Made by a program: the position numbers and the translations under genes
Origin: Bifidobacterium primatium
Lineage (GTDB): Bacteria > Actinomycetota > Actinomycetes > Actinomycetales > Bifidobacteriaceae
Direction of reading: 5' to 3'
DNA length: 64,000 nucleotides
Assembly: GCF_002802875.1 (NCBI RefSeq)
Contig: NZ_PEBI01000001.1
Location: forward strand, 583,830-647,829
In this document: piece after piece, positions 1-64,000 of the stretch
Numbering within the stretch: position 1 is the stretch's first letter
Layout of the letters: each line of letters begins with the position of its first letter
Notes under the pieces: model-generated
What the model was told of the DNA's origin: nothing
What the model saw: the letters and a program-made list of their open reading frames with translations, nothing else
Database searches by the model: none

Positions 1-1418
1 CGCGGTTCGGGGCCGAATGCGTACCAGAGCGCACACGCCCAGATGGCGATCAGCACGACGACGGGCACGAATATGGACGAGACCTTGTCGGCGAGGCGCT
101 GCACCGGCGCCTTCGAGCTTTGCGCCGCCTTGACCAAGGCCACGATCTGCGAGAGCACGGTGTCGGCGCCGGTCGTCGTCACGCGGTAGCGCAACGATCC
201 GGCGCCGTTGACGGTCGCGCCGGTCACGGTGTCGCCGGTGGTTTTGCGTATGGGCATGGATTCGCCGGTGATCATCGATTCGTCGACCGATGATTCACCG
301 GAGACGACCGTGCCGTCGGCCGGCAGCTGTTCACCCGGCCGCACGACGACGATGTCGCCGACGACGACCCGTTCGGCGGGGATTTCGATTTCCTCGCCGC
401 CGCGTTCGACGCGCGCGGTCTTGGGGCGTAGCGCGACGAGGCTTCTCACCGCCTCGTCGGTGCCGGCGCGGGCGCGGGCCTCCAGCACCTGGCCGACCAG
501 CATGAGGGTGATGATGGTGCCGACGGCTTCATAGTACGGTTCGCGCGAGGCGACGGGCAGAATCCGCGGCGCAAAGGTGACGACGAGGCTATAGGCCAGC
601 GCCGCCATGGTGCCGACGGTGATGAGCGCGTTCATTTCGGCGCTGCGATGGCGGATGGCCGCCCATCCGCTGACGTATATGGGCCGGCCGGAGTAGAACA
701 CGACCGGCAGCATGAGCAGCAGCTGCACCCATGACTCGAGATGGTACAGGTGGAACATCGCCGCCATGAACACCGGCAGCGTGCAGACGGCGGCGACGAT
801 GAAGCGCCGCACGAGGGTGCGGAACTCCTTGCGGGCTGCGGCGTCCGCGGTATCGTCTTTGGCGGCCGTCGAATCGTCGTTCCGCACAATATCGGCCGTA
901 TCGGCGGCGTCAACGTCGGCGGAGTCCATGTTGGTCGCATCTGCGGAACGTGAATCATTGCGAGACCCCATCGTGCCGACGGCGACGCTTTCATTCGCGG
1001 AATCATCCGCCGGCGCATCGCCGTTCCTCGGCGCCGCCGCACCACGCCTTCCCGGCAATACGCGCAGCGTGCCGTGCAGCATGTTCATGCCGCAGGCGAA
1101 GCCGAAGTCACCGGATTCGGTCGGCGTCAATCGGACGGTCGTCGTGCGGAACGGCGGCAGTTCCCTGTCGATGCCGAAATCGGGAAACACGACATGCGAC
1201 GAGCATTCGCCGGTCTCCTTGCGGTCGAAGACCAGATTCACCGGCACGCCGGCCTCGACCTCGATGACCGACGGACTGTATCCGCCCTGCACGGCGATGA
1301 CGGCCTCCTGCTCGCCGTCGTTCATCGTCGCACGATACGCCTTGCGCGGCGCGAGGAAGAACCAGATGACGCCCGCACTCAACACGAGCGCCAGCACCAA
1401 CGCCACGATAGTTCCCAT
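1..1418 (-). CDS. Cupredoxin-fused copper-translocating P1B-type ATPase (partial, C-terminus outside window)
   Basis: Probable Cu(I) exporter of the cytoplasmic membrane; 472 codons are visible. Residues 1-25 form an N-terminal membrane anchor. Residues about 30-122 read as a cupredoxin domain with likely copper ligands in ECSSH (71-75) and CGMNM (109-113). An acidic linker follows to about 195, then transmembrane helices and the actuator domain with TGES at 384-387. The usual N-terminal CxxC metal-binding domain is absent; the cupredoxin takes its place. The CPC motif, phosphorylation Asp and nucleotide domain would lie beyond position 1. The start at 1418 is preferred over 1424 because AAGGAG lies 6 nt upstream of it. 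It is divergent from csoR across a CsoR-type operator, so copper induction is inferred. Confidence 0.88.
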
Positions 1419-1448
1419 AGTCATCTCCTTGCATCCACGGACCACCAT

Positions 1449-1465
1449 ATACCCCATAGGGGTAT
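1449..1465. promoter_or_regulatory. CsoR operator between copper ATPase and csoR
   Basis: Perfect dyad ATACCCC-N3-GGGGTAT, which matches the known CsoR box architecture. A TATAAT hexamer at 1463-1468 overlaps its right half and would serve as the -10 of the csoR transcript, so bound repressor would block the promoter. The ATPase start is only 31 bp to the left, so the same box can control both genes. Confidence 0.85.
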
Positions 1466-1577
1466 AATGCAATCAGCAATTCACCCAAGGCAGACACCAC
1501 ACGGCCCGGTCGCATATAGGGCGACCCTCGGCTACGGGGAGCATACATTGGGGGAACATATATTAAGGAGCGATCCC

Positions 1578-2075
1578 ATGAGACGAGCCTCATCGGCCCC
1601 GCCCACCTCGCGGGCCACGAAGACGCCAGCGGCAGCGTCGCCGACGACAGAGACGACGGAGCCGTCGGCATCGTCAGGTGCGACCCGCCCGACGGAGCGT
1701 CTTTGCACCCACTGCCACGACAACGGAACGCATGACGCCGACGCCGACGCCGCCGCACCACACGACGCCCACCATGACGCAGTCGACGGCGCCCACAACG
1801 GATATGACGCCGACCAGAAGAAGATCCTCGCCCGGCTCAGCCGCATCGAGGGGCAGATTCGCGGCATCAGGCAGATGACCGAGAACGGCGAATACTGCAT
1901 CGACATCCTCACCCAGATCGCCGCGGCGAACAGCGCGCTGAAATCGGTGGCGATGCTGCTGCTCGACGACCATCTCAACCATTGCGTGCGGCAGGCCGCC
2001 GCCGAAGGCGGGGACGTCGCCGACGAAAAGCTCAATGAGGCCAGCGCCGCGATACGCCGCCTCGTCAAGTCATAA
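1578..2075 (+). CDS. csoR: CsoR-family copper-sensing repressor with His-rich N-terminal extension
   Basis: Copper-responsive repressor, 165 aa. The C-terminal ~90 residues are the all-alpha CsoR/RcnR fold, with ARLSRIEGQIRGI, the ligand Cys in GEYCID, and the His/Cys pair in DDHLNHC, giving the C-H-C set of Cu(I)-sensing members. The first ~75 residues are an unusual low-complexity extension containing CTHCHDNGTH and several further His residues; extra metal binding there is inference. The start is set by AAGGAG 7 nt upstream of ATG 1578. The gene is divergent from the copper ATPase and has a CsoR box in its promoter, so autoregulation is likely. Confidence 0.9.
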   Translation: MRRASSAPPTSRATKTPAAASPTTETTEPSASSGATRPTERLCTHCHDNGTHDADADAAAPHDAHHDAVDGAHNGYDADQKKILARLSRIEGQIRGIRQMTENGEYCIDILTQIAAANSALKSVAMLLLDDHLNHCVRQAAAEGGDVADEKLNEASAAIRRLVKS

Positions 2076-2116
2076 AACAAGGTCAAGTCACAAAACAAGT
2101 AAAACAAGTCACAAAA

Positions 2117-2147
2117 AGGCGGATACCCCCGTAGGAGGCATCCGCCT
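2117..2147 (-). terminator. Hairpin terminator of the hypothetical gene at 2229-2645
   Basis: AGGCGGA pairs with TCCGCCT around a GC-rich centre. On the minus strand the hairpin is followed by TTTTTGTG, so it fits termination of the leftward gene. It lies between convergent genes and may also stop csoR transcripts. Confidence 0.6.
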
Positions 2148-2228
2148 ATGACGCATAGGTCAATCATCACGACCGACGGGAACGAATGGGCGACGTCGAC
2201 GATTCGGCGAGACCCGTCGGCCGGACGA

Positions 2229-2645
2229 TCACCAGTGGTTGGCGCCGGGGCCTTCGAACTTCACGTTGAAGCCGCGCTCGTAGTGCAGGTACATGTTGGC
2301 GCCGTAGCGATCGACGTCACGGTGGGTGAAGAGCATACGGATCGCGAACGCGGTCTGCACGTCAAGCGGCAGAGCGCGGAACGCCTTGTAGGCATCCCAG
2401 CCGTCACGGGCGACGGCCTGGTCGGAGACGAACGCGTAGCCGTAGCCATCCTCGTTCACGTAGCCGAGGAAAGGCAGGTCCCAGGCGTCGTGCTCGGTCA
2501 GCGCGGCCTTGTAGTCCTCGACCTTGGCGAGGGCTTCGTCCGAAATGCCAAACGAACGAGCCACACGGTTGGCCTCCGCCGTCTTGCGATCGGCATAGGC
2601 GCCATAGAGTGAGGTATCGACGGTAATCTGCTTGTTATCCGCCAT
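2229..2645 (-). CDS. Conserved-looking hypothetical protein, 138 aa
   Basis: Not recognised. The product is soluble and acidic, with no signal peptide, membrane segment or metal motif visible. It has a helical N-terminal half (ADRKTAEANRVARSFGISDE) and an aromatic-rich C-terminal half with EDGYGYAFVSD and YLHYERGF. The start at 2645 is chosen because AAAGGA lies 5 nt upstream; ATG 2651 is in frame but too close to that site. The gene is monocistronic, convergent with csoR and divergent from glgE. Codon use and GC content match neighbouring core genes, so it is probably a real bifidobacterial core protein of unknown role. Confidence 0.75.
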   Translation of the reverse strand: MADNKQITVDTSLYGAYADRKTAEANRVARSFGISDEALAKVEDYKAALTEHDAWDLPFLGYVNEDGYGYAFVSDQAVARDGWDAYKAFRALPLDVQTAFAIRMLFTHRDVDRYGANMYLHYERGFNVKFEGPGANHW

Positions 2646-2999
2646 GGTCATCCTTTCCCCTCGCACACTCACCACTGAGCGCGCGGTTTTCGTTTCGCGT
2701 GTGAGATGTAACACAAAATGCAACATCCGACGCTGGTTTGCGTTCATGACATCAACCGGTTTAGTTGATGTGCACAAGTAACACCATACCCCATATTTTT
2801 CGCATATCACGACGCGTTCACATGTTTTTAACGCGACTTTTTGAAATTTGTCATATTGCACGTTCAAATGACGAAACGAACATTTCGAATGTTCATTTCA
2901 TGTTCGCATTATCGTGATGAAACGTTCGAAATCGTTAGTTAATAGTTATTTAACCACGCGGTATTCAGCGTGTCGCACTGCAACACTTACAATGGCAGC
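2646..2999. promoter_or_regulatory. AT-rich divergent promoter region upstream of glgE
   Basis: No gene seen. It holds a perfect 7-bp inverted repeat with a 3-nt loop, GAACATT-TCG-AATGTTC, at 2878-2894, a plausible operator with no identified protein. TACAAT at 2988-2993 ends 6 nt before the glgE ATG and can act as the -10 of a leaderless message. The leftward hypothetical gene has an ordinary ribosome binding site instead. Confidence 0.5.
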
Positions 3000-5297
3000 A
3001 TGACTGAATCAAGTAGTACCAAGGTCACCACGTCCATTCCAACCGCTGTCTCCGGCGAGTCCTCACCGGACGTACAGAGCGCCTCCGCGGGTAATCCGTC
3101 CAGCGCGGGTACTCGCAGGACTTCGGCAAAGGCTTCGGCAACGAAGACGAAGCGCAAAGCCACGACAACCCGCAGGCGCCGTTCGGCATCCAAGCCCGCA
3201 GCGGACACCCCCGACGCCCTGATCGCGGCACCCACCCTCCCCATCGACGAGCCCGGCCAGTTCGGCCGCATCAACGTGCTCGACGTCACCCCGAACGAGG
3301 AGGGCGGCCTGTATCCGGCGCGCGTGGAGCTCGGCGAGCAGTTCACCGTCACCGCGCAGGTGTTCATCGAGGGCCGTACCAAGGTCGGCGCAACCACCGT
3401 GCTGCGCACCCCGCGCGGCAAGATCATGGCCAACCGCACCATGACCTGCGTGAACCCGGGCCTCGACCGCTGGACCGTCGAGCTGCAGGCCGGCGAGCAC
3501 TCCGACGTCAAGCCGTGGGAGGAGGGCTTCGCCGCCGTCAAGCGCCAGCTCGGCAACTGGACCGTCACCGTCGAGGGCTGGGAGGACACGTTCGCCACCT
3601 GGCTGCATGACGCCCGCATCAAGGTGCGTGTGCACGACTCCGACGTGGAGAACGCCCTGGACGAAGGCGCCGAGCTGCTGACCCGCTGGTCGAAGACCCG
3701 CGCCAGCAAGCTGCACGCCGAAGCCAAGAAGACGCTGCAGGCCGCCGCCGCCACGCTCGCGAACAAGGAGCTCAAGCCGGCCGAGCGCCTGGCCGGCGCC
3801 GACAACGACGAAATCGCCGCACTGCACGAATCCAACCCGCTGCGCGACGGCGTGAGCGAGTCCCGCCCCGTGAAGCTGAAGGTCGAGCGCCCGAAGTCGA
3901 GCTTCGCCGCTTGGTACCAGTTCTTCCCGCGCTCCGAAGGCGCCTACGTGGACGAGGCCACCGGCAAGATCGTGCAGGGCACGCTCAAGACATCGGTCTC
4001 CGGCCTCGAACGCGCGAAGGCCGAAGGCTTCGACATCGTATACCTGCCGCCGATCTTCCCCATCGGCGTGACCAACCGCAAGGGCCGCAACAACACGCTG
4101 GTCGCCGGCCCCGACGATCCGGGCTCGCCGTTCGGCATCGGCAGCGAACTCGGCGGCCACGACACCGTCGACCCGCTGCTCGGCACGATGGACGACTTCA
4201 AGGCGCTCACCGCCAAGGCCCATGAACTCGGTCTCGAAATCGCCCTCGACTTCGCGCTGCAGTGCTCGCCCGACCACCCGTGGGTCAAGGAGCACCCGAA
4301 CTGGTTCCGCCACAAGCCGGACGGCACCATCGCGTTCGCCGAGAACCCGCCCAAGAAGTACCAGGACATCTACCCCATCGACTTCAACGCCGACATGGAA
4401 GGCATCGAGAAGGAAGTCGTGCGCCTGATGAACCTGTGGATCGACGCGGGCGTGACCATCTTCCGCGTGGACAACCCGCACACCAAGCCGGTCCGCTTCT
4501 GGCAGGACGTCATCGCCGCCGTGACCAAGAAGCACCCGGAGACGCTGTTCCTGGCCGAGGCGTTCACCCGCCCGGGCATGATGCGCGCGCTGAGCTACGC
4601 CGGATTCACGCAGTCGCACTGCTACTTCCCGTGGCGCAACACCAAGGAGCAGCTCGAGGAGTACCTCAACACCACGAACTGCGACGACGGCTTCTACCAG
4701 CACAACACGTTCTGGCCCACCACGCCCGACATCCTCACCGCCTACGTGCGCGACAACGGCATCGCCGGCCACGCCGTGCGCGCGGTGCTCGCCGCGCTCG
4801 GCTCCCCCAGCTGGGGCATCTACAACGGCTACGAGCTCATCGAGAACCGCCAGCGCCCCGGATTCGAGGAGCAGATCGACAACGAGAAGTACGAGATCAA
4901 GGTGCGTGACTGGAGCCAGGCCAAGGAGTACGGCATCGCCGAGATGCTCACCAGCCTCAACCGCATCCGTCGCGAGCACCCGGCCACGCACAGCTACCAC
5001 AACGTGACCGTGCTGCGCAGCTCCGACGACAACGTGCTCGCCTTCGTGCGCCATACGCCGGCCGAGTTCACCGGCACCGGCAAGCCGGACACGCTGATCG
5101 TGGTGGTGAACCTCGACGGCCACAACGCCCACCAGTCGCTCATCCACCTCGAGCTCGGCGACTTCGGTCTGCCCACCGACCGCGGCGTGCAGCTGAAGGA
5201 CGAGCTCACCGGCCGTGAGTTCACGTGGGGCTGGGACAACTTCGTCTCCCTCGCCCCGTGGGCCGATGTCGCCCACGTCCTCAGCGTCCAGTACTGA
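3000..5297 (+). CDS. glgE: Alpha-1,4-glucan:maltose-1-phosphate maltosyltransferase (GlgE, GH13)
   Basis: Transfers maltosyl units from maltose 1-phosphate to alpha-1,4-glucan ends in the cytoplasm. The protein is 765 aa. A Thr/Lys/Arg-rich N-terminal tail of about 75 residues comes first. Next is a beta-rich N domain (from about residue 80), then FAAWYQFFPRS near 305, typical of GlgE, and the GH13 barrel. The nucleophile is Asp491 in FRVDNP and the acid/base Glu520 in LAEAF. GlgE proteins are usually about 660-700 aa, so the basic tail is extra. ATG 3000 is chosen because TACAAT ends 6 nt upstream and no Shine-Dalgarno is present, suggesting a leaderless transcript. No treS, pep2 or glgM neighbour is visible, so the source of maltose 1-phosphate is not shown. 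Confidence 0.9.
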   Translation: MTESSSTKVTTSIPTAVSGESSPDVQSASAGNPSSAGTRRTSAKASATKTKRKATTTRRRRSASKPAADTPDALIAAPTLPIDEPGQFGRINVLDVTPNEEGGLYPARVELGEQFTVTAQVFIEGRTKVGATTVLRTPRGKIMANRTMTCVNPGLDRWTVELQAGEHSDVKPWEEGFAAVKRQLGNWTVTVEGWEDTFATWLHDARIKVRVHDSDVENALDEGAELLTRWSKTRASKLHAEAKKTLQAAAATLANKELKPAERLAGADNDEIAALHESNPLRDGVSESRPVKLKVERPKSSFAAWYQFFPRSEGAYVDEATGKIVQGTLKTSVSGLERAKAEGFDIVYLPPIFPIGVTNRKGRNNTLVAGPDDPGSPFGIGSELGGHDTVDPLLGTMDDFKALTAKAHELGLEIALDFALQCSPDHPWVKEHPNWFRHKPDGTIAFAENPPKKYQDIYPIDFNADMEGIEKEVVRLMNLWIDAGVTIFRVDNPHTKPVRFWQDVIAAVTKKHPETLFLAEAFTRPGMMRALSYAGFTQSHCYFPWRNTKEQLEEYLNTTNCDDGFYQHNTFWPTTPDILTAYVRDNGIAGHAVRAVLAALGSPSWGIYNGYELIENRQRPGFEEQIDNEKYEIKVRDWSQAKEYGIAEMLTSLNRIRREHPATHSYHNVTVLRSSDDNVLAFVRHTPAEFTGTGKPDTLIVVVNLDGHNAHQSLIHLELGDFGLPTDRGVQLKDELTGREFTWGWDNFVSLAPWADVAHVLSVQY

Positions 5298-5303
5298 GCC
5301 GCC

Positions 5304-5336
5304 ATCGGGCCCGTGCCGCAAGAACACGGGCCCGAT
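5304..5336 (+). terminator. Terminator hairpin after glgE
   Basis: A 12-bp perfect stem, ATCGGGCCCGTG with CACGGGCCCGAT, around a 9-nt loop, starting 7 bp after the glgE stop. No long T-run follows. Confidence 0.55.
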
Positions 5337-5340
5337 TCCC

Positions 5341-5420
5341 CGAAATCCGCGATTCATGGTGCCGAATGGTCGTTTTTCCATCGGAAAACGACCAAAAAGC
5401 ACCGCGAATCGCGGATTTCG
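5341..5420. repeat. Nested palindromic element with GGTCGTTTTTCC core
   Basis: An 80-bp imperfect palindrome. The outer arms are CGAAATCCGCGATTC and its complement (5341-5355, 5406-5420). Inner arms TGGTCGTTTTTCC and GGAAAACGACCA flank ATC. The same inner core occurs in another palindrome after pncB (42275-42367). It lies between glgE and the MFS gene. Confidence 0.75.
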
Positions 5421-5451
5421 ATGCTTACATACCGGTTTTTCAGGAACAACG

Positions 5452-6723
5452 ATGTCCCATAATTCCGCCGAATCCCGAACGCGTTCCGACATGCCGTGGC
5501 GTCTTGCGCTCGCCTTGCTTATCGGTCCCGCCTGTTGGCTCATGCCGCATCAAGGCGTTGCCATGATTCTGCTGCCGCAGAAAATCGCCGACATCTCCCC
5601 CAACGACAAAGTGGCTTTGGTCGCCGCATTTTCCAGTGCCAGCATGGTTATCGGACTATTTTCCAATGTGCTGTTCGGCGCGTTTTCCGATGTCACCAGA
5701 ACCCGCTTCGGCAAGCGTACTCCATGGATAGTCGGGTGCTCCATCGGCTCGTCGCTGCTGCTGTATGGACTATCCACGGCATCGTCGATTCCGACACTGC
5801 TGGCATGGTGGTGCTGTTGCGAAGCGGTTATCAACGGGGTGGCGGCCCCGATGATCGCCCAACTTTCCGACCGCGTCCCGGACCGATGGAAAGGGACGGT
5901 CTCGGCCTGCTATGGCATCAGCCAAACCATCGGCAATCAAATCGGTATCGCCGTCGCGTCGTTGTATCTAGGCAACGTACGATTCGGCATCCGGACGTTC
6001 GCCATCGTCGCCGCCATCGGCTGTCTGGCGTCCTCGGCGATCGCCGGCGAACCATCAAACTTTACCGAACGAGGCCATCACGTATCCATGCGTGCACTGA
6101 TACGTCATTTCATTCCACCGACCCAAAATGCCGGTAACTTCTACAAGGCTCTCATCTCCAAGTTCCTGATGCTCGCATCATCCGGCATGACCAGTAGCTA
6201 TCTGCTGTACATAGCCACGGATTATCTGCATGCGCGCAACCAGCAGTCAATACTATCCACCACTGCCTCCATCACCTTAATCACGGGAATCATATGCTCC
6301 CTCATCGCCGGACCGCTGTCAGACCATCTCAGCAAGGTGAAATCGTTTGTCGTCATCGCGTTGCTCATTATGGCGGCCGGGTCGGCGCTTCCTGCATTTT
6401 CCGACGATGACACCCTTTTCCTCGCCGGAATGCTCATTGTCGGCATCGGTATGGGCATTCATGCTTCAGTCGACCAGAAACTCAACCTGCTTGTCTTGCC
6501 CAATCCCGACACGGCAGCCAAAGATCTCGGTGTCATGAACATGGCGAACACGATGGGAACGCTATGCGGGTCTTTGGCCGCTGCCTACATCATTGGAACA
6601 TGGGGATACCACGAACTGTTCATCACGGAATGCCTAATCATGTGCGCCGGCACGGTTTTCGCAGCATGCGTCCGAATCGAACGCCCGACTGCCACCACAT
6701 CCCCGACCTCGAAAAACGTGTGA
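5452..6723 (+). CDS. MFS transporter, probable sugar or oligosaccharide carrier
   Basis: A 423-aa integral membrane protein with about 12 hydrophobic segments. The loop after helix 2 carries DVTRTRFGKRTPW, the MFS signature loop, in the form typical of sugar/proton or GPH-like carriers. Substrate cannot be read from sequence. It ends 9 bp from a convergent LacI-type regulator that is followed by two secreted GH43 enzymes, so import of released arabinose, xylose or oligosaccharides is a reasonable inference. The ribosome binding site is weak (AGGAAC). ATG 5452 follows a palindromic element and precedes the first hydrophobic segment by about 13 residues. Confidence 0.8.
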   Translation: MSHNSAESRTRSDMPWRLALALLIGPACWLMPHQGVAMILLPQKIADISPNDKVALVAAFSSASMVIGLFSNVLFGAFSDVTRTRFGKRTPWIVGCSIGSSLLLYGLSTASSIPTLLAWWCCCEAVINGVAAPMIAQLSDRVPDRWKGTVSACYGISQTIGNQIGIAVASLYLGNVRFGIRTFAIVAAIGCLASSAIAGEPSNFTERGHHVSMRALIRHFIPPTQNAGNFYKALISKFLMLASSGMTSSYLLYIATDYLHARNQQSILSTTASITLITGIICSLIAGPLSDHLSKVKSFVVIALLIMAAGSALPAFSDDDTLFLAGMLIVGIGMGIHASVDQKLNLLVLPNPDTAAKDLGVMNMANTMGTLCGSLAAAYIIGTWGYHELFITECLIMCAGTVFAACVRIERPTATTSPTSKNV

Positions 6724-6732
6724 CGACGGCCG

Positions 6733-7764
6733 TCACTGCGAAAGCGCCGCCACACTATCACGTACGATCAGTTCCGGGGAGAGGATGACACGACGTTGTC
6801 GGTCTCGGGGTACGCCTTCATAGTTGACGTCACGATAGCCATAGACCAAATCCATGGCCTTGCACATCATGATGTCGAACGGCTGACGAACCGTAGTCAA
6901 CGCAGGACCAAGGAATCGCGAGGGGAATACGTCGTCGAACCCCACAACCGATAACTGATCGGGAATGATGATATGACGTTCGGACGCGGCCTGATATACA
7001 CCGACTGCCATCAAATCGTTAAGCGCAAAAATCGCCGTGGGTGACTCATTCAGCGACAACATCTCTAAAGCGGCGTGATGCGCGGTTTTGGGCATGTAGT
7101 CGCATTCGCGGATGAGGTCGTCGTTCACTTCGATGTTCGCGGCGCGCAACGCCATCTTGAACCCCTCCAAGCGAGCGCACGAGGCCTCCGAATCGTTAGG
7201 ACCGGTGACGACGCCGATACGTCGATGACCCATATCAGTGAGATACCGGCCGGCCATAAGACCGCCTGTCCAGTTGTCGACTCCGACTGAAAGATACTCG
7301 TCTCCCGCCCCCTTCGGCAGGTCGAAGACGACATAAGGGATTCCATTGTCAGAGAAAAGCTGACGCTCTTCGTCCGTCATGTCGGTCAGCATCAGAATGA
7401 CGCCCAGCGGATTGCGCTTCATGATGCGGCGGAACAACTCATAGCGTCCTTTCGGCTTGGTCTCGTGCATGACGACATCAACGCCGAGCTCGTCGGCATA
7501 CCGGGAGGCTCCACGTATCAGTTCAAGGGTGCCACAGCTGTCGATATAGGAGATGACAACGTCGATCACATGGGCCACACGTCGATTCCCGACGTCCTTG
7601 CGCTCATATCCGATATCCTCGAGAATCTTTTCGATGCGTTGACGGGTCTCATCCGACACGTCACTGCGCCGGTTGATGACCTTGGAGACCGTAGACGCGG
7701 AGACACCGGCAATTTCGGCGATCTGCGTCACTCGAAGATTCTTCTTTCCGATGCTATCTGCCAT
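6733..7764 (-). CDS. LacI-family transcriptional regulator
   Basis: A 343-aa repressor. The N-terminal helix-turn-helix (about residues 11-31, VTQIAEIAGVSASTVSKVIN) and hinge are typical of LacI/GalR. The remainder is a periplasmic-binding-type sugar-sensing domain. The gene is convergent with the MFS carrier and lies next to the GH43 genes on the same strand. Local control of pentosan-degradation genes is inferred from context. Operators were not proven; TTTCGAAA-like dyads occur in the region upstream of the second GH43 gene (near 14210-14281). Confidence 0.9.
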   Translation of the reverse strand: MADSIGKKNLRVTQIAEIAGVSASTVSKVINRRSDVSDETRQRIEKILEDIGYERKDVGNRRVAHVIDVVISYIDSCGTLELIRGASRYADELGVDVVMHETKPKGRYELFRRIMKRNPLGVILMLTDMTDEERQLFSDNGIPYVVFDLPKGAGDEYLSVGVDNWTGGLMAGRYLTDMGHRRIGVVTGPNDSEASCARLEGFKMALRAANIEVNDDLIRECDYMPKTAHHAALEMLSLNESPTAIFALNDLMAVGVYQAASERHIIIPDQLSVVGFDDVFPSRFLGPALTTVRQPFDIMMCKAMDLVYGYRDVNYEGVPRDRQRRVILSPELIVRDSVAALSQ

Positions 7765-7870
7765 GAACGATTCCCGATCCTCGTGAGTGCTATGAATATT
7801 GCTTTCCCACTCTATCGCACGCTTTCTGGGTGTTTCTTCGCAATTCGCCTTATAGGGGTTCGAAACATAA

Positions 7871-7908
7871 AGGCGTAGAAGCGGATGAGGAGAACCGCTT
7901 CTACGCCT
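7871..7908 (-). terminator. Terminator of the first GH43 gene
   Basis: A perfect 14-bp stem (AGGCGTAGAAGCGG with its complement) around a 10-nt loop. On the minus strand it is followed by TTTATGTTT, so it terminates the leftward GH43 transcript. Confidence 0.8.
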
Positions 7909-7984
7909 GGCTTTCGGATGACGGAGGAAGAAACATCATCCGAAGTCACGACGCCCACAGGCAATCGTCTGTCATGACAGACGG

Positions 7985-10900
7985 CTACTGCCGACGACGG
8001 ACCAGCAGACGCATCACCCCAGCCGTGCCGGCCAGCAATGCGGCTGCCAAGACCAGCACACCGACTGCGACGCCGGTACGGGAGAGGGTGCTATGCTGCT
8101 GCTCGCTTGAGGACTTGCCGTCTGCTGTTCCGGTCTTCCGATGGGAGCTGGAAGACGTAGATGTCGAAGGCTTATCGGATGGAACCGAAGACGGCTTTTC
8201 AGACGGATTGTCCGACGGATGACCACCTGGGTTTTCCGATGAGCCCGCCGACACCGTCAGCCTCGCCGAGCCCGAAACGCCCGAGCCATCCTTCGCCGTG
8301 GCCGTAATCGTCACCGTGCCCGCGCCCACTGCCGTCACCCGGCCCGAAGCGTCCACCTTCGCAACCTTCTCATCAGAGGACGACCAAGAAACGGACTTGT
8401 CCGAGGCGTTCTCCGGGGACACCGACGCCTTCGCCAACACGGACTCGCCAACCTTCACCGTATCGCACTCCAACGAAACCGCCACACCGGAAACCGGCAC
8501 AACAGACGAGGTCGTACGGTCTACAGCCAACTGCGCAAGTTGCACCTCCAAAGCACGCTGGGGGCCATCAACTTCATTCTGGGTGGAAGGCTTGTTGGCA
8601 AGCGCGGTCTCCGCTTTCGTCAACAGCATCTGCATTACACTCCATTCATCTGCTGGGTATTCAGTTGGCTTGAGCTTCTTGGCTTTCGCAATCGTGTCCT
8701 CCAAAGCAGCGGTGGAAACATTTTTACCATCAGCGCTAAGCACATCGCTCAGGTCGTAGTAGTCAAAGTCCACATAACCGCCAGTGGTATCTTTGGCATA
8801 GTTGAACAGTCCGATACGATACCCCTTGAAGTGAGATAGGCTCCAGTCATAGCCGAACGGCCCTTGTTCGCCTCCGAGTTTCTGCCAGATCTTGCCATCA
8901 AGGCTGTATAGATACTGGACGGTAAGACGACCGCTGCTATTGTCAAGCACGTTGTCGCTCTTAAGCCACACGTTCGTGTTGCTTCCAAGGTCGACCGTGG
9001 CACCATCCACAAACGCCTCGGTCTTGTCCCTGTCAATGGTGTCGTCAATGATATTGCCGGAGGAATCCTTCCTACCGTTGTCATAGATTCTCTTGACCAC
9101 ACCCAGTACTCGCTTACCGTTTTCCTGGCGCACTGCGGCGTAGGAGAAGCTACGGGTATAGGTGGCGATACCTGCGGTATCACCATCCTTCATATGACTT
9201 ACATCCATCTTGGTCTCAGCCGACATATCGCCACCAAAAGTGCGCTGCGAAAGCATATTTCGTGCGGTCTCGAAATAAGTGAGATCACCCTTGGTGCCTT
9301 TCATATATTTGGCGTTCTTCGATACCTTGTGTCCATTGGTCAGACGTAGCCAGCCATTACGATCGGTCAATGACCAGTATCGATTATCCGGATTGTGAGC
9401 CCATTCCCATACCATGTCAAGATTGGAACCATTCGGCTTGTACTCATCCGCCACCGCATATTCCTTGGTGCCGTCCGTCCTCATCGAGACGTCGTCCACA
9501 AAGAAGTTCATCAGATCATTTGTCTTGTCAGGCGTCGCCGTCCACGGAGTTTCAAAGAACACTTCGGCACTGTCCGCATCAAAGTCCTTCGGAACGGTGT
9601 ACGAACCGCTGATCTGGGACCATTCGCCCCTCTTCGCAGTCGCGGACGCCATCACGTAGGCCTTGTTCTTATCCCGAATGGTGAAATTAAATGTTTTGGT
9701 GTTCGGACCGTCCTTATATAGCACATATGCGGAAACCGTGTATGTGCCGCCAGCCACTATCTTGCCGGAAACAGACTGAACAGGGCCAGCGCCCGTAGCG
9801 GTTCGACCGGTCACTTGCAACGAGTTCGGAGCACTATGGTTAGTGGAGTCAAGAGATATCTTTGCTCCCTCTCTGCCTTCCCATCCGGATTCATCCTTTA
9901 CCTCACCGTTGGAGATCACCTCGGTTTCACCAGATGCGGGAGCTTCGTCCAAGGACCACCAATCCTGATCTTGATACGTCTGGTGAGGGGCATCATTGTC
10001 AAAATCGTCGGAATTGACGATGCTCTTGAGCCGTACCAGATTTTCCAGATCAGACGGCAACGAGATGGGCTTGTCATAGGTATCGCCGGCGGATACCTTG
10101 TTGTCCTTCCCGAATGTAGGCCAGCCGTCCTTGTCCCATGTGGCCGGGATCAAACCGGGAATACGACCATTCGGATAGGTATCACGGAAGAAAAATCCTT
10201 CCCAATGAGTACCACCACCTTCTTTATCGGACACTTCCACGAGGCTGCCCTGAGCGAAGCCACCGAGCGTGTATTTCCTAGCCTCATATTTGGAACCATC
10301 AAGCAAGTCGGTGGTGCGCAGCAGCATCACCGTCCGACCATCCTTGCCCCAGTAAATAGTCGGATTGTAAAAGTACTTACCGATTTTAAAAATCTGGGAA
10401 CCTTCGAATCCGGTGGGCACTTCACCCAACGCATCTTCGAATTGCTGGGCGGAGATGATATTCTCATGCGACTCCACCACGGTCTTCATATCATTCTTAT
10501 CGAGCTTGTACTCGTTAGCGCCGGAGATAATCCATGGATCATCGTTCTCATCAAAATACAGAGAAGGATCATGAAAACCTCTGCCAAGTGCAACCTTGGT
10601 CCATGTGCCGTGTTCGATGTCATCAGTGTAGTAGATGAAGGCACCACCCAAATTGTTGGTGTTAAACAGCACATAGAATTTACCATTGTGGTATCGAATG
10701 GAAGGAGCCCATTCCCCTTCTCCATACGAGCTTGCACCATTGCGCAATGACGATGCGTCACTCATCGATATACGATCATATACATAGGTGACGATCTGCC
10801 AGTTAATAAGATCATAGGATTTCATGACCGGTGCGCCCGGACTGAGCTCCATGGTGGTGCTGACCATATAGTAGATGTCTCGCCCTTCAGTGTTCTTGGG

Positions 10901-11122
10901 ATCGTTCTTGGGCAGACGCATTACACTGACATCCGGAACGTCGGAATTCAACACAGGAATCGAGTAGGTACCGTCGCCATTGTCGGATGTTGTATAGCCG
11001 CGATTAACAGTTGATGTCTCAGCAGCCGTGGCCGGCATGACGAAAGCCGTCACACTCATGCCCACTGCTATCGCTCCGGCAAGAAGCCCCGATAGCCGGC
11101 GAATAGTATGGAATTCTTTCAT
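7985..11122 (-). CDS. Secreted cell-wall GH43 glycosidase with CBM, FIVAR-like and Big_2 domains
   Basis: Probable extracellular arabinofuranosidase or beta-xylosidase, 1045 aa. A signal peptide spans about 1-34. The GH43 propeller has candidate base Asp61 or Asp64, Asp185 in HDPSL and acid Glu240 in GFEGSQ. A CBM4/9/22-like beta-sandwich (about 405-550) separates the propeller from a GH43 C-terminal-type domain (NPDNRYWSLTDR near 575). A FIVAR-like helical segment, a Big_2 domain (VPVSGVAVSLECDTV onward) and a Ser/Pro-rich spacer follow. The tail has LSRTG, a hydrophobic helix and RRRQ, a non-canonical sortase signal. The start has GGAGG 7-8 nt upstream. Exact substrate is not readable. Confidence 0.88.
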   Translation of the reverse strand: MKEFHTIRRLSGLLAGAIAVGMSVTAFVMPATAAETSTVNRGYTTSDNGDGTYSIPVLNSDVPDVSVMRLPKNDPKNTEGRDIYYMVSTTMELSPGAPVMKSYDLINWQIVTYVYDRISMSDASSLRNGASSYGEGEWAPSIRYHNGKFYVLFNTNNLGGAFIYYTDDIEHGTWTKVALGRGFHDPSLYFDENDDPWIISGANEYKLDKNDMKTVVESHENIISAQQFEDALGEVPTGFEGSQIFKIGKYFYNPTIYWGKDGRTVMLLRTTDLLDGSKYEARKYTLGGFAQGSLVEVSDKEGGGTHWEGFFFRDTYPNGRIPGLIPATWDKDGWPTFGKDNKVSAGDTYDKPISLPSDLENLVRLKSIVNSDDFDNDAPHQTYQDQDWWSLDEAPASGETEVISNGEVKDESGWEGREGAKISLDSTNHSAPNSLQVTGRTATGAGPVQSVSGKIVAGGTYTVSAYVLYKDGPNTKTFNFTIRDKNKAYVMASATAKRGEWSQISGSYTVPKDFDADSAEVFFETPWTATPDKTNDLMNFFVDDVSMRTDGTKEYAVADEYKPNGSNLDMVWEWAHNPDNRYWSLTDRNGWLRLTNGHKVSKNAKYMKGTKGDLTYFETARNMLSQRTFGGDMSAETKMDVSHMKDGDTAGIATYTRSFSYAAVRQENGKRVLGVVKRIYDNGRKDSSGNIIDDTIDRDKTEAFVDGATVDLGSNTNVWLKSDNVLDNSSGRLTVQYLYSLDGKIWQKLGGEQGPFGYDWSLSHFKGYRIGLFNYAKDTTGGYVDFDYYDLSDVLSADGKNVSTAALEDTIAKAKKLKPTEYPADEWSVMQMLLTKAETALANKPSTQNEVDGPQRALEVQLAQLAVDRTTSSVVPVSGVAVSLECDTVKVGESVLAKASVSPENASDKSVSWSSSDEKVAKVDASGRVTAVGAGTVTITATAKDGSGVSGSARLTVSAGSSENPGGHPSDNPSEKPSSVPSDKPSTSTSSSSHRKTGTADGKSSSEQQHSTLSRTGVAVGVLVLAAALLAGTAGVMRLLVRRRQ
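8232..8505. repeat. Near-identical 274-bp Big_2-coding repeat, copy 1
   Basis: Encodes the Big_2 domain of the first GH43 enzyme. It aligns without gaps to 11547-11820 in the second GH43 gene and is nearly identical even at third codon positions, while the rest of the two genes is unrelated at DNA level. This points to recent duplication or gene conversion. Confidence 0.85.
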
Positions 11123-11287
11123 AAGACTCCCTCCTCTTTGAGGATGAAAATAGCAAGTGACAGCCAAAAATGGCCAATGACGTTAAGTTATATGATTTTG
11201 AGGGACACTGCGAGCCCAGAAAAGAAATCCGCAGGGCCCCTCTGAACATGGAATCTGCACAGAGGAGGAACAGACTCCAAGAACCGA

Positions 11288-13975
11288 TTACGACAGGCAA
11301 CGCTTGCGACAAATTGCCAACACGACACCAACGGCGACCAGCACAACCGCGATACCAAAGATGCCCGCAACGGATGTTCCGGTTCTCGCCAGCGAACCAT
11401 TGGACACCTGTCGCCGAGATGTGTTATCGACACCCGAAATGGTGGCCGATGGCGTCTTCCCGCTATTGCCGCCGCCGGCATTGTTACCGGTGCCATCCGA
11501 TGGGTTCTGCGATGGTTTGTCAGACGACCCTTCACCACTACCCGGCTTTTCCGACGAGTCCGCCGACACCGTTAGCTTCGCAAAACCCGAAACGCCCGAT
11601 CCATCCTTCGCCGTGGCCGTAATTGTCGCCGCGCCCGCGCCCACTGCCGTCACCCGGCCCGAAGCGTCCACCTTCGCGACCTTCTCATCAGAGGACGACC
11701 AGGAAACGGACTTATCCGAAACGTTCTCCGGGGACACCGACGCCTTCGCCAACACGGACTCGCCGACCTTCACCGCGTCACGCTCCAACGAAACCGACAC
11801 ACCGGAAACCGGCACGACAGTCGGCTCAGGATCGGCCTTGGCGAAGGTGTAGGTCTTGATGTCGAACAATTCGGGGTTCGACTTGTCGGCCTGTGTGGCC
11901 TTGAAGGTAAAGAACACGTTGTGCACGCCGGTCACGCCGGAAAGCGCAGCGGTGTAGTCGGCGTAGGCAGAGCCATCGCCGGCGGGAATCTTCACCGTGG
12001 CAACGGGCTCGGTGTCGTTGGAGTCAAGACGGACCTCGATGTTGCCACCCACCTTGGCCGCCGCGTTCACGGTGATGGACTTGGCACCGGCCTTGCCGAA
12101 GTCGACGTTGGCGAGCGATGTCCATTCACCGTCGTTGATGTTGCCAAGTTTCTGGCCGTCGGCATTGTCGGAGGTCAGGTCGATCACACGCACGCCGGAC
12201 TTGGTGTCGTAGGCGTCCTGGATGCCGGAATCCCACGCAATGGTGGAGGCGCTGATGCCGCCTTCAGGGTAGGCGTCGAGATTCTTGACCTGATCGAGAC
12301 CCTTGTAGGTCATGGTGATCGGCGCGATGCTGCCGTCCTTGTTGATGGTAATGGGATCGACGTGGGTGTTGCGGTAACCGCGAGCCTTGTCGAGATTGCC
12401 GCCGTCAGTGAGTTCCTTGGCCACGGTCTGCGCATGATAGACCATGTACCAGCTGTTTCCGAGCTGCACCATGGCATGATGGTTGTTGCCACCGACGCTG
12501 AAGAACTTGCTCGGGTTGTCCATGATTTCACCCTGGTACGTGAACGGACCCATCGGGCTCTTCGACGTCATGTACGCGATGTTGCCGTAGCCGATCTTGT
12601 TGCCGTCAATGACGTTCTCATGGCTGAAGTTGGTGCAGTAGGAGTAGTAGTAGGTGTCGCCGATCTTCGCGATGCCGGAATCCTCGAACATGGCAGGCGC
12701 GTCGATGGTCTTGGCATCGCCGACGGTGCTGATCATATCGTCGCCGAGCTGAATCACGCGGGCGGTGTTCGGGTGCTCCTTCTGCCCGTCGGGCACGCCA
12801 CCGCCGTAGTAGAGGTAGCCAGTGCCGTCGGAGTCGGTGAACACGGCCGGATCGAACAGCCAGGTCACACCGGAGGACGCCTGGGTGCCCCACTTGATGA
12901 GCAGGCTGCCACGCTCGTCCTTCCATGGACCGACCGGAGAGTCGGCCGTCAGAACGCCGATGCCGCTAGCGCCGTTGGCAAAATACAGGAAGAACTTTTC
13001 CTTGCCGTCGATGGTCTTGTGCGTGACGGCCGGCGCCCACGAGTTGCCGGCCCACTTGGCAATGCCTTGGTCGCCCGCCACACGGATGTAGCCTTCATTG
13101 CGCCAGTTCACCATGTCGTCGGTGGAGAGCACGTTGATGGTCTTTACATCGGCGAAGGAGTTGTCCTTGATGTTACCGTCGGCATCGTATTCGTAGTCAT
13201 AGGTAAGCGACCCGTCCTCGTTGATCTTGGTCGCGTCCCCGGTAGTGTACACGTATACACGGCCGTTGTATTCCATGGCCCAAGGGTCGGCACCGTACCA
13301 GTAGTCGATGATGGGGTTGCTGTTGCCCACCTGCTTGGCCGCCTTGGCCGTACCGGCAGGACGTACGACGGGTTCGCTCGTCTTGCCGGTCAGGGTGACG
13401 TCATCGACGATGAAATCACCGGTCTTGCCGGTGCCGTACACAGTTTCGATGACCAGCGACGGATTCGAATAGTCACCGTTGCCGCCCAGTGCGGCAGTAC
13501 CCTTGATTTCAGTCCATGCGCCAGCCTTCACGGCGGCGGAAGCAATCTGTCCGCAGCCGCTGCCGTTGCCGGAGCAAATAGTGAAGTTGAACGTGGCGTC
13601 CTCGGTGGACTTAATCCACATGCTGCCGGTATAGCTTTCGCCCTTGGTGACCTTGCCGTTCAACGACTGGATGGCACCGGCGTCGGTGCTCTTGCGATCA
13701 GTCACCTTCAGAGCCTTGGAACCACCGTGGACGTCATCCGACACAGCCGTAATCGTGGACTTGGACGCGTCCCACACGGTTCCGGACTTCCATGACGCCG
13801 TATCGTTCTCGAAATCACCGTTGACAATCAGATTGACGGCTCCACCGTCAGCAGCTGACGCTGTCTCGGCTCCCATCGGCATCATCACTGCGACGAGACA
13901 AATCACAGCCGAAAACGCCGAGACAACGGTCCGCGCAGAAATCCGATGGATTCCCCTAGACCCTATGTGCTCCAT
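11288..13975 (-). CDS. Secreted cell-wall GH43 glycosidase with CBM4/9-like, CBM6 and Big_2 domains
   Basis: Probable extracellular arabinoxylan- or arabinan-active arabinofuranosidase, 895 aa. A signal peptide spans about 1-42. A CBM4/9-like sandwich opens the mature protein (about 48-195). The GH43 propeller begins at NPIIDYWYGADPW with its base Asp; WLFDPAVF holds the second Asp and FEDSGIAKIG the acid Glu. The NPI-YxADP pattern resembles XynD-type arabinofuranohydrolases. A CBM6-like domain, a Big_2 domain and a Gly/Ser spacer follow, then LARTG, a hydrophobic helix and basic residues, a sortase-type anchor. ATG 13975 has GGAGGAG 5 nt upstream; GTG 13981 abuts that site. It is likely co-regulated with the downstream GH43 gene, 165 bp away. 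Confidence 0.88.
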   Translation of the reverse strand: MEHIGSRGIHRISARTVVSAFSAVICLVAVMMPMGAETASAADGGAVNLIVNGDFENDTASWKSGTVWDASKSTITAVSDDVHGGSKALKVTDRKSTDAGAIQSLNGKVTKGESYTGSMWIKSTEDATFNFTICSGNGSGCGQIASAAVKAGAWTEIKGTAALGGNGDYSNPSLVIETVYGTGKTGDFIVDDVTLTGKTSEPVVRPAGTAKAAKQVGNSNPIIDYWYGADPWAMEYNGRVYVYTTGDATKINEDGSLTYDYEYDADGNIKDNSFADVKTINVLSTDDMVNWRNEGYIRVAGDQGIAKWAGNSWAPAVTHKTIDGKEKFFLYFANGASGIGVLTADSPVGPWKDERGSLLIKWGTQASSGVTWLFDPAVFTDSDGTGYLYYGGGVPDGQKEHPNTARVIQLGDDMISTVGDAKTIDAPAMFEDSGIAKIGDTYYYSYCTNFSHENVIDGNKIGYGNIAYMTSKSPMGPFTYQGEIMDNPSKFFSVGGNNHHAMVQLGNSWYMVYHAQTVAKELTDGGNLDKARGYRNTHVDPITINKDGSIAPITMTYKGLDQVKNLDAYPEGGISASTIAWDSGIQDAYDTKSGVRVIDLTSDNADGQKLGNINDGEWTSLANVDFGKAGAKSITVNAAAKVGGNIEVRLDSNDTEPVATVKIPAGDGSAYADYTAALSGVTGVHNVFFTFKATQADKSNPELFDIKTYTFAKADPEPTVVPVSGVSVSLERDAVKVGESVLAKASVSPENVSDKSVSWSSSDEKVAKVDASGRVTAVGAGAATITATAKDGSGVSGFAKLTVSADSSEKPGSGEGSSDKPSQNPSDGTGNNAGGGNSGKTPSATISGVDNTSRRQVSNGSLARTGTSVAGIFGIAVVLVAVGVVLAICRKRCLS
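11547..11820. repeat. Near-identical 274-bp Big_2-coding repeat, copy 2
   Basis: Partner of 8232-8505, in direct orientation 3.3 kb away. Recombination between the copies would fuse the first ~715 residues of this enzyme to the tail of the other. Confidence 0.85.
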
Positions 13976-15282
13976 AAACACTCCTCCACCGGTGGCCTGA
14001 CTCCTCGAGGATGGGACACCGATTTCCTCATATCGTCTCGTCGCCGAGACTGCTCAGCACAGCGGCAATTTCGGACGGTGTTCCTAACTGCCGATGTGAA
14101 CGCTCACCAACGAGCATCGCGAAAATAATATATCGAATTAGCGAATTTCGTCAAATTATTTCGAGAAGAATCATTTAATTCCCTAAATTCACAATATATG
14201 CTATCCCATATTTTCGAAATATATACATCCATTGACTACACATTGACGCCTACGCTCGACATTAATTAACACATTTCGAAAACAGCATACTTCCCGGCCT
14301 TGATTGCCGCATCACGAAACGTACACGACAACACACGGGTCTAAATACCGGAAATCTGTGATTTATAGCGTCAAACAGATGTTTCCCACTTCGAAGACAT
14401 CCAAACGCTGCAAATTACGAAGCCCGATGTTTTAGTCATCATAATGACGGGCTGGGCCATTCGTCGTTCCACGAATGGCCCAGCCCATCATATCCGATAA
14501 TTCATGTCCAGTACCCTTCCAGTATTGTGGTGCATAAATCGCTTTCGGCAATTCATGCCCAATACGGACACGCACGAATAACAAGAACGTATGCTATTAA
14601 CGATTCACGAGACACATAACCGCAAAATCACCCAATACCCGAATCAGGCAATTCATTCAAAAGAACATTGCACATGAACCGTCGAATATATGCATATCCT
14701 CCGGCCCATAAGCAAACATCGAATTCACGAATCGTCGGACGTATTCACATCTGTTGATTTACGTGCAACAATGCCCGTCGTACATCATCAAATACCCCTA
14801 TATCCGACGATTTATGCGCAGCTGTCCGTCTCACAAATCGCAAGATACAGAGACATCGACTCCTTCGCCGATGTCAAACCCGCTCAAAAATGCCGACATA
14901 CGCATGTATCTGTATATTCGTGAGCGAATACCTAAATCACGAACGCCGATATGCGCACGCATCGATTGATTCGCGAGATACGGACGACCGCAATTACCCT
15001 CGAGAAGACGTATAGCGCATAAAAGTCCAAGGAGATGCTCCGGTCTAGGCTCGAGAGCAAGGTTGCACCTCATCGAGCGTGCCGTCCGGTGGGAAATCAA
15101 TGATATCTTCGATGAAATGAGAACGGCAGGCTTCAAGGCCATATGGTGCTTGGCCTGATGAAATTCTGATTCCGCAGCCCATTTCCCAGTTAAACGACAG
15201 CCAAACGCCAGCGAGTCGGCGCGGGATTGAGTATCCTTAGATTCGGTAACACACAATGTCAACTCATATAAAGGAGAAAGAC
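13976..15282. other. Gene-free AT-rich region, 1.3 kb
   Basis: No convincing gene. The left part (13976-14290) is AT-rich promoter DNA for the GH43 gene with TTTCGAAA-type dyads near 14213-14222 and 14271-14281. The middle (about 14490-14985) contains loosely repeated phrases such as AATTCATGCCCAATACGGA and ATTCACGAATCGTCGGAC, in varied forms, suggesting an eroded repeat block. The right end leads into the ppa promoter. No RNA gene was recognised. Confidence 0.5.
14449..14486. repeat. Isolated strong hairpin
   Basis: A perfect 16-bp stem (GGGCTGGGCCATTCGT with its complement) and a 6-nt loop in the middle of the gene-free region. It has no T-run on either side and no adjacent gene to terminate, so its role is unknown. 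Confidence 0.7.
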
Positions 15283-15777
15283 ATGGCAGAGACGTTCAAC
15301 GTCGTCGTCGAGATTCCGCGCGGATCGAAGAACAAGTACGAAGTGGACCACGAGACCGGCCGCGTGTTCCTGGACCGCGAGCTGTTCACCGCGATGGGCT
15401 ACCCCGATGACTACGGCTACATCGACGGCACCCTCGGCGAGGACGGCGACCCGCTCGACGCCCTGGTCATGATCCCGAACTCGGTGTTCCCGGGCTGCGT
15501 GGTCGAGTGCCGCGCCGTCGGTCTGTACCACATGGTCGACGAGGCCGGTGGCGACGACAAGGTGCTGTGCGTGCCGGCCGACGTCCGCTACGACAACATC
15601 AAGGACATCGACGACGTCTCCGAGTTCCACAAGGCCGAGATCAAGCACTTCTTCGAGCAGTACAAGGCCCTGGAGCCGGGCAAGGAAGTCCTGCCGGGCG
15701 ACTACTGGACCGGCGTCGACAAGGCCGAGGCCGAGATCAAGGCCGCTCGCGAGCGTCTTGCCGCCTCCGAGAAGTGA
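15283..15777 (+). CDS. ppa: Inorganic pyrophosphatase
   Basis: Cytoplasmic family I soluble pyrophosphatase hydrolysing PPi to phosphate, 164 aa, the usual length. The active-site signature [12 protein letters not shown] carries the Mg-binding aspartates. [13 protein letters not shown] near the start is the conserved substrate-contact segment and DYGYIDGT follows. ATG 15283 has AAGGAG 6 nt upstream. The gene is monocistronic with a strong terminator 32 bp downstream. The long AT-rich region before it is gene-free. Confidence 0.97.
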
Positions 15778-15808
15778 TTCCCGCTTCCAGACGTTCTGAA
15801 ACGTTCTG

Positions 15809-15846
15809 AAAAAAGCCCGCCGAATACGTTCCGGCGGGCTTTTTTC
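15809..15846 (+). terminator. Intrinsic terminator of ppa
   Basis: The stem AAGCCCGCCG with CGGCGGGCTT is followed by TTTTTT, and A residues precede it, so it can act in both directions. Confidence 0.92.
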
Positions 15847-16063
15847 ATCCGAACGTCAACGACATGGCCGCTGACCTCACAATCTGCTATCATCACTGGT
15901 TGTCCATTGCGAGCGACCGATGAACGGCATTCGTCTGAATTCAAAGCCCCTTTCATGGCAGTTTGTTGTTGCATCGCCACCGAGGCGTAGGCCCGCCACA
16001 GGCGGAGTCGAGGCCCATTCCGCGGCTTGAAACCGGCGGAATGAACCAAAGGAACATCCACAC

Positions 16064-16633
16064 GTGATTGTTGAGATTCTTCTTATTGCAGTTTCCGTTT
16101 CCATGGACGCGTTCGCCGTCGCCATCGGCAAGGGGCTGACGGTGAAGCATGTGACCACCGGCCAGCGCGCGACGGTGGGTCTGTGGTTCGGCGGGTTCCA
16201 GGCGCTGTTCCCGCTGCTCGGCTATTTCGCCGCGTCCACGTTCAGCAAATATGTGACGGCCGTGGACCATTGGATCATCTTCGTGCTGCTGGCGTTCATC
16301 GGCGGCAACATGATTCATGAGGCGTTCGAGGAGGATGAGGAGAACGCCCGTGAGACGGCGGCGTTCGACTGGCGTCATATGCTGCCGCTGGCCGTGGCCA
16401 CGAGCATCGACGCATTCGCCGTGGGAGTGAGCTTCGCGTTCCTGCCCATCAACATCGTCCTCGCCGTCATCATCATCGGCGTGACGACCGGCCTGTTCTC
16501 GGCGGCAGGCCTGAGCATCGGCAACGTCTTCGGTTCACGCTGGCAGATGCCCGCGCAGATCGCGGGCGGTGTGGTGCTGATTCTCATCGGCCTGAAGGTG
16601 CTGCTCGAGCATCTCGGCCTGCTGCCGTGGTGA
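16064..16633 (+). CDS. mntP: Manganese efflux pump MntP
   Basis: A 189-aa membrane protein of the MntP/YebN family that exports Mn(II). It has six hydrophobic segments arranged as two homologous halves, each with the conserved Asp motif: SMDAFAVAIGKG (about 13-24) and SIDAFAVGVSF. The start is GTG 16064, with AAAGGA about 10 nt upstream. A leader of about 200 nt separates it from the ppa terminator. mntP genes elsewhere are often under a yybP-ykoY Mn riboswitch, but that conserved core was not found here. It is convergent, with a 3-bp gap, to a membrane protein gene. Confidence 0.93.
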   Translation: MIVEILLIAVSVSMDAFAVAIGKGLTVKHVTTGQRATVGLWFGGFQALFPLLGYFAASTFSKYVTAVDHWIIFVLLAFIGGNMIHEAFEEDEENARETAAFDWRHMLPLAVATSIDAFAVGVSFAFLPINIVLAVIIIGVTTGLFSAAGLSIGNVFGSRWQMPAQIAGGVVLILIGLKVLLEHLGLLPW

Positions 16634-16636
16634 CGG

Positions 16637-17392
16637 CTACAGCATCCAGTGCGTGACGCAGGCGGCCACGAAGACGAGGTATCCGAAGAGCATGACCGGC
16701 AGCATGCCCATGCCCATCCATGCGAAGGGCGCGGGATGTTCGAGTTCCTTCCACCATGAGGTGGATGCCACGAGCAGCAGCACCGCGGCCGCCGCGAGCA
16801 CGATGAAGACGGCCCAACCGGTGGCGGAGTCGGCCTGCTTCGACGACATGTCGTTCATCAATGCCGGAAGGAACACCCAGCAGGTCGATCCCAACGCCGT
16901 GACCGCCGCGGTGAGTCCCGCCGACATCGAGGCGATGAGATGGCTGCGGACCTTGCGCAGCATCTGGCGAAGGAACGAGACCACGACGATGGCGGCGAAC
17001 GCCACCACGAGGAACAGCGCCCAACGACGGAACGTGGCGTCGGTGTAGAACTCGCCCTGCAGCGCGAAGATCGCGGCCACGAGGAACACGACGGCGGAGA
17101 AGATGCGGCCGAACACCGACTGCCTGCTGTCGCCGGCGAACGGCCAGCCCACGATCATGACCATGCAGGCGCTGGCCGCGAGCATGCCCGAGCCGACGAT
17201 GCCGCCGGGCGTCTCCATGCCGAGGCTGTATACGATGCCGAACATCAATGCGTAGGCGGCCAGCTGCGCGATCACGACGGTGAATTCGCCGTGCCTGGTC
17301 ATGCCGAGCTGGCCGGATGCGCCGCGCACCGCCTCGTCGTCCCGCTGCGTCTTCTGCTTCTGCGGCTTCTCCCAGCTCCTTGGCTTGCCCAT
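16637..17392 (-). CDS. Hypothetical seven-helix membrane protein
   Basis: Not recognised. A 251-aa protein with a charged N-terminal tail of about 35 residues (MGKPRSWEKPQKQKTQRDDE) and about seven hydrophobic helices, the last ending in MLFGYLVFVAACVTHWML. No catalytic or transport motif is visible. The start at 17392 follows AGGAAAGGCGG. It is monocistronic and convergent with mntP with almost no gap. Possibly an actinobacterial core membrane protein; function unknown. Confidence 0.75.
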   Translation of the reverse strand: MGKPRSWEKPQKQKTQRDDEAVRGASGQLGMTRHGEFTVVIAQLAAYALMFGIVYSLGMETPGGIVGSGMLAASACMVMIVGWPFAGDSRQSVFGRIFSAVVFLVAAIFALQGEFYTDATFRRWALFLVVAFAAIVVVSFLRQMLRKVRSHLIASMSAGLTAAVTALGSTCWVFLPALMNDMSSKQADSATGWAVFIVLAAAAVLLLVASTSWWKELEHPAPFAWMGMGMLPVMLFGYLVFVAACVTHWML

Positions 17393-17674
17393 TGTTCCGC
17401 CTTTCCTGCGATTCCCGCGCATCGTTCCTGCGCATCGACGGTCCGATAAGCCGTCGACAGTCCGCTCTCCATACTCTCACCACGGGTGCCCGTCGAGGAC
17501 CGTCCACATGCTGGCACATGCCATCGTGCCGCCGAGGTACCGGTAAACAACGGGTTTACAATCATTGTTAAACAAATGTAATGGCATGCAATCGAATTGA
17601 TTAACACAAGCTCCTTACAATGTTGCCTGTCGTCGATTCGAAATCGCAAGTTTACAGTATTGGGGAGTTAAGCC

Positions 17675-18424
17675 GTGACCGATCTTACCTTGATGACCAG
17701 CGCTGACGACCCTGCGTCCGTGCTGCCATCGCTGGCCCTGCTTTCCCACCGCGTGCGGGTGCTGCCCATGGATGCGGCCTCGTTGGTCAAGATGCCGGAG
17801 AACACCATTCTTTTCCTTGACGCCCGCGATGATCTCGCAACCGCGAAGACGCTGTGCCGTCTGATTCATGCTTCCGGACTCTCCACGCCCATCGTGCTGA
17901 TCCTCACCGAGGGCGGATTCACCGTGGTCACCTCGCAGTGGGGCATCTCCGACGTGGTGGTGGCGAGCGCGTCTCCGGCCGAAGTGGAGGCGCGACTGCG
18001 TCTGGTCTCCGAACGCGGCAATTCGTTCTCCTCGGCGAGTGCGGCCAAGCCCGCCAGCGAGCAGACGCAGGAAGGGCAGATCCGTTCCGGCGATCTGGTC
18101 GTGGACACCAACGGCTATACGGCCTCGCTGCATGGCCATCCCATCGACCTGGCGTACAAGGAGTTCGAGCTGCTCAAATATCTGGTGCAGCATCCGGGCC
18201 GCGTGTTCACCCGAGCCCAGCTGCTGCAGGAGGTGTGGGGCTACGATTACTATGGCGGCACCCGCACCGTGGATGTGCACATCCGTCGTCTGCGCGCCAA
18301 GCTCGGCGGCGAATACGAGCATCTCATCGGCACCGTGCGCAACGTCGGCTACCGTTTCGACCCGCCGGAGGACGACGAACAGGACGAGAACGCCAAGGCC
18401 GCGGCGCATTCCAAGGCCGCATAG
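17675..18424 (+). CDS. glnR: GlnR-type atypical OmpR-family regulator
   Basis: A 249-aa regulator with a degenerate receiver domain (residues 1-125) and an OmpR winged helix (about 145-232). The receiver lacks the full acidic pocket. The segments DARDDLATAKTLCRLI and LTEGGFTVVTSQWGISD, and the DNA-binding stretch with YKEFELLKYL and EVWGYDYYGGTRTVDVHI, closely match remembered actinobacterial GlnR, the orphan regulator of nitrogen metabolism. No kinase gene is adjacent, as expected. The start is GTG 17675 with GGGGAG 7 nt upstream. Target genes are not visible in the window. Confidence 0.85.
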   Translation: MTDLTLMTSADDPASVLPSLALLSHRVRVLPMDAASLVKMPENTILFLDARDDLATAKTLCRLIHASGLSTPIVLILTEGGFTVVTSQWGISDVVVASASPAEVEARLRLVSERGNSFSSASAAKPASEQTQEGQIRSGDLVVDTNGYTASLHGHPIDLAYKEFELLKYLVQHPGRVFTRAQLLQEVWGYDYYGGTRTVDVHIRRLRAKLGGEYEHLIGTVRNVGYRFDPPEDDEQDENAKAAAHSKAA

Positions 18425-18542
18425 CCACGTCGGCGCCGGCGCACGCGTCCGCATCCGCATCCGTCGGCGGACGTTCATCGTCTCATCGTCCTACGCCATG
18501 GGAAGGCCAACACGGTCATGACGTTCCGATAAACCGGTTCGT

Positions 18543-19208
18543 ATGGCAAGGGAAACGAAGGCCGCGCGACTGGCGCGCATGCATGAGGAATACCGCATAC
18601 TCTGCGACGAGATTCCCGCGCCGCGGTGCGCCCTGCATTTTTCGAATCCGCTGGAACTGCTCGTGGCCACCGTGCTCAGCGCGCAGACCACCGACAAACG
18701 GGTGAACTCCGTCACCGGCGAACTGTTCCGCCGGTATCCCACGCCCGAGGACTACGCCAACGCCAACATCGAGGACATCGAATCGATCATCCGCACGCTT
18801 GGCTTCTACCATGCCAAGGCAGGCCATCTCATCGGGCTCGGCCAGGCGCTCAGCGAGCGGTTCGGTTCCGTGGTGCCGCGGACGATGGAGGAACTGGTCA
18901 CATTGCCCGGAGTGGGGCGCAAGACCGCGAACGTGGTGCTGGGCAACGCGTTCGGCATCCCCGGCTTCCCCGTCGACACGCATGTGATGCGCGTGACCGG
19001 CCGTCTGCGCTGGCGCAGCGACTGGCGCATCCGCCGTTCCGACCCGGTGAAGGTGGAGAAGGAGATCTGCGCATGCTTCCCTCCCGAGGAGTGGACGGAC
19101 CTGAGCCATCGCCTGATCCTGTTCGGCCGTGCCACCTGCCACGCCCGCAAACCCGACTGCGCGGACTGCCCGCTGGCCGGGACCTGCCCCTCGTTCGCCG
19201 TGGCATAG
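18543..19208 (+). CDS. nth: Endonuclease III
   Basis: DNA glycosylase/AP lyase of base excision repair, 221 aa. The helix-hairpin-helix LPGVGRKTANVVL carries the catalytic Lys and FPVDTHVMRV the catalytic Asp. The C-terminal [4Fe-4S] motif C-x6-C-x2-C-x5-C is complete (CHARKPDC, ADC, PLAGTC). ATG 18543 lacks a clear ribosome binding site. It follows glnR by 118 bp and precedes the membrane-anchored binding protein by about 96 bp. Confidence 0.95.
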   Translation: MARETKAARLARMHEEYRILCDEIPAPRCALHFSNPLELLVATVLSAQTTDKRVNSVTGELFRRYPTPEDYANANIEDIESIIRTLGFYHAKAGHLIGLGQALSERFGSVVPRTMEELVTLPGVGRKTANVVLGNAFGIPGFPVDTHVMRVTGRLRWRSDWRIRRSDPVKVEKEICACFPPEEWTDLSHRLILFGRATCHARKPDCADCPLAGTCPSFAVA

Positions 19209-19304
19209 GCCGCCGCAGGCGTGTCGGCTCCGACACAGGCGTGCCGGATATGGCGCATGAGCACACGGCACATCAGATATGAACCCCTGCGTATGCTCGT
19301 AACC

Positions 19305-20966
19305 ATGCGTAGGGAACATTCACGACATGGACGGACGCGGCAGGAACGCCGCCAGGCATACGACGGCGGCACCTCCCGCAGCGTCGAGCGCGCGAAAAGC
19401 GGCGGCATGAAATCCATCGTGGTGTTCCTCGTGGCGCTGCTGGTGCTGGGTGGCGCCGGATGGGCCGCCTACTCGCTGTTCGTCGGACATCGCAATCCCC
19501 TGGGTTCGATCGCACTGCCGGGCAAGGGGCCGAACACGTCCGTCACCATCGGACTGACGCAGTCGCCGCAGTCGTTGGACATCCGCACGCAGTCGGACGA
19601 CGCCGTCGCCCAGGCGCTGTTGGGCAACGTGTACGAGACGCTGCTCACGCGCGACGAGAACAACAGGCCCGCCGCCGGCATCGCCGAATCCTGGAAGACG
19701 TCGGATGACGGACTCGTCTATACGTTCCGCATCGCCGGCGGCGTGAGGTTCTCCAACGGCGACGCGCTCGACGCGAACGACGTGGTCTGGTCGCTGCAGC
19801 AGACCATCCAAAAGAAATACGTCGGCGCCGACAGGCTGAAGCACCTCGTCTCCGTGAAGACCGACGGCGATTCCACCGTCGTCATCACCCTGTCGAAGCC
19901 GCTGCCGGAGCTGGCATGGCTGCTGTCGGGACGCGCGGGCATCGTCTACGATGCCGACGCGAAATACAGCTACGACACCACGGCCGTGGGATCCGGACCG
20001 TTCACGGTGAAAAGCTGGGACAAGGGAGCCTCGCTCGTCCTGCAGTACAACGGTTCGTACCGAGGCGAGAAGGCGAAGACCGGCACCGTCACGCTGAAGT
20101 ACTTCGCGGACGCGAAGGCCGCCGTCGCCGCCATGGCGAAGGGCGACGTCGACGCGGTCCCCGACGTGCCGGCCGACGAGCTGGCCACGCTGCGCTCGCA
20201 CGACGACGTCACGCTCACGCAGGGCGACAGCTACGACAAGGTGCTGCTCGGCTTCAACTCCAGCGACAATTCGCTGTTCTCCGACGCGCATATGCGTCAG
20301 GGCGTGCGCTATTCGCTGAACAACGCGGAGATCGTGAAGGAGAACGGCGCGGCCGCCGAACTCGGAGGGCCCATCTCGTCGCTCGACCCTGGCTACGAGG
20401 ATCTGACCGGCCTATACCCGTACGACACGGCCAAGGCGACGCCTTTGCTGAACTACTTCATCTTCCGTGCGCCGTCCGTCTACCGCGAGATGCCGAACGG
20501 ACCGCAGATCGGCGACCGGCCGATGAAGCTCGTCTATCCGAAACGATTCGGCGAACAGCTGGGCACGACCATCAAGAACCAGCTCGAACAGGTCAACATC
20601 CCCGTCGACATCACGATGCTCGACGACGACGCATGGCAGAAGCAGGTCGTGGAGAAGCGAGACTTCGACATGACCATCTATTCCATGGACGACAGCCACG
20701 ACGTCGGCGAACTGGTCGACCCCGACCTGTTCCTCAACTACACGAGCTCCAAGGCCGAGGAGCTGTACAACAGCGCCGAGGCCGCGACGAACGAGCAGGA
20801 CTACGAGCAGCGGCTCAAGGCGCTGGCCAGGCAGGTCTCGTCGGATGCGCCCGTCGACTGGCTCTACGTGCGCCGGCCGTGGACGGCCGTGCGCAACGGC
20901 ATGACCGGCATGCCGACGAACATGGTCGATGAATACCTGCCGTTGGCGGGCGTGGCGAGGGGATGA
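19305..20966 (+). CDS. Membrane-anchored family 5 peptide/nickel-type substrate-binding protein
   Basis: A 553-aa extracellular solute-binding protein of the oligopeptide (SBP_bac_5) type. After a basic N-terminal tail (about 34 residues) a single hydrophobic helix (KSIVVFLVALLVLGGAGWAA) anchors it. No lipobox Cys follows, so it is not a typical lipoprotein. The family signature is seen in VYETLLTRDENNRPAAGIAE and GGVRFSNGDALDANDVVWSL. No permease or ATPase genes are adjacent, so it may serve distant transporter parts. ATG 19305 is supported by TATGCT at 19292-19297, 7 nt upstream, suggesting a leaderless message. An alternative start is ATG 19407, at the membrane helix. Confidence 0.82.
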   Translation: MRREHSRHGRTRQERRQAYDGGTSRSVERAKSGGMKSIVVFLVALLVLGGAGWAAYSLFVGHRNPLGSIALPGKGPNTSVTIGLTQSPQSLDIRTQSDDAVAQALLGNVYETLLTRDENNRPAAGIAESWKTSDDGLVYTFRIAGGVRFSNGDALDANDVVWSLQQTIQKKYVGADRLKHLVSVKTDGDSTVVITLSKPLPELAWLLSGRAGIVYDADAKYSYDTTAVGSGPFTVKSWDKGASLVLQYNGSYRGEKAKTGTVTLKYFADAKAAVAAMAKGDVDAVPDVPADELATLRSHDDVTLTQGDSYDKVLLGFNSSDNSLFSDAHMRQGVRYSLNNAEIVKENGAAAELGGPISSLDPGYEDLTGLYPYDTAKATPLLNYFIFRAPSVYREMPNGPQIGDRPMKLVYPKRFGEQLGTTIKNQLEQVNIPVDITMLDDDAWQKQVVEKRDFDMTIYSMDDSHDVGELVDPDLFLNYTSSKAEELYNSAEAATNEQDYEQRLKALARQVSSDAPVDWLYVRRPWTAVRNGMTGMPTNMVDEYLPLAGVARG

Positions 20967-21055
20967 CGCGAAGGGAGTCCGCAGGCGCGGCAATCCCATG
21001 CAAATACGGCAGAAAGTCAACATGAATGTCATAGAACGTCCATACACTGGCGTGT

Positions 21056-23800
21056 ATGACTGACAATGCTGAAGGCGCCATCAGCGCCCATCTGACCGCT
21101 CTGCCCGACCGCGTGGGCGTCGACGGTCTCGAAGAGAAGTGGACCAAGGCCTGGAACGACGACCAGACCTACAAGTTCGGCAACACCCGCGACCGCAAGG
21201 CCGTGTACTCCATCGACACCCCGCCGCCCACCGTCTCCGGCCATCTGCACGTGGGCCATGTGTTCTCCTACACCCACACCGACGTCATCGCCCGCTACAA
21301 GCGCATGCGCGGCTACGACGTGTTCTACCCGATGGGCTGGGACGACAACGGCCTGCCGACCGAGCGCCGCGTGCAGAACTACTACGGCGTGCGCGTCGAT
21401 ACGTCCCTGAAGTACGATCCCGACTTCAAGCCGCCGTTCGAAGGCACCGAGGGCAAGAAGATCCAGGCGAAGGACCAGGTGCCCTGCTCCCGTCAGAACT
21501 TCATCGAGCTGTGCGAGAAGCTCACCGCCCAGGACGAGAAGCAGTTCGAGGCGCTGTGGCGCGAACTCGGCCTGTCCATCGACTGGTCGCAGACCTACCA
21601 CACCATCGGCGAGCATCCGCGCCGCGTGGCCCAGAAGGCGTTCCTGCGCAACCTCGCCCGCGGCGAGGCCTACCAGAAGGACGCCCCCGGCCTGTGGGAC
21701 GTGACCTTCCAGACCGCCGTGGCCCAGGCCGAGCTCGAAAGCCGCGAATACGACGGCTTCTACCACAAGATCGCCTTCCGCTTCGAGGACGGCACCCCGA
21801 TCTACATCGAGACCACCCGTCCCGAGCTGCTGGCCGCCTGCGGCGCCCTGATCGCCCACCCCGACGACGAGCGCTACAAGAAGTACTTCGGCCAGTACGT
21901 GTACTCCCCGCTGTTCAAGGTCAAGGTGCCGATCCTGGCGCACAAGGCCGCCGAAATGGACAAGGGCGCAGGCATCGCCATGTGCTGCACCTTCGGCGAT
22001 GTGACCGACGTCGAATGGTGGCGTGACCTGAACCTGCCGACCCGTTCCATCATCCAGCGCAACGGCCGCATCATCATGAACGTGCCGGACTGGATCGAGA
22101 ACGAAGGCGGCCGCACGATCTTCGCGGAGACCGAAGGCAAGACCACGTTCACGGCTCGCAAGATCATCGTGGACCACCTGCGCGAATCCGGCGACATGGA
22201 CGGCGAGCCGAAGCCGACCAAGCGTATGACGAACTTCTACGAGAAGGGCGACAAGCCACTCGAGATCGTCACCTCCCGCCAGTGGTACCTCAAGAACGGC
22301 GGCACCGACGCCAAGCTGAACGCCGAGCTCATCGAGCGCGGCAAGGAGCTGAACTTCCATCCCGACTTCATGCGCGTGCGCTACGACAACTGGGTGCACG
22401 GCCTCAACGGCGACTGGCTGATCTCCCGCCAGCGCTTCTTCGGCGTGCCGTTCCCGCTGTGGTACCCGGTGAAGGAGGACGGTTCCGCCGACTACGATCA
22501 CCCGATCACGCCGAGCGAGGACATCCTGCCCATCGACCCGACCACCGACGTGCCGGCCGGCTACACCGAGGATCAGCGTGACGTGCCCGGCGGCTTCACC
22601 GCCGAAAAGGACATCATGGACACGTGGGCGACCTCCTCGCTCACCCCGCAGATCGTGACCCGCTGGGAGGAGCCCGGCGAGGAGAACAAGGCGCTGCATA
22701 CCGCCACGTTCCCGATGGACCTGCGTCCGCAGGGCCAGGACATCATCCGCACCTGGCTGTTCTCGACCGTGGACCGCGCGCACCTGGAGAACAAGTGCCT
22801 GCCGTGGGCCCACGCCACGCTGTCCGGCTGGATCCTCGACCCGGACCACAAGAAGATGTCGAAGTCCAAGGGCAACGTGGTCGTGCCGAACGAGCCGCTG
22901 AAGAAGTTCGGCGCCGACGCGGTGCGCTACTGGGCCGCCGCCGCACGTCTCGGCCTCGACGCCACCTACGACGAGGGCCAGATGAAGATCGGCCGCCGTC
23001 TGGCCATCAAGCTGCTCAACGCCACCAAGTTCGCGCTGGCCATCGGCCGCGAGGACGAGAACCATCACGTGGCGGAAGCCGCCGAAGCCGTGTGGAATCC
23101 GACCGACGTGACCGAGCCGCTCGACCGCGCCGCCATGGCCAAGATGGCCTACGTGGTGCGCACCGCCACCGACGCCATGGAGGCCTACGAGCACTCCAAG
23201 GCGCTCGAGATCATCGAAAGCTACTTCTGGCAGTTCTGCGACGACTACATCGAGCTGGTGAAGAACCGCGCCTACGGCACGCCCGACGAGCATGGCAAGA
23301 CCCCGAGCGAGAAGGCCGTGCTGTCGGCCCGCACCGCGCTGGGCCTCGGCCTCGATGCGTTCGCCCGCCTGCTCGCCCCGTACCAGCCGTACGCCACCGA
23401 AGAGGTGTGGCACTGGATGCATGCCGGCGAAGGCTCCGTGCACCGCGCCGCATGGCCGGCTCCGGAACCGTACGTGATTGCCGCCTCCGGAGCCTCCCCC
23501 GAGACGCTCGCCTGGGCGGGCCGCGCCGTCGAGCAGCTGCGCAAGATCAAGTCCGAAGCCAAGGTCTCCATGAAGACCCCGATTCTCTCCGTGGCGCTTT
23601 CCGCCGCGAAGGACGGCGTGGACGCGATCCGCTCGGCCATCGACGACATCGCGCAGGCCGGTCGCGTGGTCGGCAAGTTCGACCTGGTCGAGAAGCATGC
23701 CGAGGAGGCCGCCGCCTCCGACGAGGCCGATGACGCCACCGTCGCCATCGAAACCAGCGAACTCGGCGAGCCCCCGGCCAAGAAGCCCCGCAAGAAGTAG
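21056..23800 (+). CDS. valS: Valyl-tRNA synthetase
   Basis: A class I synthetase charging tRNA-Val, 914 aa. The HIGH-type motif is in SGHLHVGHVFSYTHTD (about 57-72) and KMSKS in DHKKMSKSKGN. The editing domain and anticodon-binding domain fill the expected positions. The C-terminus ends in a Lys/Pro-rich tail (PPAKKPRKK). ATG 21056 is preceded by TACACT at 21043-21048, 7 nt upstream, without a Shine-Dalgarno, so the mRNA is probably leaderless. The last 26 bp of the gene are duplicated 243 bp downstream. Confidence 0.97.
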   Translation: MTDNAEGAISAHLTALPDRVGVDGLEEKWTKAWNDDQTYKFGNTRDRKAVYSIDTPPPTVSGHLHVGHVFSYTHTDVIARYKRMRGYDVFYPMGWDDNGLPTERRVQNYYGVRVDTSLKYDPDFKPPFEGTEGKKIQAKDQVPCSRQNFIELCEKLTAQDEKQFEALWRELGLSIDWSQTYHTIGEHPRRVAQKAFLRNLARGEAYQKDAPGLWDVTFQTAVAQAELESREYDGFYHKIAFRFEDGTPIYIETTRPELLAACGALIAHPDDERYKKYFGQYVYSPLFKVKVPILAHKAAEMDKGAGIAMCCTFGDVTDVEWWRDLNLPTRSIIQRNGRIIMNVPDWIENEGGRTIFAETEGKTTFTARKIIVDHLRESGDMDGEPKPTKRMTNFYEKGDKPLEIVTSRQWYLKNGGTDAKLNAELIERGKELNFHPDFMRVRYDNWVHGLNGDWLISRQRFFGVPFPLWYPVKEDGSADYDHPITPSEDILPIDPTTDVPAGYTEDQRDVPGGFTAEKDIMDTWATSSLTPQIVTRWEEPGEENKALHTATFPMDLRPQGQDIIRTWLFSTVDRAHLENKCLPWAHATLSGWILDPDHKKMSKSKGNVVVPNEPLKKFGADAVRYWAAAARLGLDATYDEGQMKIGRRLAIKLLNATKFALAIGREDENHHVAEAAEAVWNPTDVTEPLDRAAMAKMAYVVRTATDAMEAYEHSKALEIIESYFWQFCDDYIELVKNRAYGTPDEHGKTPSEKAVLSARTALGLGLDAFARLLAPYQPYATEEVWHWMHAGEGSVHRAAWPAPEPYVIAASGASPETLAWAGRAVEQLRKIKSEAKVSMKTPILSVALSAAKDGVDAIRSAIDDIAQAGRVVGKFDLVEKHAEEAAASDEADDATVAIETSELGEPPAKKPRKK

Positions 23801-24044
23801 GAATTTGCAGACCGGGCACTGAGCAGGTAGGGCCGGGGGCCGTCGCAGCCTTGGCGGCTGCTCCCCTCGCCTACGGGGAGTCCACCGGACTCCCCGCTTA
23901 ACGGCTCATGTCTCTGTCGGACTGCCTACCGGCAGACAGTGTTTCCACCTCGCGCTCGATACATCGCGCTCGCATCGCCTACGGGGAGTCCACCGGACTC
24001 CCCGCTTGACGGCTCAGCGGCCAAGAAGCCCCGCAAGAAGTAGG
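23775..24044. repeat. Duplicated valS 3' end enclosing a 216-bp insert
   Basis: A 27-bp direct repeat (CGGCCAAGAAGCCCCGCAAG plus AAGTAGG) occurs at 23775-23801, spanning the valS stop codon, and again at 24018-24044. The DNA between has no gene and holds the 42-bp hairpin repeats. The layout resembles the target of a small inserted element that preserves the gene end. Confidence 0.85.
23867..24016. repeat. Two 42-bp hairpin repeats 108 bp apart
   Basis: Copies at 23867-23908 and 23975-24016 differ at one base. Each contains the palindrome CGGGGAGTCC-ACC-GGACTCCCCG. Both lie inside the insert bounded by the duplicated valS end. Confidence 0.85.
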
Positions 24045-24062
24045 CAATTGTCTCTCTTTTGA

Positions 24063-24115
24063 CTCTCCTCCTTGCAAGGAGGAGAGCTGTCAGGCGCAGG
24101 CCTGACTGAGGGGAG
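24063..24115. repeat. Palindrome plus GACTGAGGGGAG element
   Basis: A perfect 24-bp palindrome (CTCTCCTCCTTG and its complement, 24063-24086) overlaps a 34-nt element starting GAGAGCTGTCAGG and ending CCTGACTGAGGGGAG (24082-24115). A 34-nt relative lies on the minus strand at 33456-33489 near pgi. Confidence 0.7.
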
Positions 24116-24137
24116 GTCCCAAACTCCCCAAAACCTA

Positions 24138-24175
24138 ATGAGGGTGGTACCAGCCACAGCCGGTGCCACCCTCAT
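24138..24175 (-). terminator. Terminator after the chorismate mutase gene
   Basis: A 14-bp stem (ATGAGGGTGGTACC with GGTGCCACCCTCAT, one G-T pair) around a 10-nt loop. On the minus strand it is followed by TAGGTTTTGG. Confidence 0.6.
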
Positions 24176-24249
24176 CGCATATCTCACAGCATCATCCGCA
24201 ATCTTTTCCGTTCGACTTTCGGCAAATACACGGATGACCGATCAAATCA

Positions 24250-24762
24250 TCATGCGAACACGTCCAGCACCCCCGGGTCTCCTCCGGCGTCGGCGATGCG
24301 CTTGTGCCGCTTCTTCGATTCGGTGACGACGAATTCGCGATACATCTCGGCGATGTTCGTATCGAGTCCGGCATCGATGGCGATGCGCTGCAATCGGGCG
24401 ATCTGATAATCCTCGCGCTTGTAATCGGCGGGGGCGAAGCCGGCACCGGCCTTGAGCACGCCTACGGCGGCCGTGGCCTTGAATCGTTCGGCGAGCAGGT
24501 GAATCACGGCGCCGTCGATGTTGTCGATGGTCTGACGAAGCGCCTCGATGCGCTTCACGGCCTCGGCGACCTCGGGGTTCTTCGCGGCGGCCTCCTCGTC
24601 AATGGTCGACGATTTCTCGGCCTCGATCTCATCGCTTACGGACGACGCCTGTGCGATCGCCGCGGCACTGATCGGCTTGGCGTCCTCGACGACGCCATCG
24701 GAATCGGGATTGGTCTGGTTGTCTGCTGGCCGAAGCCAGTCACTGCTATCGGTATCGCTCAT
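24250..24762 (-). CDS. AroQ-type chorismate mutase
   Basis: Converts chorismate to prephenate for Phe/Tyr synthesis; 170 aa. The all-helical AroQ domain occupies about residues 70-160: IEALRQTIDNIDGAVIHLL, then ERFKATAAVGVLK with the active-site Arg/Lys, and YREFVVTESKKRHK at the end. The first ~65 residues are an acidic, Ala-rich, probably unfolded extension. The start at 24762 has TATTCT 7 nt upstream (24775-24770), giving a possible leaderless message, although AGGA is also present. The gene stands alone; its upstream side faces the 52-bp hairpin array. Confidence 0.88.
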   Translation of the reverse strand: MSDTDSSDWLRPADNQTNPDSDGVVEDAKPISAAAIAQASSVSDEIEAEKSSTIDEEAAAKNPEVAEAVKRIEALRQTIDNIDGAVIHLLAERFKATAAVGVLKAGAGFAPADYKREDYQIARLQRIAIDAGLDTNIAEMYREFVVTESKKRHKRIADAGGDPGVLDVFA

Positions 24763-24789
24763 GGTTCCTAGAATATCCCGAACCTTGGG

Positions 24790-25049
24790 CGACGGATGGG
24801 AACCAGGACCGGTTTTTGGTTCCCGTTGGCTGCATGGAATCCGACGAACAGGAACCGAAGCGATGCCACGGTTCCTGTCGGTCGCATAAACCCCAACGAA
24901 TGGGAACCACGGCGGCGGTGCGGTTCCTGTCGGTTGAGGAAGCTGCAACAGGCGGGAACCGAAACGACCACAAGATTCCTGTTCGTTGCGTAAACCTCAA
25001 CGGATGGGAAGCAACGCAGCCACACGGTTCCCGTCCGTTGCTCCCATCC
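24790..25049. repeat. Tandem array of five 52-bp imperfect palindromes
   Basis: Units start at 24790, 24842, 24894, 24946 and 24998, exactly 52 bp apart. Each has a left arm like CRACGRAYRGGAACC, a loop of about 13 nt that differs in every unit, and a right arm like GGTTCCYGTYSGTYG. Arm changes are partly compensatory (CGAC with GTCG in unit 2, CAAC with GTTG in units 3-5). It fills the gap between the chorismate mutase start and the end of the DUF4432 gene. No cas gene is near. Confidence 0.9.
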
Positions 25050-25065
25050 GTTTGTGGGCGGAGTG

Positions 25066-26241
25066 CTACGCCAGCAGCTCGGCGCGACGACGCTCAAGCG
25101 CATCGAGCGCGTCGGCGCCCTCGTGGATGCGGAATGTCACACGCTTGTGTTCGCTGGCGCCGGGCGCGATGGTGTGCAGGTCGCCACGACGCTCGTGGTA
25201 GCCACGCCCGTGCACGCTGGAGTTCGCCGGTTCGAGCCCGACCACGTAGTCGCCGGAGGCCACGGACTTCCACTGCATGAAGTACGGGAAGTCGGCCGCA
25301 TCGAATTCCACGGAGACGCCCAGACCCAGCGCACGGTTCATCACGGCCGCGAAGCTGCGCCCGTCCTCCCCTGCGGCGAGCGTGTGGATGTACACGCTTT
25401 CCGGCTTGTTCGGCACCGGCGCGCCAATCTCGCTCCACGGCGTGGAATCGTTGGCGGCGTCCTCGTTGCGCGGTTCGGCATGACGGCTGGGAATGACGAC
25501 CTGAGCGCCTTCGGCAAGCAACGGCCATCCGAAGTTGCAGTGGTACATCCACATCAGCGGTTCGTCACGGAATCCTTCGTTGGTCACGACGTCGTCCACG
25601 ACGATCTTCGGCCGGCCGTACACGGTGCTGATGCTGCGGCGCATCACCAGGTTCTCACCGAACAGTTCGGCCTCGCGCACCTCGCCGGAGATGGTCATCA
25701 CGTACTCCCCCTCGGCATTCCAGTATGCGTCGGAGCTCACATGCTCGGCCGGCGTGGTGCGGATGCGGCCGTGCATCGGGTATTCCCTGCCGTCGGCGTC
25801 GGTGTATGGCGCGCCGATGTTCTCGAAGCCGCAGGTGAAGAACAGGCCGCCCATGATGCTGCGCTGGGCCTCGGCGCCGTTGGTGTCAAACTGGTTGCGT
25901 CCGTTGAGACCCGGCTTGGAGAGGAACGTGAGGTTCTCGCCGCGGTATTCCAATTGGGAGACGTCGAGCGCCTTGTCGGCCATGGAGACGAATCGCATCG
26001 GCCCGTTCTTGACCTCGATGGCGTGCATGCTGCCGGCACGCCCTTCCTGATATTGCAGCGGCCGTACGTATGCCGCCTGCTGGATGCTGCCCACATGCGC
26101 CTGCAGAACGCGGCGGTCGGATGCGGTGGCTACTGCGGATGCGCAGGAATCGGCCGATGCCGCGTCAACTGCGGATTCGTCAGCAACTGCGGATTCGTCG
26201 GCAACAGTGGATTCGTCGGCAACAGTGGTGATATCGCCCAT
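25066..26241 (-). CDS. DUF4432 family protein, aldose-1-epimerase-like
   Basis: A 391-aa cytoplasmic protein with the galactose-mutarotase-like beta-sandwich pattern of DUF4432. Visible conserved pieces are GGLFFTCGFENIG, YPMHGRIRTTPAEHV, MWMYHCNFGWPLL and FPYFMQWKS. HGR and the YHCNFG His are candidate active-site residues. The substrate is unknown; family members are treated as sugar epimerase-like. The N-terminus carries a short tandem repeat of VADES (residues 7-25), encoded by 18-bp DNA repeats at 26167-26229. The start at 26241 has GGAG 7 nt upstream. Confidence 0.82.
   Translation of the reverse strand: MGDITTVADESTVADESAVADESAVDAASADSCASAVATASDRRVLQAHVGSIQQAAYVRPLQYQEGRAGSMHAIEVKNGPMRFVSMADKALDVSQLEYRGENLTFLSKPGLNGRNQFDTNGAEAQRSIMGGLFFTCGFENIGAPYTDADGREYPMHGRIRTTPAEHVSSDAYWNAEGEYVMTISGEVREAELFGENLVMRRSISTVYGRPKIVVDDVVTNEGFRDEPLMWMYHCNFGWPLLAEGAQVVIPSRHAEPRNEDAANDSTPWSEIGAPVPNKPESVYIHTLAAGEDGRSFAAVMNRALGLGVSVEFDAADFPYFMQWKSVASGDYVVGLEPANSSVHGRGYHERRGDLHTIAPGASEHKRVTFRIHEGADALDALERRRAELLA
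26167..26229. repeat. 18-bp in-frame tandem repeat in the DUF4432 gene
   Basis: Three full units plus half a unit of AACTGCGGATTCGTCRGC type, each encoding six residues (VADES plus Ala or Thr). Copy number could vary without a frameshift. Confidence 0.85.
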
Positions 26242-26300
26242 GATATGCTCCAGACCTCGTTTATGAAATCGGTTTCTTGATGATATCAAGTCTACTCCCC

Positions 26301-26493
26301 CAGTGGCGGTTATAACGCATCCGTGCGCAAAACCCGCCTCTGAGTATCACTCAGTGGTGGTTATAACGCATCCATCCGTTATAACCGCCACTGGCGGCAT
26401 CTCAGCGTCGGTTATAACGTACGCATGCGTGAAACCCGCCGCACAGCCAATCTACGCGGCGGGTTTCGCGGACGCATGCGTTATAACCGACGC
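26301..26493. repeat. Large hairpins sharing GGTTATAACG
   Basis: CAGTGGYGGTTATAACGCAT occurs at 26301 and 26352. The second copy forms a 17-bp stem with CGTTATAACCGCCACTG (26352-26393). A longer palindrome spans 26405-26493, from GCGTCGGTTATAACG to its complement, with inner arms GAAACCCGCCGC and GCGGCGGGTTTC. The block lies between the DUF4432 start and the rho 3' side. Confidence 0.85.
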
Positions 26494-26536
26494 GGGTGCC
26501 CCGGCTCACGCAGGGAACCCGCGAGCCAAAGAACAA

Positions 26537-26591
26537 GGCGCTGCCGGACTCCCATACCGACGTATCCGCCAGTCGGGAATCCGGCAGCGCC
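26537..26591 (-). terminator. Probable rho terminator hairpin
   Basis: A 12-bp stem, GGCGCTGCCGGA with TCCGGCAGCGCC, around a 31-nt loop. On the minus strand it is followed by TTGTTCTTTGG. It lies 73 bp after the rho stop. Confidence 0.55.
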
Positions 26592-26663
26592 CCATACGCA
26601 CCTATACCGTCACATGCACTGTCACTTCGGCAGTACGCTCACCGTTACGCTATGCCGCTACCG

Positions 26664-28805
26664 TCACTTGCCCTGATTCTGCGGAATCGTGGAGGTGATG
26701 GCGGCCAGGAACTCGCGGTTCGTGGCGGTCTTCTTCAGACGCGGCACCAGGGTCTGGTAGGCCTGCTCCGGCTCCATGCCACCGAAGAGACGACGCAGAC
26801 GGTAGATGACGGCCAGCTCGTTCGGCGGCGTGATGAGCTCCTCGCGGCGGGTGCCGGAGGCGTTGATGTCGATGGCCGGGAACAGTCGCTTCTCGGAGAG
26901 CTCGCGGGAAAGACGCAGCTCCATGTTGCCGGTGCCCTTGAACTCCTCGAAGATCACCTCGTCCATCTTGGAGCCGGTCTCGACCAGCGCGGAGGAGATG
27001 ATGGTCAGCGAGCCGCCGTTCTCGATGTTGCGGGCCGCGCCGAAGAACTTCTTCGGCGGGTAGAGCGCCTGGGCGTCAACACCACCGGACAGGATGCGGC
27101 CGGAGGCCGGCTGCGCGATGTTGTAGGCGCGGGCGAGACGGGTCATGGAGTCGAGCAGCACGACCACGTCCTGGCCGAGCTCGACCAGTCGCTTCGCGCG
27201 TTCGATGGCCAGTTCGGCGACGATGGTGTGGTCGGTGGCCGGACGGTCGAAGGTGGAGGAGATGACCTCGCCCTGCACCGTGCGCTCCATATCGGTGACC
27301 TCCTCGGGACGTTCGTCCACGAGCACGACCATGAGATGCACCTCGGGGTTGTTGGAGGTGATGGAGTTGGCGATCTGCTGCAGCGTGATGGTCTTGCCGG
27401 CCTTCGGCGGGGAGACGATCAGACCACGCTGGCCCTTGCCGATCGGCGCCACGATGTCGATGAGACGACCGGTGAGCTTGGTCGGCTGCGTCTCCATGCG
27501 CAGACGCTCCTGCGGGTACAGCGGCGTGAGCTTGTTGAAGTGCGGACGCTGCTGGGCCTCCTCGACGCTCATGCCGTTGATGGTCTCGATGGACTGCAGC
27601 GGCACGAACTTCTGACGCTGGTTGCGGCCGCCCTCGCGCGGCGGACGGGTGGTGCCCTGCACGGCGTCGCCCTTGCGCAGGCCGTACTTCTTCACCTGGC
27701 CCATGGAGACGTACACGTCGTTCGGTCCCGGAAGGTAGCCGGACGTACGCACGAACGCGTAGGACTCCAGCACGTCGATGATGCCGGCCACCGGCACCAG
27801 GTCCTCGGACGGCTGCTGGTAGTCGTCGTGCGCGGCACGGCCGTTGTTGCGCTCGTCTCGCATGGCGTCGTCGCGACGGTTGCGCGCACGGCGGTCGTCA
27901 CGGTTGTTGCGACGGTCGTTGCGATCGTTGCGGTTGCGACGGAAGTCGCGATCGTCGCCGTCCTGCTCGTAGCGGTTGTCACGCGAATCGCGGCCCGCGC
28001 GCTCAGCATGACGGTCGTCACGGTTGTTGCGCTTGCCGTTCTTGCGGTCGCGGTCCGCACGGTCGGGACGGTCGCCGCGGTCGGAACGGTCGGGAAGAGC
28101 GGCGAGGATGTCGCCGAGATCGCGCACACGGCCCTGGGCGTGGGCGGGCTCGGCCTCCACCGGCTCGCGGCGGCGACGAATGCGCGGCAGGTCGAGATCG
28201 AGATCGAGCTTGCCGACGGATTCGCCCTTGTCGGCGCGCTCGCCACGGTCAGTACCGCGCTCGCCGCGATCGTCGCCGAGCACGTCGAGCGACTTGCGCA
28301 CGGCGTTGCGACGGGAGCGACGGGTCTCCTTCGCCTCCGGAAGCTCGATGTTCAGCTTCGGCAGCTTGGCGTCGTCCACATGCGGCGCCTTGAGGTCAAG
28401 GGGAAGATCGATGGACGTCGCACGGCCATCATCGGTGCGGCCGGCATCGGCGGCAACGGCATGGTCGCCGTCGGCGTCATGAGCGTTCTCAACGGAAGCG
28501 GCGGGAGCCACGGATTCCACCGGCTCGGCGGCAACGGCCGCAGGAGCCTCGTTCGCGGCGTCGGCCGCGGTCTCGACGGCGTCGGCCGTCTTCTTCGCCG
28601 CACCGTTCTTCCTGGCGGCGGTCTTGGTCTTCTTCGGCACGCGCACGGTCACGCCGGCGGGCGCCTCGCCGCCGTTGCGGGCGGCTTCGATGGTGCTGAG
28701 CAACTCCCCCTTGCGCATGGCGGAAGTACCGCGCAATCCCATCTGCTTGGCGAGCTCCTTGAGCTCAGGCAGCTTCATATCTGCAAGATTCTGGCTATCT
28801 GCCAC
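26664..28805 (-). CDS. rho: Transcription termination factor Rho
   Basis: A hexameric RNA helicase that releases transcripts; 713 aa. A Rho_N helical domain is at the start ([17 protein letters not shown]). The next ~260 residues are a low-complexity insert, first Ala/Glu-rich and then Arg/Asn/Asp-rich, typical of high-GC Gram-positives and probably RNA-binding. The core (about 335 onward) has the RNA-binding fold, Walker A in [13 protein letters not shown] and Walker B in [17 protein letters not shown]. The start is taken as GTG 28805 with AAAGG 8 nt upstream; the in-frame ATG eight codons later is an alternative. A promoter-like TTGCGA-17-TATAGT lies about 170 bp upstream. Confidence 0.95.
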
Positions 28806-29114
28806 GTGTAATGCCTTTCGTCTGACCGTATGAACGACTGCATGAATCACTGGACCCAGCAGGCGCAATCACAGGGTGTTCTGACGCGATGCGAATGCTC
28901 CCACGATGAGCACTACCTCATCCCGAGCATTGTCTCGTCATCGAAAGCCCGAACTAAGAATCGTTTCGGACTGCCATCACTATACGACGACTCGCCGACC
29001 ATCGCAAAATCGATGTTCACGGACATGTCCATCACGAATCCGGCGCATATCCGCCATGGGCCCGGCACCCGTCCGCCGCCCGTAGACGGCCCGTCCGCCA
29101 CCCGCTGGAATCAT
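28806..29114. other. rho leader and spacer
   Basis: No gene seen in 309 bp. It contains the candidate rho promoter (28979-29007) and an untranslated leader of about 165 nt. A long leader would suit the known autoregulation of rho, but no structure was recognised. Confidence 0.5.
28979..29007 (-). promoter_or_regulatory. rho: Candidate rho promoter
   Basis: On the minus strand TTGCGA and TATAGT are separated by 17 bp, pointing at rho. Confidence 0.5.
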
Positions 29115-30188
29115 TCATTTCAGACGGAAATCCGCCAGTGGGGCCACGGTTTTCGCGTAATCGTCCGCAATGTCCATGTTGTGGTCGACGTCGTGGCCGG
29201 AACGCACCGTGATCCCTCGCAATTGCAGGCTCATGCCGCTTTTCGCCAGCGTGGCCTCCATCGGCACGTCGATTACGGCCGACTGCCCCTTGGCCAGCGC
29301 CATCCGTTCGCTCATCCCCCACACCGAGTCCACCGTCTTGCCGGCGGACGAGCGCAGCGCGAACTTCAGCGAGATCTCCGTCGCCACATCCGGCACACGG
29401 CTGCGCACCGTCACGCGGACGACGCGCTTACCGGCGAGCGCCGCCCCGTCGGCGTCATCGGCGCCGTCGGCGGAGGAATCGTACACGCCGATGTCCTCGA
29501 CCGACCGGATCTCCAACGGCATGGTATGCGCCCTCGGCGCATCAAGGCCGAGCTTGCTGCGAAGATACACGTCGGCCTTGGAGAACGAGTAGAACTCCAG
29601 CATCATCGTCGAGTCCCCTCCGGCTTCCTCGTCCACCGCCGACGCCATGTATCGCATATGGCCACGTAGGTCCGCATAATCGCGGGCGATCTGCTCGACG
29701 GCGTTGTCCACTTCGGCCGGCCATGTATGCGAAAGCAGGGTCTCTATGGTGCCGTCGATGGCGTCCGCCGCGCTTGCGCCGGCGGATCGCATCGCCGGCA
29801 GGTCGCCGCCGGTCGCGGCGAGCATGGCATCGTCGATCTGCTGCCATGACTGGTTCACGGCCTGCTCATAGTATGGTCCGGCCTCGGTCTTGGTCAGCTT
29901 CGTGCCCTTCGCCGTGAAATCATCCGTGTATGACGCCGTCTGCGGCTGGCCTTCGATGTCGAGGCGGGCGTCGTTCAGACAGCGTTCGCCTGACGATTCC
30001 CCGTTGCCGAGCGTGAAGCCGCCGACGGCGTATCCCGCGCCGACGGCGAGCGCGATCGCCAGCGCCGCCGCGATGGCGTTGCGTATGGGATGGCGTCGCG
30101 TCGACGTTCTCGACGCGGCGCCCGTCTTTCCCCGTGCCCGCCGGTCATTTGTCCGGCCGCCGTTGCCGTTCCTGATGCCCTTACCCAT
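29115..30188 (-). CDS. Uncharacterised single-pass membrane protein (third gene of a three-gene cluster)
   Basis: Not recognised. 357 aa: an Arg/Gly-rich cytoplasmic tail (1-35), one hydrophobic helix (about 36-60), then a large extracellular domain containing LTKTEAGPYYEQAVNQSW and a beta-rich C-terminal half ending APLADFRLK. It is a divergent paralogue of the protein at 31270-32817, which has TESQAGPYFSKAV at the same place, a similar SHTWP/ARTWP motif, and the ending TTVNDFRFS. The start at 30188 has AGGAAAGG 8 nt upstream. It sits 118 bp after the middle gene in the same direction, so an operon is likely. Role unknown; cell-envelope location is inferred. Confidence 0.78.
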   Translation of the reverse strand: MGKGIRNGNGGRTNDRRARGKTGAASRTSTRRHPIRNAIAAALAIALAVGAGYAVGGFTLGNGESSGERCLNDARLDIEGQPQTASYTDDFTAKGTKLTKTEAGPYYEQAVNQSWQQIDDAMLAATGGDLPAMRSAGASAADAIDGTIETLLSHTWPAEVDNAVEQIARDYADLRGHMRYMASAVDEEAGGDSTMMLEFYSFSKADVYLRSKLGLDAPRAHTMPLEIRSVEDIGVYDSSADGADDADGAALAGKRVVRVTVRSRVPDVATEISLKFALRSSAGKTVDSVWGMSERMALAKGQSAVIDVPMEATLAKSGMSLQLRGITVRSGHDVDHNMDIADDYAKTVAPLADFRLK

Positions 30189-30306
30189 GAATCCAGCCTT
30201 TCCTCGCCGTCTTTGCCGGCATCGCCGTCATCGCCACAATCGCCGCCGCAACCGCCGTCACGGCCATCGTCGTCATAGTCGCCGTCATCATCACGTGCAT
30301 CATCCC

Positions 30307-31209
30307 TTACGACATCCTCACCGATATCGAGATCACATCGCCGTCGTCGATATAGGGACGCTCGACGTTGTTGCCGAATTCGAATTCCATGGTCCAGTAT
30401 TGCAGCGCCGGCCCGTCGAGTTGGCCGCTTCGATGATTCCAGGGGATCCACCACCGGTGCCTGTCGACGCTCTTGGAGTAGCCGTCCGACTGGTCCCGAG
30501 CCGTGTACAGCACCTTGCCGGACTGGTATCCCGCGCGGAAGGTGACGGTGACGCGCTGCGTGGCCAAATCGACCCTGCCGGTGCGCACGTAGTCGTTGTC
30601 GAAATCGCCGACGGTCATATACCGGTGCTCGCGTGACTCCTGTTCGGCTGCGAGGTCGTCGTCCGACATATACGACTTGTAGTCGTCATCGCCGTCGGTA
30701 TCGGTCACGAGAATCTCCATTGCCGTCATGCCGTCGTATCTGTTGACGAAATCGTTCCAACTGCTGCCGGCGCGGATGCCGCGCGACGTGACCAGCGACA
30801 GCTTGCAGTCCTTCTTGTCGATGCGGCAGGTGGTCAGCTTCCCGTCGCCGGCGCTGGTGAGTGTGGTGTACTGGCTGGGATAATGCCATCGCCGCACCGT
30901 GGTGACCGGCTGCCCGGTGGATTCGTCGACCAGCGCGTATTCGCCGACGGGCAGGTAGCCGTCGACCGGCTCGTCCCGACGCAGCAGCAGCGTGGTGTAT
31001 CCCGACGAGTACACGCCGAACCAGATGACGCCGAAGAACAGCACGACGACCATGATGCCGGCCATGATACGCAGCGGTCGTCGGCCGCCACGACCATCAC
31101 GGTCACCGCGGCTGCCACGATTACCTCGTTGCGGCGTGGATCGCCGTGCGGATCGCCTCGCGGATTTCGCGACATCCGCGGAGTTTTCCCGTTCCGTTTG
31201 CCCCGTCAT
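30307..31209 (-). CDS. Uncharacterised single-pass membrane protein (middle gene of the cluster)
   Basis: Not recognised. 300 aa: an Arg/Gly-rich N-terminal tail (about 1-46), one hydrophobic helix (IMAGIMVVVLFFGVIWFGVY), and an extracellular beta-rich domain. The pair TCRIDKKDC could form a disulphide. RWWIPWNHRSG and ALQYWTMEFEFGNNVE near the C-terminus are distinctive. It lies 60 bp after the upstream gene and 118 bp before the downstream one, all leftward. It shares layout with its neighbours but no clear sequence similarity. The ribosome binding site before ATG 31209 is weak. Confidence 0.75.
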   Translation of the reverse strand: MTGQTERENSADVAKSARRSARRSTPQRGNRGSRGDRDGRGGRRPLRIMAGIMVVVLFFGVIWFGVYSSGYTTLLLRRDEPVDGYLPVGEYALVDESTGQPVTTVRRWHYPSQYTTLTSAGDGKLTTCRIDKKDCKLSLVTSRGIRAGSSWNDFVNRYDGMTAMEILVTDTDGDDDYKSYMSDDDLAAEQESREHRYMTVGDFDNDYVRTGRVDLATQRVTVTFRAGYQSGKVLYTARDQSDGYSKSVDRHRWWIPWNHRSGQLDGPALQYWTMEFEFGNNVERPYIDDGDVISISVRMS

Positions 31210-31269
31210 ATCCGCGCCCCTGCTGCTGTTACCGCCTGCGCACCATGCTTCATGCCATGCCTCCGTCCG

Positions 31270-32817
31270 TCAGGAGAACCGAAAATCATTGACCGTGGTG
31301 AACGACGACATCTGCTGTGCAGTGAAGTCGTCCATGTGCACCTTGCCGTTGACGTCGTGCACGCTCCATTGGCTGACGGCGATGCGACCACCCTTCCGCA
31401 CGTTCTTCGGATCGAGCCGCACGCTCACCGTGGCCGTGCCGCCGGGTTCGATGTCCGACGATGCGTCGGGGTCCGAGTCCGATGCCGACGACAGCGCCGA
31501 AATATCCGTCAGACGGACCGTACCGTCGGCGTCCAGCAGATTCACCTGCAATCCGACGGTCGACACCTTCGCAGGCATGCGGCTTTTCACCGTGATGTCC
31601 ACACACCGGCGCTTCGTCTTTGTGAAATCTCCCGACGCCGTGGCGACATACGCCTCGCAGCTTCCGGCGTCCTTGACCGCCGTGACCTCGAACGGCATCG
31701 CCGGCTCCGGTTCGGCCTCGAGCTTCAGCATCGAACGCACCAGGTTCTGGGCGCCCGACGGCTTGAACACGTCCAATGCCAGATTGTCGATGGCGTCGAC
31801 GTTGCGGTTCGTTCTGAGGTTCGCGTATATCGCCGCCCTGCCCTGGTATTCCACGATGACCATGCTCATGGCCTTGGCAACGTTCTTCGGCCAGGTGCGC
31901 GCGGCCAGCGTTTCGGCCGCATGATCGGCGGCGGCGTACGCCTTTTCGGCGGCCGTGTTCACCGCCGTCGTATCACCGGCTGCCGCTGCAAGACGCACGG
32001 CATCGTCGGCGTCGGCCGTACCGGCGACCGCCTTGGAGAAGTATGGCCCGGCCTGGGATTCGGTGAGCTGCGGGCCGCTCGGCTCCAGCGGCGTGAATCC
32101 GCCATAGCAGTAGTCGTCGGCGTCAAGGCCGCCGGTATGGCTCGAACAGTTCAACGACGAGCCGCTGGTTTTCGCATGGAACACATGACTGCGCCATGCG
32201 AAGCCTCCGATGCCCGATACGATAAGAATGACCACGAGCAGCAGCGCAAGCAGACGACGACGTCGGGCCTGCGCGCGCCGCTGCGCGATGGCGGCGGCAC
32301 GGGCTGCCGCCTTTCCGCCTTTGCCTCCGGATTTGCCGGCGCCACCCGTACCGCTGCCGCCGGTCGATCCGCCATTCCGCCGGCTCTCGCGACGACGCTT
32401 CGAACGTTCCCACGGCGGAATGGGTTGATTGGGTTCGTTACGGTTCTCATGTCTTCCACTGCGGGTGCGGCCGGCACCGTTGTTTTCGGCCCTTTTCTCG
32501 CCGTTCTCCTTCGCGGATCCTCGAGAGTCGCCACGGCCGTCGTTGCCTTTGGTCGCGCCCTCGCCATACCGGTATTGCGACCGGTATCCGTTCTCCCGGT
32601 CGTGTTTCAGCCGGTTCTCGTCCGCATAGGGATTGTCGGAGAGTTCCTCGTCGATGCTGCGATAGCCATCGCCACTGTTCGGCGGCACCCATCCGTTGTC
32701 CGCATCGAAAAGGCCTCGAGCGCCTTTGCCGGACGAGGCGTCAGACGAGAAGCCGACGTCATCGGAGTCGTCGTCAAGACTGCCGTTGCCGTGACCGACG
32801 CCGTTTCCTGCCGTCAT
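31270..32817 (-). CDS. Uncharacterised single-pass membrane protein (first gene of the cluster)
   Basis: Not recognised. About 515 aa. A long hydrophilic N-terminal region rich in Asp, Arg, Gly and Asn (about 180 residues) precedes one hydrophobic helix (LLALLLVVILIVSGIGGFAW). The extracellular part includes LTESQAGPYFSKAV, an Ala-rich helical segment and a beta-rich end (MDDFTAQQMSSFTTVNDFRF). It is homologous to the last gene of the cluster. Start choice is uncertain: GGAAGAGG is 9 nt before ATG 32817 and directly abuts ATG 32826. Upstream DNA is a nine-unit 18-bp tandem repeat, which may affect its promoter. Confidence 0.75.
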   Translation of the reverse strand: MTAGNGVGHGNGSLDDDSDDVGFSSDASSGKGARGLFDADNGWVPPNSGDGYRSIDEELSDNPYADENRLKHDRENGYRSQYRYGEGATKGNDGRGDSRGSAKENGEKRAENNGAGRTRSGRHENRNEPNQPIPPWERSKRRRESRRNGGSTGGSGTGGAGKSGGKGGKAAARAAAIAQRRAQARRRRLLALLLVVILIVSGIGGFAWRSHVFHAKTSGSSLNCSSHTGGLDADDYCYGGFTPLEPSGPQLTESQAGPYFSKAVAGTADADDAVRLAAAAGDTTAVNTAAEKAYAAADHAAETLAARTWPKNVAKAMSMVIVEYQGRAAIYANLRTNRNVDAIDNLALDVFKPSGAQNLVRSMLKLEAEPEPAMPFEVTAVKDAGSCEAYVATASGDFTKTKRRCVDITVKSRMPAKVSTVGLQVNLLDADGTVRLTDISALSSASDSDPDASSDIEPGGTATVSVRLDPKNVRKGGRIAVSQWSVHDVNGKVHMDDFTAQQMSSFTTVNDFRFS

Positions 32818-32956
32818 ATCGCTCATCCTCTTCCGTCTCTTCAACGACGCCGCCGTTCCACGCCGTCGTGCTCATCGGGCACCATCTTACCGTTGGAGGG
32901 GCTGCTTTCGGAACACCCCCATGAGACGTATGGCGGCTTTCGACGAATCCACGCTC

Positions 32957-33118
32957 ATGAATTCCGCCGCTTTCACGGATTCCGCGGCCCTTATGGATTT
33001 CGCCATACTCATGGATTCCGCGGCCCTTATGGATTTCGCCATACTCATGGATTTCGCCGCCCTCATGGATTTCGCCATACTCATGGATTTCGCCGCCCTC
33101 ATGGATTGCGGTGCATTT
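32957..33118. repeat. Nine-unit 18-bp tandem repeat
   Basis: Units begin every 18 bp from 32957 (ATGAATTCC) to 33101 (ATGGATTGCG). They alternate between ATGGATTTCGCCATACTC and ATGGATTCCGCGGCCCTT types. ATGGATT is also the arm sequence of the hairpin units that follow. Coding is unlikely, because no start or ribosome site fits either strand. Confidence 0.9.
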
Positions 33119-33162
33119 CGGGGGATTTTGCCACATCGTCCATCATCAATACCGTAATATTC

Positions 33163-33384
33163 ATGGACTACGCCGCAAAAATACGATTTTGCAGAGCAGT
33201 CCATCGCATTATGCATCCACGCACTTGAGAAACGTTGAAATTTCAAGGCTGTTGTTTTCGTCATCGACGATTTGCGATGGACTGCGTCGTATATACGCGA
33301 TTTTGCAACGCAATCCATCGTCTATGGGCGAATATCGATGGATTGCGCCGTATTTTTGGATTTTTACGACGTAATCCATATCGG
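33163..33384. repeat. Three GATGGA/TCCATC hairpin units
   Basis: Imperfect palindromes of about 46 bp at 33163-33206, 33274-33320 and 33336-33384. Arms are GATGGAYTGCG and CGYARTCCATC with TACGCGATTTTGC-like centres. They are relatives of the arrays at 49069-49533 and 52890-53230. Confidence 0.8.
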
Positions 33385-33673
33385 ACGGCCAGACACAGGA
33401 TGGAAGGCACCGGATAGTGATAGAAAAAGGGAGTCGACCGCCTTGTAGCGGTCAACTCCCCTCAGTCGGTTTTGCCGACGGCCCCTCTCAATCATGAGGG
33501 ACCGGATTCCGCGGCAGCGATTCATCGGGCGCCGTCGCGGAATAACGGTTCTGTTTTTCCTAGCGGAAAATCAGAACTCCCTTGTGCGGGACAGTCCAGT
33601 GGACTGTCCCGAGCAGGCGCGATTCATCGAGCGCCGTCGCGGAATGCTGCGTTCTGATTTTCCTAGTGGAAAA
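33385..33673. repeat. Hairpin cluster downstream of pgi
   Basis: No gene. Consecutive stems are GGGAGTCGACCGC/GCGGTCAACTCCC (33429-33460), GTCGG/CCGAC (33465-33479) and CCCTC/GAGGG (33483-33500). The minus strand of 33456-33489 matches the GAGAG...GACTGAGGGGAG element found after valS. A palindrome GGGACAGTCCA-C-TGGACTGTCCC lies at about 33588-33610. Confidence 0.7.
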
Positions 33674-33687
33674 TCAGAACTCCCTGT
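33517..33687. repeat. Tandem duplication (102-bp period) of the pgi terminator region
   Basis: GCGATTCATCGRGCGCCGTC plus a following hairpin and GAACTCCCT occurs at 33517-33582 and 33619-33687. The second copy includes the last codons and stop of pgi, so the gene end itself has been copied. Confidence 0.8.
33651..33680 (-). terminator. Hairpin overlapping the pgi stop codon
   Basis: A perfect 13-bp stem, GTTCTGATTTTCC with its complement, around a 4-nt loop. The pgi TGA is inside the stem. Confidence 0.7.
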
Positions 33688-35374
33688 GTTCACGGTAGAA
33701 CTTGATGAGCGCCTGGGTGGAGGCGTCCTGGGCGGCGAGCGCGTCGTCGTCCTTGGAGATGGCCGGGGTGATCTGCTTGGCAAGCTGCTTGCCGAGCTCG
33801 ACGCCCCACTGATCGTAGGAGTCCACGCCCCACACGGTGCCCTCGACGAGGGTGATGTGCTCGTACAGGGCGATGAGCTCGCCGAGCGAGAACGGGGTCA
33901 GGGCCACGCCGAGGATGGACGTGGTCGGGCGGTTGCCCTTGAACACGCGGGCGGGGACGATCTCCTCCGGGGTGCCTTCGGCGCGCACCTCGTCGGCGGT
34001 CTTGCCGAACGCAAGAGCCTTGGTCTGGGCGAGGTAGTTGCCGAGGAACAGCTCGTGCACGTCCTGGTCGCCGTCCTTCACCGGGTTCGGAGTGTTGGCG
34101 AAGGCGATGAAGTCGGCCGGGATGAGCTGGGTGCCCTGGTGGATGAGCTGGTAGAAGGCGTGCTGGCCGTTGGTGCCGGGCTCGCCCCAGAAGATCTCAC
34201 CGGTGTCGGTGGTCACCGGGGTGCCATCCCAGCGCACGGACTTGCCGTTGGATTCCATGGTGAGCTGCTGCAGGTAGGCCGGGAAGCGGTGCAGGTACTG
34301 GTCGTACGGCAGCACGGCGTGCGAGGCGGCCTTGAAGAAGTTGCGGTACCACACGTTGACGAGGCCCATGAGCGCCACGACGTTCTTCTCGAACGGGGTG
34401 TTGGCGAAGTATTCGTCGATCTCGTGGAAGCCGTGCAGGAACTCCTCGAACTGCGCCGGGCCGTAGACCACGGCGAGGGAGGTGCCGACGGCGGAGTCGA
34501 CGGAGTAGCGGCCGCCGACCCAGTTCCAGAAGCCGAACGCGTTCTCCGGGTCGATGCCGAACTCCTCGACCTTCTCGAGGTTGGTGGAGACGGCCACGAA
34601 GTGCTTCTTGATGGCTTCGGCCTTCTGGGCCTCGTCGCCGTCGGAGATGGCGCCGGAGGCGGTGAGCTCCTCGAGCAGCCAGGTGCGGGCCTCACGGGCG
34701 TTGGTGAGGGTCTCCAGCGTGGTGAAGGTCTTGGAGACGATGATGAACAACGTGGTCTCCGGGTCGAGGCCCTTGGTCTTCTCGGCCAGGTCGTTGGGGT
34801 CGATGTTGGAGATGTAGCGGGCGGAGATGCCGGCGTCGGCGTAGGGCTTGAGGGCCTCGTACGCCATGACGGGACCGAGGTCGGAACCGCCGATGCCGAT
34901 GTTGACCACGGTGTCGATCTTGCGGCCGGTGATGCCGGTCCACTTGCCGGAGCGCACGTCCTCGGCGAAGGCGTAGATCTTCTTGAGGGTGTCGCGCACG
35001 TCCTTGACGACGTCCTGGCCGTCGACGATGTACTTGCCCTCGTCCTCGACCGGGCGGCGCAGCGCGGTGTGCAGCACGGCGCGGTCCTCGGTGTTGTTGA
35101 TGTGCACGCCGGTGTACTGCTGCTTGATGCGCTCGTCGAGCTTGACTTCCTTGGCGAGGTTGACCAGCAGGCGCAGCGTCTCGTCGGTGATGAGGTTCTT
35201 GGAAAGGTCGAAGTGCAGGTCGCCGGCCTCGAAGCTCAGCTTCTTGACGCGGTCGGGATCGTCGGCGAACCACTTCTTGAGGTCGATGCCCTCGGCCTGA
35301 AGTTCATCGTAATGCTTCTGCAGCGCGGCCCAGGCCGGAGTCGAGGTCGCGTCGATGGGAGGATTGATGGCCAT
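33674..35374 (-). CDS. pgi: Glucose-6-phosphate isomerase
   Basis: Interconverts glucose 6-phosphate and fructose 6-phosphate, feeding the fructose-6-phosphate phosphoketolase shunt in bifidobacteria. 566 aa, close to the long bacterial form. Signatures include [18 protein letters not shown], the catalytic-Glu segment [17 protein letters not shown] with [14 protein letters not shown], and the C-terminal block [14 protein letters not shown] with the Lys. ATG 35374 has AAAGGA 7 nt upstream. It is monocistronic. Its stop codon is embedded in a terminator hairpin that is partly duplicated downstream. Confidence 0.97.
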
Positions 35375-35607
35375 GTGAGGTCCTTTCATCACTGTGGAAT
35401 GATCACGAAAATCATCCTGTTCCTGTTCCAACATACTGTGATTGAGGGACAGATAAAAACTCACAGAAATGTTGTTATTTGTGCGTTAGAACGTGCAATA
35501 AATACGATTTATCGACGCTACGGTTCCGCAACACGCCGTTCATGTTCCGTTCGCCGAAAATCACGTCCGATCCGACGGCCACGTCCGCCCGCGGCAGCAG
35601 CGACGAC

Positions 35608-36753
35608 TCACAAAATGGCGTCGAGCCCCTGCTCGGCGAGCGCGGCGACCATGCGCTTGACCTCCTGGCTGCGCGCCCTCGGCGCGACGAGCAGCGCATC
35701 CGGCGTGTCGACCACGACCAGGTCGTCGGCGCCGAGCAGCGCGATCGTCCGCCCCTCGCCGCCGGCCGGCGCGACCACGTTGCCGGCGGAGTCGAGGCAC
35801 ACCACCCGTCCGCGGTCGCCGATGATCTTGTTGTTGCGGGCGTCCGCGCTGGGAATCAGCGCGGCCACGGAGTTGAAATCGCCGATGTCGTCCCATCCGA
35901 AGCCGCCAGGGACCATCGCCACGCCGCCCTCGGCGGCCAGCGGCTCGGCCACGGCGTAGTCGAAGGCGATCTTCTCCACGGCCGGCCACAGCCGCTCCAT
36001 CATCTCGGCGCGGCGGTCGCCGTCGCCGTCCCATACGTCGGCAAGCGCCATCACCGTCTCGTGGATGCACGGCTTGAGCCTGGCCAGCGTGTCGAGCAGC
36101 ACGCCGGCGCGCATGACGAACATGCCGGCGTTCCACCGGTATTCGCCGGTCATCAGGTAGCCCTGCGCGGTTTCGGCATCCGGCTTCTCCACGAACGCGC
36201 GCACCATGCGGGCGTCCGGCGCGTCCGGCGCGGCATCGCCCAGCGGCTCCCCCTGGCGGATGTATCCGAAGGCGGTGGAGGGCCGCGTGGCGGCGATGCC
36301 GATGGTGGTCACATATCCGGCGCGCGCCGCCGCGACGGCCTGCGCCACGCATTCGCGGAACGCGACGTCGTCGCGGATCACGTGGTCGGCGGCGAACGAT
36401 CCGACCACCACGTCGCGTCCGTGCCGCTTCGCCAGGATGGCGGTGGCCAGGGCGATGGCGGCCGTGGAGTCGCGGCCCACGGGTTCGGCGAACAGATTGC
36501 GCCCATCCAGTTCGGGCAGCTGCGCGCGGACCGCGGCCGCGTGCGCCACGCCGGTCATCACCGTCACATGGCCGTCGCCGGCGACAGCGGCGAGACGGTC
36601 GAACGTGGCCTGAATCATCGTGCGTCCCGAACCGAGGAAGTCGTAGAGGAACTTCGGCCGTGCGCTGCGGCTCAGCGGCCATAGCCGCGAGCCGACGCCG
36701 CCGGCCGGAATCAATGCGTAAAAGTCCGAGAATCGCCCGTCAGTCTGTTGCAT
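35608..36753 (-). CDS. manC: Mannose-1-phosphate guanylyltransferase
   Basis: Makes GDP-mannose from mannose 1-phosphate and GTP, for glycans or glycolipids of the envelope. 381 aa, a single nucleotidyltransferase domain without the fused isomerase of long ManC forms. Motifs: PAGGVGSRLWPLSRSARPKF at the N-terminus (G-rich loop with Arg and Lys), AEPVGRDSTAAIALA, and SFAADHVI with the metal Asp. It continues with FVEKPDAETA and YRWNAGMFVMRA. ATG 36753 has no ribosome site; GACAAT ends 6 nt upstream, so it may be leaderless. It follows pgi by 233 bp but is separately transcribed, judging by the pgi start region. Confidence 0.9.
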   Translation of the reverse strand: MQQTDGRFSDFYALIPAGGVGSRLWPLSRSARPKFLYDFLGSGRTMIQATFDRLAAVAGDGHVTVMTGVAHAAAVRAQLPELDGRNLFAEPVGRDSTAAIALATAILAKRHGRDVVVGSFAADHVIRDDVAFRECVAQAVAAARAGYVTTIGIAATRPSTAFGYIRQGEPLGDAAPDAPDARMVRAFVEKPDAETAQGYLMTGEYRWNAGMFVMRAGVLLDTLARLKPCIHETVMALADVWDGDGDRRAEMMERLWPAVEKIAFDYAVAEPLAAEGGVAMVPGGFGWDDIGDFNSVAALIPSADARNNKIIGDRGRVVCLDSAGNVVAPAGGEGRTIALLGADDLVVVDTPDALLVAPRARSQEVKRMVAALAEQGLDAIL

Positions 36754-37007
36754 GTTCTTATTGTCACACGTCCCGTCACACGACCGCCGATTTCGCCGTC
36801 ATCCGCCGGCCCCGAACGGCGAAGCGGCGAAGTCCGTGCACGGCGACGGGGTCCGCCACGCCCATGGCACCGCATCACCATGGCACCGCATCGCCATGCC
36901 GCCGCCCATCGCGCCACGCCATGAAACCCCATGATTTGCATAATCGAAAATCATGCAGTATGGTAATCTACTTGTGTGCGCATTGCTGTTGCAATGCCTC
37001 ACGGATT

Positions 37008-37083
37008 GCCACTTTAGCTCAGTCGGTAGAGCGGCTCACTCGTAATGAGCAGGTCGACAGTTCGATTCTGTCAAGTGGCTCCA
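37008..37083 (+). tRNA. tRNA-Thr (anticodon CGT)
   Basis: Cloverleaf with acceptor GCCACTT/AAGTGGC, D-arm GCTC...GAGC, anticodon arm GCTCA-CTCGTAA-TGAGC giving CGT, and T-arm GACAG-TTCGATT-CTGTC. CCA is encoded at 37081-37083. TAATCT about 40 bp upstream (36964-36969) is a likely -10. Confidence 0.96.
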
Positions 37084-37090
37084 ACGAAGA

Positions 37091-37116
37091 CCCTAGGTTC
37101 ATCGCCTAGGGTTTTT
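37091..37116 (+). terminator. Terminator after tRNA-Thr
   Basis: The stem CCCTAGG with CCTAGGG is followed by TTTTT. Confidence 0.85.
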
Positions 37117-37120
37117 GCTT

Positions 37121-37150
37121 CCCCGAGAACATTCGCAAGAATGTTCGGGG
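37121..37150. repeat. Hairpin just before tRNA-Leu
   Basis: CCCCGAGAACATTC pairs with GAATGTTCGGGG (two-base bulge) around GCAA, ending 4 bp before the tRNA-Leu 5' end. It could be a second stop signal or affect 5' processing. Confidence 0.65.
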
Positions 37151-37153
37151 ACC

Positions 37154-37234
37154 GCGCGAGTGGCGGAATTGGTAGACGCGCAGGATTTAGGTTCCTGTGT
37201 CTTCGACGTGTGGGTTCAAGTCCCATCTCGCGCA
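37154..37234 (+). tRNA. tRNA-Leu (anticodon TAG)
   Basis: Acceptor GCGCGAG/CTCGCGC, a D-arm typical of Leu tRNA, anticodon arm CAGGA-TTTAGGT-TCCTG giving TAG, a long variable arm and T-arm TGGG-TTCAAGT-CCCA. CCA is not encoded. Confidence 0.96.
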
Positions 37235-37249
37235 CGCTTTCCGATTAAT

Positions 37250-37293
37250 CCTCTTGAATCATTGCGGCTTCGATGAATTCAAGGGGATTTTTT
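37250..37293 (+). terminator. Terminator after tRNA-Leu
   Basis: CCTCTTGAAT pairs with ATTCAAGGGG, followed by A and a T-run. Confidence 0.85.
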
Positions 37294-37380
37294 CATATCC
37301 GACCCCGCGCCGGAGGCAAATAGAGAGAAGAAGAGCCAAGGATTCACCATGGATTCGCGAGAATCCAGGAGAGGGACGTC

Positions 37381-38388
37381 ATGTCGGGACTGATTCATCC
37401 GATCACCCTGCTCGCGATCGTTTTCGTCGGTTACGGGTTCAAGCGCGCACGCATCTTCGGCGAGAAGGACTATCGCATCCTGCAGCGCATCGTGTTCAAC
37501 CTCACGCTGCCGGCCGCAATCATCGTGTCGTTCCTGACGAACCCCCACGACCCCAAGCTGCTGTGGATCTCGCTGTTCGGCCTGGCATGCGGCCTCTTCC
37601 CCACCCCGATACTGTATTTCGTTAGCCGCCGCAAGCCGGTGAACGAGCGCGCGTTCCTCATGCTCAACGGCGCGGGCTTCAACATCGGCAACTTCTGCTT
37701 CCCCGTCATGCAGTCGATGCTCGGTTCGGCGTCGCTGGTCACGGGCGCCATGTTCGATATGGGCAACTGCGTGGTGGTGGCCGCCGGCAACAACCTGCTC
37801 ACGCAGCGTCTGCTGCACATCAACCCCGACAAGCCGCTGAGCGAGCAGAATCACGGCGACATGACCGTCACGCGTCTGCCCCGCATCAAGCCGAAGGACA
37901 GGGATGCACGCCGTCTCGCCCGCCGTGCCACGATGCGCGGCATCGCCAAGAGCTTCCTCACGTCGGTGCCGTTCGACACCTATCTGCTCATGATCGTGCT
38001 GATGTTCACCGGCGTGAAGCTGCCCGGCATCGTGGTGGACGTCCTCAGCCCGGTGGGCGACGCGAACGGCTTCTGCTCGATGCTCATGGTCGGCATGCTC
38101 ATGGACTTCCCGAACAACCGCAAGGAGATCTCGCAGGCGCTGCGCGTGGTGGCCTGGCGTATTCCGTTCGCGGCGCTGTTCTGCCTGGTCACCTGGTTCC
38201 TGCTGCCGTATGACGCGGCCACGCGCAAGGCCATCGTGATGCTGTGCATGGCGCCGACCGCCGTGTTCGCCACGCTGTTCTCCGACCGCGTGCTCGGCAA
38301 CGCGAAGATGGCCGGCTTCTGCCTGTCCGTCACCGCGGTGATGGGCATGGTCGCCATGACCGCCGCGAACTACCTGATTCCGGCCTGA
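37381..38388 (+). CDS. AEC (auxin efflux carrier) family transporter
   Basis: A 335-aa integral membrane protein with about ten hydrophobic helices in two five-helix halves, as in AEC/BART carriers. FNLTLPAAIIVSFL and NGAGFNIGNFCFPVMQSM show the Asn/Pro/Gly-containing crossover helices of this family. Bacterial members export or exchange organic acids such as malate; the substrate cannot be read here. The protein is interrupted by a basic cytoplasmic loop (about 150-185). ATG 37381 has AGGAGAGG upstream. It is monocistronic, following the tRNA pair and ending 11 bp before convergent rdgB. Confidence 0.85.
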   Translation: MSGLIHPITLLAIVFVGYGFKRARIFGEKDYRILQRIVFNLTLPAAIIVSFLTNPHDPKLLWISLFGLACGLFPTPILYFVSRRKPVNERAFLMLNGAGFNIGNFCFPVMQSMLGSASLVTGAMFDMGNCVVVAAGNNLLTQRLLHINPDKPLSEQNHGDMTVTRLPRIKPKDRDARRLARRATMRGIAKSFLTSVPFDTYLLMIVLMFTGVKLPGIVVDVLSPVGDANGFCSMLMVGMLMDFPNNRKEISQALRVVAWRIPFAALFCLVTWFLLPYDAATRKAIVMLCMAPTAVFATLFSDRVLGNAKMAGFCLSVTAVMGMVAMTAANYLIPA

Positions 38389-38398
38389 TTCGAACGAT

Positions 38399-39079
38399 TC
38401 AGTCGATAAGAGCGCGCCTGATGCTGCGCACCAGTGCCTGAATCGCCTTGGAACGGTGCGAGATGGCGTTCTTCTCCTCCGGCGTCATCTCGGCGCTGGT
38501 GAGCTCCTCGCCGGATTCCTTCGCACGCTGCGGCTGGTCGTTCGGCACGAAGATGGGATCGTAGCCGAAACCGTGCTCGCCACGCGGCTCGCGGATGATG
38601 CGCCCGCACATGTCGCCGAGCTCCACGTTCTCGTTGTGGATGCCGTACGGCGCCTCGCTCTGGCCCTCCTCGGGCGTGACGAACGCCGCGGCGCAGCGGA
38701 AGCGCGCCGTGCGGTTGCGGTCCGGGATGTCGGCAAGCTGAGCGAGCAGCAGCTCGTAGTTGGCCACGTCGTCGCCATGACGGCCGCACCAACGTGCGGA
38801 AAGGATGCCGGGGGCCGCGCCCAGAACGTCGACGATCAGGCCGGAGTCGTCGGCGATGGCCGGCAGACCCGTGCGGCGCACGACGTCGCGCGCCTTGAGC
38901 AGCGCGTTCTGTTCGAAGCTCGCGCCGTCCTCGACGGGGTCGGGCAGGTTCAGTTCGCCCGCGGTCAGCAGTTCGATACGGTCGGCGTCCTCGCCGAGGT
39001 CCTCGGCGAGAATGCGACGAATCTCCACCAGCTTGCCTGCATTATGGGTGGCGACCACCAATTTGACCGTGTTGCTCAT
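38399..39079 (-). CDS. rdgB: RdgB/HAM1 non-canonical purine NTP pyrophosphatase
   Basis: Hydrolyses dITP, ITP and XTP to monophosphates to keep them out of DNA and RNA. 226 aa. Motifs: LVVATHNAGKLVEIRRIL at the N-terminus, SFEQNALLKARDVV, and ADDSGLIVDVLGAAPGILSA with the catalytic Asp. GFGYDPIFVPN is further on, followed by SHRSKAIQAL at the end. The start at 39079 has GAGAGGT upstream. It follows rph in the same direction, a common actinobacterial pair, with a strong hairpin in the 172-bp gap. Confidence 0.95.
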   Translation of the reverse strand: MSNTVKLVVATHNAGKLVEIRRILAEDLGEDADRIELLTAGELNLPDPVEDGASFEQNALLKARDVVRRTGLPAIADDSGLIVDVLGAAPGILSARWCGRHGDDVANYELLLAQLADIPDRNRTARFRCAAAFVTPEEGQSEAPYGIHNENVELGDMCGRIIREPRGEHGFGYDPIFVPNDQPQRAKESGEELTSAEMTPEEKNAISHRSKAIQALVRSIRRALID

Positions 39080-39131
39080 GGCATCTACCTCTCTGAACTA
39101 TGCGCGGCACGTTGCCTCTATGCTGCTGCGC

Positions 39132-39179
39132 CCTCCCAACAATATGGGAGGCCCCGTACGTTTGGAAACGTACGGGGCC
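39132..39179. repeat. Two hairpins between rph and rdgB
   Basis: GGCCCCGTACGTTT with its complement around a 2-nt apex (39149-39179), and CTCCCA/TGGGAG (39132-39150). There is no T-run, so rather than terminating they may mark an mRNA processing or attenuation point between the two genes. Confidence 0.6.
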
Positions 39180-39251
39180 CCGATGCCGTTCCGAAGAGAC
39201 CGACGGGAACCGTCGTTCCCGCACCGGTCCGCGGCGCACCGACGTCTGCCG

Positions 39252-40016
39252 TCAGTCCTCGTCGAGCGCCTTGCGCTGCAGGGCCTGCAGCTCGCGGTTG
39301 CCCTTTTCGGCCAGGTCGAGCAGCTCGCCGAGCTCGGCGCGCGTGAACGGACGATGCTCCGCCGTGCCCTGGATCTCGATGAACGCGCCGGCGCCCGTCA
39401 TGGCCACGTTCATATCGGTCATGGCCTGGCTGTCCTCCACGTAGGGAAGGTCGAGCATCGGCTTGCCGTCGATCACGCCGACGGAGACGGCCGACACCTG
39501 GTCCTTGAGCACCTGGCGATTGGCCCGCAGCACCTTGTGCTCCTTGGCCCAGGCCACGGCGTCGGCGAGCGCCACGTAGGCGCCGGTGATCGACGCGGTC
39601 CTGGTGCCGCCGTCGGCCTGCAGCACGTCGCAGTCGAGCTGGATCTGGTTTTCGCCGAGCGCCTTCATGTCGACGACGCCGCGCAGGCAGCGGCCGATCA
39701 GTCGGCTGATCTCGTGGGTGCGGCCGCCGATCTTGCCGCGCACGGATTCGCGGTCGGTGCGTTCGGATGTGGCGCGCGGCAGCATCGCGTATTCGGCGGT
39801 CACCCAGCCGAGTCCGGAGTCCTTGCGCCAGCGCGGCACGCCCTGCGTGAACGTGGCGGTGCACATCACGCGAGTGTTGCCGCATTCGATGAGCACGGAG
39901 CCTTCGGGGGCGTCGGTCCAATGACGGGTGATCTTCACCGGACGCAGTTCGTCGACGGCGCGGCCGTCGGGGCGAATCGTCTGATTGACGTCGAGCATGT
40001 CTTTGATCTGAACCAT
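39252..40016 (-). CDS. rph: Ribonuclease PH
   Basis: Phosphorolytic 3'-5' exoribonuclease that trims tRNA 3' ends; 254 aa. Motifs: [17 protein letters not shown] at the N-terminus, [25 protein letters not shown], and the phosphate-binding segment REISRLIGR-like ([12 protein letters not shown]). [20 protein letters not shown] holds the catalytic Asp. The C-terminus is slightly longer than the ~240 aa of most members. GAGGT lies upstream of ATG 40016. It heads the rph-rdgB pair. Confidence 0.96.
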
Positions 40017-40167
40017 GGTTAACCTCGGAATCTTACGGAATCACTGCCCCCGACCGTATCCGGCTTAGCCGACAAAACCGCCGTCCGCAGCGGGCCCGCG
40101 TCCATGGTTCGGACCGTCGAACGATTGCCGGCCGGCAACGTTCGACGCGGCCAATAGAATGACTGTC

Positions 40168-40794
40168 ATGAGATTCTTGGCCGCGATATTCCGATTCGCC
40201 ACGTCGGCCTGTTGTTTCGCCGGCACGTATGAGATCTGGCATCTGCACGAGTTCGCCTCCCTGACGTATTTCACCTTCCAGACGGCGCTGCTTCTGGGCG
40301 TCGTGATGCTGTGGTCGGGGGCGGCCACGCTGCTCAAGGGCATCGAACCGCCGGTGTGGCTCAAGGGATGCCTGACGCTGTATATCGCGGTGGCCGGTCT
40401 GGTGGCGGCGTTCCTGCTGCCGGCGGCCGATCCGTCGACGCCGCGCGTGTTCGGCCTGATGACGGTCACGTACGCGCACATCATCGTGCCGATCGCCGCG
40501 GTCATCGATTTTCTCGTCTTCGACGAGCATCGGAAATTCCAATGGTCGTACTGCCTCACGTGGCTCATCTATATTCCGGTCTATGTGATGGGCGTGCTGA
40601 TTCGAGCGGCCATCTGGCCGCATTCGGGCCCGTTGAAGGACGGCACGCCGTATCCGTACGATTTCCTGAACCTGCCGCAGATCGGCTGGACGCAACTGGG
40701 CATCAACGTGGGCGAGGGGCTGGCCGCGTTCCTCGTGCTCGGTCTGGTGCTTGTCGCCCTCGACCGCGTCCTGCCGGCGAAACTCGTAAAGTGA
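40168..40794 (+). CDS. Pr6Pr family (FAR-17a/AIG1-like) membrane protein
   Basis: A 208-aa protein with about six hydrophobic helices. FASLTYFTFQTALLLGVVML and the conserved His in TYAHIIVPIAAVIDFLVFDE match the Pr6Pr pattern seen in many actinobacteria; function unknown. TAGAAT at 40155-40160 ends 7 nt before ATG 40168 and overlaps the other in-frame ATG at 40159. The start at 40168 with a leaderless message is therefore favoured. It is divergent from rph and 79 bp before pncB. Confidence 0.83.
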   Translation: MRFLAAIFRFATSACCFAGTYEIWHLHEFASLTYFTFQTALLLGVVMLWSGAATLLKGIEPPVWLKGCLTLYIAVAGLVAAFLLPAADPSTPRVFGLMTVTYAHIIVPIAAVIDFLVFDEHRKFQWSYCLTWLIYIPVYVMGVLIRAAIWPHSGPLKDGTPYPYDFLNLPQIGWTQLGINVGEGLAAFLVLGLVLVALDRVLPAKLVK

Positions 40795-40873
40795 CCGCGT
40801 TCGGGAACGAACGGCCTACAATCGCATACAACAGAAATTCATATTGACATCCCGCGACCCGAAGAAGGACGAT

Positions 40874-42214
40874 ATGACCAACACCGACTACTCATCGGCC
40901 ATGATGACCGACATGTACGAATACACCATGCTGGACGCCGCCATGCAGGACGGCACCGCAGACCGCCAGTGCGTGTTCGAGGTGTTCACCCGTCATCTGC
41001 CCACCGGCCGCCGATACGGCATCGTGGCCGGTCTGGGCCGCATCGTGGAGATGCTCAAGGACTTCCGTCCGACCGAATCCGACCTGAAGTTCCTGCGCGA
41101 CCGTCATGTGGTGAGCGAGAAGACCGCCAAGTGGCTGGAGAACTTCTCGTTCTCCGGCACCATCCGCGCCTACCGCGAGGGCGAGGCGTTCTTCGCGAAC
41201 TCCCCGATTCTCGAGGTCGAGGGCACGTTCGCGGAATGCACGCTGCTGGAGACGCTCGTGCTCTCCGTGCTGAACTATGATTCGGCCATCGCGTCGGCGG
41301 CCTCCCGCATGACGTCGGCCGCCGGCGACCGTCCGTGCATGGACATGGGCGGACGCCGTGCGAACGAAAGCGCCGCCGTGGCCGCGGCACGTGCATCGAT
41401 CGTCGGCGGCTTCGCCGGCACCGCGAACCTGGCCGCCGCGAAGAAGTACGACCTGCTGTGCATCGGCACCGCCGCGCACGCGTTCACGCTGCTGCACGAC
41501 GACGAGCGCGACGCCTTCGTCTCGCAGGTCAACGCCCTGGGCCCCGGCACCACGCTGCTCACCGACACCTACAACATCGAGAAGGCCATCACCACGGCCG
41601 TGGAGGTGGCCGGCCCCCAGCTCGGCGGCATCCGCATCGATTCCGGCGACCTGGCGTCGCTGGCGCAGAAGGCCCGCAAGCAGCTTGATTCGCTGGGCGC
41701 CACGAACACGAAGATCACCGTGACCAACGACCTCGACGAATACGCGCTGGCCGCATTGCAGACCGCGCCCGTGGACTCCTACGGCGTGGGCACCATGCTG
41801 GTGACCGGCTCCGGACACCCCACCTGCGCGATGGTGTACAAGCTGGTCGAACGCGAGGGCTCCGACGGCGCGATGCATCCGGTGGCCAAGAAGTCGTTCG
41901 GCAAGAGCACCGACGGCTGGCGCAAGCGTGCGCTGCGCTGCTACCAGTACGGTCTGGCGCAGGGCGAACTCGTGCTGTGCGGTCCGGCCGACAAGCTCGC
42001 CGCATGGGAGGCGCCGGCCGAATACGGCGACACGAAGGATCTGATGATCACCGCCGTCGACCACGGCGACATCGACGAGTCCCTTGCCAGCAAGGAGGCG
42101 CTGCTCGCGGCCCGTGACTACCACAAGAAGGCGCTCGACGAGCTGCCGGTGACCGCCCTGTCGCTGAGCAACGGCGAACAGGCCATCCCCACCGAGGTCC
42201 TCACCATCGAGTGA
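40874..42214 (+). CDS. pncB: Nicotinate phosphoribosyltransferase
   Basis: Condenses nicotinate with PRPP for NAD salvage; 446 aa. Motifs: TDMYEYTMLDAAMQDG near the N-terminus and FEVFTRHLPTGRRYGIVAGL. MGGRRANESAAVAAARAS, LLTDTYNIEKAI and GGIRIDSGDLASLAQKAR form the phosphoribosyl-binding core. VGTMLVTG follows. ATG 40874 has GAAGGA upstream at normal spacing. It is transcribed toward DUF3039, with a long palindrome in between. Confidence 0.95.
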   Translation: MTNTDYSSAMMTDMYEYTMLDAAMQDGTADRQCVFEVFTRHLPTGRRYGIVAGLGRIVEMLKDFRPTESDLKFLRDRHVVSEKTAKWLENFSFSGTIRAYREGEAFFANSPILEVEGTFAECTLLETLVLSVLNYDSAIASAASRMTSAAGDRPCMDMGGRRANESAAVAAARASIVGGFAGTANLAAAKKYDLLCIGTAAHAFTLLHDDERDAFVSQVNALGPGTTLLTDTYNIEKAITTAVEVAGPQLGGIRIDSGDLASLAQKARKQLDSLGATNTKITVTNDLDEYALAALQTAPVDSYGVGTMLVTGSGHPTCAMVYKLVEREGSDGAMHPVAKKSFGKSTDGWRKRALRCYQYGLAQGELVLCGPADKLAAWEAPAEYGDTKDLMITAVDHGDIDESLASKEALLAARDYHKKALDELPVTALSLSNGEQAIPTEVLTIE

Positions 42215-42274
42215 CGGCGGAAATAGTAGGTTCCGACGAACCGAAACCGTACAAAACGTACAAAATACAGGTCA

Positions 42275-42367
42275 AAATGCCCGAAAACTGAATTTGTGGT
42301 GTTCTATGGTCGTTTTTCCGCATGAAAACGGCCATAGAACACCACAAACAACGGATAACGGGCATTT
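42275..42367. repeat. Nested palindrome after pncB
   Basis: A stem of about 24 bp: TTTGTGGTGTTCTATGGTCG at 42293-42312 pairs with CGGCCATAGAACACCACAAA at 42329-42348. An outer pair AAAATGCCCG/CGGGCATTT encloses it. The TATGGTCGTTTTTCC core matches the element at 5341-5420. It may terminate pncB and DUF3039 from both sides. Confidence 0.8.
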
Positions 42368-42401
42368 CAGCCCGTATTGCTTCGTCCCGCGCCGCGACTC
42401 G

Positions 42402-42707
42402 CTAGCGCATCTCGTCGTAGATGCGCTTGCAGTCGGGGCACACCGGATAATCGGACGGATTATGCTTCGGCACCCACACCTTGCCGCACAGGGCCACGAC
42501 CGGCCGGCCGGTCAGGCGGGACTCCGCCATGCGCTCCTTGGATACGTAGTGGGCGAAGCGGTCGGCATCGCCGTCGTCGGTCTTCTGCCCCTCGGTCTTG
42601 GTCTCGGGACGCTCGAGCACCGCGGTGCCGCTGCCGGAATCCGGCGTGGAAAGCGGGGAGACCGCGTCGTCAACGAAACCGTCATCGAATACATTCCTCA
42701 TAATCAT
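42402..42707 (-). CDS. DUF3039 family protein
   Basis: A 101-aa protein of the actinobacterial DUF3039 family. After an acidic flexible half comes FAHYVSKERMAESRLTG, then a small zinc-ribbon-like end: ALCGKVWVP, and CPDCKRIYDEM. Three Cys plus His are candidate metal ligands. Function unknown. Starts at 42707 or 42701 are both served by GAGG motifs. It is convergent with pncB and divergent from coaD. Confidence 0.85.
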   Translation of the reverse strand: MIMRNVFDDGFVDDAVSPLSTPDSGSGTAVLERPETKTEGQKTDDGDADRFAHYVSKERMAESRLTGRPVVALCGKVWVPKHNPSDYPVCPDCKRIYDEMR

Positions 42708-42861
42708 GCCTCATTCCTCGCTCGCAAAACGATGCTGGACCATATCGATTCAATAATAGAGGCTTATATTCCACGGTGATGTGACGAATCACACAGCGCG
42801 ACCGAGGCCGCATCGCAAAGCGGCGGCCTCGGTCTCCAAAGGACGCGGTAATCTGGAATCC

Positions 42862-43353
42862 ATGACTATAGCTGTATGCCCCGGTTCATTCGATCCGGTA
42901 ACCTCCGGGCACATCGATGTGATCGAACGATGTGCGCACCTGTTCGAACAAGTCCACGTAGTGGTGGCGGTCAACGCGGCGAAGCGGCCGATGTTCACCG
43001 AAACGCAGCGCGTGGAGATGATCCGCGAGGTACTGGCAGAGGACGGATTCCCCGATATCGTCGTCACCAGCACCGAAGGACTGATCACCGACTACTGCGC
43101 CAGGGTCGGCGCGCAGGTGATAGTCAAGGGACTCCGCCAGAATGGCGATTACGAGGCGGAGCTGGGCATGGCGCTGGTGAACAAGCAGATCGGCAACGTC
43201 GAGACCATGTTCCTGCCGGCGAACCCGCTGAAGGAGCATATCTCCAGTTCCATCGTCAAGGATGTGGCACGTCATGGCGGCGACGTGACCGGCCTGGTGC
43301 CGGGCTACGTGGCGCCGCTGCTTATCGAAGCATTGAGGAGTGAAAAGAGATAA
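42862..43353 (+). CDS. coaD: Phosphopantetheine adenylyltransferase
   Basis: Penultimate step of CoA synthesis; 163 aa. The nucleotidyltransferase signature is [16 protein letters not shown] with the T/HxGH-type motif. [17 protein letters not shown] is the ISSS/T motif near the end. TAATCT at 42849-42854 lies 7 nt before ATG 42862 and there is no ribosome site, so the message is probably leaderless. It leads a cluster of closely spaced genes (SepIVA-like, DUF177, rpmF). Confidence 0.96.
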
Positions 43354-43355
43354 TC

Positions 43356-44300
43356 ATGGACGACGTCAGGGATGGCTATGTGACCCCGGACAACGACGAC
43401 ACCGGCGAGTCCGAAGTCGCCAACCGCATGGGCATCCACGGGAATCCTGCGGACGCGGATTCGCCGACGCAGGCCCCGGCCGGCGCGGCGACGAACGACG
43501 ACGCCACGCCGGGCCCCGTGACCTCCTACGAGGAGTATTCCGAACCGTATTCCTCCGTCGCGATCCCAGCGCCGACCGAACCGGCGGCCGCGCCATACCG
43601 ACGGCCCTCGTTCTCCATTCCCACCGTGACCAACGGACGGGTCGACCTGGACGACTCCACGAACATCGACCGTCCGAAGTCGGCGATCAAGCCCAACGCC
43701 CAGACCTTCCAGCGCATGCTCATGGAGGACGATGACGACGAGGACCTGACTACCAAGAACCAGTTCACCACCGTCTACGACCTGCTCGACCAGCTCGAGG
43801 AGCTCGTGGACGCGTCGAAGGGGTCGTTCTTCTCGGGCACGCAGGTGCGCGTGGACCGTGAGGAGATCACCACGCTCATCACCGAGCTCAAGGGCAAGCT
43901 GCCCGTGCAGCTCGAACGCGCCTCGGCCCTGATGCGCGAATCCGAGCGCCGACTCGAGAACGCGCAGTCGCAGGCCAACGCCATCATCGCCGCGGCGCAG
44001 AGCCGCTCGGCCACGATCATCCGCGAAGCCAACGAGCAGGCACAGTTCCTCGCCGGGCAGGAGAACGTAGTGGCGCTCGCCACCGAGCGCGCGCATTCCA
44101 TCCTCGACCAGGCGCAGGCCAAGGCCGACAAGCTCACCCGCGGCGCCGACAACTATTCGACGGCCGTGCTCACCGAGCTGAGCGAGCAGCTGGCCAAGGC
44201 GTCGCACGGCGTGCAGAACGGCCTCGCCGTGCTTGCCGAACGTCAGCGACAGGCCGCGCAGGACATGCCGCACCTGTCGTCGGACGACTATTCCAACTGA
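43356..44300 (+). CDS. SepIVA-like DivIVA-family coiled-coil protein
   Basis: A 314-aa cytoplasmic protein. The first ~120 residues are acidic, Pro-rich and probably disordered. Next comes FTTVYDLLDQLEELVDASKG and then a long coiled coil (about 165-300) rich in Ala, Glu and Gln (MRESERRLENAQSQANAI). In mycobacteria the gene between coaD and DUF177 is sepIVA, a septum and growth-pole organiser. The same position and coiled-coil layout support that call, but sequence identity was not measured. It starts 3 bp after coaD. Confidence 0.78.
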   Translation: MDDVRDGYVTPDNDDTGESEVANRMGIHGNPADADSPTQAPAGAATNDDATPGPVTSYEEYSEPYSSVAIPAPTEPAAAPYRRPSFSIPTVTNGRVDLDDSTNIDRPKSAIKPNAQTFQRMLMEDDDDEDLTTKNQFTTVYDLLDQLEELVDASKGSFFSGTQVRVDREEITTLITELKGKLPVQLERASALMRESERRLENAQSQANAIIAAAQSRSATIIREANEQAQFLAGQENVVALATERAHSILDQAQAKADKLTRGADNYSTAVLTELSEQLAKASHGVQNGLAVLAERQRQAAQDMPHLSSDDYSN

Positions 44301-44324
44301 TCCTCCATCTGCAAAGGACGTATG

Positions 44325-44948
44325 ATGAACGCCAATCATCCCGAAACCTCACCGTGGGCGGTGTCGATCGCCCAGGTCGCCAGCCGTCCCGGCCAGAGCA
44401 AGTCGGTCGACGCCGACTTCCCCGCCCCCAGCGGCATCGGCGACGAGGTCATCAGCATCAAGGAGGGGGCGCCGGTGCACGTCTGCGGCTCCTTCGACTC
44501 CATCGTCGACGGACTCGTGCTCACCGCAAGCGTGACCGCGCCCGTCACCGCCGAATGCTCCCGCTGCCTCAAGCCGCTGAACGCGAACCACACGATCACG
44601 GTCACCGCGTTCTTCCCCTATGCGCCGGACGTCCACGACCAGCGTCGCAAGGGCGGCCATGGCGAGGAGGAGGTCGACATCATCGCCGGCGAGGAGGAGG
44701 GCGACGACACGTACCCGCTGGCCGGCAACAACACCTTCGCCGACATCGAGGCCCTGCTGCGCGACAACCTGGTCGAGTCGCTGCCGCTCAAGCCGCTGTG
44801 CCGACCGGACTGCCAGGGCCTGTGCCCGCAGTGCGGCGAGGACCTCAACGAGCATCCGGACCATCATCACGAGGTCTCCGACATCCGCTGGTCGGCGTTG
44901 GAATCGCTCAAGGCGCAGCTCGAGGCCGAGGCCGGCGACGACAAGTGA
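44325..44948 (+). CDS. DUF177 (YceD-like) protein
   Basis: A 207-aa protein of the DUF177 family, usually encoded just before rpmF. YceD family members are linked to ribosome or rRNA metabolism. The Cys pair in TAECSRCLKPL and the zinc-like cluster CRPDCQGLCPQCGEDLN are the family hallmarks. The start is ATG 44325, 6 nt after AAAGGA; ATG 44322 is also possible. It belongs to the coaD-rpmF cluster. Confidence 0.9.
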   Translation: MNANHPETSPWAVSIAQVASRPGQSKSVDADFPAPSGIGDEVISIKEGAPVHVCGSFDSIVDGLVLTASVTAPVTAECSRCLKPLNANHTITVTAFFPYAPDVHDQRRKGGHGEEEVDIIAGEEEGDDTYPLAGNNTFADIEALLRDNLVESLPLKPLCRPDCQGLCPQCGEDLNEHPDHHHEVSDIRWSALESLKAQLEAEAGDDK

Positions 44949-45085
44949 GCCGACGTCGATTCTGATGCCGGTTCCGTCGCTGGGTACGACGAAATCCGAC
45001 ATCAAGATGACAAACCTTCGAATTTGCGCTAAAATACCGAAGGCTTAAGCTCAATAAGAAATTCGATCGAAATAGAGGGTCCGAA

Positions 45086-45280
45086 ATGGCACTGCCCAAG
45101 TACAAGACGTCGCGTGCGAATACCCATTCGCGTCGCGCCAACTGGAAGACTTCCGCCGCCGCTACGGTGGCCTGCCCGAACTGCGGCGAGCGTACGCTCC
45201 CGCACATGGCTTGCCCGAACTGCGGCCAGTTCCGCGGTCGCGTCTACCGCTCCGCGGTGAAGTCCACGTTCTCCAAGTGA
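45086..45280 (+). CDS. rpmF: 50S ribosomal protein L32
   Basis: A 64-aa ribosomal protein. [20 protein letters not shown] is the conserved start. Two CPNCG pairs form the zinc-binding type (not the Cys-free form induced by zinc shortage). It follows DUF177 by 137 bp, and a terminator lies 21 bp downstream. The ribosome binding site is GAGGG. Confidence 0.98.
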
Positions 45281-45301
45281 TTGCGTGAACCACTGACATC
45301 A

Positions 45302-45335
45302 AGAACCTCGCCATCGACGGGTGGCGGGGTTCTTT
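45302..45335 (+). terminator. rpmF: Terminator after rpmF
   Basis: AGAACCTCGCCA pairs with TGGCGGGGTTCT, followed by TT. Confidence 0.8.
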
Positions 45336-45406
45336 CGTATTCGTCGGGTATTCGTCGGGCGGAGCGAAAATCCTCGGGCAGAGCGAGAACTAGACTGGGA
45401 CGCATT

Positions 45407-46210
45407 ATGACGAAGAAGAACAAGAACCACGCCGACAACGCCGCCACTGGCCACGGCGCCGCCCCCGCTGCCTCATCACTGACCGACACCGTGGCCCACG
45501 ACAAGACCAGCGACTACCGTCCCGGCGACGCCACCGCCCGCCTGCTGAACGCCCTGGGCGCCACGATCAGCCCCGATCTGCTCATCCGTGCGCTCACCCA
45601 CCGCTCGTACTCGCACGAGCACGAGGGCATGCCGCACTACGAACGTCTCGAGTTCCTCGGCGACGCCGTGCTCGAACTGGTCACCACGGAGACGCTGTTC
45701 TTCAACCACCCCGACTTCTCCGAGGGCCAGATGGCCAAGATCCGCGCCAAGACCGTCTCCGAGGAGTCGCTCTCCGAAATCGCGCGCACGAAGCTGCATC
45801 TCGGCCCGTACATCCTGCTCGGCCACGGCGAGGCCGACGACAACGGCGCCGACAAGGACTCGATTCTGTGCGACATCGTGGAATCGCTGATCGGCGCGGT
45901 GTTCGTCGAGCATGGCATCGACGTGGCCCGCAACGTGGTGCATGGCCTCATCGACGGCGAACTGGCGAAGTACACGCAGGCCGGTCCGGCGCTCGACTGG
46001 AAGACGTCGCTCACGGTGAAGGCCCACAAGATGGGGCTGCCCGAACCCGTGTACCGCATGGAGGTCGGCGGCCCGGAATACCGGCTGGAGTTCACCGCGC
46101 ATGTGCTGCTCGGCGACGGCGGCAGGGAGCTCGCCTCCGCCACCGGATCGTCCAAGCGCAAGGCCCAGCTCGCCGCCGCCGAACGCGCCTGGCACGCACT
46201 CGACGAGTAG
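45407..46210 (+). CDS. rnc: Ribonuclease III
   Basis: Double-strand-specific RNase for rRNA and mRNA processing; 267 aa. The catalytic signature ERLEFLGDAVLELV is followed by DIVESLIGAVFVEHG with the second acidic pair, and a C-terminal dsRNA-binding domain ends in KRKAQLAAAERAWHAL. An extra N-terminal tail of about 40 residues rich in Asn, Ala and Thr precedes the domain. TAGACT at 45391-45396 lies 10 nt before ATG 45407 with no ribosome site, so the leader is absent or very short. A separate promoter from rpmF is indicated by the terminator between them. Confidence 0.95.
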   Translation: MTKKNKNHADNAATGHGAAPAASSLTDTVAHDKTSDYRPGDATARLLNALGATISPDLLIRALTHRSYSHEHEGMPHYERLEFLGDAVLELVTTETLFFNHPDFSEGQMAKIRAKTVSEESLSEIARTKLHLGPYILLGHGEADDNGADKDSILCDIVESLIGAVFVEHGIDVARNVVHGLIDGELAKYTQAGPALDWKTSLTVKAHKMGLPEPVYRMEVGGPEYRLEFTAHVLLGDGGRELASATGSSKRKAQLAAAERAWHALDE

Positions 46211-46425
46211 CGCGATCAGACGTCGGTTAGGCGCGGACGACACCAGCGCCTAGACTGTAGCGCATAGCGTCGCCGCGCCCGTCACAAGCGGGCAGCGGCC
46301 GGCATCCCACCGTGTCCGCGATTCGGAGCACATCTCCCCTACGGCACGCTCGCGGGATATCCTGTTTCCGTTTACGTAGTTATGGCAGGCCCGGTCATGC
46401 GGCTGCCAAAGGATGAGAGGAAGCC

Positions 46426-48315
46426 ATGGCATTGCCCACACCTCTGCAGGCATTCAGTGCAGTACCGAAAGGCCCCGTCGAGAAGCTGACGGCGGACAAG
46501 CGCATCGTCAACGGGGAGAAGATGACCGGCGCCAAGGCCGTGGTCCGTACGCTGGAGGACCTGGGGGTCGAGGACGTCTTCGGTCTGCCCGGCGGCGCGA
46601 TCCTTCCCGTGTACGACGCCATCAACGACGACACGAAGTTCCGCTTCGTGCTGGTTCGTCATGAACAGGCGGCGGGTCATGCGGCCGAAGGCTACGCCGT
46701 GGCCACCGGCAAGGTCGGCGTGTGCATCGTCACCTCCGGCCCCGGCGCCACCAACGTGGTCACCGCCATCGCCGACGCGAACATGGACTCCATCCCCATG
46801 GTCGTCATCACCGGCCAGGTTGGTGTGAACGCCATCGGCACCGACGCCTTCCAGGAGGCCGACATCGTCGGCATCACGTATCCGATCGTCAAGCATTCGT
46901 ATCTCGTCACCAGCGCGCAGGACATCCCGCGCGTGCTCTCCGAGGCGTACCACATCGCCCGCACCGGTCGTCCCGGCCCGGTCGTCGTCGACCTGACCAA
47001 GACCGCACAGACCGAGGAACTCTACTACTCGTGGCCGCAGCGCATGATCCTGCCCGGCTACAACCCCACCACAAAGGCCCACGGCCGCGTGCTCTCCAAC
47101 GCCGCCAAGCTGTTCGGCCAGTCGTACCGCCCGGTGCTGTACGTGGGCGGCGGCGCCATGCGTTCCGATGCCGGCGCACAGGTCAAGCGCCTTTCCGAAG
47201 TGACCGGCGCCCCGATCGTCACCACGCTTCCGGCCCGCGGCATCGTCCCCGAATCCGATCCGGCCGTGCTCGGCATGCTCGGCATGCACGGCACGATCGC
47301 CGCCACCGGCGCCGTGCAGCAGTGCGATCTGCTGGTCGCCATCGGCGCCCGTTTCGACGACCGCGTCACCGGCTCGCTGCCCGACTTCGCGCCGGCGGCC
47401 CGCGTCATCCACATCGACATCGACCCGGCCGAGATCGGCAAGAACCGCCAGGCCGACGTGCCGATCGTCGGCGACGTGGCCACCGTGCTCAACGACCTCG
47501 TTCCCGAGATCGAACGCTACCAGGCCATCAACGGCAAGCCCGACCTCGACGCCTGGTGGGACGTCATCAACGATCTTCGCGAGAAGTACCCGATGCAGTA
47601 CGACGAGTCCCCCGACGGCACGCTCGCCCCGCAGTGGGTCGTCCAGGAGCTGAGCCGTCAGGCCTCTCCGGACACGATCTGGGTGTCCGGCGTGGGCCAG
47701 CATCAGATGTGGGCCGCGCAGTTCATCGACTTCCACAAGCCGCATTCGTGGATCTCCTCCGGCGGCCTCGGCACCATGGGCTTCGGTCTGCCGGCGGCGC
47801 TCGGCGCCCAGGTCGGTTCCGACCGCGACTTCGACGGCAAGAAGCCGGTGTGGCTCATCGACGGCGACGGCAGCTTCCAGATGACGAGCGAGGAACTCGC
47901 CGCACTGTTCTTCAACCGTCTGCCGGTGAAGATCGCCATCCTCAACAACTCCGTGTACGGCATGGTCCGCCAGTGGCAGACGCTGTTCTACAAGAACCAC
48001 TATTCGGCCACGAACCTCATGGACGGCGAGGCCAGGCAGGGCGACACCATCGGCGACGGCGCGGACGAGATCATGGACGTGCCCGATTTCGTCAAGCTCG
48101 CCGAGGCGTACGGCTGCGTCGGCATCCGCGCGTTCACCAAGGAGCAGGCCGAGGAGGCCATCAGGAAGGCCAACGAGATCAACGACCGTCCGGTGCTCAT
48201 CGATTTCCGCGTGTGGAAGGACGCCATGGTGTGGCCGATGGTCGCCGCCGGCGCCTCCAACAGCGACGTGACCTACAAGCCCGGCATCCAGCCGCTCAAG
48301 GGCATTCAGGCCTGA
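46426..48315 (+). CDS. ilvB: Acetolactate synthase large subunit
   Basis: ThDP-dependent catalytic subunit for valine, leucine and isoleucine synthesis; 629 aa. The catalytic Glu lies in FVLVRHEQAAGHAAEGYA. FAD-domain segments include IHIDIDPAEIGKNRQADV, and the ThDP motif is WLIDGDGSFQMTSEELAALF with GDG and later NN. A 16-residue N-terminal extension is present. GAGGAAG is the ribosome site. About 160 nt of leader follow a TAGACT hexamer near 46251; no leader peptide rich in Ile, Val or Leu was found. It is in an operon with ilvN, 19 bp downstream. Confidence 0.96.
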   Translation: MALPTPLQAFSAVPKGPVEKLTADKRIVNGEKMTGAKAVVRTLEDLGVEDVFGLPGGAILPVYDAINDDTKFRFVLVRHEQAAGHAAEGYAVATGKVGVCIVTSGPGATNVVTAIADANMDSIPMVVITGQVGVNAIGTDAFQEADIVGITYPIVKHSYLVTSAQDIPRVLSEAYHIARTGRPGPVVVDLTKTAQTEELYYSWPQRMILPGYNPTTKAHGRVLSNAAKLFGQSYRPVLYVGGGAMRSDAGAQVKRLSEVTGAPIVTTLPARGIVPESDPAVLGMLGMHGTIAATGAVQQCDLLVAIGARFDDRVTGSLPDFAPAARVIHIDIDPAEIGKNRQADVPIVGDVATVLNDLVPEIERYQAINGKPDLDAWWDVINDLREKYPMQYDESPDGTLAPQWVVQELSRQASPDTIWVSGVGQHQMWAAQFIDFHKPHSWISSGGLGTMGFGLPAALGAQVGSDRDFDGKKPVWLIDGDGSFQMTSEELAALFFNRLPVKIAILNNSVYGMVRQWQTLFYKNHYSATNLMDGEARQGDTIGDGADEIMDVPDFVKLAEAYGCVGIRAFTKEQAEEAIRKANEINDRPVLIDFRVWKDAMVWPMVAAGASNSDVTYKPGIQPLKGIQA

Positions 48316-48334
48316 CAGGGAAAGGATTTTAGAC

Positions 48335-48889
48335 ATGGCAAACTATCCCGCTTCGCAGCCTGGCTCCCAGCGTCACACGCTCTCCGTGCTGGTGGAGAAC
48401 CGCCCCGGCGTCCTGGCCCGTATCTCCGGCCTGTTCGCCCGCCGCGCGTTCAACATCAACTCGCTGTCCGTCTCCCCCACCGAGCGTCCGGACATCTCCC
48501 GCGTGACGGTGACCGCCGACGTCGACCAGATTCCGCTCGAGCAGATCATCAAGCAGCTGAACAAGCTGCTTCACGTGCTCAAGATCGTCGACCTCGACTC
48601 CGCCAACACGGTGAACCGCGAGCTCGTGCTCGTCAAGGTGGCCGCCGACGCGAAGACCCGTTCCGACGTGCTGGAGATCGTGCAGACGTTCCGCGTTCGC
48701 GTGGTCGACATGCATCCCGAATCGCTGGTCATCGAGGCCACCGGCTCGGGCGAGAAGCTCGACTCGCTGCTCGCGCTGCTCGACGACTACGGCATCATCG
48801 AGCTCGTGCGTTCCGGCTCCGTCGCGCTGACCCGCGGTCCGCGCGCCCTGAGCGAAAAGGTCGTCGGCTCCGAAATCAAGGGCCGCTGA
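48335..48889 (+). CDS. ilvN: Acetolactate synthase small (regulatory) subunit
   Basis: The regulatory ACT-domain partner of IlvB that confers valine feedback inhibition; 184 aa. HTLSVLVENRPGVLARISGL is the ACT N-terminal strand and valine-site segment, and LVIEATGSGEKLDSLLALL belongs to the C-terminal domain. AAAGGA lies upstream. The stop codon is the first element of an 11-bp tandem repeat. Confidence 0.96.
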   Translation: MANYPASQPGSQRHTLSVLVENRPGVLARISGLFARRAFNINSLSVSPTERPDISRVTVTADVDQIPLEQIIKQLNKLLHVLKIVDLDSANTVNRELVLVKVAADAKTRSDVLEIVQTFRVRVVDMHPESLVIEATGSGEKLDSLLALLDDYGIIELVRSGSVALTRGPRALSEKVVGSEIKGR

Positions 48890-48940
48890 CTTCCGGCTGA
48901 CTTCCGGCTGACTTCCGGCTGACTTCCGGCTGACTTCGGT
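48886..48940. repeat. 11-bp tandem repeat starting at the ilvN stop codon
   Basis: CTGACTTCCGG is repeated four times plus a partial fifth. It then decays into CGGTCGGCTT repeats. The first unit contains the ilvN TGA, so each unit adds another in-frame or near-frame TGA. Confidence 0.9.
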
Positions 48941-49037
48941 CGGCTTCGGTCGGCCGGTTTTCGACTGGCTTCGGTCGGCTTTTGGCACCGCCAGCCTCAG
49001 CCGACCTCAGGAATCGACGGCTGGTCTATGCACTTAG

Positions 49038-49068
49038 GGCTCCTCTCAACTCCGAGAGGAGCCTTTTT
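49038..49068 (+). terminator. Terminator of ilvBN
   Basis: The 10-bp stem GGCTCCTCTC/GAGAGGAGCC is followed by TTTTT. Confidence 0.92.
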
Positions 49069-49533
49069 CGATGGATTGCGACGCAATCATGCCAATCCGC
49101 GGTTCCATCCATCACAAACCGACCAGCTTCAATGGGCTACGCGGCAAAAACAACCGAATCACAGTCCAATCCATCGAAAACCACCCAGTGTCGATGGACT
49201 GAACCGCAATTACGTCAATATGCAATCCAGTCCATCGGGAATCATCGAAATCCGATGAATTGGACCGTATTTTCGCGTAAATGCGCCGCAGTCCATCATC
49301 GGCAGGCAATCCGATTCGAAGAAACCGCATGATTCCAACGTTTTGAAAACCAACCCAATGATTCTCCGATGGACCGCACCGCAAAATCATCAAATTGCAG
49401 CCCGGTCCATCGAAAACCGCTCGGCTCCGATGGATTGGGCTGCAATTACACCGATTTGTGGCGCAATCCATCCACTCCATTTAATCGCGGTGGATTACAC
49501 CGCAAATCTCTCAAATCGCGAGGCAAACCACCC
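49069..49533. repeat. Periodic hairpin array (about 61-bp period), left copy
   Basis: Imperfect palindromes of about 46 bp start near 49069, 49131, 49192, 49253, 49367, 49428 and 49488, with a degenerate slot near 49310. Arms follow GATGGAYTG/CARTCCATC and are separated by about 15-nt spacers. Paired changes include GATGGACTG/CAGTCCATC, GATGGACCG/CGGTCCATC and GGTGG/CCACC. No gene or transposase is present. Confidence 0.88.
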
Positions 49534-49604
49534 CGCGAGTCATCAGATTCCGACAGATTCCACCGCAAATTCCCCTGAATAATCGCAGCGCAATTCACCG
49601 AACG
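49191..49604. repeat. Long direct repeat, left boundary of accessory island
   Basis: 414 bp, about 90% identical by eye to 52889-53297. It ends with AATTCACCGAACG in both copies. Together they bracket the KAP NTPase and toxin-antitoxin genes. Confidence 0.9.
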
Positions 49605-49723
49605 TGCATATCCATGTCTCAAGTCATTTCCTGCATCCCTGCGATACGTCCCTCCTGATCATCCATATCGACAATCAACGGCTATATGATGAGGATTAAC
49701 ACCACAAACGGGGGACGACGACG

Positions 49724-52039
49724 ATGTACGTAAACGATCAGCCGATCACGAACACCAATAATCTGGAAGACGAGTTCAACCGCGAAAATCTTGCCAATGG
49801 CATCGCCAGGGTTCTGGAGCAATGCGACGTCAAACACGGCAGCATGACCATATCCATCGAAGGCTCCTGGGGCAGCGGCAAGACATCCCTGAAAAACCTC
49901 GTGATTCGTCAACTTGAGCGGCATTGGCAGGACAATGCCGCAAAAGCTCATGAACAAAGCGAAAAAGAGGGTTCCGAAGAAACCCAAATCCCCTCATACC
50001 CGCTGTGTGTACCCTTCGACCCCTGGATGTTCTCGGATGCCAGCAATGTGGTCGAGATGATGTTCGCCACCATTGCCGGCAGACTTGAAGATAAATCCGA
50101 GCTCGAGCAAACGCGGGAGCAACGACGGAAGAATCGTCTCGAAACAGCGGCTAAAATCAGCGGTGAGGCAGTTGAAGCCGTTGGCGCATTCGCCAGCTAC
50201 ATTCCGAATGCCGCACCATTGGCCTGGGGTTTCAAGCAAATCTCCAAACTGCTCAAGCCGGATCCGGAAAGTCCCCTACAGCTCACCGAAATACGTGAGC
50301 AACTGTCGCATGAGCTGGAATACAAAGCGTCCGATCTCCGCATCTATGTGTTCATCGACGAAATCGACCGGCTCGACGATCAGGGAATCGCCGACATCTT
50401 CAAAGCCCTGAAGGCGGTCGGCGATCTGCCCCATGTGGTGTATATTCCGGTCTACGACCGAACCATCGTCTCCGAGGCGCTCAACAAGGTGTCCAATCAT
50501 TCCGGCTCCGATTATCTCGACAAAATCGTCCAGATGCCGATTCCCATGCCGGAGGTTCCGTTCGAAGTCATCATCAGGAACCTGAAAATCGCATGCGGCT
50601 TTGATGATACGCAATTGGAAAAACGCCCTTGGCAGAAGGATATAGTGGAGAAGACCGTTCTGGCCTACGTCAAGAACAAACGCGATGCCAACCGTCTGCA
50701 GAACGCATTCCTTCTGCGCAAGCAGGTGCTTGCCGGAGAGGTCGATTACGGCGATCTGTTCGCCATCACCGCCATCTCCATATTCCGTCCATCACTGCTT
50801 CGCTGGATTTATATGCATAAGGATGCCCTACTCGACAGCGGCGCACTTGTGGCTAAAGAGATATCTAAGCAGACTCGAAAAGTCTCCATCAGAGTAAACG
50901 CGGAAGACTCGGACCTCGCCGATCATTACAATCTTCTTAAAGAAGAAATTGATGATGTCTCATATTGGAGAGAAGGCCTCGCGCTGGAACTCCTGTTCCC
51001 CGTTTCCCATTACATGAAGAAAGTAAATCCCGAATCTCATCGCATTGCCTCTGCCCAATCATTCGATGTGTATTTCACACTTACTTCAGAGTCAAGAACT
51101 GCAGTATCTTCAGAGACTATAAAGCAGTATGTTCTCCTATATGACCTCACCCGTTTACAAGAAGATACTTTTATAAAGCTTCCCCACAATCAAATAGCGA
51201 GCTGGATTAACGCAAAACAATCTTCCGGAGCCCATGAAATACCTATGGCTCGCATTGAGCAGCTATTGGAAGTCTATCAACGATTCTATGGCTCAGTAAT
51301 AGAGGACGAGCGCGATTGGGCAAATGAATTCCCGCGCTCTATAAGTCATACAGGATATGAAAAGCTCAATCCCGCCATACCAGCAAATCGTGTTATTGCG
51401 GAGCTCTTGAGAAGTTTTCCCATCGACGAACGGCAGACTCATATATTCACCTGCATCGATTTATTAACTTCCAGACATCAGTCTGTTCCCGGTTATGACT
51501 TAATACTGCGTTTAACCAGTCTGATTGGAGAAATAACCGATGATGACGACAAGCAGAATCATTCTTACGTTGAAAACATGCTTGATCGTCTATCCATGAA
51601 TAAATGGCTTTATCAAGCCAATGGCATAGACCTGTCTCTTGTTCTTAATGCGTTTACCGAAATCGACGTGTCAGGAGTGCGACGAGCATTATCAAAACTC
51701 AGTGCGACTCAGTTACTAGAAATTGGAAACAACTGCGAAAAAACGGTTCCATCAACTTATTACTCCGATCCTCGACCTGATGACCTACGGTATCAAGTTC
51801 CTGTTGAATTGTTAATTGAGCTGTGGAAACACATGGATGCATGGTCTGAACCATCATCGCATGATAATCTCACCCTTCGTGCACTCAAAGAGTGGATACA
51901 AGAAGGGCCTAAAAATGCTACAGCCTTGCCTGAGGATTGGTACAGCAGCCCCACTCGTTATAAGGAAATCGTCGGGCAAGACGGTGAAGGATGGGATATA
52001 GCTGAAGTGCCAGATTCACATCCAGCGGAAGCTGAGTGA
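49724..52039 (+). CDS. KAP-family P-loop NTPase
   Basis: A 771-aa protein of the KAP NTPase class. Walker A is GSWGSGKTS (47-55). The typical KAP insertion between Walker A and B is present and includes a hydrophobic stretch (about 149-170). Walker B is IYVFIDEIDRL (207-217). The C-terminal ~400 residues are helical with no recognised domain. KAP proteins include phage-exclusion factors such as PifA, so defence is a reasonable hypothesis only. The second half (from about 50900) is clearly richer in A and T than neighbouring genes, suggesting acquisition by transfer. It lies in a repeat-bounded island with a toxin-antitoxin pair. GGGGGA precedes ATG 49724. Confidence 0.85.
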   Translation: MYVNDQPITNTNNLEDEFNRENLANGIARVLEQCDVKHGSMTISIEGSWGSGKTSLKNLVIRQLERHWQDNAAKAHEQSEKEGSEETQIPSYPLCVPFDPWMFSDASNVVEMMFATIAGRLEDKSELEQTREQRRKNRLETAAKISGEAVEAVGAFASYIPNAAPLAWGFKQISKLLKPDPESPLQLTEIREQLSHELEYKASDLRIYVFIDEIDRLDDQGIADIFKALKAVGDLPHVVYIPVYDRTIVSEALNKVSNHSGSDYLDKIVQMPIPMPEVPFEVIIRNLKIACGFDDTQLEKRPWQKDIVEKTVLAYVKNKRDANRLQNAFLLRKQVLAGEVDYGDLFAITAISIFRPSLLRWIYMHKDALLDSGALVAKEISKQTRKVSIRVNAEDSDLADHYNLLKEEIDDVSYWREGLALELLFPVSHYMKKVNPESHRIASAQSFDVYFTLTSESRTAVSSETIKQYVLLYDLTRLQEDTFIKLPHNQIASWINAKQSSGAHEIPMARIEQLLEVYQRFYGSVIEDERDWANEFPRSISHTGYEKLNPAIPANRVIAELLRSFPIDERQTHIFTCIDLLTSRHQSVPGYDLILRLTSLIGEITDDDDKQNHSYVENMLDRLSMNKWLYQANGIDLSLVLNAFTEIDVSGVRRALSKLSATQLLEIGNNCEKTVPSTYYSDPRPDDLRYQVPVELLIELWKHMDAWSEPSSHDNLTLRALKEWIQEGPKNATALPEDWYSSPTRYKEIVGQDGEGWDIAEVPDSHPAEAE

Positions 52040-52070
52040 CTCGCGTATTACGTTCGCCGTGCACCCAAAC

Positions 52071-52114
52071 ATCATCATAATCATGATTCAAATTTGAATT
52101 CTAATCGTGATGAT
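52071..52114. promoter_or_regulatory. Nested palindrome upstream of the antitoxin gene, probable autoregulatory operator
   Basis: A central 14-bp palindrome ATTCAAATTTGAAT (52086-52099) lies within a wider dyad ATCATCA...TGATGAT. It is 37 bp before the antitoxin ATG, the expected place for toxin-antitoxin autoregulation. Confidence 0.65.
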
Positions 52115-52150
52115 TTTACAATCGTCAAGAGCACACACAAAGGAGTACCC

Positions 52151-52453
52151 ATGACCTCGATTCTGGATAATCTCGTTCCCGTCAGCGAATTCAGCCACGG
52201 CGGGGCCAGCCGCGCATTCAACCGCGTCGGGGACGGCAACCCCGTCGTCGTCATGAAGAACAACAAACCCTCGGCCGTCATCATCTCACCGGACGATTAT
52301 CGGCGTTTCACCGAGGCCGAGGAGAACTTCGCCCTCTATCTCGAAGCGCAGGAACGCCTCAAGAACGACGATGGCACCCTGCTTTCCCCCGAGGAAGTAT
52401 TCGGCAAGGACTACAAGCCCGCCGATGACGGCTACGAACCGGAGTTCGAGTAA
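52151..52453 (+). CDS. Phd/YefM-type antitoxin
   Basis: A 100-aa antitoxin. The N-terminal DNA-binding fold shows VPVSEFSHGGASRAFNRV and the strand GNPVVVMKNNKPSAVIISPDDY, the Phd/YefM core. The acidic C-terminal half would wrap the toxin. ATG 52151 has AGGAG 5 nt upstream. Its TAA stop overlaps the ATG of the toxin gene by one base, so translation is coupled. It probably represses its own promoter through the upstream palindrome. Confidence 0.88.
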   Translation: MTSILDNLVPVSEFSHGGASRAFNRVGDGNPVVVMKNNKPSAVIISPDDYRRFTEAEENFALYLEAQERLKNDDGTLLSPEEVFGKDYKPADDGYEPEFE

Positions 52454-52782
52454 TGCGATGGGACGTCAGGTACACCAAAGCCGCGAAGAAAGACATTCGG
52501 TCACTGCATGAGCCGATCATCGGGCACGTCTTCAAGGCCATCGAAAGGGTCTCGACCAATCCCCTGCCGACCACCGAAGGCGGCTACGGCAAGCCTCTCG
52601 GGAACAAGCGCGGCAATAACCTCACCGGACTCATGAAGGTCAAACTTCGTGGCGACGGCATCCGCATCGTCTACAAGCTTGAACGAACCGAACACATGAT
52701 GCGCATCATCATTGTCAGCGTCCGCGACGACTACGCCGTCTACAACGAAGCGGCGAAAAGGATTGCCAACGGTCGGGATTGA
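52453..52782 (+). CDS. RelE/ParE-superfamily toxin
   Basis: A 109-aa basic protein with the RelE fold pattern: WDVRYTKAAKKDIRSL, then a Gly-rich loop (GGYGKPLGNKRGNNLTGL), LRGDGIRIVYKLE and IIIVSVRDDYAVYNEAAKRI. The target (ribosome-dependent mRNA cleavage or gyrase) cannot be fixed from sequence; the Arg/Lys set and YNEA end suit an RNA-acting RelE type. It overlaps the antitoxin by 1 nt. The right copy of the long direct repeat begins about 105 bp downstream. Confidence 0.88.
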   Translation: MRWDVRYTKAAKKDIRSLHEPIIGHVFKAIERVSTNPLPTTEGGYGKPLGNKRGNNLTGLMKVKLRGDGIRIVYKLERTEHMMRIIIVSVRDDYAVYNEAAKRIANGRD

Positions 52783-52888
52783 CGGAGAGAAAGCGTCCAC
52801 TCGGAATCAGACGACGATACGGCATTCCCCCGTGAATTAAGTCGATTTCTTGTACGAAAGCCTCGCGTCACGACTCCATCCACGATGG

Positions 52889-53297
52889 CCGATGGACTGC
52901 ATCGCAATTACGCCAATATGCAATCCAGTCCATCGAAAATCATCGCAATCCGATGGATTGGACCGTATTTTCGCGTAAATGCGCCGCAGTCCATCATCGG
53001 CAGGCAATCCTATTTAAAGAAACCGCATGACTCCAACGTTTTGAAAACCAACCCGACGATTCTCCGATGGACCACACCGCAAAATCATCAAATTGCAGCC
53101 CAATCCATCGAAAACCGCTCGATTCCGATGGATTGGGCTGCAATTACACCAATTCGCCGCGCAATCCATCCATTCCATTTGACTGCGATGGAGTACACCG
53201 CAAATCTCTCAAATCGCGAGGCAATCCACCGCGAATCATCAGATTCCGACAGATTCCACCGCAAATTCCCCTGAATCACAGCACAATTCACCGAACG
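52889..53297. repeat. Long direct repeat, right boundary of accessory island, containing hairpin array
   Basis: 409 bp matching 49191-49604. Hairpin units lie near 52890-52935, 52951-52995, 53065-53110, 53127-53171 and 53186-53230, keeping the ~61-bp period with one degenerate slot. Relative to the left copy, some arm bases differ on both sides of the stem. No gene was seen in 52783-53317. Confidence 0.9.
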
Positions 53298-53317
53298 CTC
53301 GAACACGCCGAACGCGT

Positions 53318-55069
53318 CTACTTTGCTTCGCCCGCAGACGCACCGGCCACACCGGACGCGCCAGCCTCGCTGCCACGGGAGGCCTTGAGCATGGAGACGC
53401 AGGTGCCGGCGAGCAGCAGCGCGGCCGAGGCCAACGCGACTGCCGCAATTGCGGTGCCGGTGGTCGCCAGCGTCCTGTTCTGTTCGGCGACAGGCGTCTT
53501 GCCCTGCGAGTTCGCCAGCCACTGCTGGGCGGCGGTACGGTTCGCGGCGGCCGAGCCGTCACCGGACGACGTCAGTCCCGAGCCGGCCCCGGTCCCCGAG
53601 ACTCCCGCACCGTTCGGCGTATTGCCGGAACTGCCACCGATGGAGGGAATCTTCTTCCATCGCGCCGTGTAGGTGGCGTCTTCGCGCACCGGCAGGAACC
53701 GGTTGAATCGCATGCCGGAAGCGGAATACCAGCCGTCCAGCATCATGCCGCTCGGGGCCTGCGGCGAGGGGATGTCGCTGCTGAGCAGCCACAGCCCCTT
53801 GAGCACCGTCGACTGCTTCTGATGCGTCCTGCCGGCGGCATCCTTCCATATGAAGGTCACTGTCACATGAATCACATCACTCGGGGAGCCGCCGTTGCCA
53901 CCGTTGCCGTTACCGCCGTTGCTCTTCAGCGTGGCGACCAGATGCATGTTCCAGCCTTCGGCCACGCCGCCCGAAAGATTCGCATCATACGTCTTGCCGG
54001 TGAGCTCGTCGGTCCAGCCGGTGATGCTGTAGCCTGCCGGCACGAGCGCATTGATTACGCCCTGCTTGGCGGCGAGCGCTTCGGAAAGCGACGAACCGGT
54101 CTTCACGCGTTCAAGCACGAACAGATTGCCCACCGAGAACATGATCTGCGTGTTGGTGGCCTGCAGATCGGAAACGGCGAAGAAGGTCGTGTCCACGTTT
54201 GCCGCGCCGGCGTCGGAAAGGTCGGCCTTGTATGTGTGGAGCAGTGCGTGCCAGCCGGTGATCCTGAGATTCGCCGGCATACGGGATTCGATCTGCGATT
54301 TCACGGCCGCGTAGGCGTCGGCGTATGAGCTGCCGCGGTCCACCGTGGTGCTGACGACGGCGTTCGCCACGTTCGGAATCACGAACCGCACATGCACCTG
54401 CGCGCTCGTGGACGGCAGGTCGGGCAGCTGCTGCGCCAGCACGGCGGTGAACGTCACCGTCTTCTCGCCGCTCACCTTCGCGCCGAGCAGGTCGGCGGAG
54501 TACGTTACGCCCGTCGACGACTTCCATCCGACGATCACGTACCCTTCCGGCACATCGAGCTCGGTGTCGCTGGGCACGGTCACGTCGAGACTGCCCGTGT
54601 AGGTGCGGGTCACGGTGGTGTGACGCCCGTTGACCGTGAACGTGATCTCGGTGCTGTATTCGCGGCTTGCACCGCCATCGCCGTCGGCGTTGGAGCCACT
54701 GGTATTGGATGAGCCGCTGCCGGCCGCAGCATCATCGGACGAGACGCCGCCTGACGGTCTGCCATCAGCCGAACTGCTGCCACTGCCGGCCGCCGAACCG
54801 GAGCCCAATCCCGACGTCGTATCCGAACCGCCGTTCGTCTTGCCGACCGTCGAGGAGTCCCCCGATGCCGCAATGGTCGCGCCGGCAGTCGCACCGGCCG
54901 CGTTCCCCGCTCCGCCGGCCGTGCCATCCGCCGCGAATGCCGTCCCCGGTGCCACGGCCACGAATCCCAATGTCGCCACGGCCACAACGGCCGCAGTCAG
55001 CCGACCGATTTTCGAATTCCTGCCACGGGAGTCATTACCGCGGGAATCCCTGCCCCAGCGTGCACGCAT
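53318..55069 (-). CDS. Secreted cell-wall surface protein with InlB-type repeat and LATTG tail
   Basis: A 583-aa protein. Basic N-terminus, signal helix (LTAAVVAVATLGFVAVAPGT, cleavage near FAA-DG), then a Gly/Ser/Ala-rich low-complexity region of about 100 residues. Several beta-grasp or InlB B-repeat-like modules follow (YVIVGWKSSTGVTYSADLLG, YSITGWTDELTGKTYDANL, MLDGWYSASGMRFNRF), typical of Listeria/Bacteroides-type adhesins. The end has LATTG, a hydrophobic helix and KASRG, a variant sortase signal. ATG 55069 has AGAGG 8 nt upstream; ATG 55075 is in frame. Adhesion is inferred only. Confidence 0.82.
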   Translation of the reverse strand: MRARWGRDSRGNDSRGRNSKIGRLTAAVVAVATLGFVAVAPGTAFAADGTAGGAGNAAGATAGATIAASGDSSTVGKTNGGSDTTSGLGSGSAAGSGSSSADGRPSGGVSSDDAAAGSGSSNTSGSNADGDGGASREYSTEITFTVNGRHTTVTRTYTGSLDVTVPSDTELDVPEGYVIVGWKSSTGVTYSADLLGAKVSGEKTVTFTAVLAQQLPDLPSTSAQVHVRFVIPNVANAVVSTTVDRGSSYADAYAAVKSQIESRMPANLRITGWHALLHTYKADLSDAGAANVDTTFFAVSDLQATNTQIMFSVGNLFVLERVKTGSSLSEALAAKQGVINALVPAGYSITGWTDELTGKTYDANLSGGVAEGWNMHLVATLKSNGGNGNGGNGGSPSDVIHVTVTFIWKDAAGRTHQKQSTVLKGLWLLSSDIPSPQAPSGMMLDGWYSASGMRFNRFLPVREDATYTARWKKIPSIGGSSGNTPNGAGVSGTGAGSGLTSSGDGSAAANRTAAQQWLANSQGKTPVAEQNRTLATTGTAIAAVALASAALLLAGTCVSMLKASRGSEAGASGVAGASAGEAK

Positions 55070-55329
55070 TCTCATCGCCTCTACTCTTCTACAGTGCTCA
55101 TACGGCATCCGCCGATACGACGTCCGCTCACGCCCGGCCGTATGCCGATGCACAACGGAATGCCGACGCGGACGCTTCGCGCCGACGCGGCATCCGTCAT
55201 GCCCCTTACCTATAGACCGTATTGTATCTCGCTTATTTCAACATGTTGATGGCATTGTTCACGACATGACATCGCCCGGCATCGGACCTACTATGGCAAC
55301 GAGAGAGCAAGAAAAGACAGAGGAGCATC

Positions 55330-55821
55330 ATGAACGAGGAAGACGACGAGCATCCTCACGACGACTCGCAGCACGACTACGATCGCGACCGCACGCGGCC
55401 GACGACGCCGGACACACCTGACGACGACGCCCCCAACTCCAGTGCCGACGACCCCGTCATTCCTCCCGATGAGAGCGGCAACGACAATGGCAACATCGAT
55501 GCCGACAGCACCGGCGAAACCGACGACGACAACAACACCAACAACGTCATCGACGAGGATGAAGAGGACGAGGAGACCAGCTCCACGGCCGTCCAGCAGC
55601 TCAGCGCCGCAGCGGTGATACTCGGCATCGTCGCCATCGTATTGTGCTTCATACCGAAGGTTCCGCTCACCATCGCGCTCGCCGTCGCCATCGTCGGCAC
55701 CGTGCTAGGCCTGGTGAACTGTCTTTCGGCCACCGTATTGCATCAGCCCCGCATACGATTCGCCGCGGCGGGGGGAACGGTGATCGGCGCCTTGGCCATC
55801 ATCACCGTCCTCTTCCTGTGA
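55330..55821 (+). CDS. Hypothetical membrane protein with acidic N-terminal half
   Basis: Not recognised beyond a DUF4190-like pattern. 163 aa: the first ~90 residues are Asp/Asn/Glu-rich and probably disordered, followed by three hydrophobic segments (AAAVILGIVAIVLCFIP, TIALAVAIVGTVLGLVN, GGTVIGALAIITVLFL). GAGGAG lies before ATG 55330. It is divergent from the InlB-like surface protein and convergent with the AIM24 gene. Confidence 0.75.
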   Translation: MNEEDDEHPHDDSQHDYDRDRTRPTTPDTPDDDAPNSSADDPVIPPDESGNDNGNIDADSTGETDDDNNTNNVIDEDEEDEETSSTAVQQLSAAAVILGIVAIVLCFIPKVPLTIALAVAIVGTVLGLVNCLSATVLHQPRIRFAAAGGTVIGALAIITVLFL

Positions 55822-55831
55822 TGGTGATAGA

Positions 55832-55947
55832 GGCGTGATGGTGATGGAGGCGGTGTGTCTTCGACGCACCGCCTAGCTCGACGTACTTTTGTACGCCTTC
55901 GCACACGGACCGCCGAATCCGCACACATCCTGCATCACCATCACGCC
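55832..55947. terminator. Large stem-loop between convergent genes
   Basis: GGCGTGATGGTGATG (55832-55846) pairs with CATCACCATCACGCC (55933-55947). Inside are GGCGGTG/CACCGCC (55849-55873) and GTAC-TTTT-GTAC. Its position suggests bidirectional termination. Confidence 0.6.
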
Positions 55948-55964
55948 GCCTCCGTCGAATCGAA

Positions 55965-56765
55965 TCACACCGAGCCGGAGCCGGCGTTGATGCCGAACGT
56001 CGGCGCGGCGACCGGCGCGAGCAGCACACGGCCGGAGCCGCGGTAGACGTTGACGAGTCCTTCGCCGCTGGCAGCGGAGCCGATGAGCGTCTTGCCCGAG
56101 CGCTCGACGGTGAACTGCAGGCCTGAGGTCCATGCGATGGCGAAGTTGCCGTCGATCTTGAGCACGTCGTTTTCGAGGTCGATGGTCACGAGTTCGGACG
56201 CGGGGACGGGCGATTCGAGGGCGACCGTGCCGGCGCCCTCCAATGCGAGGTTGAACAGGCCTTCGCCGCCTGCGACCATGGCGCTGGGCCGCGAGACCAT
56301 GACGGCGCGCTGGCTTACGGTGGATTCGCAGGCGTAGAACAATCCGTCGTTGACGGTCATGCTGCCGCCCATCTGACGCATGGGGTCGAGCAGCAGGATG
56401 TGACGGTACGTGGGTTCGAGCACGAGCATGCCGCTGCCGACGTATTCGGGCTTGATGGCGGATTCCTTGGTGACGGCGCCGCGGGCCATCTTGCCGATGA
56501 AGTCGCCGACGCCCTTCACACCGGTCGTGGCCTCGATGTTGCCGGCGACCCACTGCATGGCGCCGGCCTGTACGGTGGCGCCGACGCGGCCGTTGAGATT
56601 GCAGATGACCTGACGGCGACGAACGTTCATTTCGGAGGCGAAGTAGGCGCTGATGGCATCGCCGTATCCGACCGAAAGATCGCGTTTCCATTCGATGACC
56701 TGGAAGATGCCCTGCTGGGCCACGATGTCAACGTCGTCGTTGTCCGTGAAATTGTAGATTCTCAT
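55965..56765 (-). CDS. AIM24 family protein
   Basis: A 266-aa cytoplasmic beta-helix protein of the AIM24 family (TIGR00266 type). FQVIEWKRDLSVGYGDAISAYF, GGSMTVNDGLFYACESTVSQ and AGGEGLFNLALEGAGTVALE are typical. Bacterial members have no settled role. The start at 56765 has GGAAAGGA 5 nt upstream. It is divergent from the beta-helix surface protein gene. Confidence 0.88.
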   Translation of the reverse strand: MRIYNFTDNDDVDIVAQQGIFQVIEWKRDLSVGYGDAISAYFASEMNVRRRQVICNLNGRVGATVQAGAMQWVAGNIEATTGVKGVGDFIGKMARGAVTKESAIKPEYVGSGMLVLEPTYRHILLLDPMRQMGGSMTVNDGLFYACESTVSQRAVMVSRPSAMVAGGEGLFNLALEGAGTVALESPVPASELVTIDLENDVLKIDGNFAIAWTSGLQFTVERSGKTLIGSAASGEGLVNVYRGSGRVLLAPVAAPTFGINAGSGSV

Positions 56766-56917
56766 GCCGTTCCTTTCCGGTTGAATCCCATCGTTTTCCC
56801 AGTGTACGGCATCGGTATTCGCGGGCCGCGAGCGCGAGACCCCGGATGTACGGACGGGGTGTGAACGCTTTTTCGTGGAATACCCGACGAATGATAAAGA
56901 GGGTATCATTCATGCAA

Positions 56918-56938
56918 TCCCATAGGGGGTATAGACTG
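56918..56938 (+). promoter_or_regulatory. Promoter-like motif GGGGG-NN-TAGACT before the beta-helix surface gene
   Basis: GGGGG (56925-56929), two bases, then TAGACT (56932-56937) and G. The same geometry, GGGGG-NN-TATACT-G, occurs before the other sortase-substrate gene at 62511-62524. Confidence 0.5.
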
Positions 56939-56990
56939 GTGGATAGTGCCCGAAGAGATACTGACGGCAAGGGGAAAGCGAAGGAGCGAA

Positions 56991-59540
56991 ATGACACAAC
57001 GTGACTTCTCCACATCAACAAACGTACGGTCCGTGAAGGGCGGCATCGTGCGCATGGCGATCGCCGGCATGGCCGCCGTCGCCATGGCGGCACCCTTCAT
57101 TACCCCCGTTTCCGCAAACGCGGCGACGGAGACCGCGACCACAACGACCGTGGCCGCGAGCACGAAGGCCACGGCCGGCGCGTTCACCGCCGACGGCAAG
57201 ACCTTCGACAGCTTCACCGACGCGCTTGCCGCGGCCGCGAAGGCCGACGACAAGACGGTCACCATCACCGAATCCACCGATGCGAGCCTGTCGGTCGCCA
57301 ACACCTACGAGGGCATCACCGTCACGGCCGCCAAGGGCGTGGTCTTCTCCGGCTCGCTGCGCGTCAACGCATCCAAGGCGACCGTGAAGAACATGACGTT
57401 CAAGCTCGATCCGGCCACGAGCAAGAACGCCCAGAACCTCATCGTCAGCGGCAAGGCCGCCGGCGTGACCATCACCGGCAACACCTTCGAGATCGCGGCC
57501 GGCGATCCGGCGAACGGCGCATCCAAGAACCCGGATTGGCAGCCCAGCTCGGTGTGGCTGGAGAACGGCGCGAACGGCACCGTCATCAGCAAGAACACGT
57601 TCAAGCTCGGCCAGGTCGTCAATAATTCCGCCGTCGGCGTGAACATCGTCGGCAACGGCACGAATCCGATCACCGGCACCAAGATCACGAACAACACGGT
57701 GACGTCCGGCCCGATTTCCGGCGAGGGCAAGTCCGGTTCGATGATGTTCGTGGTGGGCAACGGCAACACGCAGGCCGGCTCCTACGGCATCACCGACACG
57801 ACGATCAGCGGCAATATCGTGAAGAATGAAACGGGCCTTTCCGCAAGCACGTCGAGGACCTACGCCTTTGCGGTGACCGCCACCAAGAACACGGTCATCG
57901 ACGACAACACGGTCGAAGGCTACGCCGCCGTCTCCTACAGCGTCTGGCCGAGCCAGGGACCGAACGACGGTCTGAAGGTCACGAACAACACGCTTGATGC
58001 GTTCGCCGGCGTGCTGATGGGCAGCTACGTCACCGAAGGCGGCCTGACCGTCGACGGCAACACCTTCGGCAAGAACACGCAGTACGCCTACAACGGCAAC
58101 ACCACGTACGCCGTCAACCAGGACGGGAAGGCCTACTCCTCCGTCGCCAAGGCCATCGAGACCGGCGCGACCACCGTCAAGCTGCTGCAGAACGTGACCG
58201 AGGACGTGACGATTCCGGCCGGCAAGACCGTCACAATCGACCTGGCCGGCTTCACACTGACCAACAAGGCCGGCCACACCATCACCAACAAGGGCACGCT
58301 GACCGTCAAGGACTCCTCCGCCAAGAAGACCGGCGTCATCGACAACGTGACACATCAGAAGGCGGCCCTCTACAACGAGGAAGGCGCCACGGCCACGCTC
58401 GACGGCGGCAAGTTCAAGCGCTCCAAGGAGACCGGCACCGCGGACAACACCTTCTACACGATTCTCAATCACGGCGACATGACCATCAACGACGGCACCA
58501 CCGTGGAGCTGCTGCTCTCCGACGGCAAGCCCGCCGGCTACTCCAGCCTCATCGACAACGGCTACTACTCCGGCAAGCCCGCGAACGGCAAGAACGCCAC
58601 CATGGTCATCAACGGCGGCACGTTCGACGGTGGCCGTTACGTGAAGAACGACTCCTACGGCGACATGACCATCAACGGCGGCACGTTCAAGAACGGCGCC
58701 TCCGACGCGGTGCTCAACTGGCATCACCTGACCATCAACGGCGGTTCGTTCGACCCGGCCGACTCCGCAAGCGGCATCCTGCTGAACGGCAAGGTCTACA
58801 AGGGCTCCGAGGACGGCGTGGCCACGATCACCGGCGGCGAGTTCACGCTGACCGGCAGCCAGAAGGTCGTCGTGCTGCCGGCGGCCTCCGGCCCGAGCCA
58901 GGGCTCCGAGAACGTGACGATCTCCGGCGGCACGTACGCCGGCGTGAAGCCCGAGGCCAAGTACATCATCAAGAGCTCCGGACTGACGACCAACGAGGAC
59001 GGCACGTTCGGCGTGAAGAAGGCCGTGCTGACGCTCGGCACGACGTCCGTGAAGCACGACGTCGCCAAGGGCGAGCTGACCGCCGACGCCATCACCACGC
59101 TGGTCGCCCCGTCCGTCAACGTCGAAGGCTATACGATTTCGGCCGACGAGCAGCAGCTCGCCGCGATCAACGAGGCCATCAAGGCCGGCCGCACCGGTGA
59201 TTTCGAGCTGAAGTTCAACGCCGTCAAGGAAGGCGCGACCGAGGCCACGATCACCACGCTGACCGAGACCGCCACCGTCACGCTGACGAAGGCCGAGGAG
59301 CCGGCGCCGAACCCGGAGCCGAGCGACAAGCCTTCGGACAACGGCGGCGCGGCCAAGCCGAGCGCCAAGCCGACGACTCCGTCGAGCAACCCGACGACCA
59401 CCACGGGCAATAACGCGAACGGCACGAACGCGAACCGACTGGGCAAGACCGGCACCGCCATCGCCGGCATCTCCGCGGTCGCCATCGCCCTGCTCGCCGC
59501 CGGCGGCATCACCATCGCCGTCCGCCGTCGCAAGGCGTGA
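56991..59540 (+). CDS. Secreted cell-wall beta-helix surface protein with LGKTG tail
   Basis: An 849-aa extracellular protein. Signal sequence in residues 1-45 (VRMAIAGMAAVAMAAPFITP). The body is a long right-handed parallel beta-helix, shown by recurring VTITGNTF, TKITNNTV, TTISGNIV, MTINGGTF and LTINGGSF turns, as in pectate-lyase-like or polymorphic surface repeat proteins. No catalytic triad was identified. A Pro/Ser/Thr-rich spacer leads to LGKTG, a hydrophobic helix and RRRKA, a variant sortase signal. AAGGAG lies just before ATG 56991. Glycan binding or surface structure is likely; enzymatic action is unproven. Confidence 0.85.
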   Translation: MTQRDFSTSTNVRSVKGGIVRMAIAGMAAVAMAAPFITPVSANAATETATTTTVAASTKATAGAFTADGKTFDSFTDALAAAAKADDKTVTITESTDASLSVANTYEGITVTAAKGVVFSGSLRVNASKATVKNMTFKLDPATSKNAQNLIVSGKAAGVTITGNTFEIAAGDPANGASKNPDWQPSSVWLENGANGTVISKNTFKLGQVVNNSAVGVNIVGNGTNPITGTKITNNTVTSGPISGEGKSGSMMFVVGNGNTQAGSYGITDTTISGNIVKNETGLSASTSRTYAFAVTATKNTVIDDNTVEGYAAVSYSVWPSQGPNDGLKVTNNTLDAFAGVLMGSYVTEGGLTVDGNTFGKNTQYAYNGNTTYAVNQDGKAYSSVAKAIETGATTVKLLQNVTEDVTIPAGKTVTIDLAGFTLTNKAGHTITNKGTLTVKDSSAKKTGVIDNVTHQKAALYNEEGATATLDGGKFKRSKETGTADNTFYTILNHGDMTINDGTTVELLLSDGKPAGYSSLIDNGYYSGKPANGKNATMVINGGTFDGGRYVKNDSYGDMTINGGTFKNGASDAVLNWHHLTINGGSFDPADSASGILLNGKVYKGSEDGVATITGGEFTLTGSQKVVVLPAASGPSQGSENVTISGGTYAGVKPEAKYIIKSSGLTTNEDGTFGVKKAVLTLGTTSVKHDVAKGELTADAITTLVAPSVNVEGYTISADEQQLAAINEAIKAGRTGDFELKFNAVKEGATEATITTLTETATVTLTKAEEPAPNPEPSDKPSDNGGAAKPSAKPTTPSSNPTTTTGNNANGTNANRLGKTGTAIAGISAVAIALLAAGGITIAVRRRKA

Positions 59541-59611
59541 CACCTTTCCCAACGCCGACAGGGGAGACGTTGCGCCTAGCGGTGTGACGAAGGGAGAGTT
59601 CACGATATAGC

Positions 59612-59667
59612 AAAAAGGTCTTGTGGAGTGGTTCCACACATCGGAAACCACTTCACAAGACCTTTTT
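59612..59667. terminator. Bidirectional terminator between the surface gene and cysS
   Basis: AAAAAGGTCTTGTG pairs with CACAAGACCTTTTT, with inner arms AGTGGTT/AACCACT. A-run and T-run on both sides serve convergent genes. Confidence 0.92.
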
Positions 59668-59753
59668 CATATTCGAGGCCGAATTTCCCCTTCACTCATC
59701 ATTCACTGCGTGCACGAATCCACCGCCACGCCCGATGATGCCCTGTCGTTCGG

Positions 59754-61352
59754 TTATTTCAGCGACCAGGTCGAGCCCGAAGCGGTGTCCTCGATCGCCA
59801 CGCCGGCGGCGGCGAGGGCGTCACGGATGGCGTCGGCCTTGGCGTAGTCCTTGTTCTTGCGGGCAGCGGCGCGCGCATCGAGCTGCTCGGAGATGAGCGC
59901 GTCGAGCACATCGTGCTCCTTGTTGCCCTCACCGTCGGAACCGCCGGCCGACCATTCCTCGGCGAGCGGATCGAGGCCGAGGGTGTCGAGCATGGCGCGC
60001 ACGGAGACGAGTCGGCTGCGGATGTCGGCGCGGGCGGCGTCGGTGTCGGCGGCGTCCTCGAGCTTGGAAAGCAGCGTGTTGCCGGCGCGCACGGCGCTGA
60101 ACACGGCGGCGACGGCCCCGGCCACGTTGATGTCGTCGTTCATGGCGGCCACGAAGTCCTGCGGCAGGTCGCCGGCGCCGACGCTCTGGATCTCGTCGCG
60201 CGAGGGCTGTTCGCCGATCACGCCGCCGGCGCGTTCGATGAAGTTGGCGACGCGGTCGTAGGCGGCCTGTGCCTCGTTGAGCGTCTGATCGCCCCACTCA
60301 AGCATGGAGCGGTACTGCACGGAGGCGAGCGCGTAGCGCACGACCCAGGCGCTGTGTTCCGCAAGCACGGTGGGCACGGAGAGGCCGTTGCCGAGCGACT
60401 TGCTCATCTTCTCGCCCTTCTGCGTCACCCATGCGGAGTGCATCCAGTGGTGGGCGAATCCCCAGCCGGCGGCGCGGGACTGTGCGGTCTCGTTCTCGTG
60501 GTGGGGGAAGCGCAGGTCGAGGCCGCCGCCGTGGATGTCGAAGTCGTCGCCGAGGTAGCGGTGGCTCATGGCGGAGCATTCGAGGTGCCATCCGGGACGG
60601 CCCACGCCGAACGGCGTCACCCAGCGGGCGTCGAGCGGATCGGTGTCCTTGGGGGCCTTCCACAGGGCGAAGTCGCGCGGGTCGCGCTTGTCGGGCGAGG
60701 CGTCGGCGGCGTCGACCGGATTGTACTTGTCGGGGCCGGTGGCGTCGACGCTGGGGCCCATGCGGTCGGCCACGGCGGCGGCCTCGTCGGCGGCGGGCTT
60801 GGTGCCGGTCTCCTGGTGCGTCAGCTCGCCGTAGCGCGGCCAGCTGGCCACGTCGAAGTACACGTTGCCGCTGGGCTTGCCGTCGGGGCCGGGCACGACG
60901 TAGGCGTGGCCGTTGTCGATGATGCGCTGGATGAGGTCGATCATATCGAGCATGTGGCCGGTGGCGCGCGGCTCGTAGGTGGGCGGCAGTACGCCGAGCG
61001 TCTCGTACGCCTCGGTGAACTCGCGCTCGTAGATGTAGGCGCGCTCCCACCAGCGCTGGCCGGCGGCACGGGCCTTGTCGAGGATCTTGTCGTCGATGTC
61101 GGTCACGTTGCGCACGAACGTCACCTTGTAGCCCAGTCGCAGCAGCCAGCGGCGTACGACGTCGAACGCCACGGCGGCGCGGATGTGGCCGACGTGCGGG
61201 GAGCTCTGCACGGTGGCGCCGCACACGTAGATGCCCACCTCGCCGGGATGAATCGACTCGAAGGGCGCGATGCTATGGGTCGCGGTGTCGTACAAACGCA
61301 GGTTGCTTGCCACGGAATCGTTGAAATCAAGCGGTTTTGGGGTGCTAGTCAT
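59754..61352 (-). CDS. cysS: Cysteinyl-tRNA synthetase
   Basis: Class I synthetase, 532 aa. Zinc-ligand Cys in [17 protein letters not shown] with the HIGH motif, [33 protein letters not shown] and EKMSKSLGN (KMSKS). An insert of about 45 residues rich in Ala/Asp/Pro (about 205-250, around [13 protein letters not shown]) lengthens the protein relative to the ~460-aa norm. TATTCT (61364-61359) lies 6 nt before ATG 61352 and no ribosome site is present, indicating a leaderless message. It is divergent from the glutamine amidotransferase gene. Confidence 0.95.
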
Positions 61353-61544
61353 AATTCGAGAATATGCGTGATGTCCGACATAGGCAAGCATCGGCACACC
61401 ACTTTCCGCATCCTCGTCATAACCGTTTTCTTTAGCCTTTCCCAACCGGCCCGCAATGCCCCGTCCGGTCGTTCATCAAGGCGTTACACGGGAAATCGGC
61501 CGTACTGCCGCGATAGTCCGCCGTTCGGTGTCACAATAGAAGGT

Positions 61545-62267
61545 ATGGCGAAGGCACAGGTTTTGATTTTTCAGCATGTCGACTGGGAGAAGCCCGGTCG
61601 TATCCTCGATAATCTCGATGAGATGGACGTCCCGTCCCAGGTCCTCAACATCGCGAAGAAGAAGAAACCCGATCTGCCTGATTTCAACGAGGTGGCCGGC
61701 GTGGTGATCATGGGCGGTCCGATGGGCGCCACGGATTTCGACAAGTATCCCGGCCTCAAGGCCGAGGGCAAGATCGCGAAGGCTGCTATCGCCGTAGGCA
61801 AGCCGGTGCTGGGCGTGTGCCTCGGCCATCAGATCATCGCCACGGCGTTGGGCGCCAAACTGAAGTCGGGCAAGGCGCCGGAAATCGGCTTCGGCCCCAT
61901 CAAGCGCGTCGATCGTCATGATTATTTCTCGATGTGGGCGAAGGAACTCACCGTTCTGCATTGGCATAACGACGTGGTCGGCCTGCCCGAGGGCGGCCAG
62001 CTGCTCGCGCATTCCCCGCTGACGAAGAACCAGGCGTTCCGCGTGGGTTCGGCGCTGGGCATGCAGTTCCATCTTGAGGTGACGGCCCCGCTGTTCGAGG
62101 AGTGGCTGAGCACGCCGGAGATGGTCGAGGGCATGAAGAAGTCGGAGTTGTCCAAGCTTCGAGACGATTTCGCGGAATATAATCCGCGTCTGCAGCCGTT
62201 GGCCGAGTCCGTGTTCTCCGGCTTCGCGGCCCGCTGCGCATCGTACGCGAAGTCGCTGAACGGCTGA
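61545..62267 (+). CDS. Type 1 glutamine amidotransferase (GMP synthase-like)
   Basis: A 240-aa stand-alone class I amidotransferase. The nucleophile elbow is VLGVCLGHQIIATALGA, the catalytic His is in MQFHLEVT with Glu two residues on, and the oxyanion strand is VVIMGGPMGATD. No synthetase domain is attached, so the acceptor is unknown; members of this group are GuaA-like and sometimes act on small metabolites. CACAAT ends 7 nt before ATG 61545, and AAGG is also present. Confidence 0.88.
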   Translation: MAKAQVLIFQHVDWEKPGRILDNLDEMDVPSQVLNIAKKKKPDLPDFNEVAGVVIMGGPMGATDFDKYPGLKAEGKIAKAAIAVGKPVLGVCLGHQIIATALGAKLKSGKAPEIGFGPIKRVDRHDYFSMWAKELTVLHWHNDVVGLPEGGQLLAHSPLTKNQAFRVGSALGMQFHLEVTAPLFEEWLSTPEMVEGMKKSELSKLRDDFAEYNPRLQPLAESVFSGFAARCASYAKSLNG

Positions 62268-62335
62268 ACGCCTTCAACGCAGCCAAACACCCCGTCGGGA
62301 TATACCCCCATAAAGACGTTGATTTTCATCGAAAT

Positions 62336-62372
62336 CGTCGTATATGCACCCCCGTGCATATACGACGTTTTT
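62336..62372 (+). terminator. Terminator of the amidotransferase gene
   Basis: A 14-bp perfect stem CGTCGTATATGCAC with its complement, loop CCCC, then TTTTT. Confidence 0.92.
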
Positions 62373-62510
62373 CTTTTGGCTGCGGTTTCCGCGTCATTGC
62401 TTCGAAATACATAGGTTAGCGCTCACATCCCGGCCTTCGTTCATCGTCACCGCCCTCCACGTCGATTACCCCCGACAGCCGACATCTACCCGTAAATCAT
62501 TAGACCTTAC

Positions 62511-62523
62511 GGGGGTGTATACT
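62511..62523 (+). promoter_or_regulatory. Promoter-like motif GGGGG-TG-TATACT
   Basis: TATACT at 62518-62523 is preceded by GGGGGTG, an extended -10-like arrangement shared with 56925-56937. Confidence 0.55.
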
Positions 62524-62604
62524 GACCACTTGGTTGCACATGTGTAAGGTACTGCCGGCGGAGAGAGACAACGCCGGATCGCAGACTGTGATGAAGGGAC
62601 AACA

Positions 62605-63387
62605 ATGACCACCACGAACTCCAAGCGCTTCGCGACGCTGATCGCACTGATCGCGGCAGTCGCCGCCTTCGTCGGATTCGCCCCGGCCGCCTCCGCGGCG
62701 GGCTACGGCGCCGACATCGTCATCAACGGCAACGCCGCCACCGGCACGGCGACGTTCAGCGCCAACGACATCGCCCGGTACTCCAACGCGGACGGCGTGG
62801 CCTACGCCTACGTGCGCGTGGACGGCACGCTGGTCTCCGCCGTGACCCCGCAGGGCTCCACCCGCGCCGCGGCCGACGTCGAGACCAACACCGACACCCC
62901 CGAATTCTCGGACGGCGCCTACTACACCGCCGACGAGGCCGCCGAGATTGCAGCAGCCCCCGCCGCCGTGCGCACCGTCGCCGACACCAGCAACGCCGCC
63001 TACTTCTACGCCGGCCAAGTCACGAAGGACGCCAACTCCATCACGTTCATCTTCAAGCTCACCCAGAAGGCCCTCTCCCAGGGCGGCGAGCTCAAGTACG
63101 ATGTGTTCCTCAGCCCCGTGAAGATCGACAACGGCGGCGCCAAGCTGACCGCCGCCCAACTTTCGCAGCTGCGCGCATCGGGCCTGTCGGGCGTGCTGTA
63201 CTCCGCCTCCGCCAACCTGCCGAAGACCGGCGAGGGCGGCACCGAGGATACGAACGCCGCCGGCACGACCGGCAAGTCCACGCTGAGCAAGACCGGCACC
63301 GTCATGCTGCCGTACATCGTGGCCATCGCGGCGATCGCCCTGGTCGCCGCCGGCGTGTTCGCCGCGCGCCGCCGCATCCAGCGCTGA
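62605..63387 (+). CDS. Secreted surface protein with LPKTG and LSKTG motifs
   Basis: A 260-aa protein. Signal peptide residues 1-31 (LIALIAAVAAFVGFAPAASA). The mature domain (32-205) is beta-rich and unrecognised. LPKTG follows directly at about 211-215, then a Gly/Thr linker, LSKTG about 20 residues later, a hydrophobic helix and RRRIQR. The canonical LPKTG is farther from the membrane helix than usual; LSKTG is at the normal distance. Either could be the sortase site. GAAGGGA lies before ATG 62605. Small size suggests a minor surface or pilin-associated protein; that is inference. Confidence 0.8.
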   Translation: MTTTNSKRFATLIALIAAVAAFVGFAPAASAAGYGADIVINGNAATGTATFSANDIARYSNADGVAYAYVRVDGTLVSAVTPQGSTRAAADVETNTDTPEFSDGAYYTADEAAEIAAAPAAVRTVADTSNAAYFYAGQVTKDANSITFIFKLTQKALSQGGELKYDVFLSPVKIDNGGAKLTAAQLSQLRASGLSGVLYSASANLPKTGEGGTEDTNAAGTTGKSTLSKTGTVMLPYIVAIAAIALVAAGVFAARRRIQR

Positions 63388-63478
63388 TCCGCGCCGCGCA
63401 ATCGGAGCGGCCGGGCGCAATGCGATAATGTGATTCGACGTAAAATTTAAAACTCAAACAAACCTCGAGTTTGTCCAC

Positions 63479-63516
63479 ACGGAGGTGGGAGTGATACACT
63501 CTCACCTCCGTTTTTT
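63479..63516 (+). terminator. Terminator of the LPKTG surface gene
   Basis: ACGGAGGTGRGAG pairs with CTCTCACCTCCGT, followed by TTTTT. Confidence 0.9.
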
Positions 63517-63567
63517 ATTGCACAACGCAAGACATAGTCATACACAAATCTTCCCGAGAGGAATTCC

Positions 63568-64000
63568 ATGCACGTTCTGATGGTCTGTTCCGGCAACGTC
63601 TGCCGCTCCCCCATGGCGGAGTACATGCTGCGCGATGCGCTGCGCCGCCGCGGCGTCAGCGACATCGAAGGCGAGGGCATCTCCGTCTCCAGCGCCGGAC
63701 TGCTGCGTCTGCCGCCCCGTCCGATGGACGAGACCTGCCTGAATCTGCTCGACGAAAGCTTCGACGCCGCCGATGCCGGCCGCAGCGGCATCGATGCGTC
63801 GCTGCACGAGTCCACGCCGTTCTACAACACCCCATATGCGCGCTGCGCCGGCACGAACGTGCTGGTGCTGTGCTTCGAGCATGACCACATCGACGAGGTG
63901 CTCATCGAGAACCCGTCGCTGGTGCGTTCCACGTTCCTGATCACCGAGTTCGCCGAGCTGTGTCTGGCGGCCGCCAAGCGCGGCGATTTCGACCGGCCCG
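63568..64000 (+). CDS. Low-molecular-weight protein-tyrosine phosphatase (partial, C-terminus outside window)
   Basis: 144 codons are visible. MVCSGNVCRSPMAEYML carries the C-x5-R-S phosphate loop (Cys7, Arg13). The DP loop with the general acid would be beyond the window. Such phosphatases often pair with bacterial tyrosine kinases in capsule control or act as arsenate reductase-like enzymes; context to the right is not visible. GAGAGG lies 6 nt before ATG 63568. Confidence 0.85.
   Translation, partial: MHVLMVCSGNVCRSPMAEYMLRDALRRRGVSDIEGEGISVSSAGLLRLPPRPMDETCLNLLDESFDAADAGRSGIDASLHESTPFYNTPYARCAGTNVLVLCFEHDHIDEVLIENPSLVRSTFLITEFAELCLAAAKRGDFDRP

What the first reader, a model, noticed from the sequence alone, without database searches (positions are those of the whole stretch)
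49191..53297. KAP NTPase plus Phd/RelE pair bracketed by 0.41-kb direct repeats
Two direct copies (49191-49604 and 52889-53297), about 90% identical by eye, enclose 3.3 kb with a KAP P-loop NTPase and a toxin-antitoxin module. The NTPase 3' half is AT-rich against GC-rich surroundings. No integrase or transposase is present. Homologous recombination between the repeats would excise the whole cassette, and the toxin-antitoxin pair would select against loss. KAP proteins include PifA, a phage-exclusion factor, so a defence cassette is a testable idea.
Basis: partly seen in the sequence, partly recalled or inferred. Interest (0 to 1): 0.75.

Follow-up and report, generated by a model that had tools for sequence, protein, structure and literature searches.

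The report
Palindrome arrays bracketing an accessory module
In a Bifidobacterium, a possible phage-defence gene and a toxin-antitoxin pair sit between two copies of an intergenic palindrome array that recurs around the genome, and the array's 19-base centre also occurs in Actinomyces although the sites around it differ there.

Summary
The repeats match at 375 of 409 aligned bases and enclose a KAP NTPase and a Phd/RelE-type pair. Another (G001) has the toxin-antitoxin pair but no KAP.

The repeats are not a dedicated cassette boundary. They are two of at least 16 arrays in this genome: 44-bp palindromes at fixed 61/114/61-bp spacing around an asymmetric 19-bp core, AAACCGCATGATTCCAACG. At the fixed offset, 53 of 62 long intervals carry the core with 3 or fewer mismatches and the other 9 a symmetric variant. 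The exact core also occurs in Actinomyces, at a similar offset between inverted arms of different sequence. No RAYT transposase in 16 genomes; nothing in Rfam or in my paper searches.

Best reading: a BIME-1-like protein-DNA site whose copies also serve as homology for gain and loss of gene modules. A second locus shows this with metabolic cargo. Phage defence by KAP is plausible and untested. The array family is more interesting than the cassette.

The parts
48335..48889 (+). ilvN, acetolactate synthase small subunit (left flank)
   Evidence: PF10369 E 1.8e-29; one match in each of the 9 genomes of the genus
49038..49068 (+). terminator-like hairpin followed by a T run after ilvN
   Evidence: read from the sequence; near-identical in G005 and G001; no terminator scan was run
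49070..49604 (.). left array: palindromes at 49070, 49131, 49193, 49254, 49368, 49429, 49489 and a weak one at 49552
   Evidence: model R1 hits and spacing
49322..49340 (+). 19-bp core AAACCGCATGATTCCAACG of the left array (exact)
49724..52039 (+). KAP P-loop NTPase, 771 aa; 3' half AT-rich
   Evidence: PF07693 E 1.9e-39; PADLOC PifA E 7.6e-57; composition
52068..52117 (.). palindromic stretch upstream of the antitoxin, possible TA autoregulation operator
   Evidence: inverted repeat I9; similar sequence before the G001 copy; role inferred
52151..52453 (+). Phd/YefM antitoxin, 100 aa
   Evidence: PF02604 E 2.5e-9, TIGR01552 E 4.7e-7
52453..52782 (+). RelE/ParE-like toxin, 109 aa (weak family match)
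   Evidence: PF05016 E 4.9e-4, below cut-off; relatives 46-56% identical in 22 viral contigs
52891..53297 (.). right array: palindromes at 52891, 52952, 53066, 53127, 53187; the end corresponds to the weak last unit of the left array but is not itself an R1 hit
53020..53038 (+). 19-bp core of the right array (1 mismatch)
53318..55153 (-). surface-protein-like gene (right flank, 611 aa, LATTG plus hydrophobic tail)
   Evidence: no Pfam or NCBIfam hit; tail read from the translation; similar DNA next to ilvN in G001, G002, G003, G005, G006 and G008, not seen in G004 or G007
33100..33380 (.). another array of the family in the window: 4 palindromes at 62/114/61 with the symmetric core variant AAACGTTGAAATTTCAAGG at 33230

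Best explanation
The direct repeats are two copies of one chromosomal array element of a dispersed family. Each element is a set of 44-bp dyad-symmetric sites at fixed spacing around an asymmetric 19-bp core, most likely a protein-DNA assembly site of the BIME-1 type (inferred). The KAP-TA module entered, or can leave, at a resident array by homologous recombination between array copies: array + [KAP-TA-array] gives array-KAP-TA-array, and the reverse crossover leaves one array. Shown: the architecture, its dispersion, the empty site in another species, the alternative contents and the conserved core. Inferred: the recombination route, protein binding, and the defence role of KAP with the TA pair resisting loss.
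For: Single-array site in G005 and TA-array without KAP in G001. Left and right arrays are closer to each other (375/409) than to the G005 array (330/398 and 322/396), so the second copy is younger than the G000-G005 split or has been homogenised. Fixed architecture over 64 fetched arrays in 4 genomes, orthologues included: 180 of 189 intervals are 60-62 or 114-115 nt, and the core (3 or fewer mismatches) lies in 53 of 62 long and 1 of 118 short intervals. Taken by position alone over all 62 long intervals, pairwise identity is 0.83 in the core against 0.30 and 0.41 in the linkers. Core orientation is unrelated to the direction of co-directional neighbours: 14 same, 16 opposite of 30 such arrays with a core (hand count). 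Modular cargo between arrays at a second locus.
Against: No read-level or experimental excision. G005 is a different species, not a strain. The two G000 arrays are 8% diverged. At 33 informative sites G005 matches the left copy at 19, the right at 13 and neither at 1, in mixed runs, so no single clean crossover can be read. 8 of 10 array loci compared between G000 and G005 are collinear, so arrays are often stable. In an Actinomycetaceae case the right breakpoint does not coincide with the element. No binding protein has been identified.
Confidence: 0.72

Rival explanations
1. A dedicated, selected defence cassette: KAP is a PifA-like exclusion factor, the TA pair anchors it, and the arrays evolved as its exchange boundaries.
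For: PADLOC PifA E 7.6e-57; unusual base composition; accessory distribution.
Against: At least 16 arrays in this genome, 8 of 10 compared loci without cargo difference from G005, and a rhamnosidase module between arrays elsewhere. The TA pair occurs without KAP in G001. No listed best stretch of any Pfam, PADLOC or NCBIfam match reaches beyond residue 469 of 771. No match in phage records and no close relative by pattern in genome contigs or viral contigs; distant relatives exist in 1060 plasmid records.
Confidence: 0.15
2. A mobile non-autonomous element (MITE or REP type) that once transposed with an unseen transposase; the architecture reflects transposition, not host use.
For: Dispersed, lineage-patchy (G000, G001, G004 and G005 strong and G006 once, none of the other 94 of 99 genomes), largely intergenic palindromes.
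Against: No Y1_Tnp in 16 genomes searched, G006 among them with only weak element matches. 13 of 14 G000 array loci have an array at the matching place among the fetched G005 loci. Spacing is kept although linkers have diverged. The core is shared between Bifidobacterium and Actinomyces while the arms differ, the reverse of a terminal-repeat element.
Confidence: 0.2
3. A structured non-coding RNA encoded by the array, the core being its unpaired recognition segment.
For: Long palindromes; Actinomyces arms are more complementary to their own partner than to others (16.9 against 14.1 of 24, 0 of 5000 permutations, 41 of 43 cores). Own-partner pairing exceeds cross pairing at positions 7-9 in G000 and G005 (9 and 33 of 2000 permutations), and marginally at 10-13 in G005 (88 of 2000).
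Against: No excess over shuffles on any of five measures in the first 32 units; no excess in G001 or G004. No Rfam match other than tRNA at gathering score. Core orientation is random with respect to flanking genes. The Actinomyces excess may reflect species relatedness.
Confidence: 0.1

Closest known systems
BIME-1 / REP elements of enterobacteria (inverted REP palindromes around an IHF-binding linker)
   Same: Extragenic imperfect palindromes at regular spacing around a central conserved stretch. [quoted passage not shown]
   Different: No RAYT in 16 genomes. The core is shared between Bifidobacterium and Actinomyces while the flanking sites differ. Palindromes are 44 bp at 61/114 spacing. 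The core matches the IHF consensus (recalled) only at 2 mismatches, as do 859 of 20000 shuffles.
PifA (F plasmid KAP NTPase, phage exclusion)
   Same: KAP NTPase domain, best PADLOC model over residues 4-469.
   Different: Among the 20 listed of 1060 plasmid records with a match, identity is 22.8-29.6%; no listed match beyond residue 469; no function tested.
Integron gene cassettes
   Same: Modules separated by repeated palindromic sites, with empty and alternative contents.
   Different: Resemblance recalled only. Sites are whole arrays on both sides of a module, and several stand without any cargo difference; no integron integrase search was made.
Type II toxin-antitoxin Phd/YefM-RelE
   Same: Adjoining antitoxin and toxin genes with a palindrome upstream.
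   Different: The toxin match is weak; activity untested.

Membership tests
REP/BIME | extragenic imperfect palindromes, regularly spaced | tested here: met
   180 of 189 intervals at 60-62 or 114-115 nt; largely intergenic by a rough home-made ORF call in which some arrays overlap called ORFs
REP/BIME | associated RAYT transposase (Y1_Tnp) | tested here: not met
   0 of 16 genomes, control rings in 5 of 14; own genome 0
REP/BIME | high copy number (over 100 palindromes per genome) | tested here: inconclusive
   129 R1 matches in G000 counting both strands, 150 of 1284 candidates scored, so roughly 65 palindromes as a lower bound
REP/BIME | central linker bound by IHF (BIME-1) | not testable with these tools
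   only a weak consensus resemblance
PifA defence protein | KAP P-loop domain with Walker motifs | tested here: met
   PF07693 E 1.9e-39; GSWGSGKT, VFIDEIDR
PifA defence protein | full-length similarity to PifA | tested here: not met
   profile matched 7-454 of 720 in its best stretch
PifA defence protein | phage exclusion | not testable with these tools
   needs a plaque assay
Type II TA Phd/RelE | Phd/YefM antitoxin next to a RelE/ParE toxin | tested here: inconclusive
   antitoxin over cut-off, toxin below cut-off
Composite transposon / insertion element | transposase within or beside the repeats | tested here: not met
   none of the three genes between the repeats nor the two flanking genes hits a transposase or integrase family (ilvN only); small ORFs not scanned
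Integron | integron tyrosine integrase | not tested
   no search made

The most novel reading that the evidence does not exclude
A family of chromosomal protein-DNA sites shared by Bifidobacterium and Actinomyces: a 19-bp asymmetric core, read by one conserved (perhaps DNA-bending) protein, held at a nearly fixed distance between inverted sites whose sequence has been replaced wholesale in each lineage. In B. tissieri the exact core lies between inverted DnaA boxes at oriC, and a form like the symmetric variant lies at that place in G006, so its use may extend to replication initiation. Copies double as joints at which accessory modules, including the KAP-TA module here, are swapped.
Probability: 0.3. 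Interest if true: 0.85.

Novelty: new variant of a known kind. Interest (0 to 1): 0.6.

Why it matters
Bacterial interspersed palindromes have been explained by a cognate transposase and described as species-specific (PMC2817692, passages read). Here the centre is shared between genera while the palindromes differ at a similar geometry, and no such transposase was found in 16 genomes. That points to a conserved DNA-binding partner that could be pulled down directly. It also suggests a concrete route by which defence and metabolic modules enter the same intergenic sites.

Tried and rejected
KAP relatives by pattern in genome contigs (6 stretches matched a pattern, none confirmed) and viral contigs: none. 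KAP in phage records: no match. Weak KAP relatives in 4 other genomes of 99 were not followed. RNA structure: only tRNAs in Rfam at gathering score; the permissive search of one array gave only matches far below cut-off. RAYT-driven REPs rejected. The exact core is in no viral contig. The recurring CAACCGCATGATTCCAAGG hits were set aside as probably coding: in three genomes of genus g15 whose ilvN place is known they lie about 3-3.6 kb from it, and the string reads in frame as NRMIPR; this is my reading, not an annotation, and for the others the place was not checked. The asymmetric core as a general part of oriC: among 30 dnaA loci G008 has it exactly and G002 a 5-mismatch form at the same place; six further 5-mismatch hits lie elsewhere, with about 0.08 expected per locus. 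The symmetric pattern CGTTG-N6-CAACG occurs once in these loci, at that place in G006, with 0.1 expected in all; this pattern was chosen after the fact. IHF consensus: too weak to use. My first conservation figure for the core (0.91) was inflated because elements had been chosen by core match; the unselected figure is 0.83. Four spellings of 14 core bases appear in no paper text of the library searched; repeat searches for Bifidobacterium and Actinomyces listed nothing relevant by title and abstract start or nothing at all.
Full report
Observation. The two direct repeats exist at the stated coordinates (375 of 409 aligned bases identical). They enclose a 771-aa KAP NTPase, a Phd/YefM antitoxin and a weakly RelE/ParE-like toxin. 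GC falls to 43-45% in the 3' part of the KAP gene against about 65% outside. The cassette lies between ilvN and a surface-protein-like gene.

What the repeats are. Each repeat is an array of 44-bp palindromes of the form GATGGAYTG...CARTCCATC. BLAST with the left copy finds 19 places in the own genome. A covariance model of the unit (R1) gives 129 matches in G000, both strands counted and 150 of 1284 candidates scored. With stricter filters it matches 5 of 99 genomes: G000, G001, G004 and G005 strongly, G006 once, none of the other 94. I fetched loci around listed hits, not all copies, and found 64 arrays with 253 palindromes in four genomes, 16 of the arrays in G000.

Architecture. Of 189 intervals between successive palindromes, 180 are 60, 61, 62, 114 or 115 nt. 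A 19-bp asymmetric core, AAACCGCATGATTCCAACG, lies with 3 or fewer mismatches in 53 of 62 long intervals and 1 of 118 short ones, and 56 of 57 such cores keep the expected offset. Read by position alone, the 62 long intervals split sharply: 53 have 0-3 mismatches to the core and 9 have 7-8, and these 9 resemble one symmetric variant, AAACGTTGAAATTTCAACG. The array at 33100 in the window is of that variant. Over all 62, orthologues included, pairwise identity is 0.83 in the core and 0.30 and 0.41 in the linkers. In 48 non-redundant elements (of 57, chosen by a core match, which inflates the core figure of 0.91) the two inner palindromes score 0.55 and 0.57, the two outer ones 0.36 and 0.39 in an ungapped frame, and 0.25 is expected at random. 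Geometry is thus kept where linker sequence is not.

The core outside this clade. An exact scan of one genome per species found 67 stretches: 22 in Bifidobacterium records, 42 in Actinomyces records and 3 elsewhere (two Gemmatimonadota MAGs and a Pseudomonas), the last close to the 1.9 that I estimate by chance (counts by hand from its table). In Actinomyces the core lies about 28 nt and 31 nt from inverted arms, typically TGTCCAAATCGGTGACAAAGG. At those places 39 of 43 cores have TGTC or CGTC on both sides, allowing one or two bases of play. By complementarity alone the result is weaker: the best inverted pair around the core beats all of 60 shuffles in 29 of 43 Actinomyces cores, in 18 of 24 Bifidobacterium cores and in 0 of 3 others. 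In the Bifidobacterium arrays the offsets are 24 and 27 nt, with the same three-base asymmetry. Single cores in other Bifidobacterium species do not all fit: B. thermophilum arms lie at 38 and 41 nt, B. tissieri and B. aesculapii have arms at unequal distances, and B. biavatii, B. goeldii, B. miconisargentati and B. callitrichidarum show no arms above shuffles. With two mismatches allowed, 33 of 396 genomes of the order have a match; the own genome has 19, seven genomes of the family that holds Actinomyces sp. HPA0247 have 4 to 9, and the reversed-pattern control gives at most 1 in a genome.

oriC. In B. goeldii and B. miconisargentati the core lies just upstream of tRNA genes. In B. tissieri it lies between inverted DnaA boxes upstream of dnaA; G008 has the same stretch. 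At that place G002 has a 5-mismatch form and G006 the symmetric pattern CGTTG-N6-CAACG, expected 0.1 times in the 30 dnaA loci together. The second pattern was chosen after seeing the variant cores, so this is a lead, not a test. G000, G001, G003 and G005 have other sequences there.

DNA or RNA. In the first 32 units pairing did not exceed shuffles on any of five measures. In larger sets own-partner pairing exceeds cross pairing at positions 7-9 in G000 and G005 and marginally at 10-13 in G005, not in G001 or G004. In Actinomyces own arms pair better than mixed ones (16.9 against 14.1 of 24; 0 of 5000 permutations; 41 of 43 cores, two dropped at locus ends), but species relatedness is not removed. 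Core orientation is independent of co-directional neighbours: 14 same and 16 opposite in 30 such arrays with a core, 4 more without (hand count). Flanking genes by a rough ORF call are convergent at 21, co-directional at 34, divergent at 6 and incomplete at 3 of 64 arrays. I favour a DNA site.

History at the locus. G005 has ilvN, the terminator, one complete array and the surface gene: the empty site. G001 has ilvN, part of the first palindrome, the TA pair, an array and the surface gene, with no KAP. G002, G003, G006 and G008 go from ilvN to the surface gene with no array; G004 and G007 lack the surface gene there too. KAP matches 1 of 9 genomes of the genus. The toxin matches 5 of 99 relatives, own genome included, one weakly. 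The left and right arrays resemble each other more than either resembles the G005 array. The simplest account is integration of a [KAP-TA-array] segment at a resident array by homologous recombination. It is an inference; the mixed runs of informative sites suggest later gene conversion.

Other loci. Between two arrays 2 kb apart (G000 C1:377480-380006), G000 and G005 carry one gene without Pfam match, G004 carries a three-gene module that on the G001 copy reads MFS, rhamnosidase, LacI, and G001 carries both with a third array between them. In a chain of elements in four genomes of one Actinomycetaceae genus, one genome lacks a 259-aa gene and has a single element that looks like a hybrid of the two flanking ones, though the right breakpoint does not coincide with the element. 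Against a general role, 8 of 10 array loci compared between G000 and G005 are collinear through the array, one has about 2.3 kb more in G000 and one falls at contig ends. 13 of 14 G000 loci have an array at the matching place among the fetched G005 loci.

Function of the cargo. The KAP protein is closest to the PADLOC PifA model over its first 469 residues. PifA is a defence protein active against T7-like phages (PMC11990801, passages read). 1060 plasmid records hold a relative, and the 20 listed are 22.8-29.6% identical. No match in phage records and no close relative by pattern in viral contigs or genome contigs. Toxin relatives (46-56% identical) occur in 22 viral contigs. Defence is a fair hypothesis that nothing here tests.

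Comparison with known systems. The element looks like a BIME-1 (inverted palindromes around a recognised centre; PMC2817692, passages read). It fails the RAYT criterion in 16 of 16 genomes searched, G006 among them with only weak matches, and differs in having a centre shared between genera. No Rfam family reached its cut-off over the arrays searched, and my paper searches found no description; unpublished or subscription work may exist.

Noticed in passing
L116 4508-4725 (B. tissieri), L240 555-772 (G008), L245 690 (G006): Exact core (first two) or symmetric CGTTG-N6-CAACG (third) between inverted DnaA boxes at oriC; other congeners have the same spacing but different sequence there.
   Followed up: partly
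nine long intervals, e.g. window 33230, L054, L085, L101, L102: A second, symmetric core type (AAACGTTGAAATTTCAACG) at exactly the offset of the asymmetric core.
   Followed up: partly
L185-L188 (four Actinomycetaceae genomes): Core elements stand in several successive intergenic gaps of one gene cluster, with a gene present or absent between two elements.
   Followed up: partly
L131, L134, L176: Core without recognisable arms upstream of tRNA genes, followed by GACACGCCG in all three by eye.
   Followed up: no
window 48883-48981: Short tandem repeats of about 11 nt (CGGCTGACTTC) directly after ilvN.
   Followed up: no
L058/L183, G000 C1:377480-380006: Two arrays bracket a 325-aa gene without Pfam match; other species have a rhamnosidase module there.
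   Followed up: yes
L047 and L048, between ilvN and the surface gene: A different intergenic repeat (CTTCCCCTCGAGGGGAAGGTG-like) in G002 and G003 where arrays stand in G005.
   Followed up: no
window 46499-64000 against L045: Identity to G005 changes sharply along the region (92.5% to 49569, 83% over 52924-55835, 97.8% from 55947), suggesting mosaic recombination.
   Followed up: no
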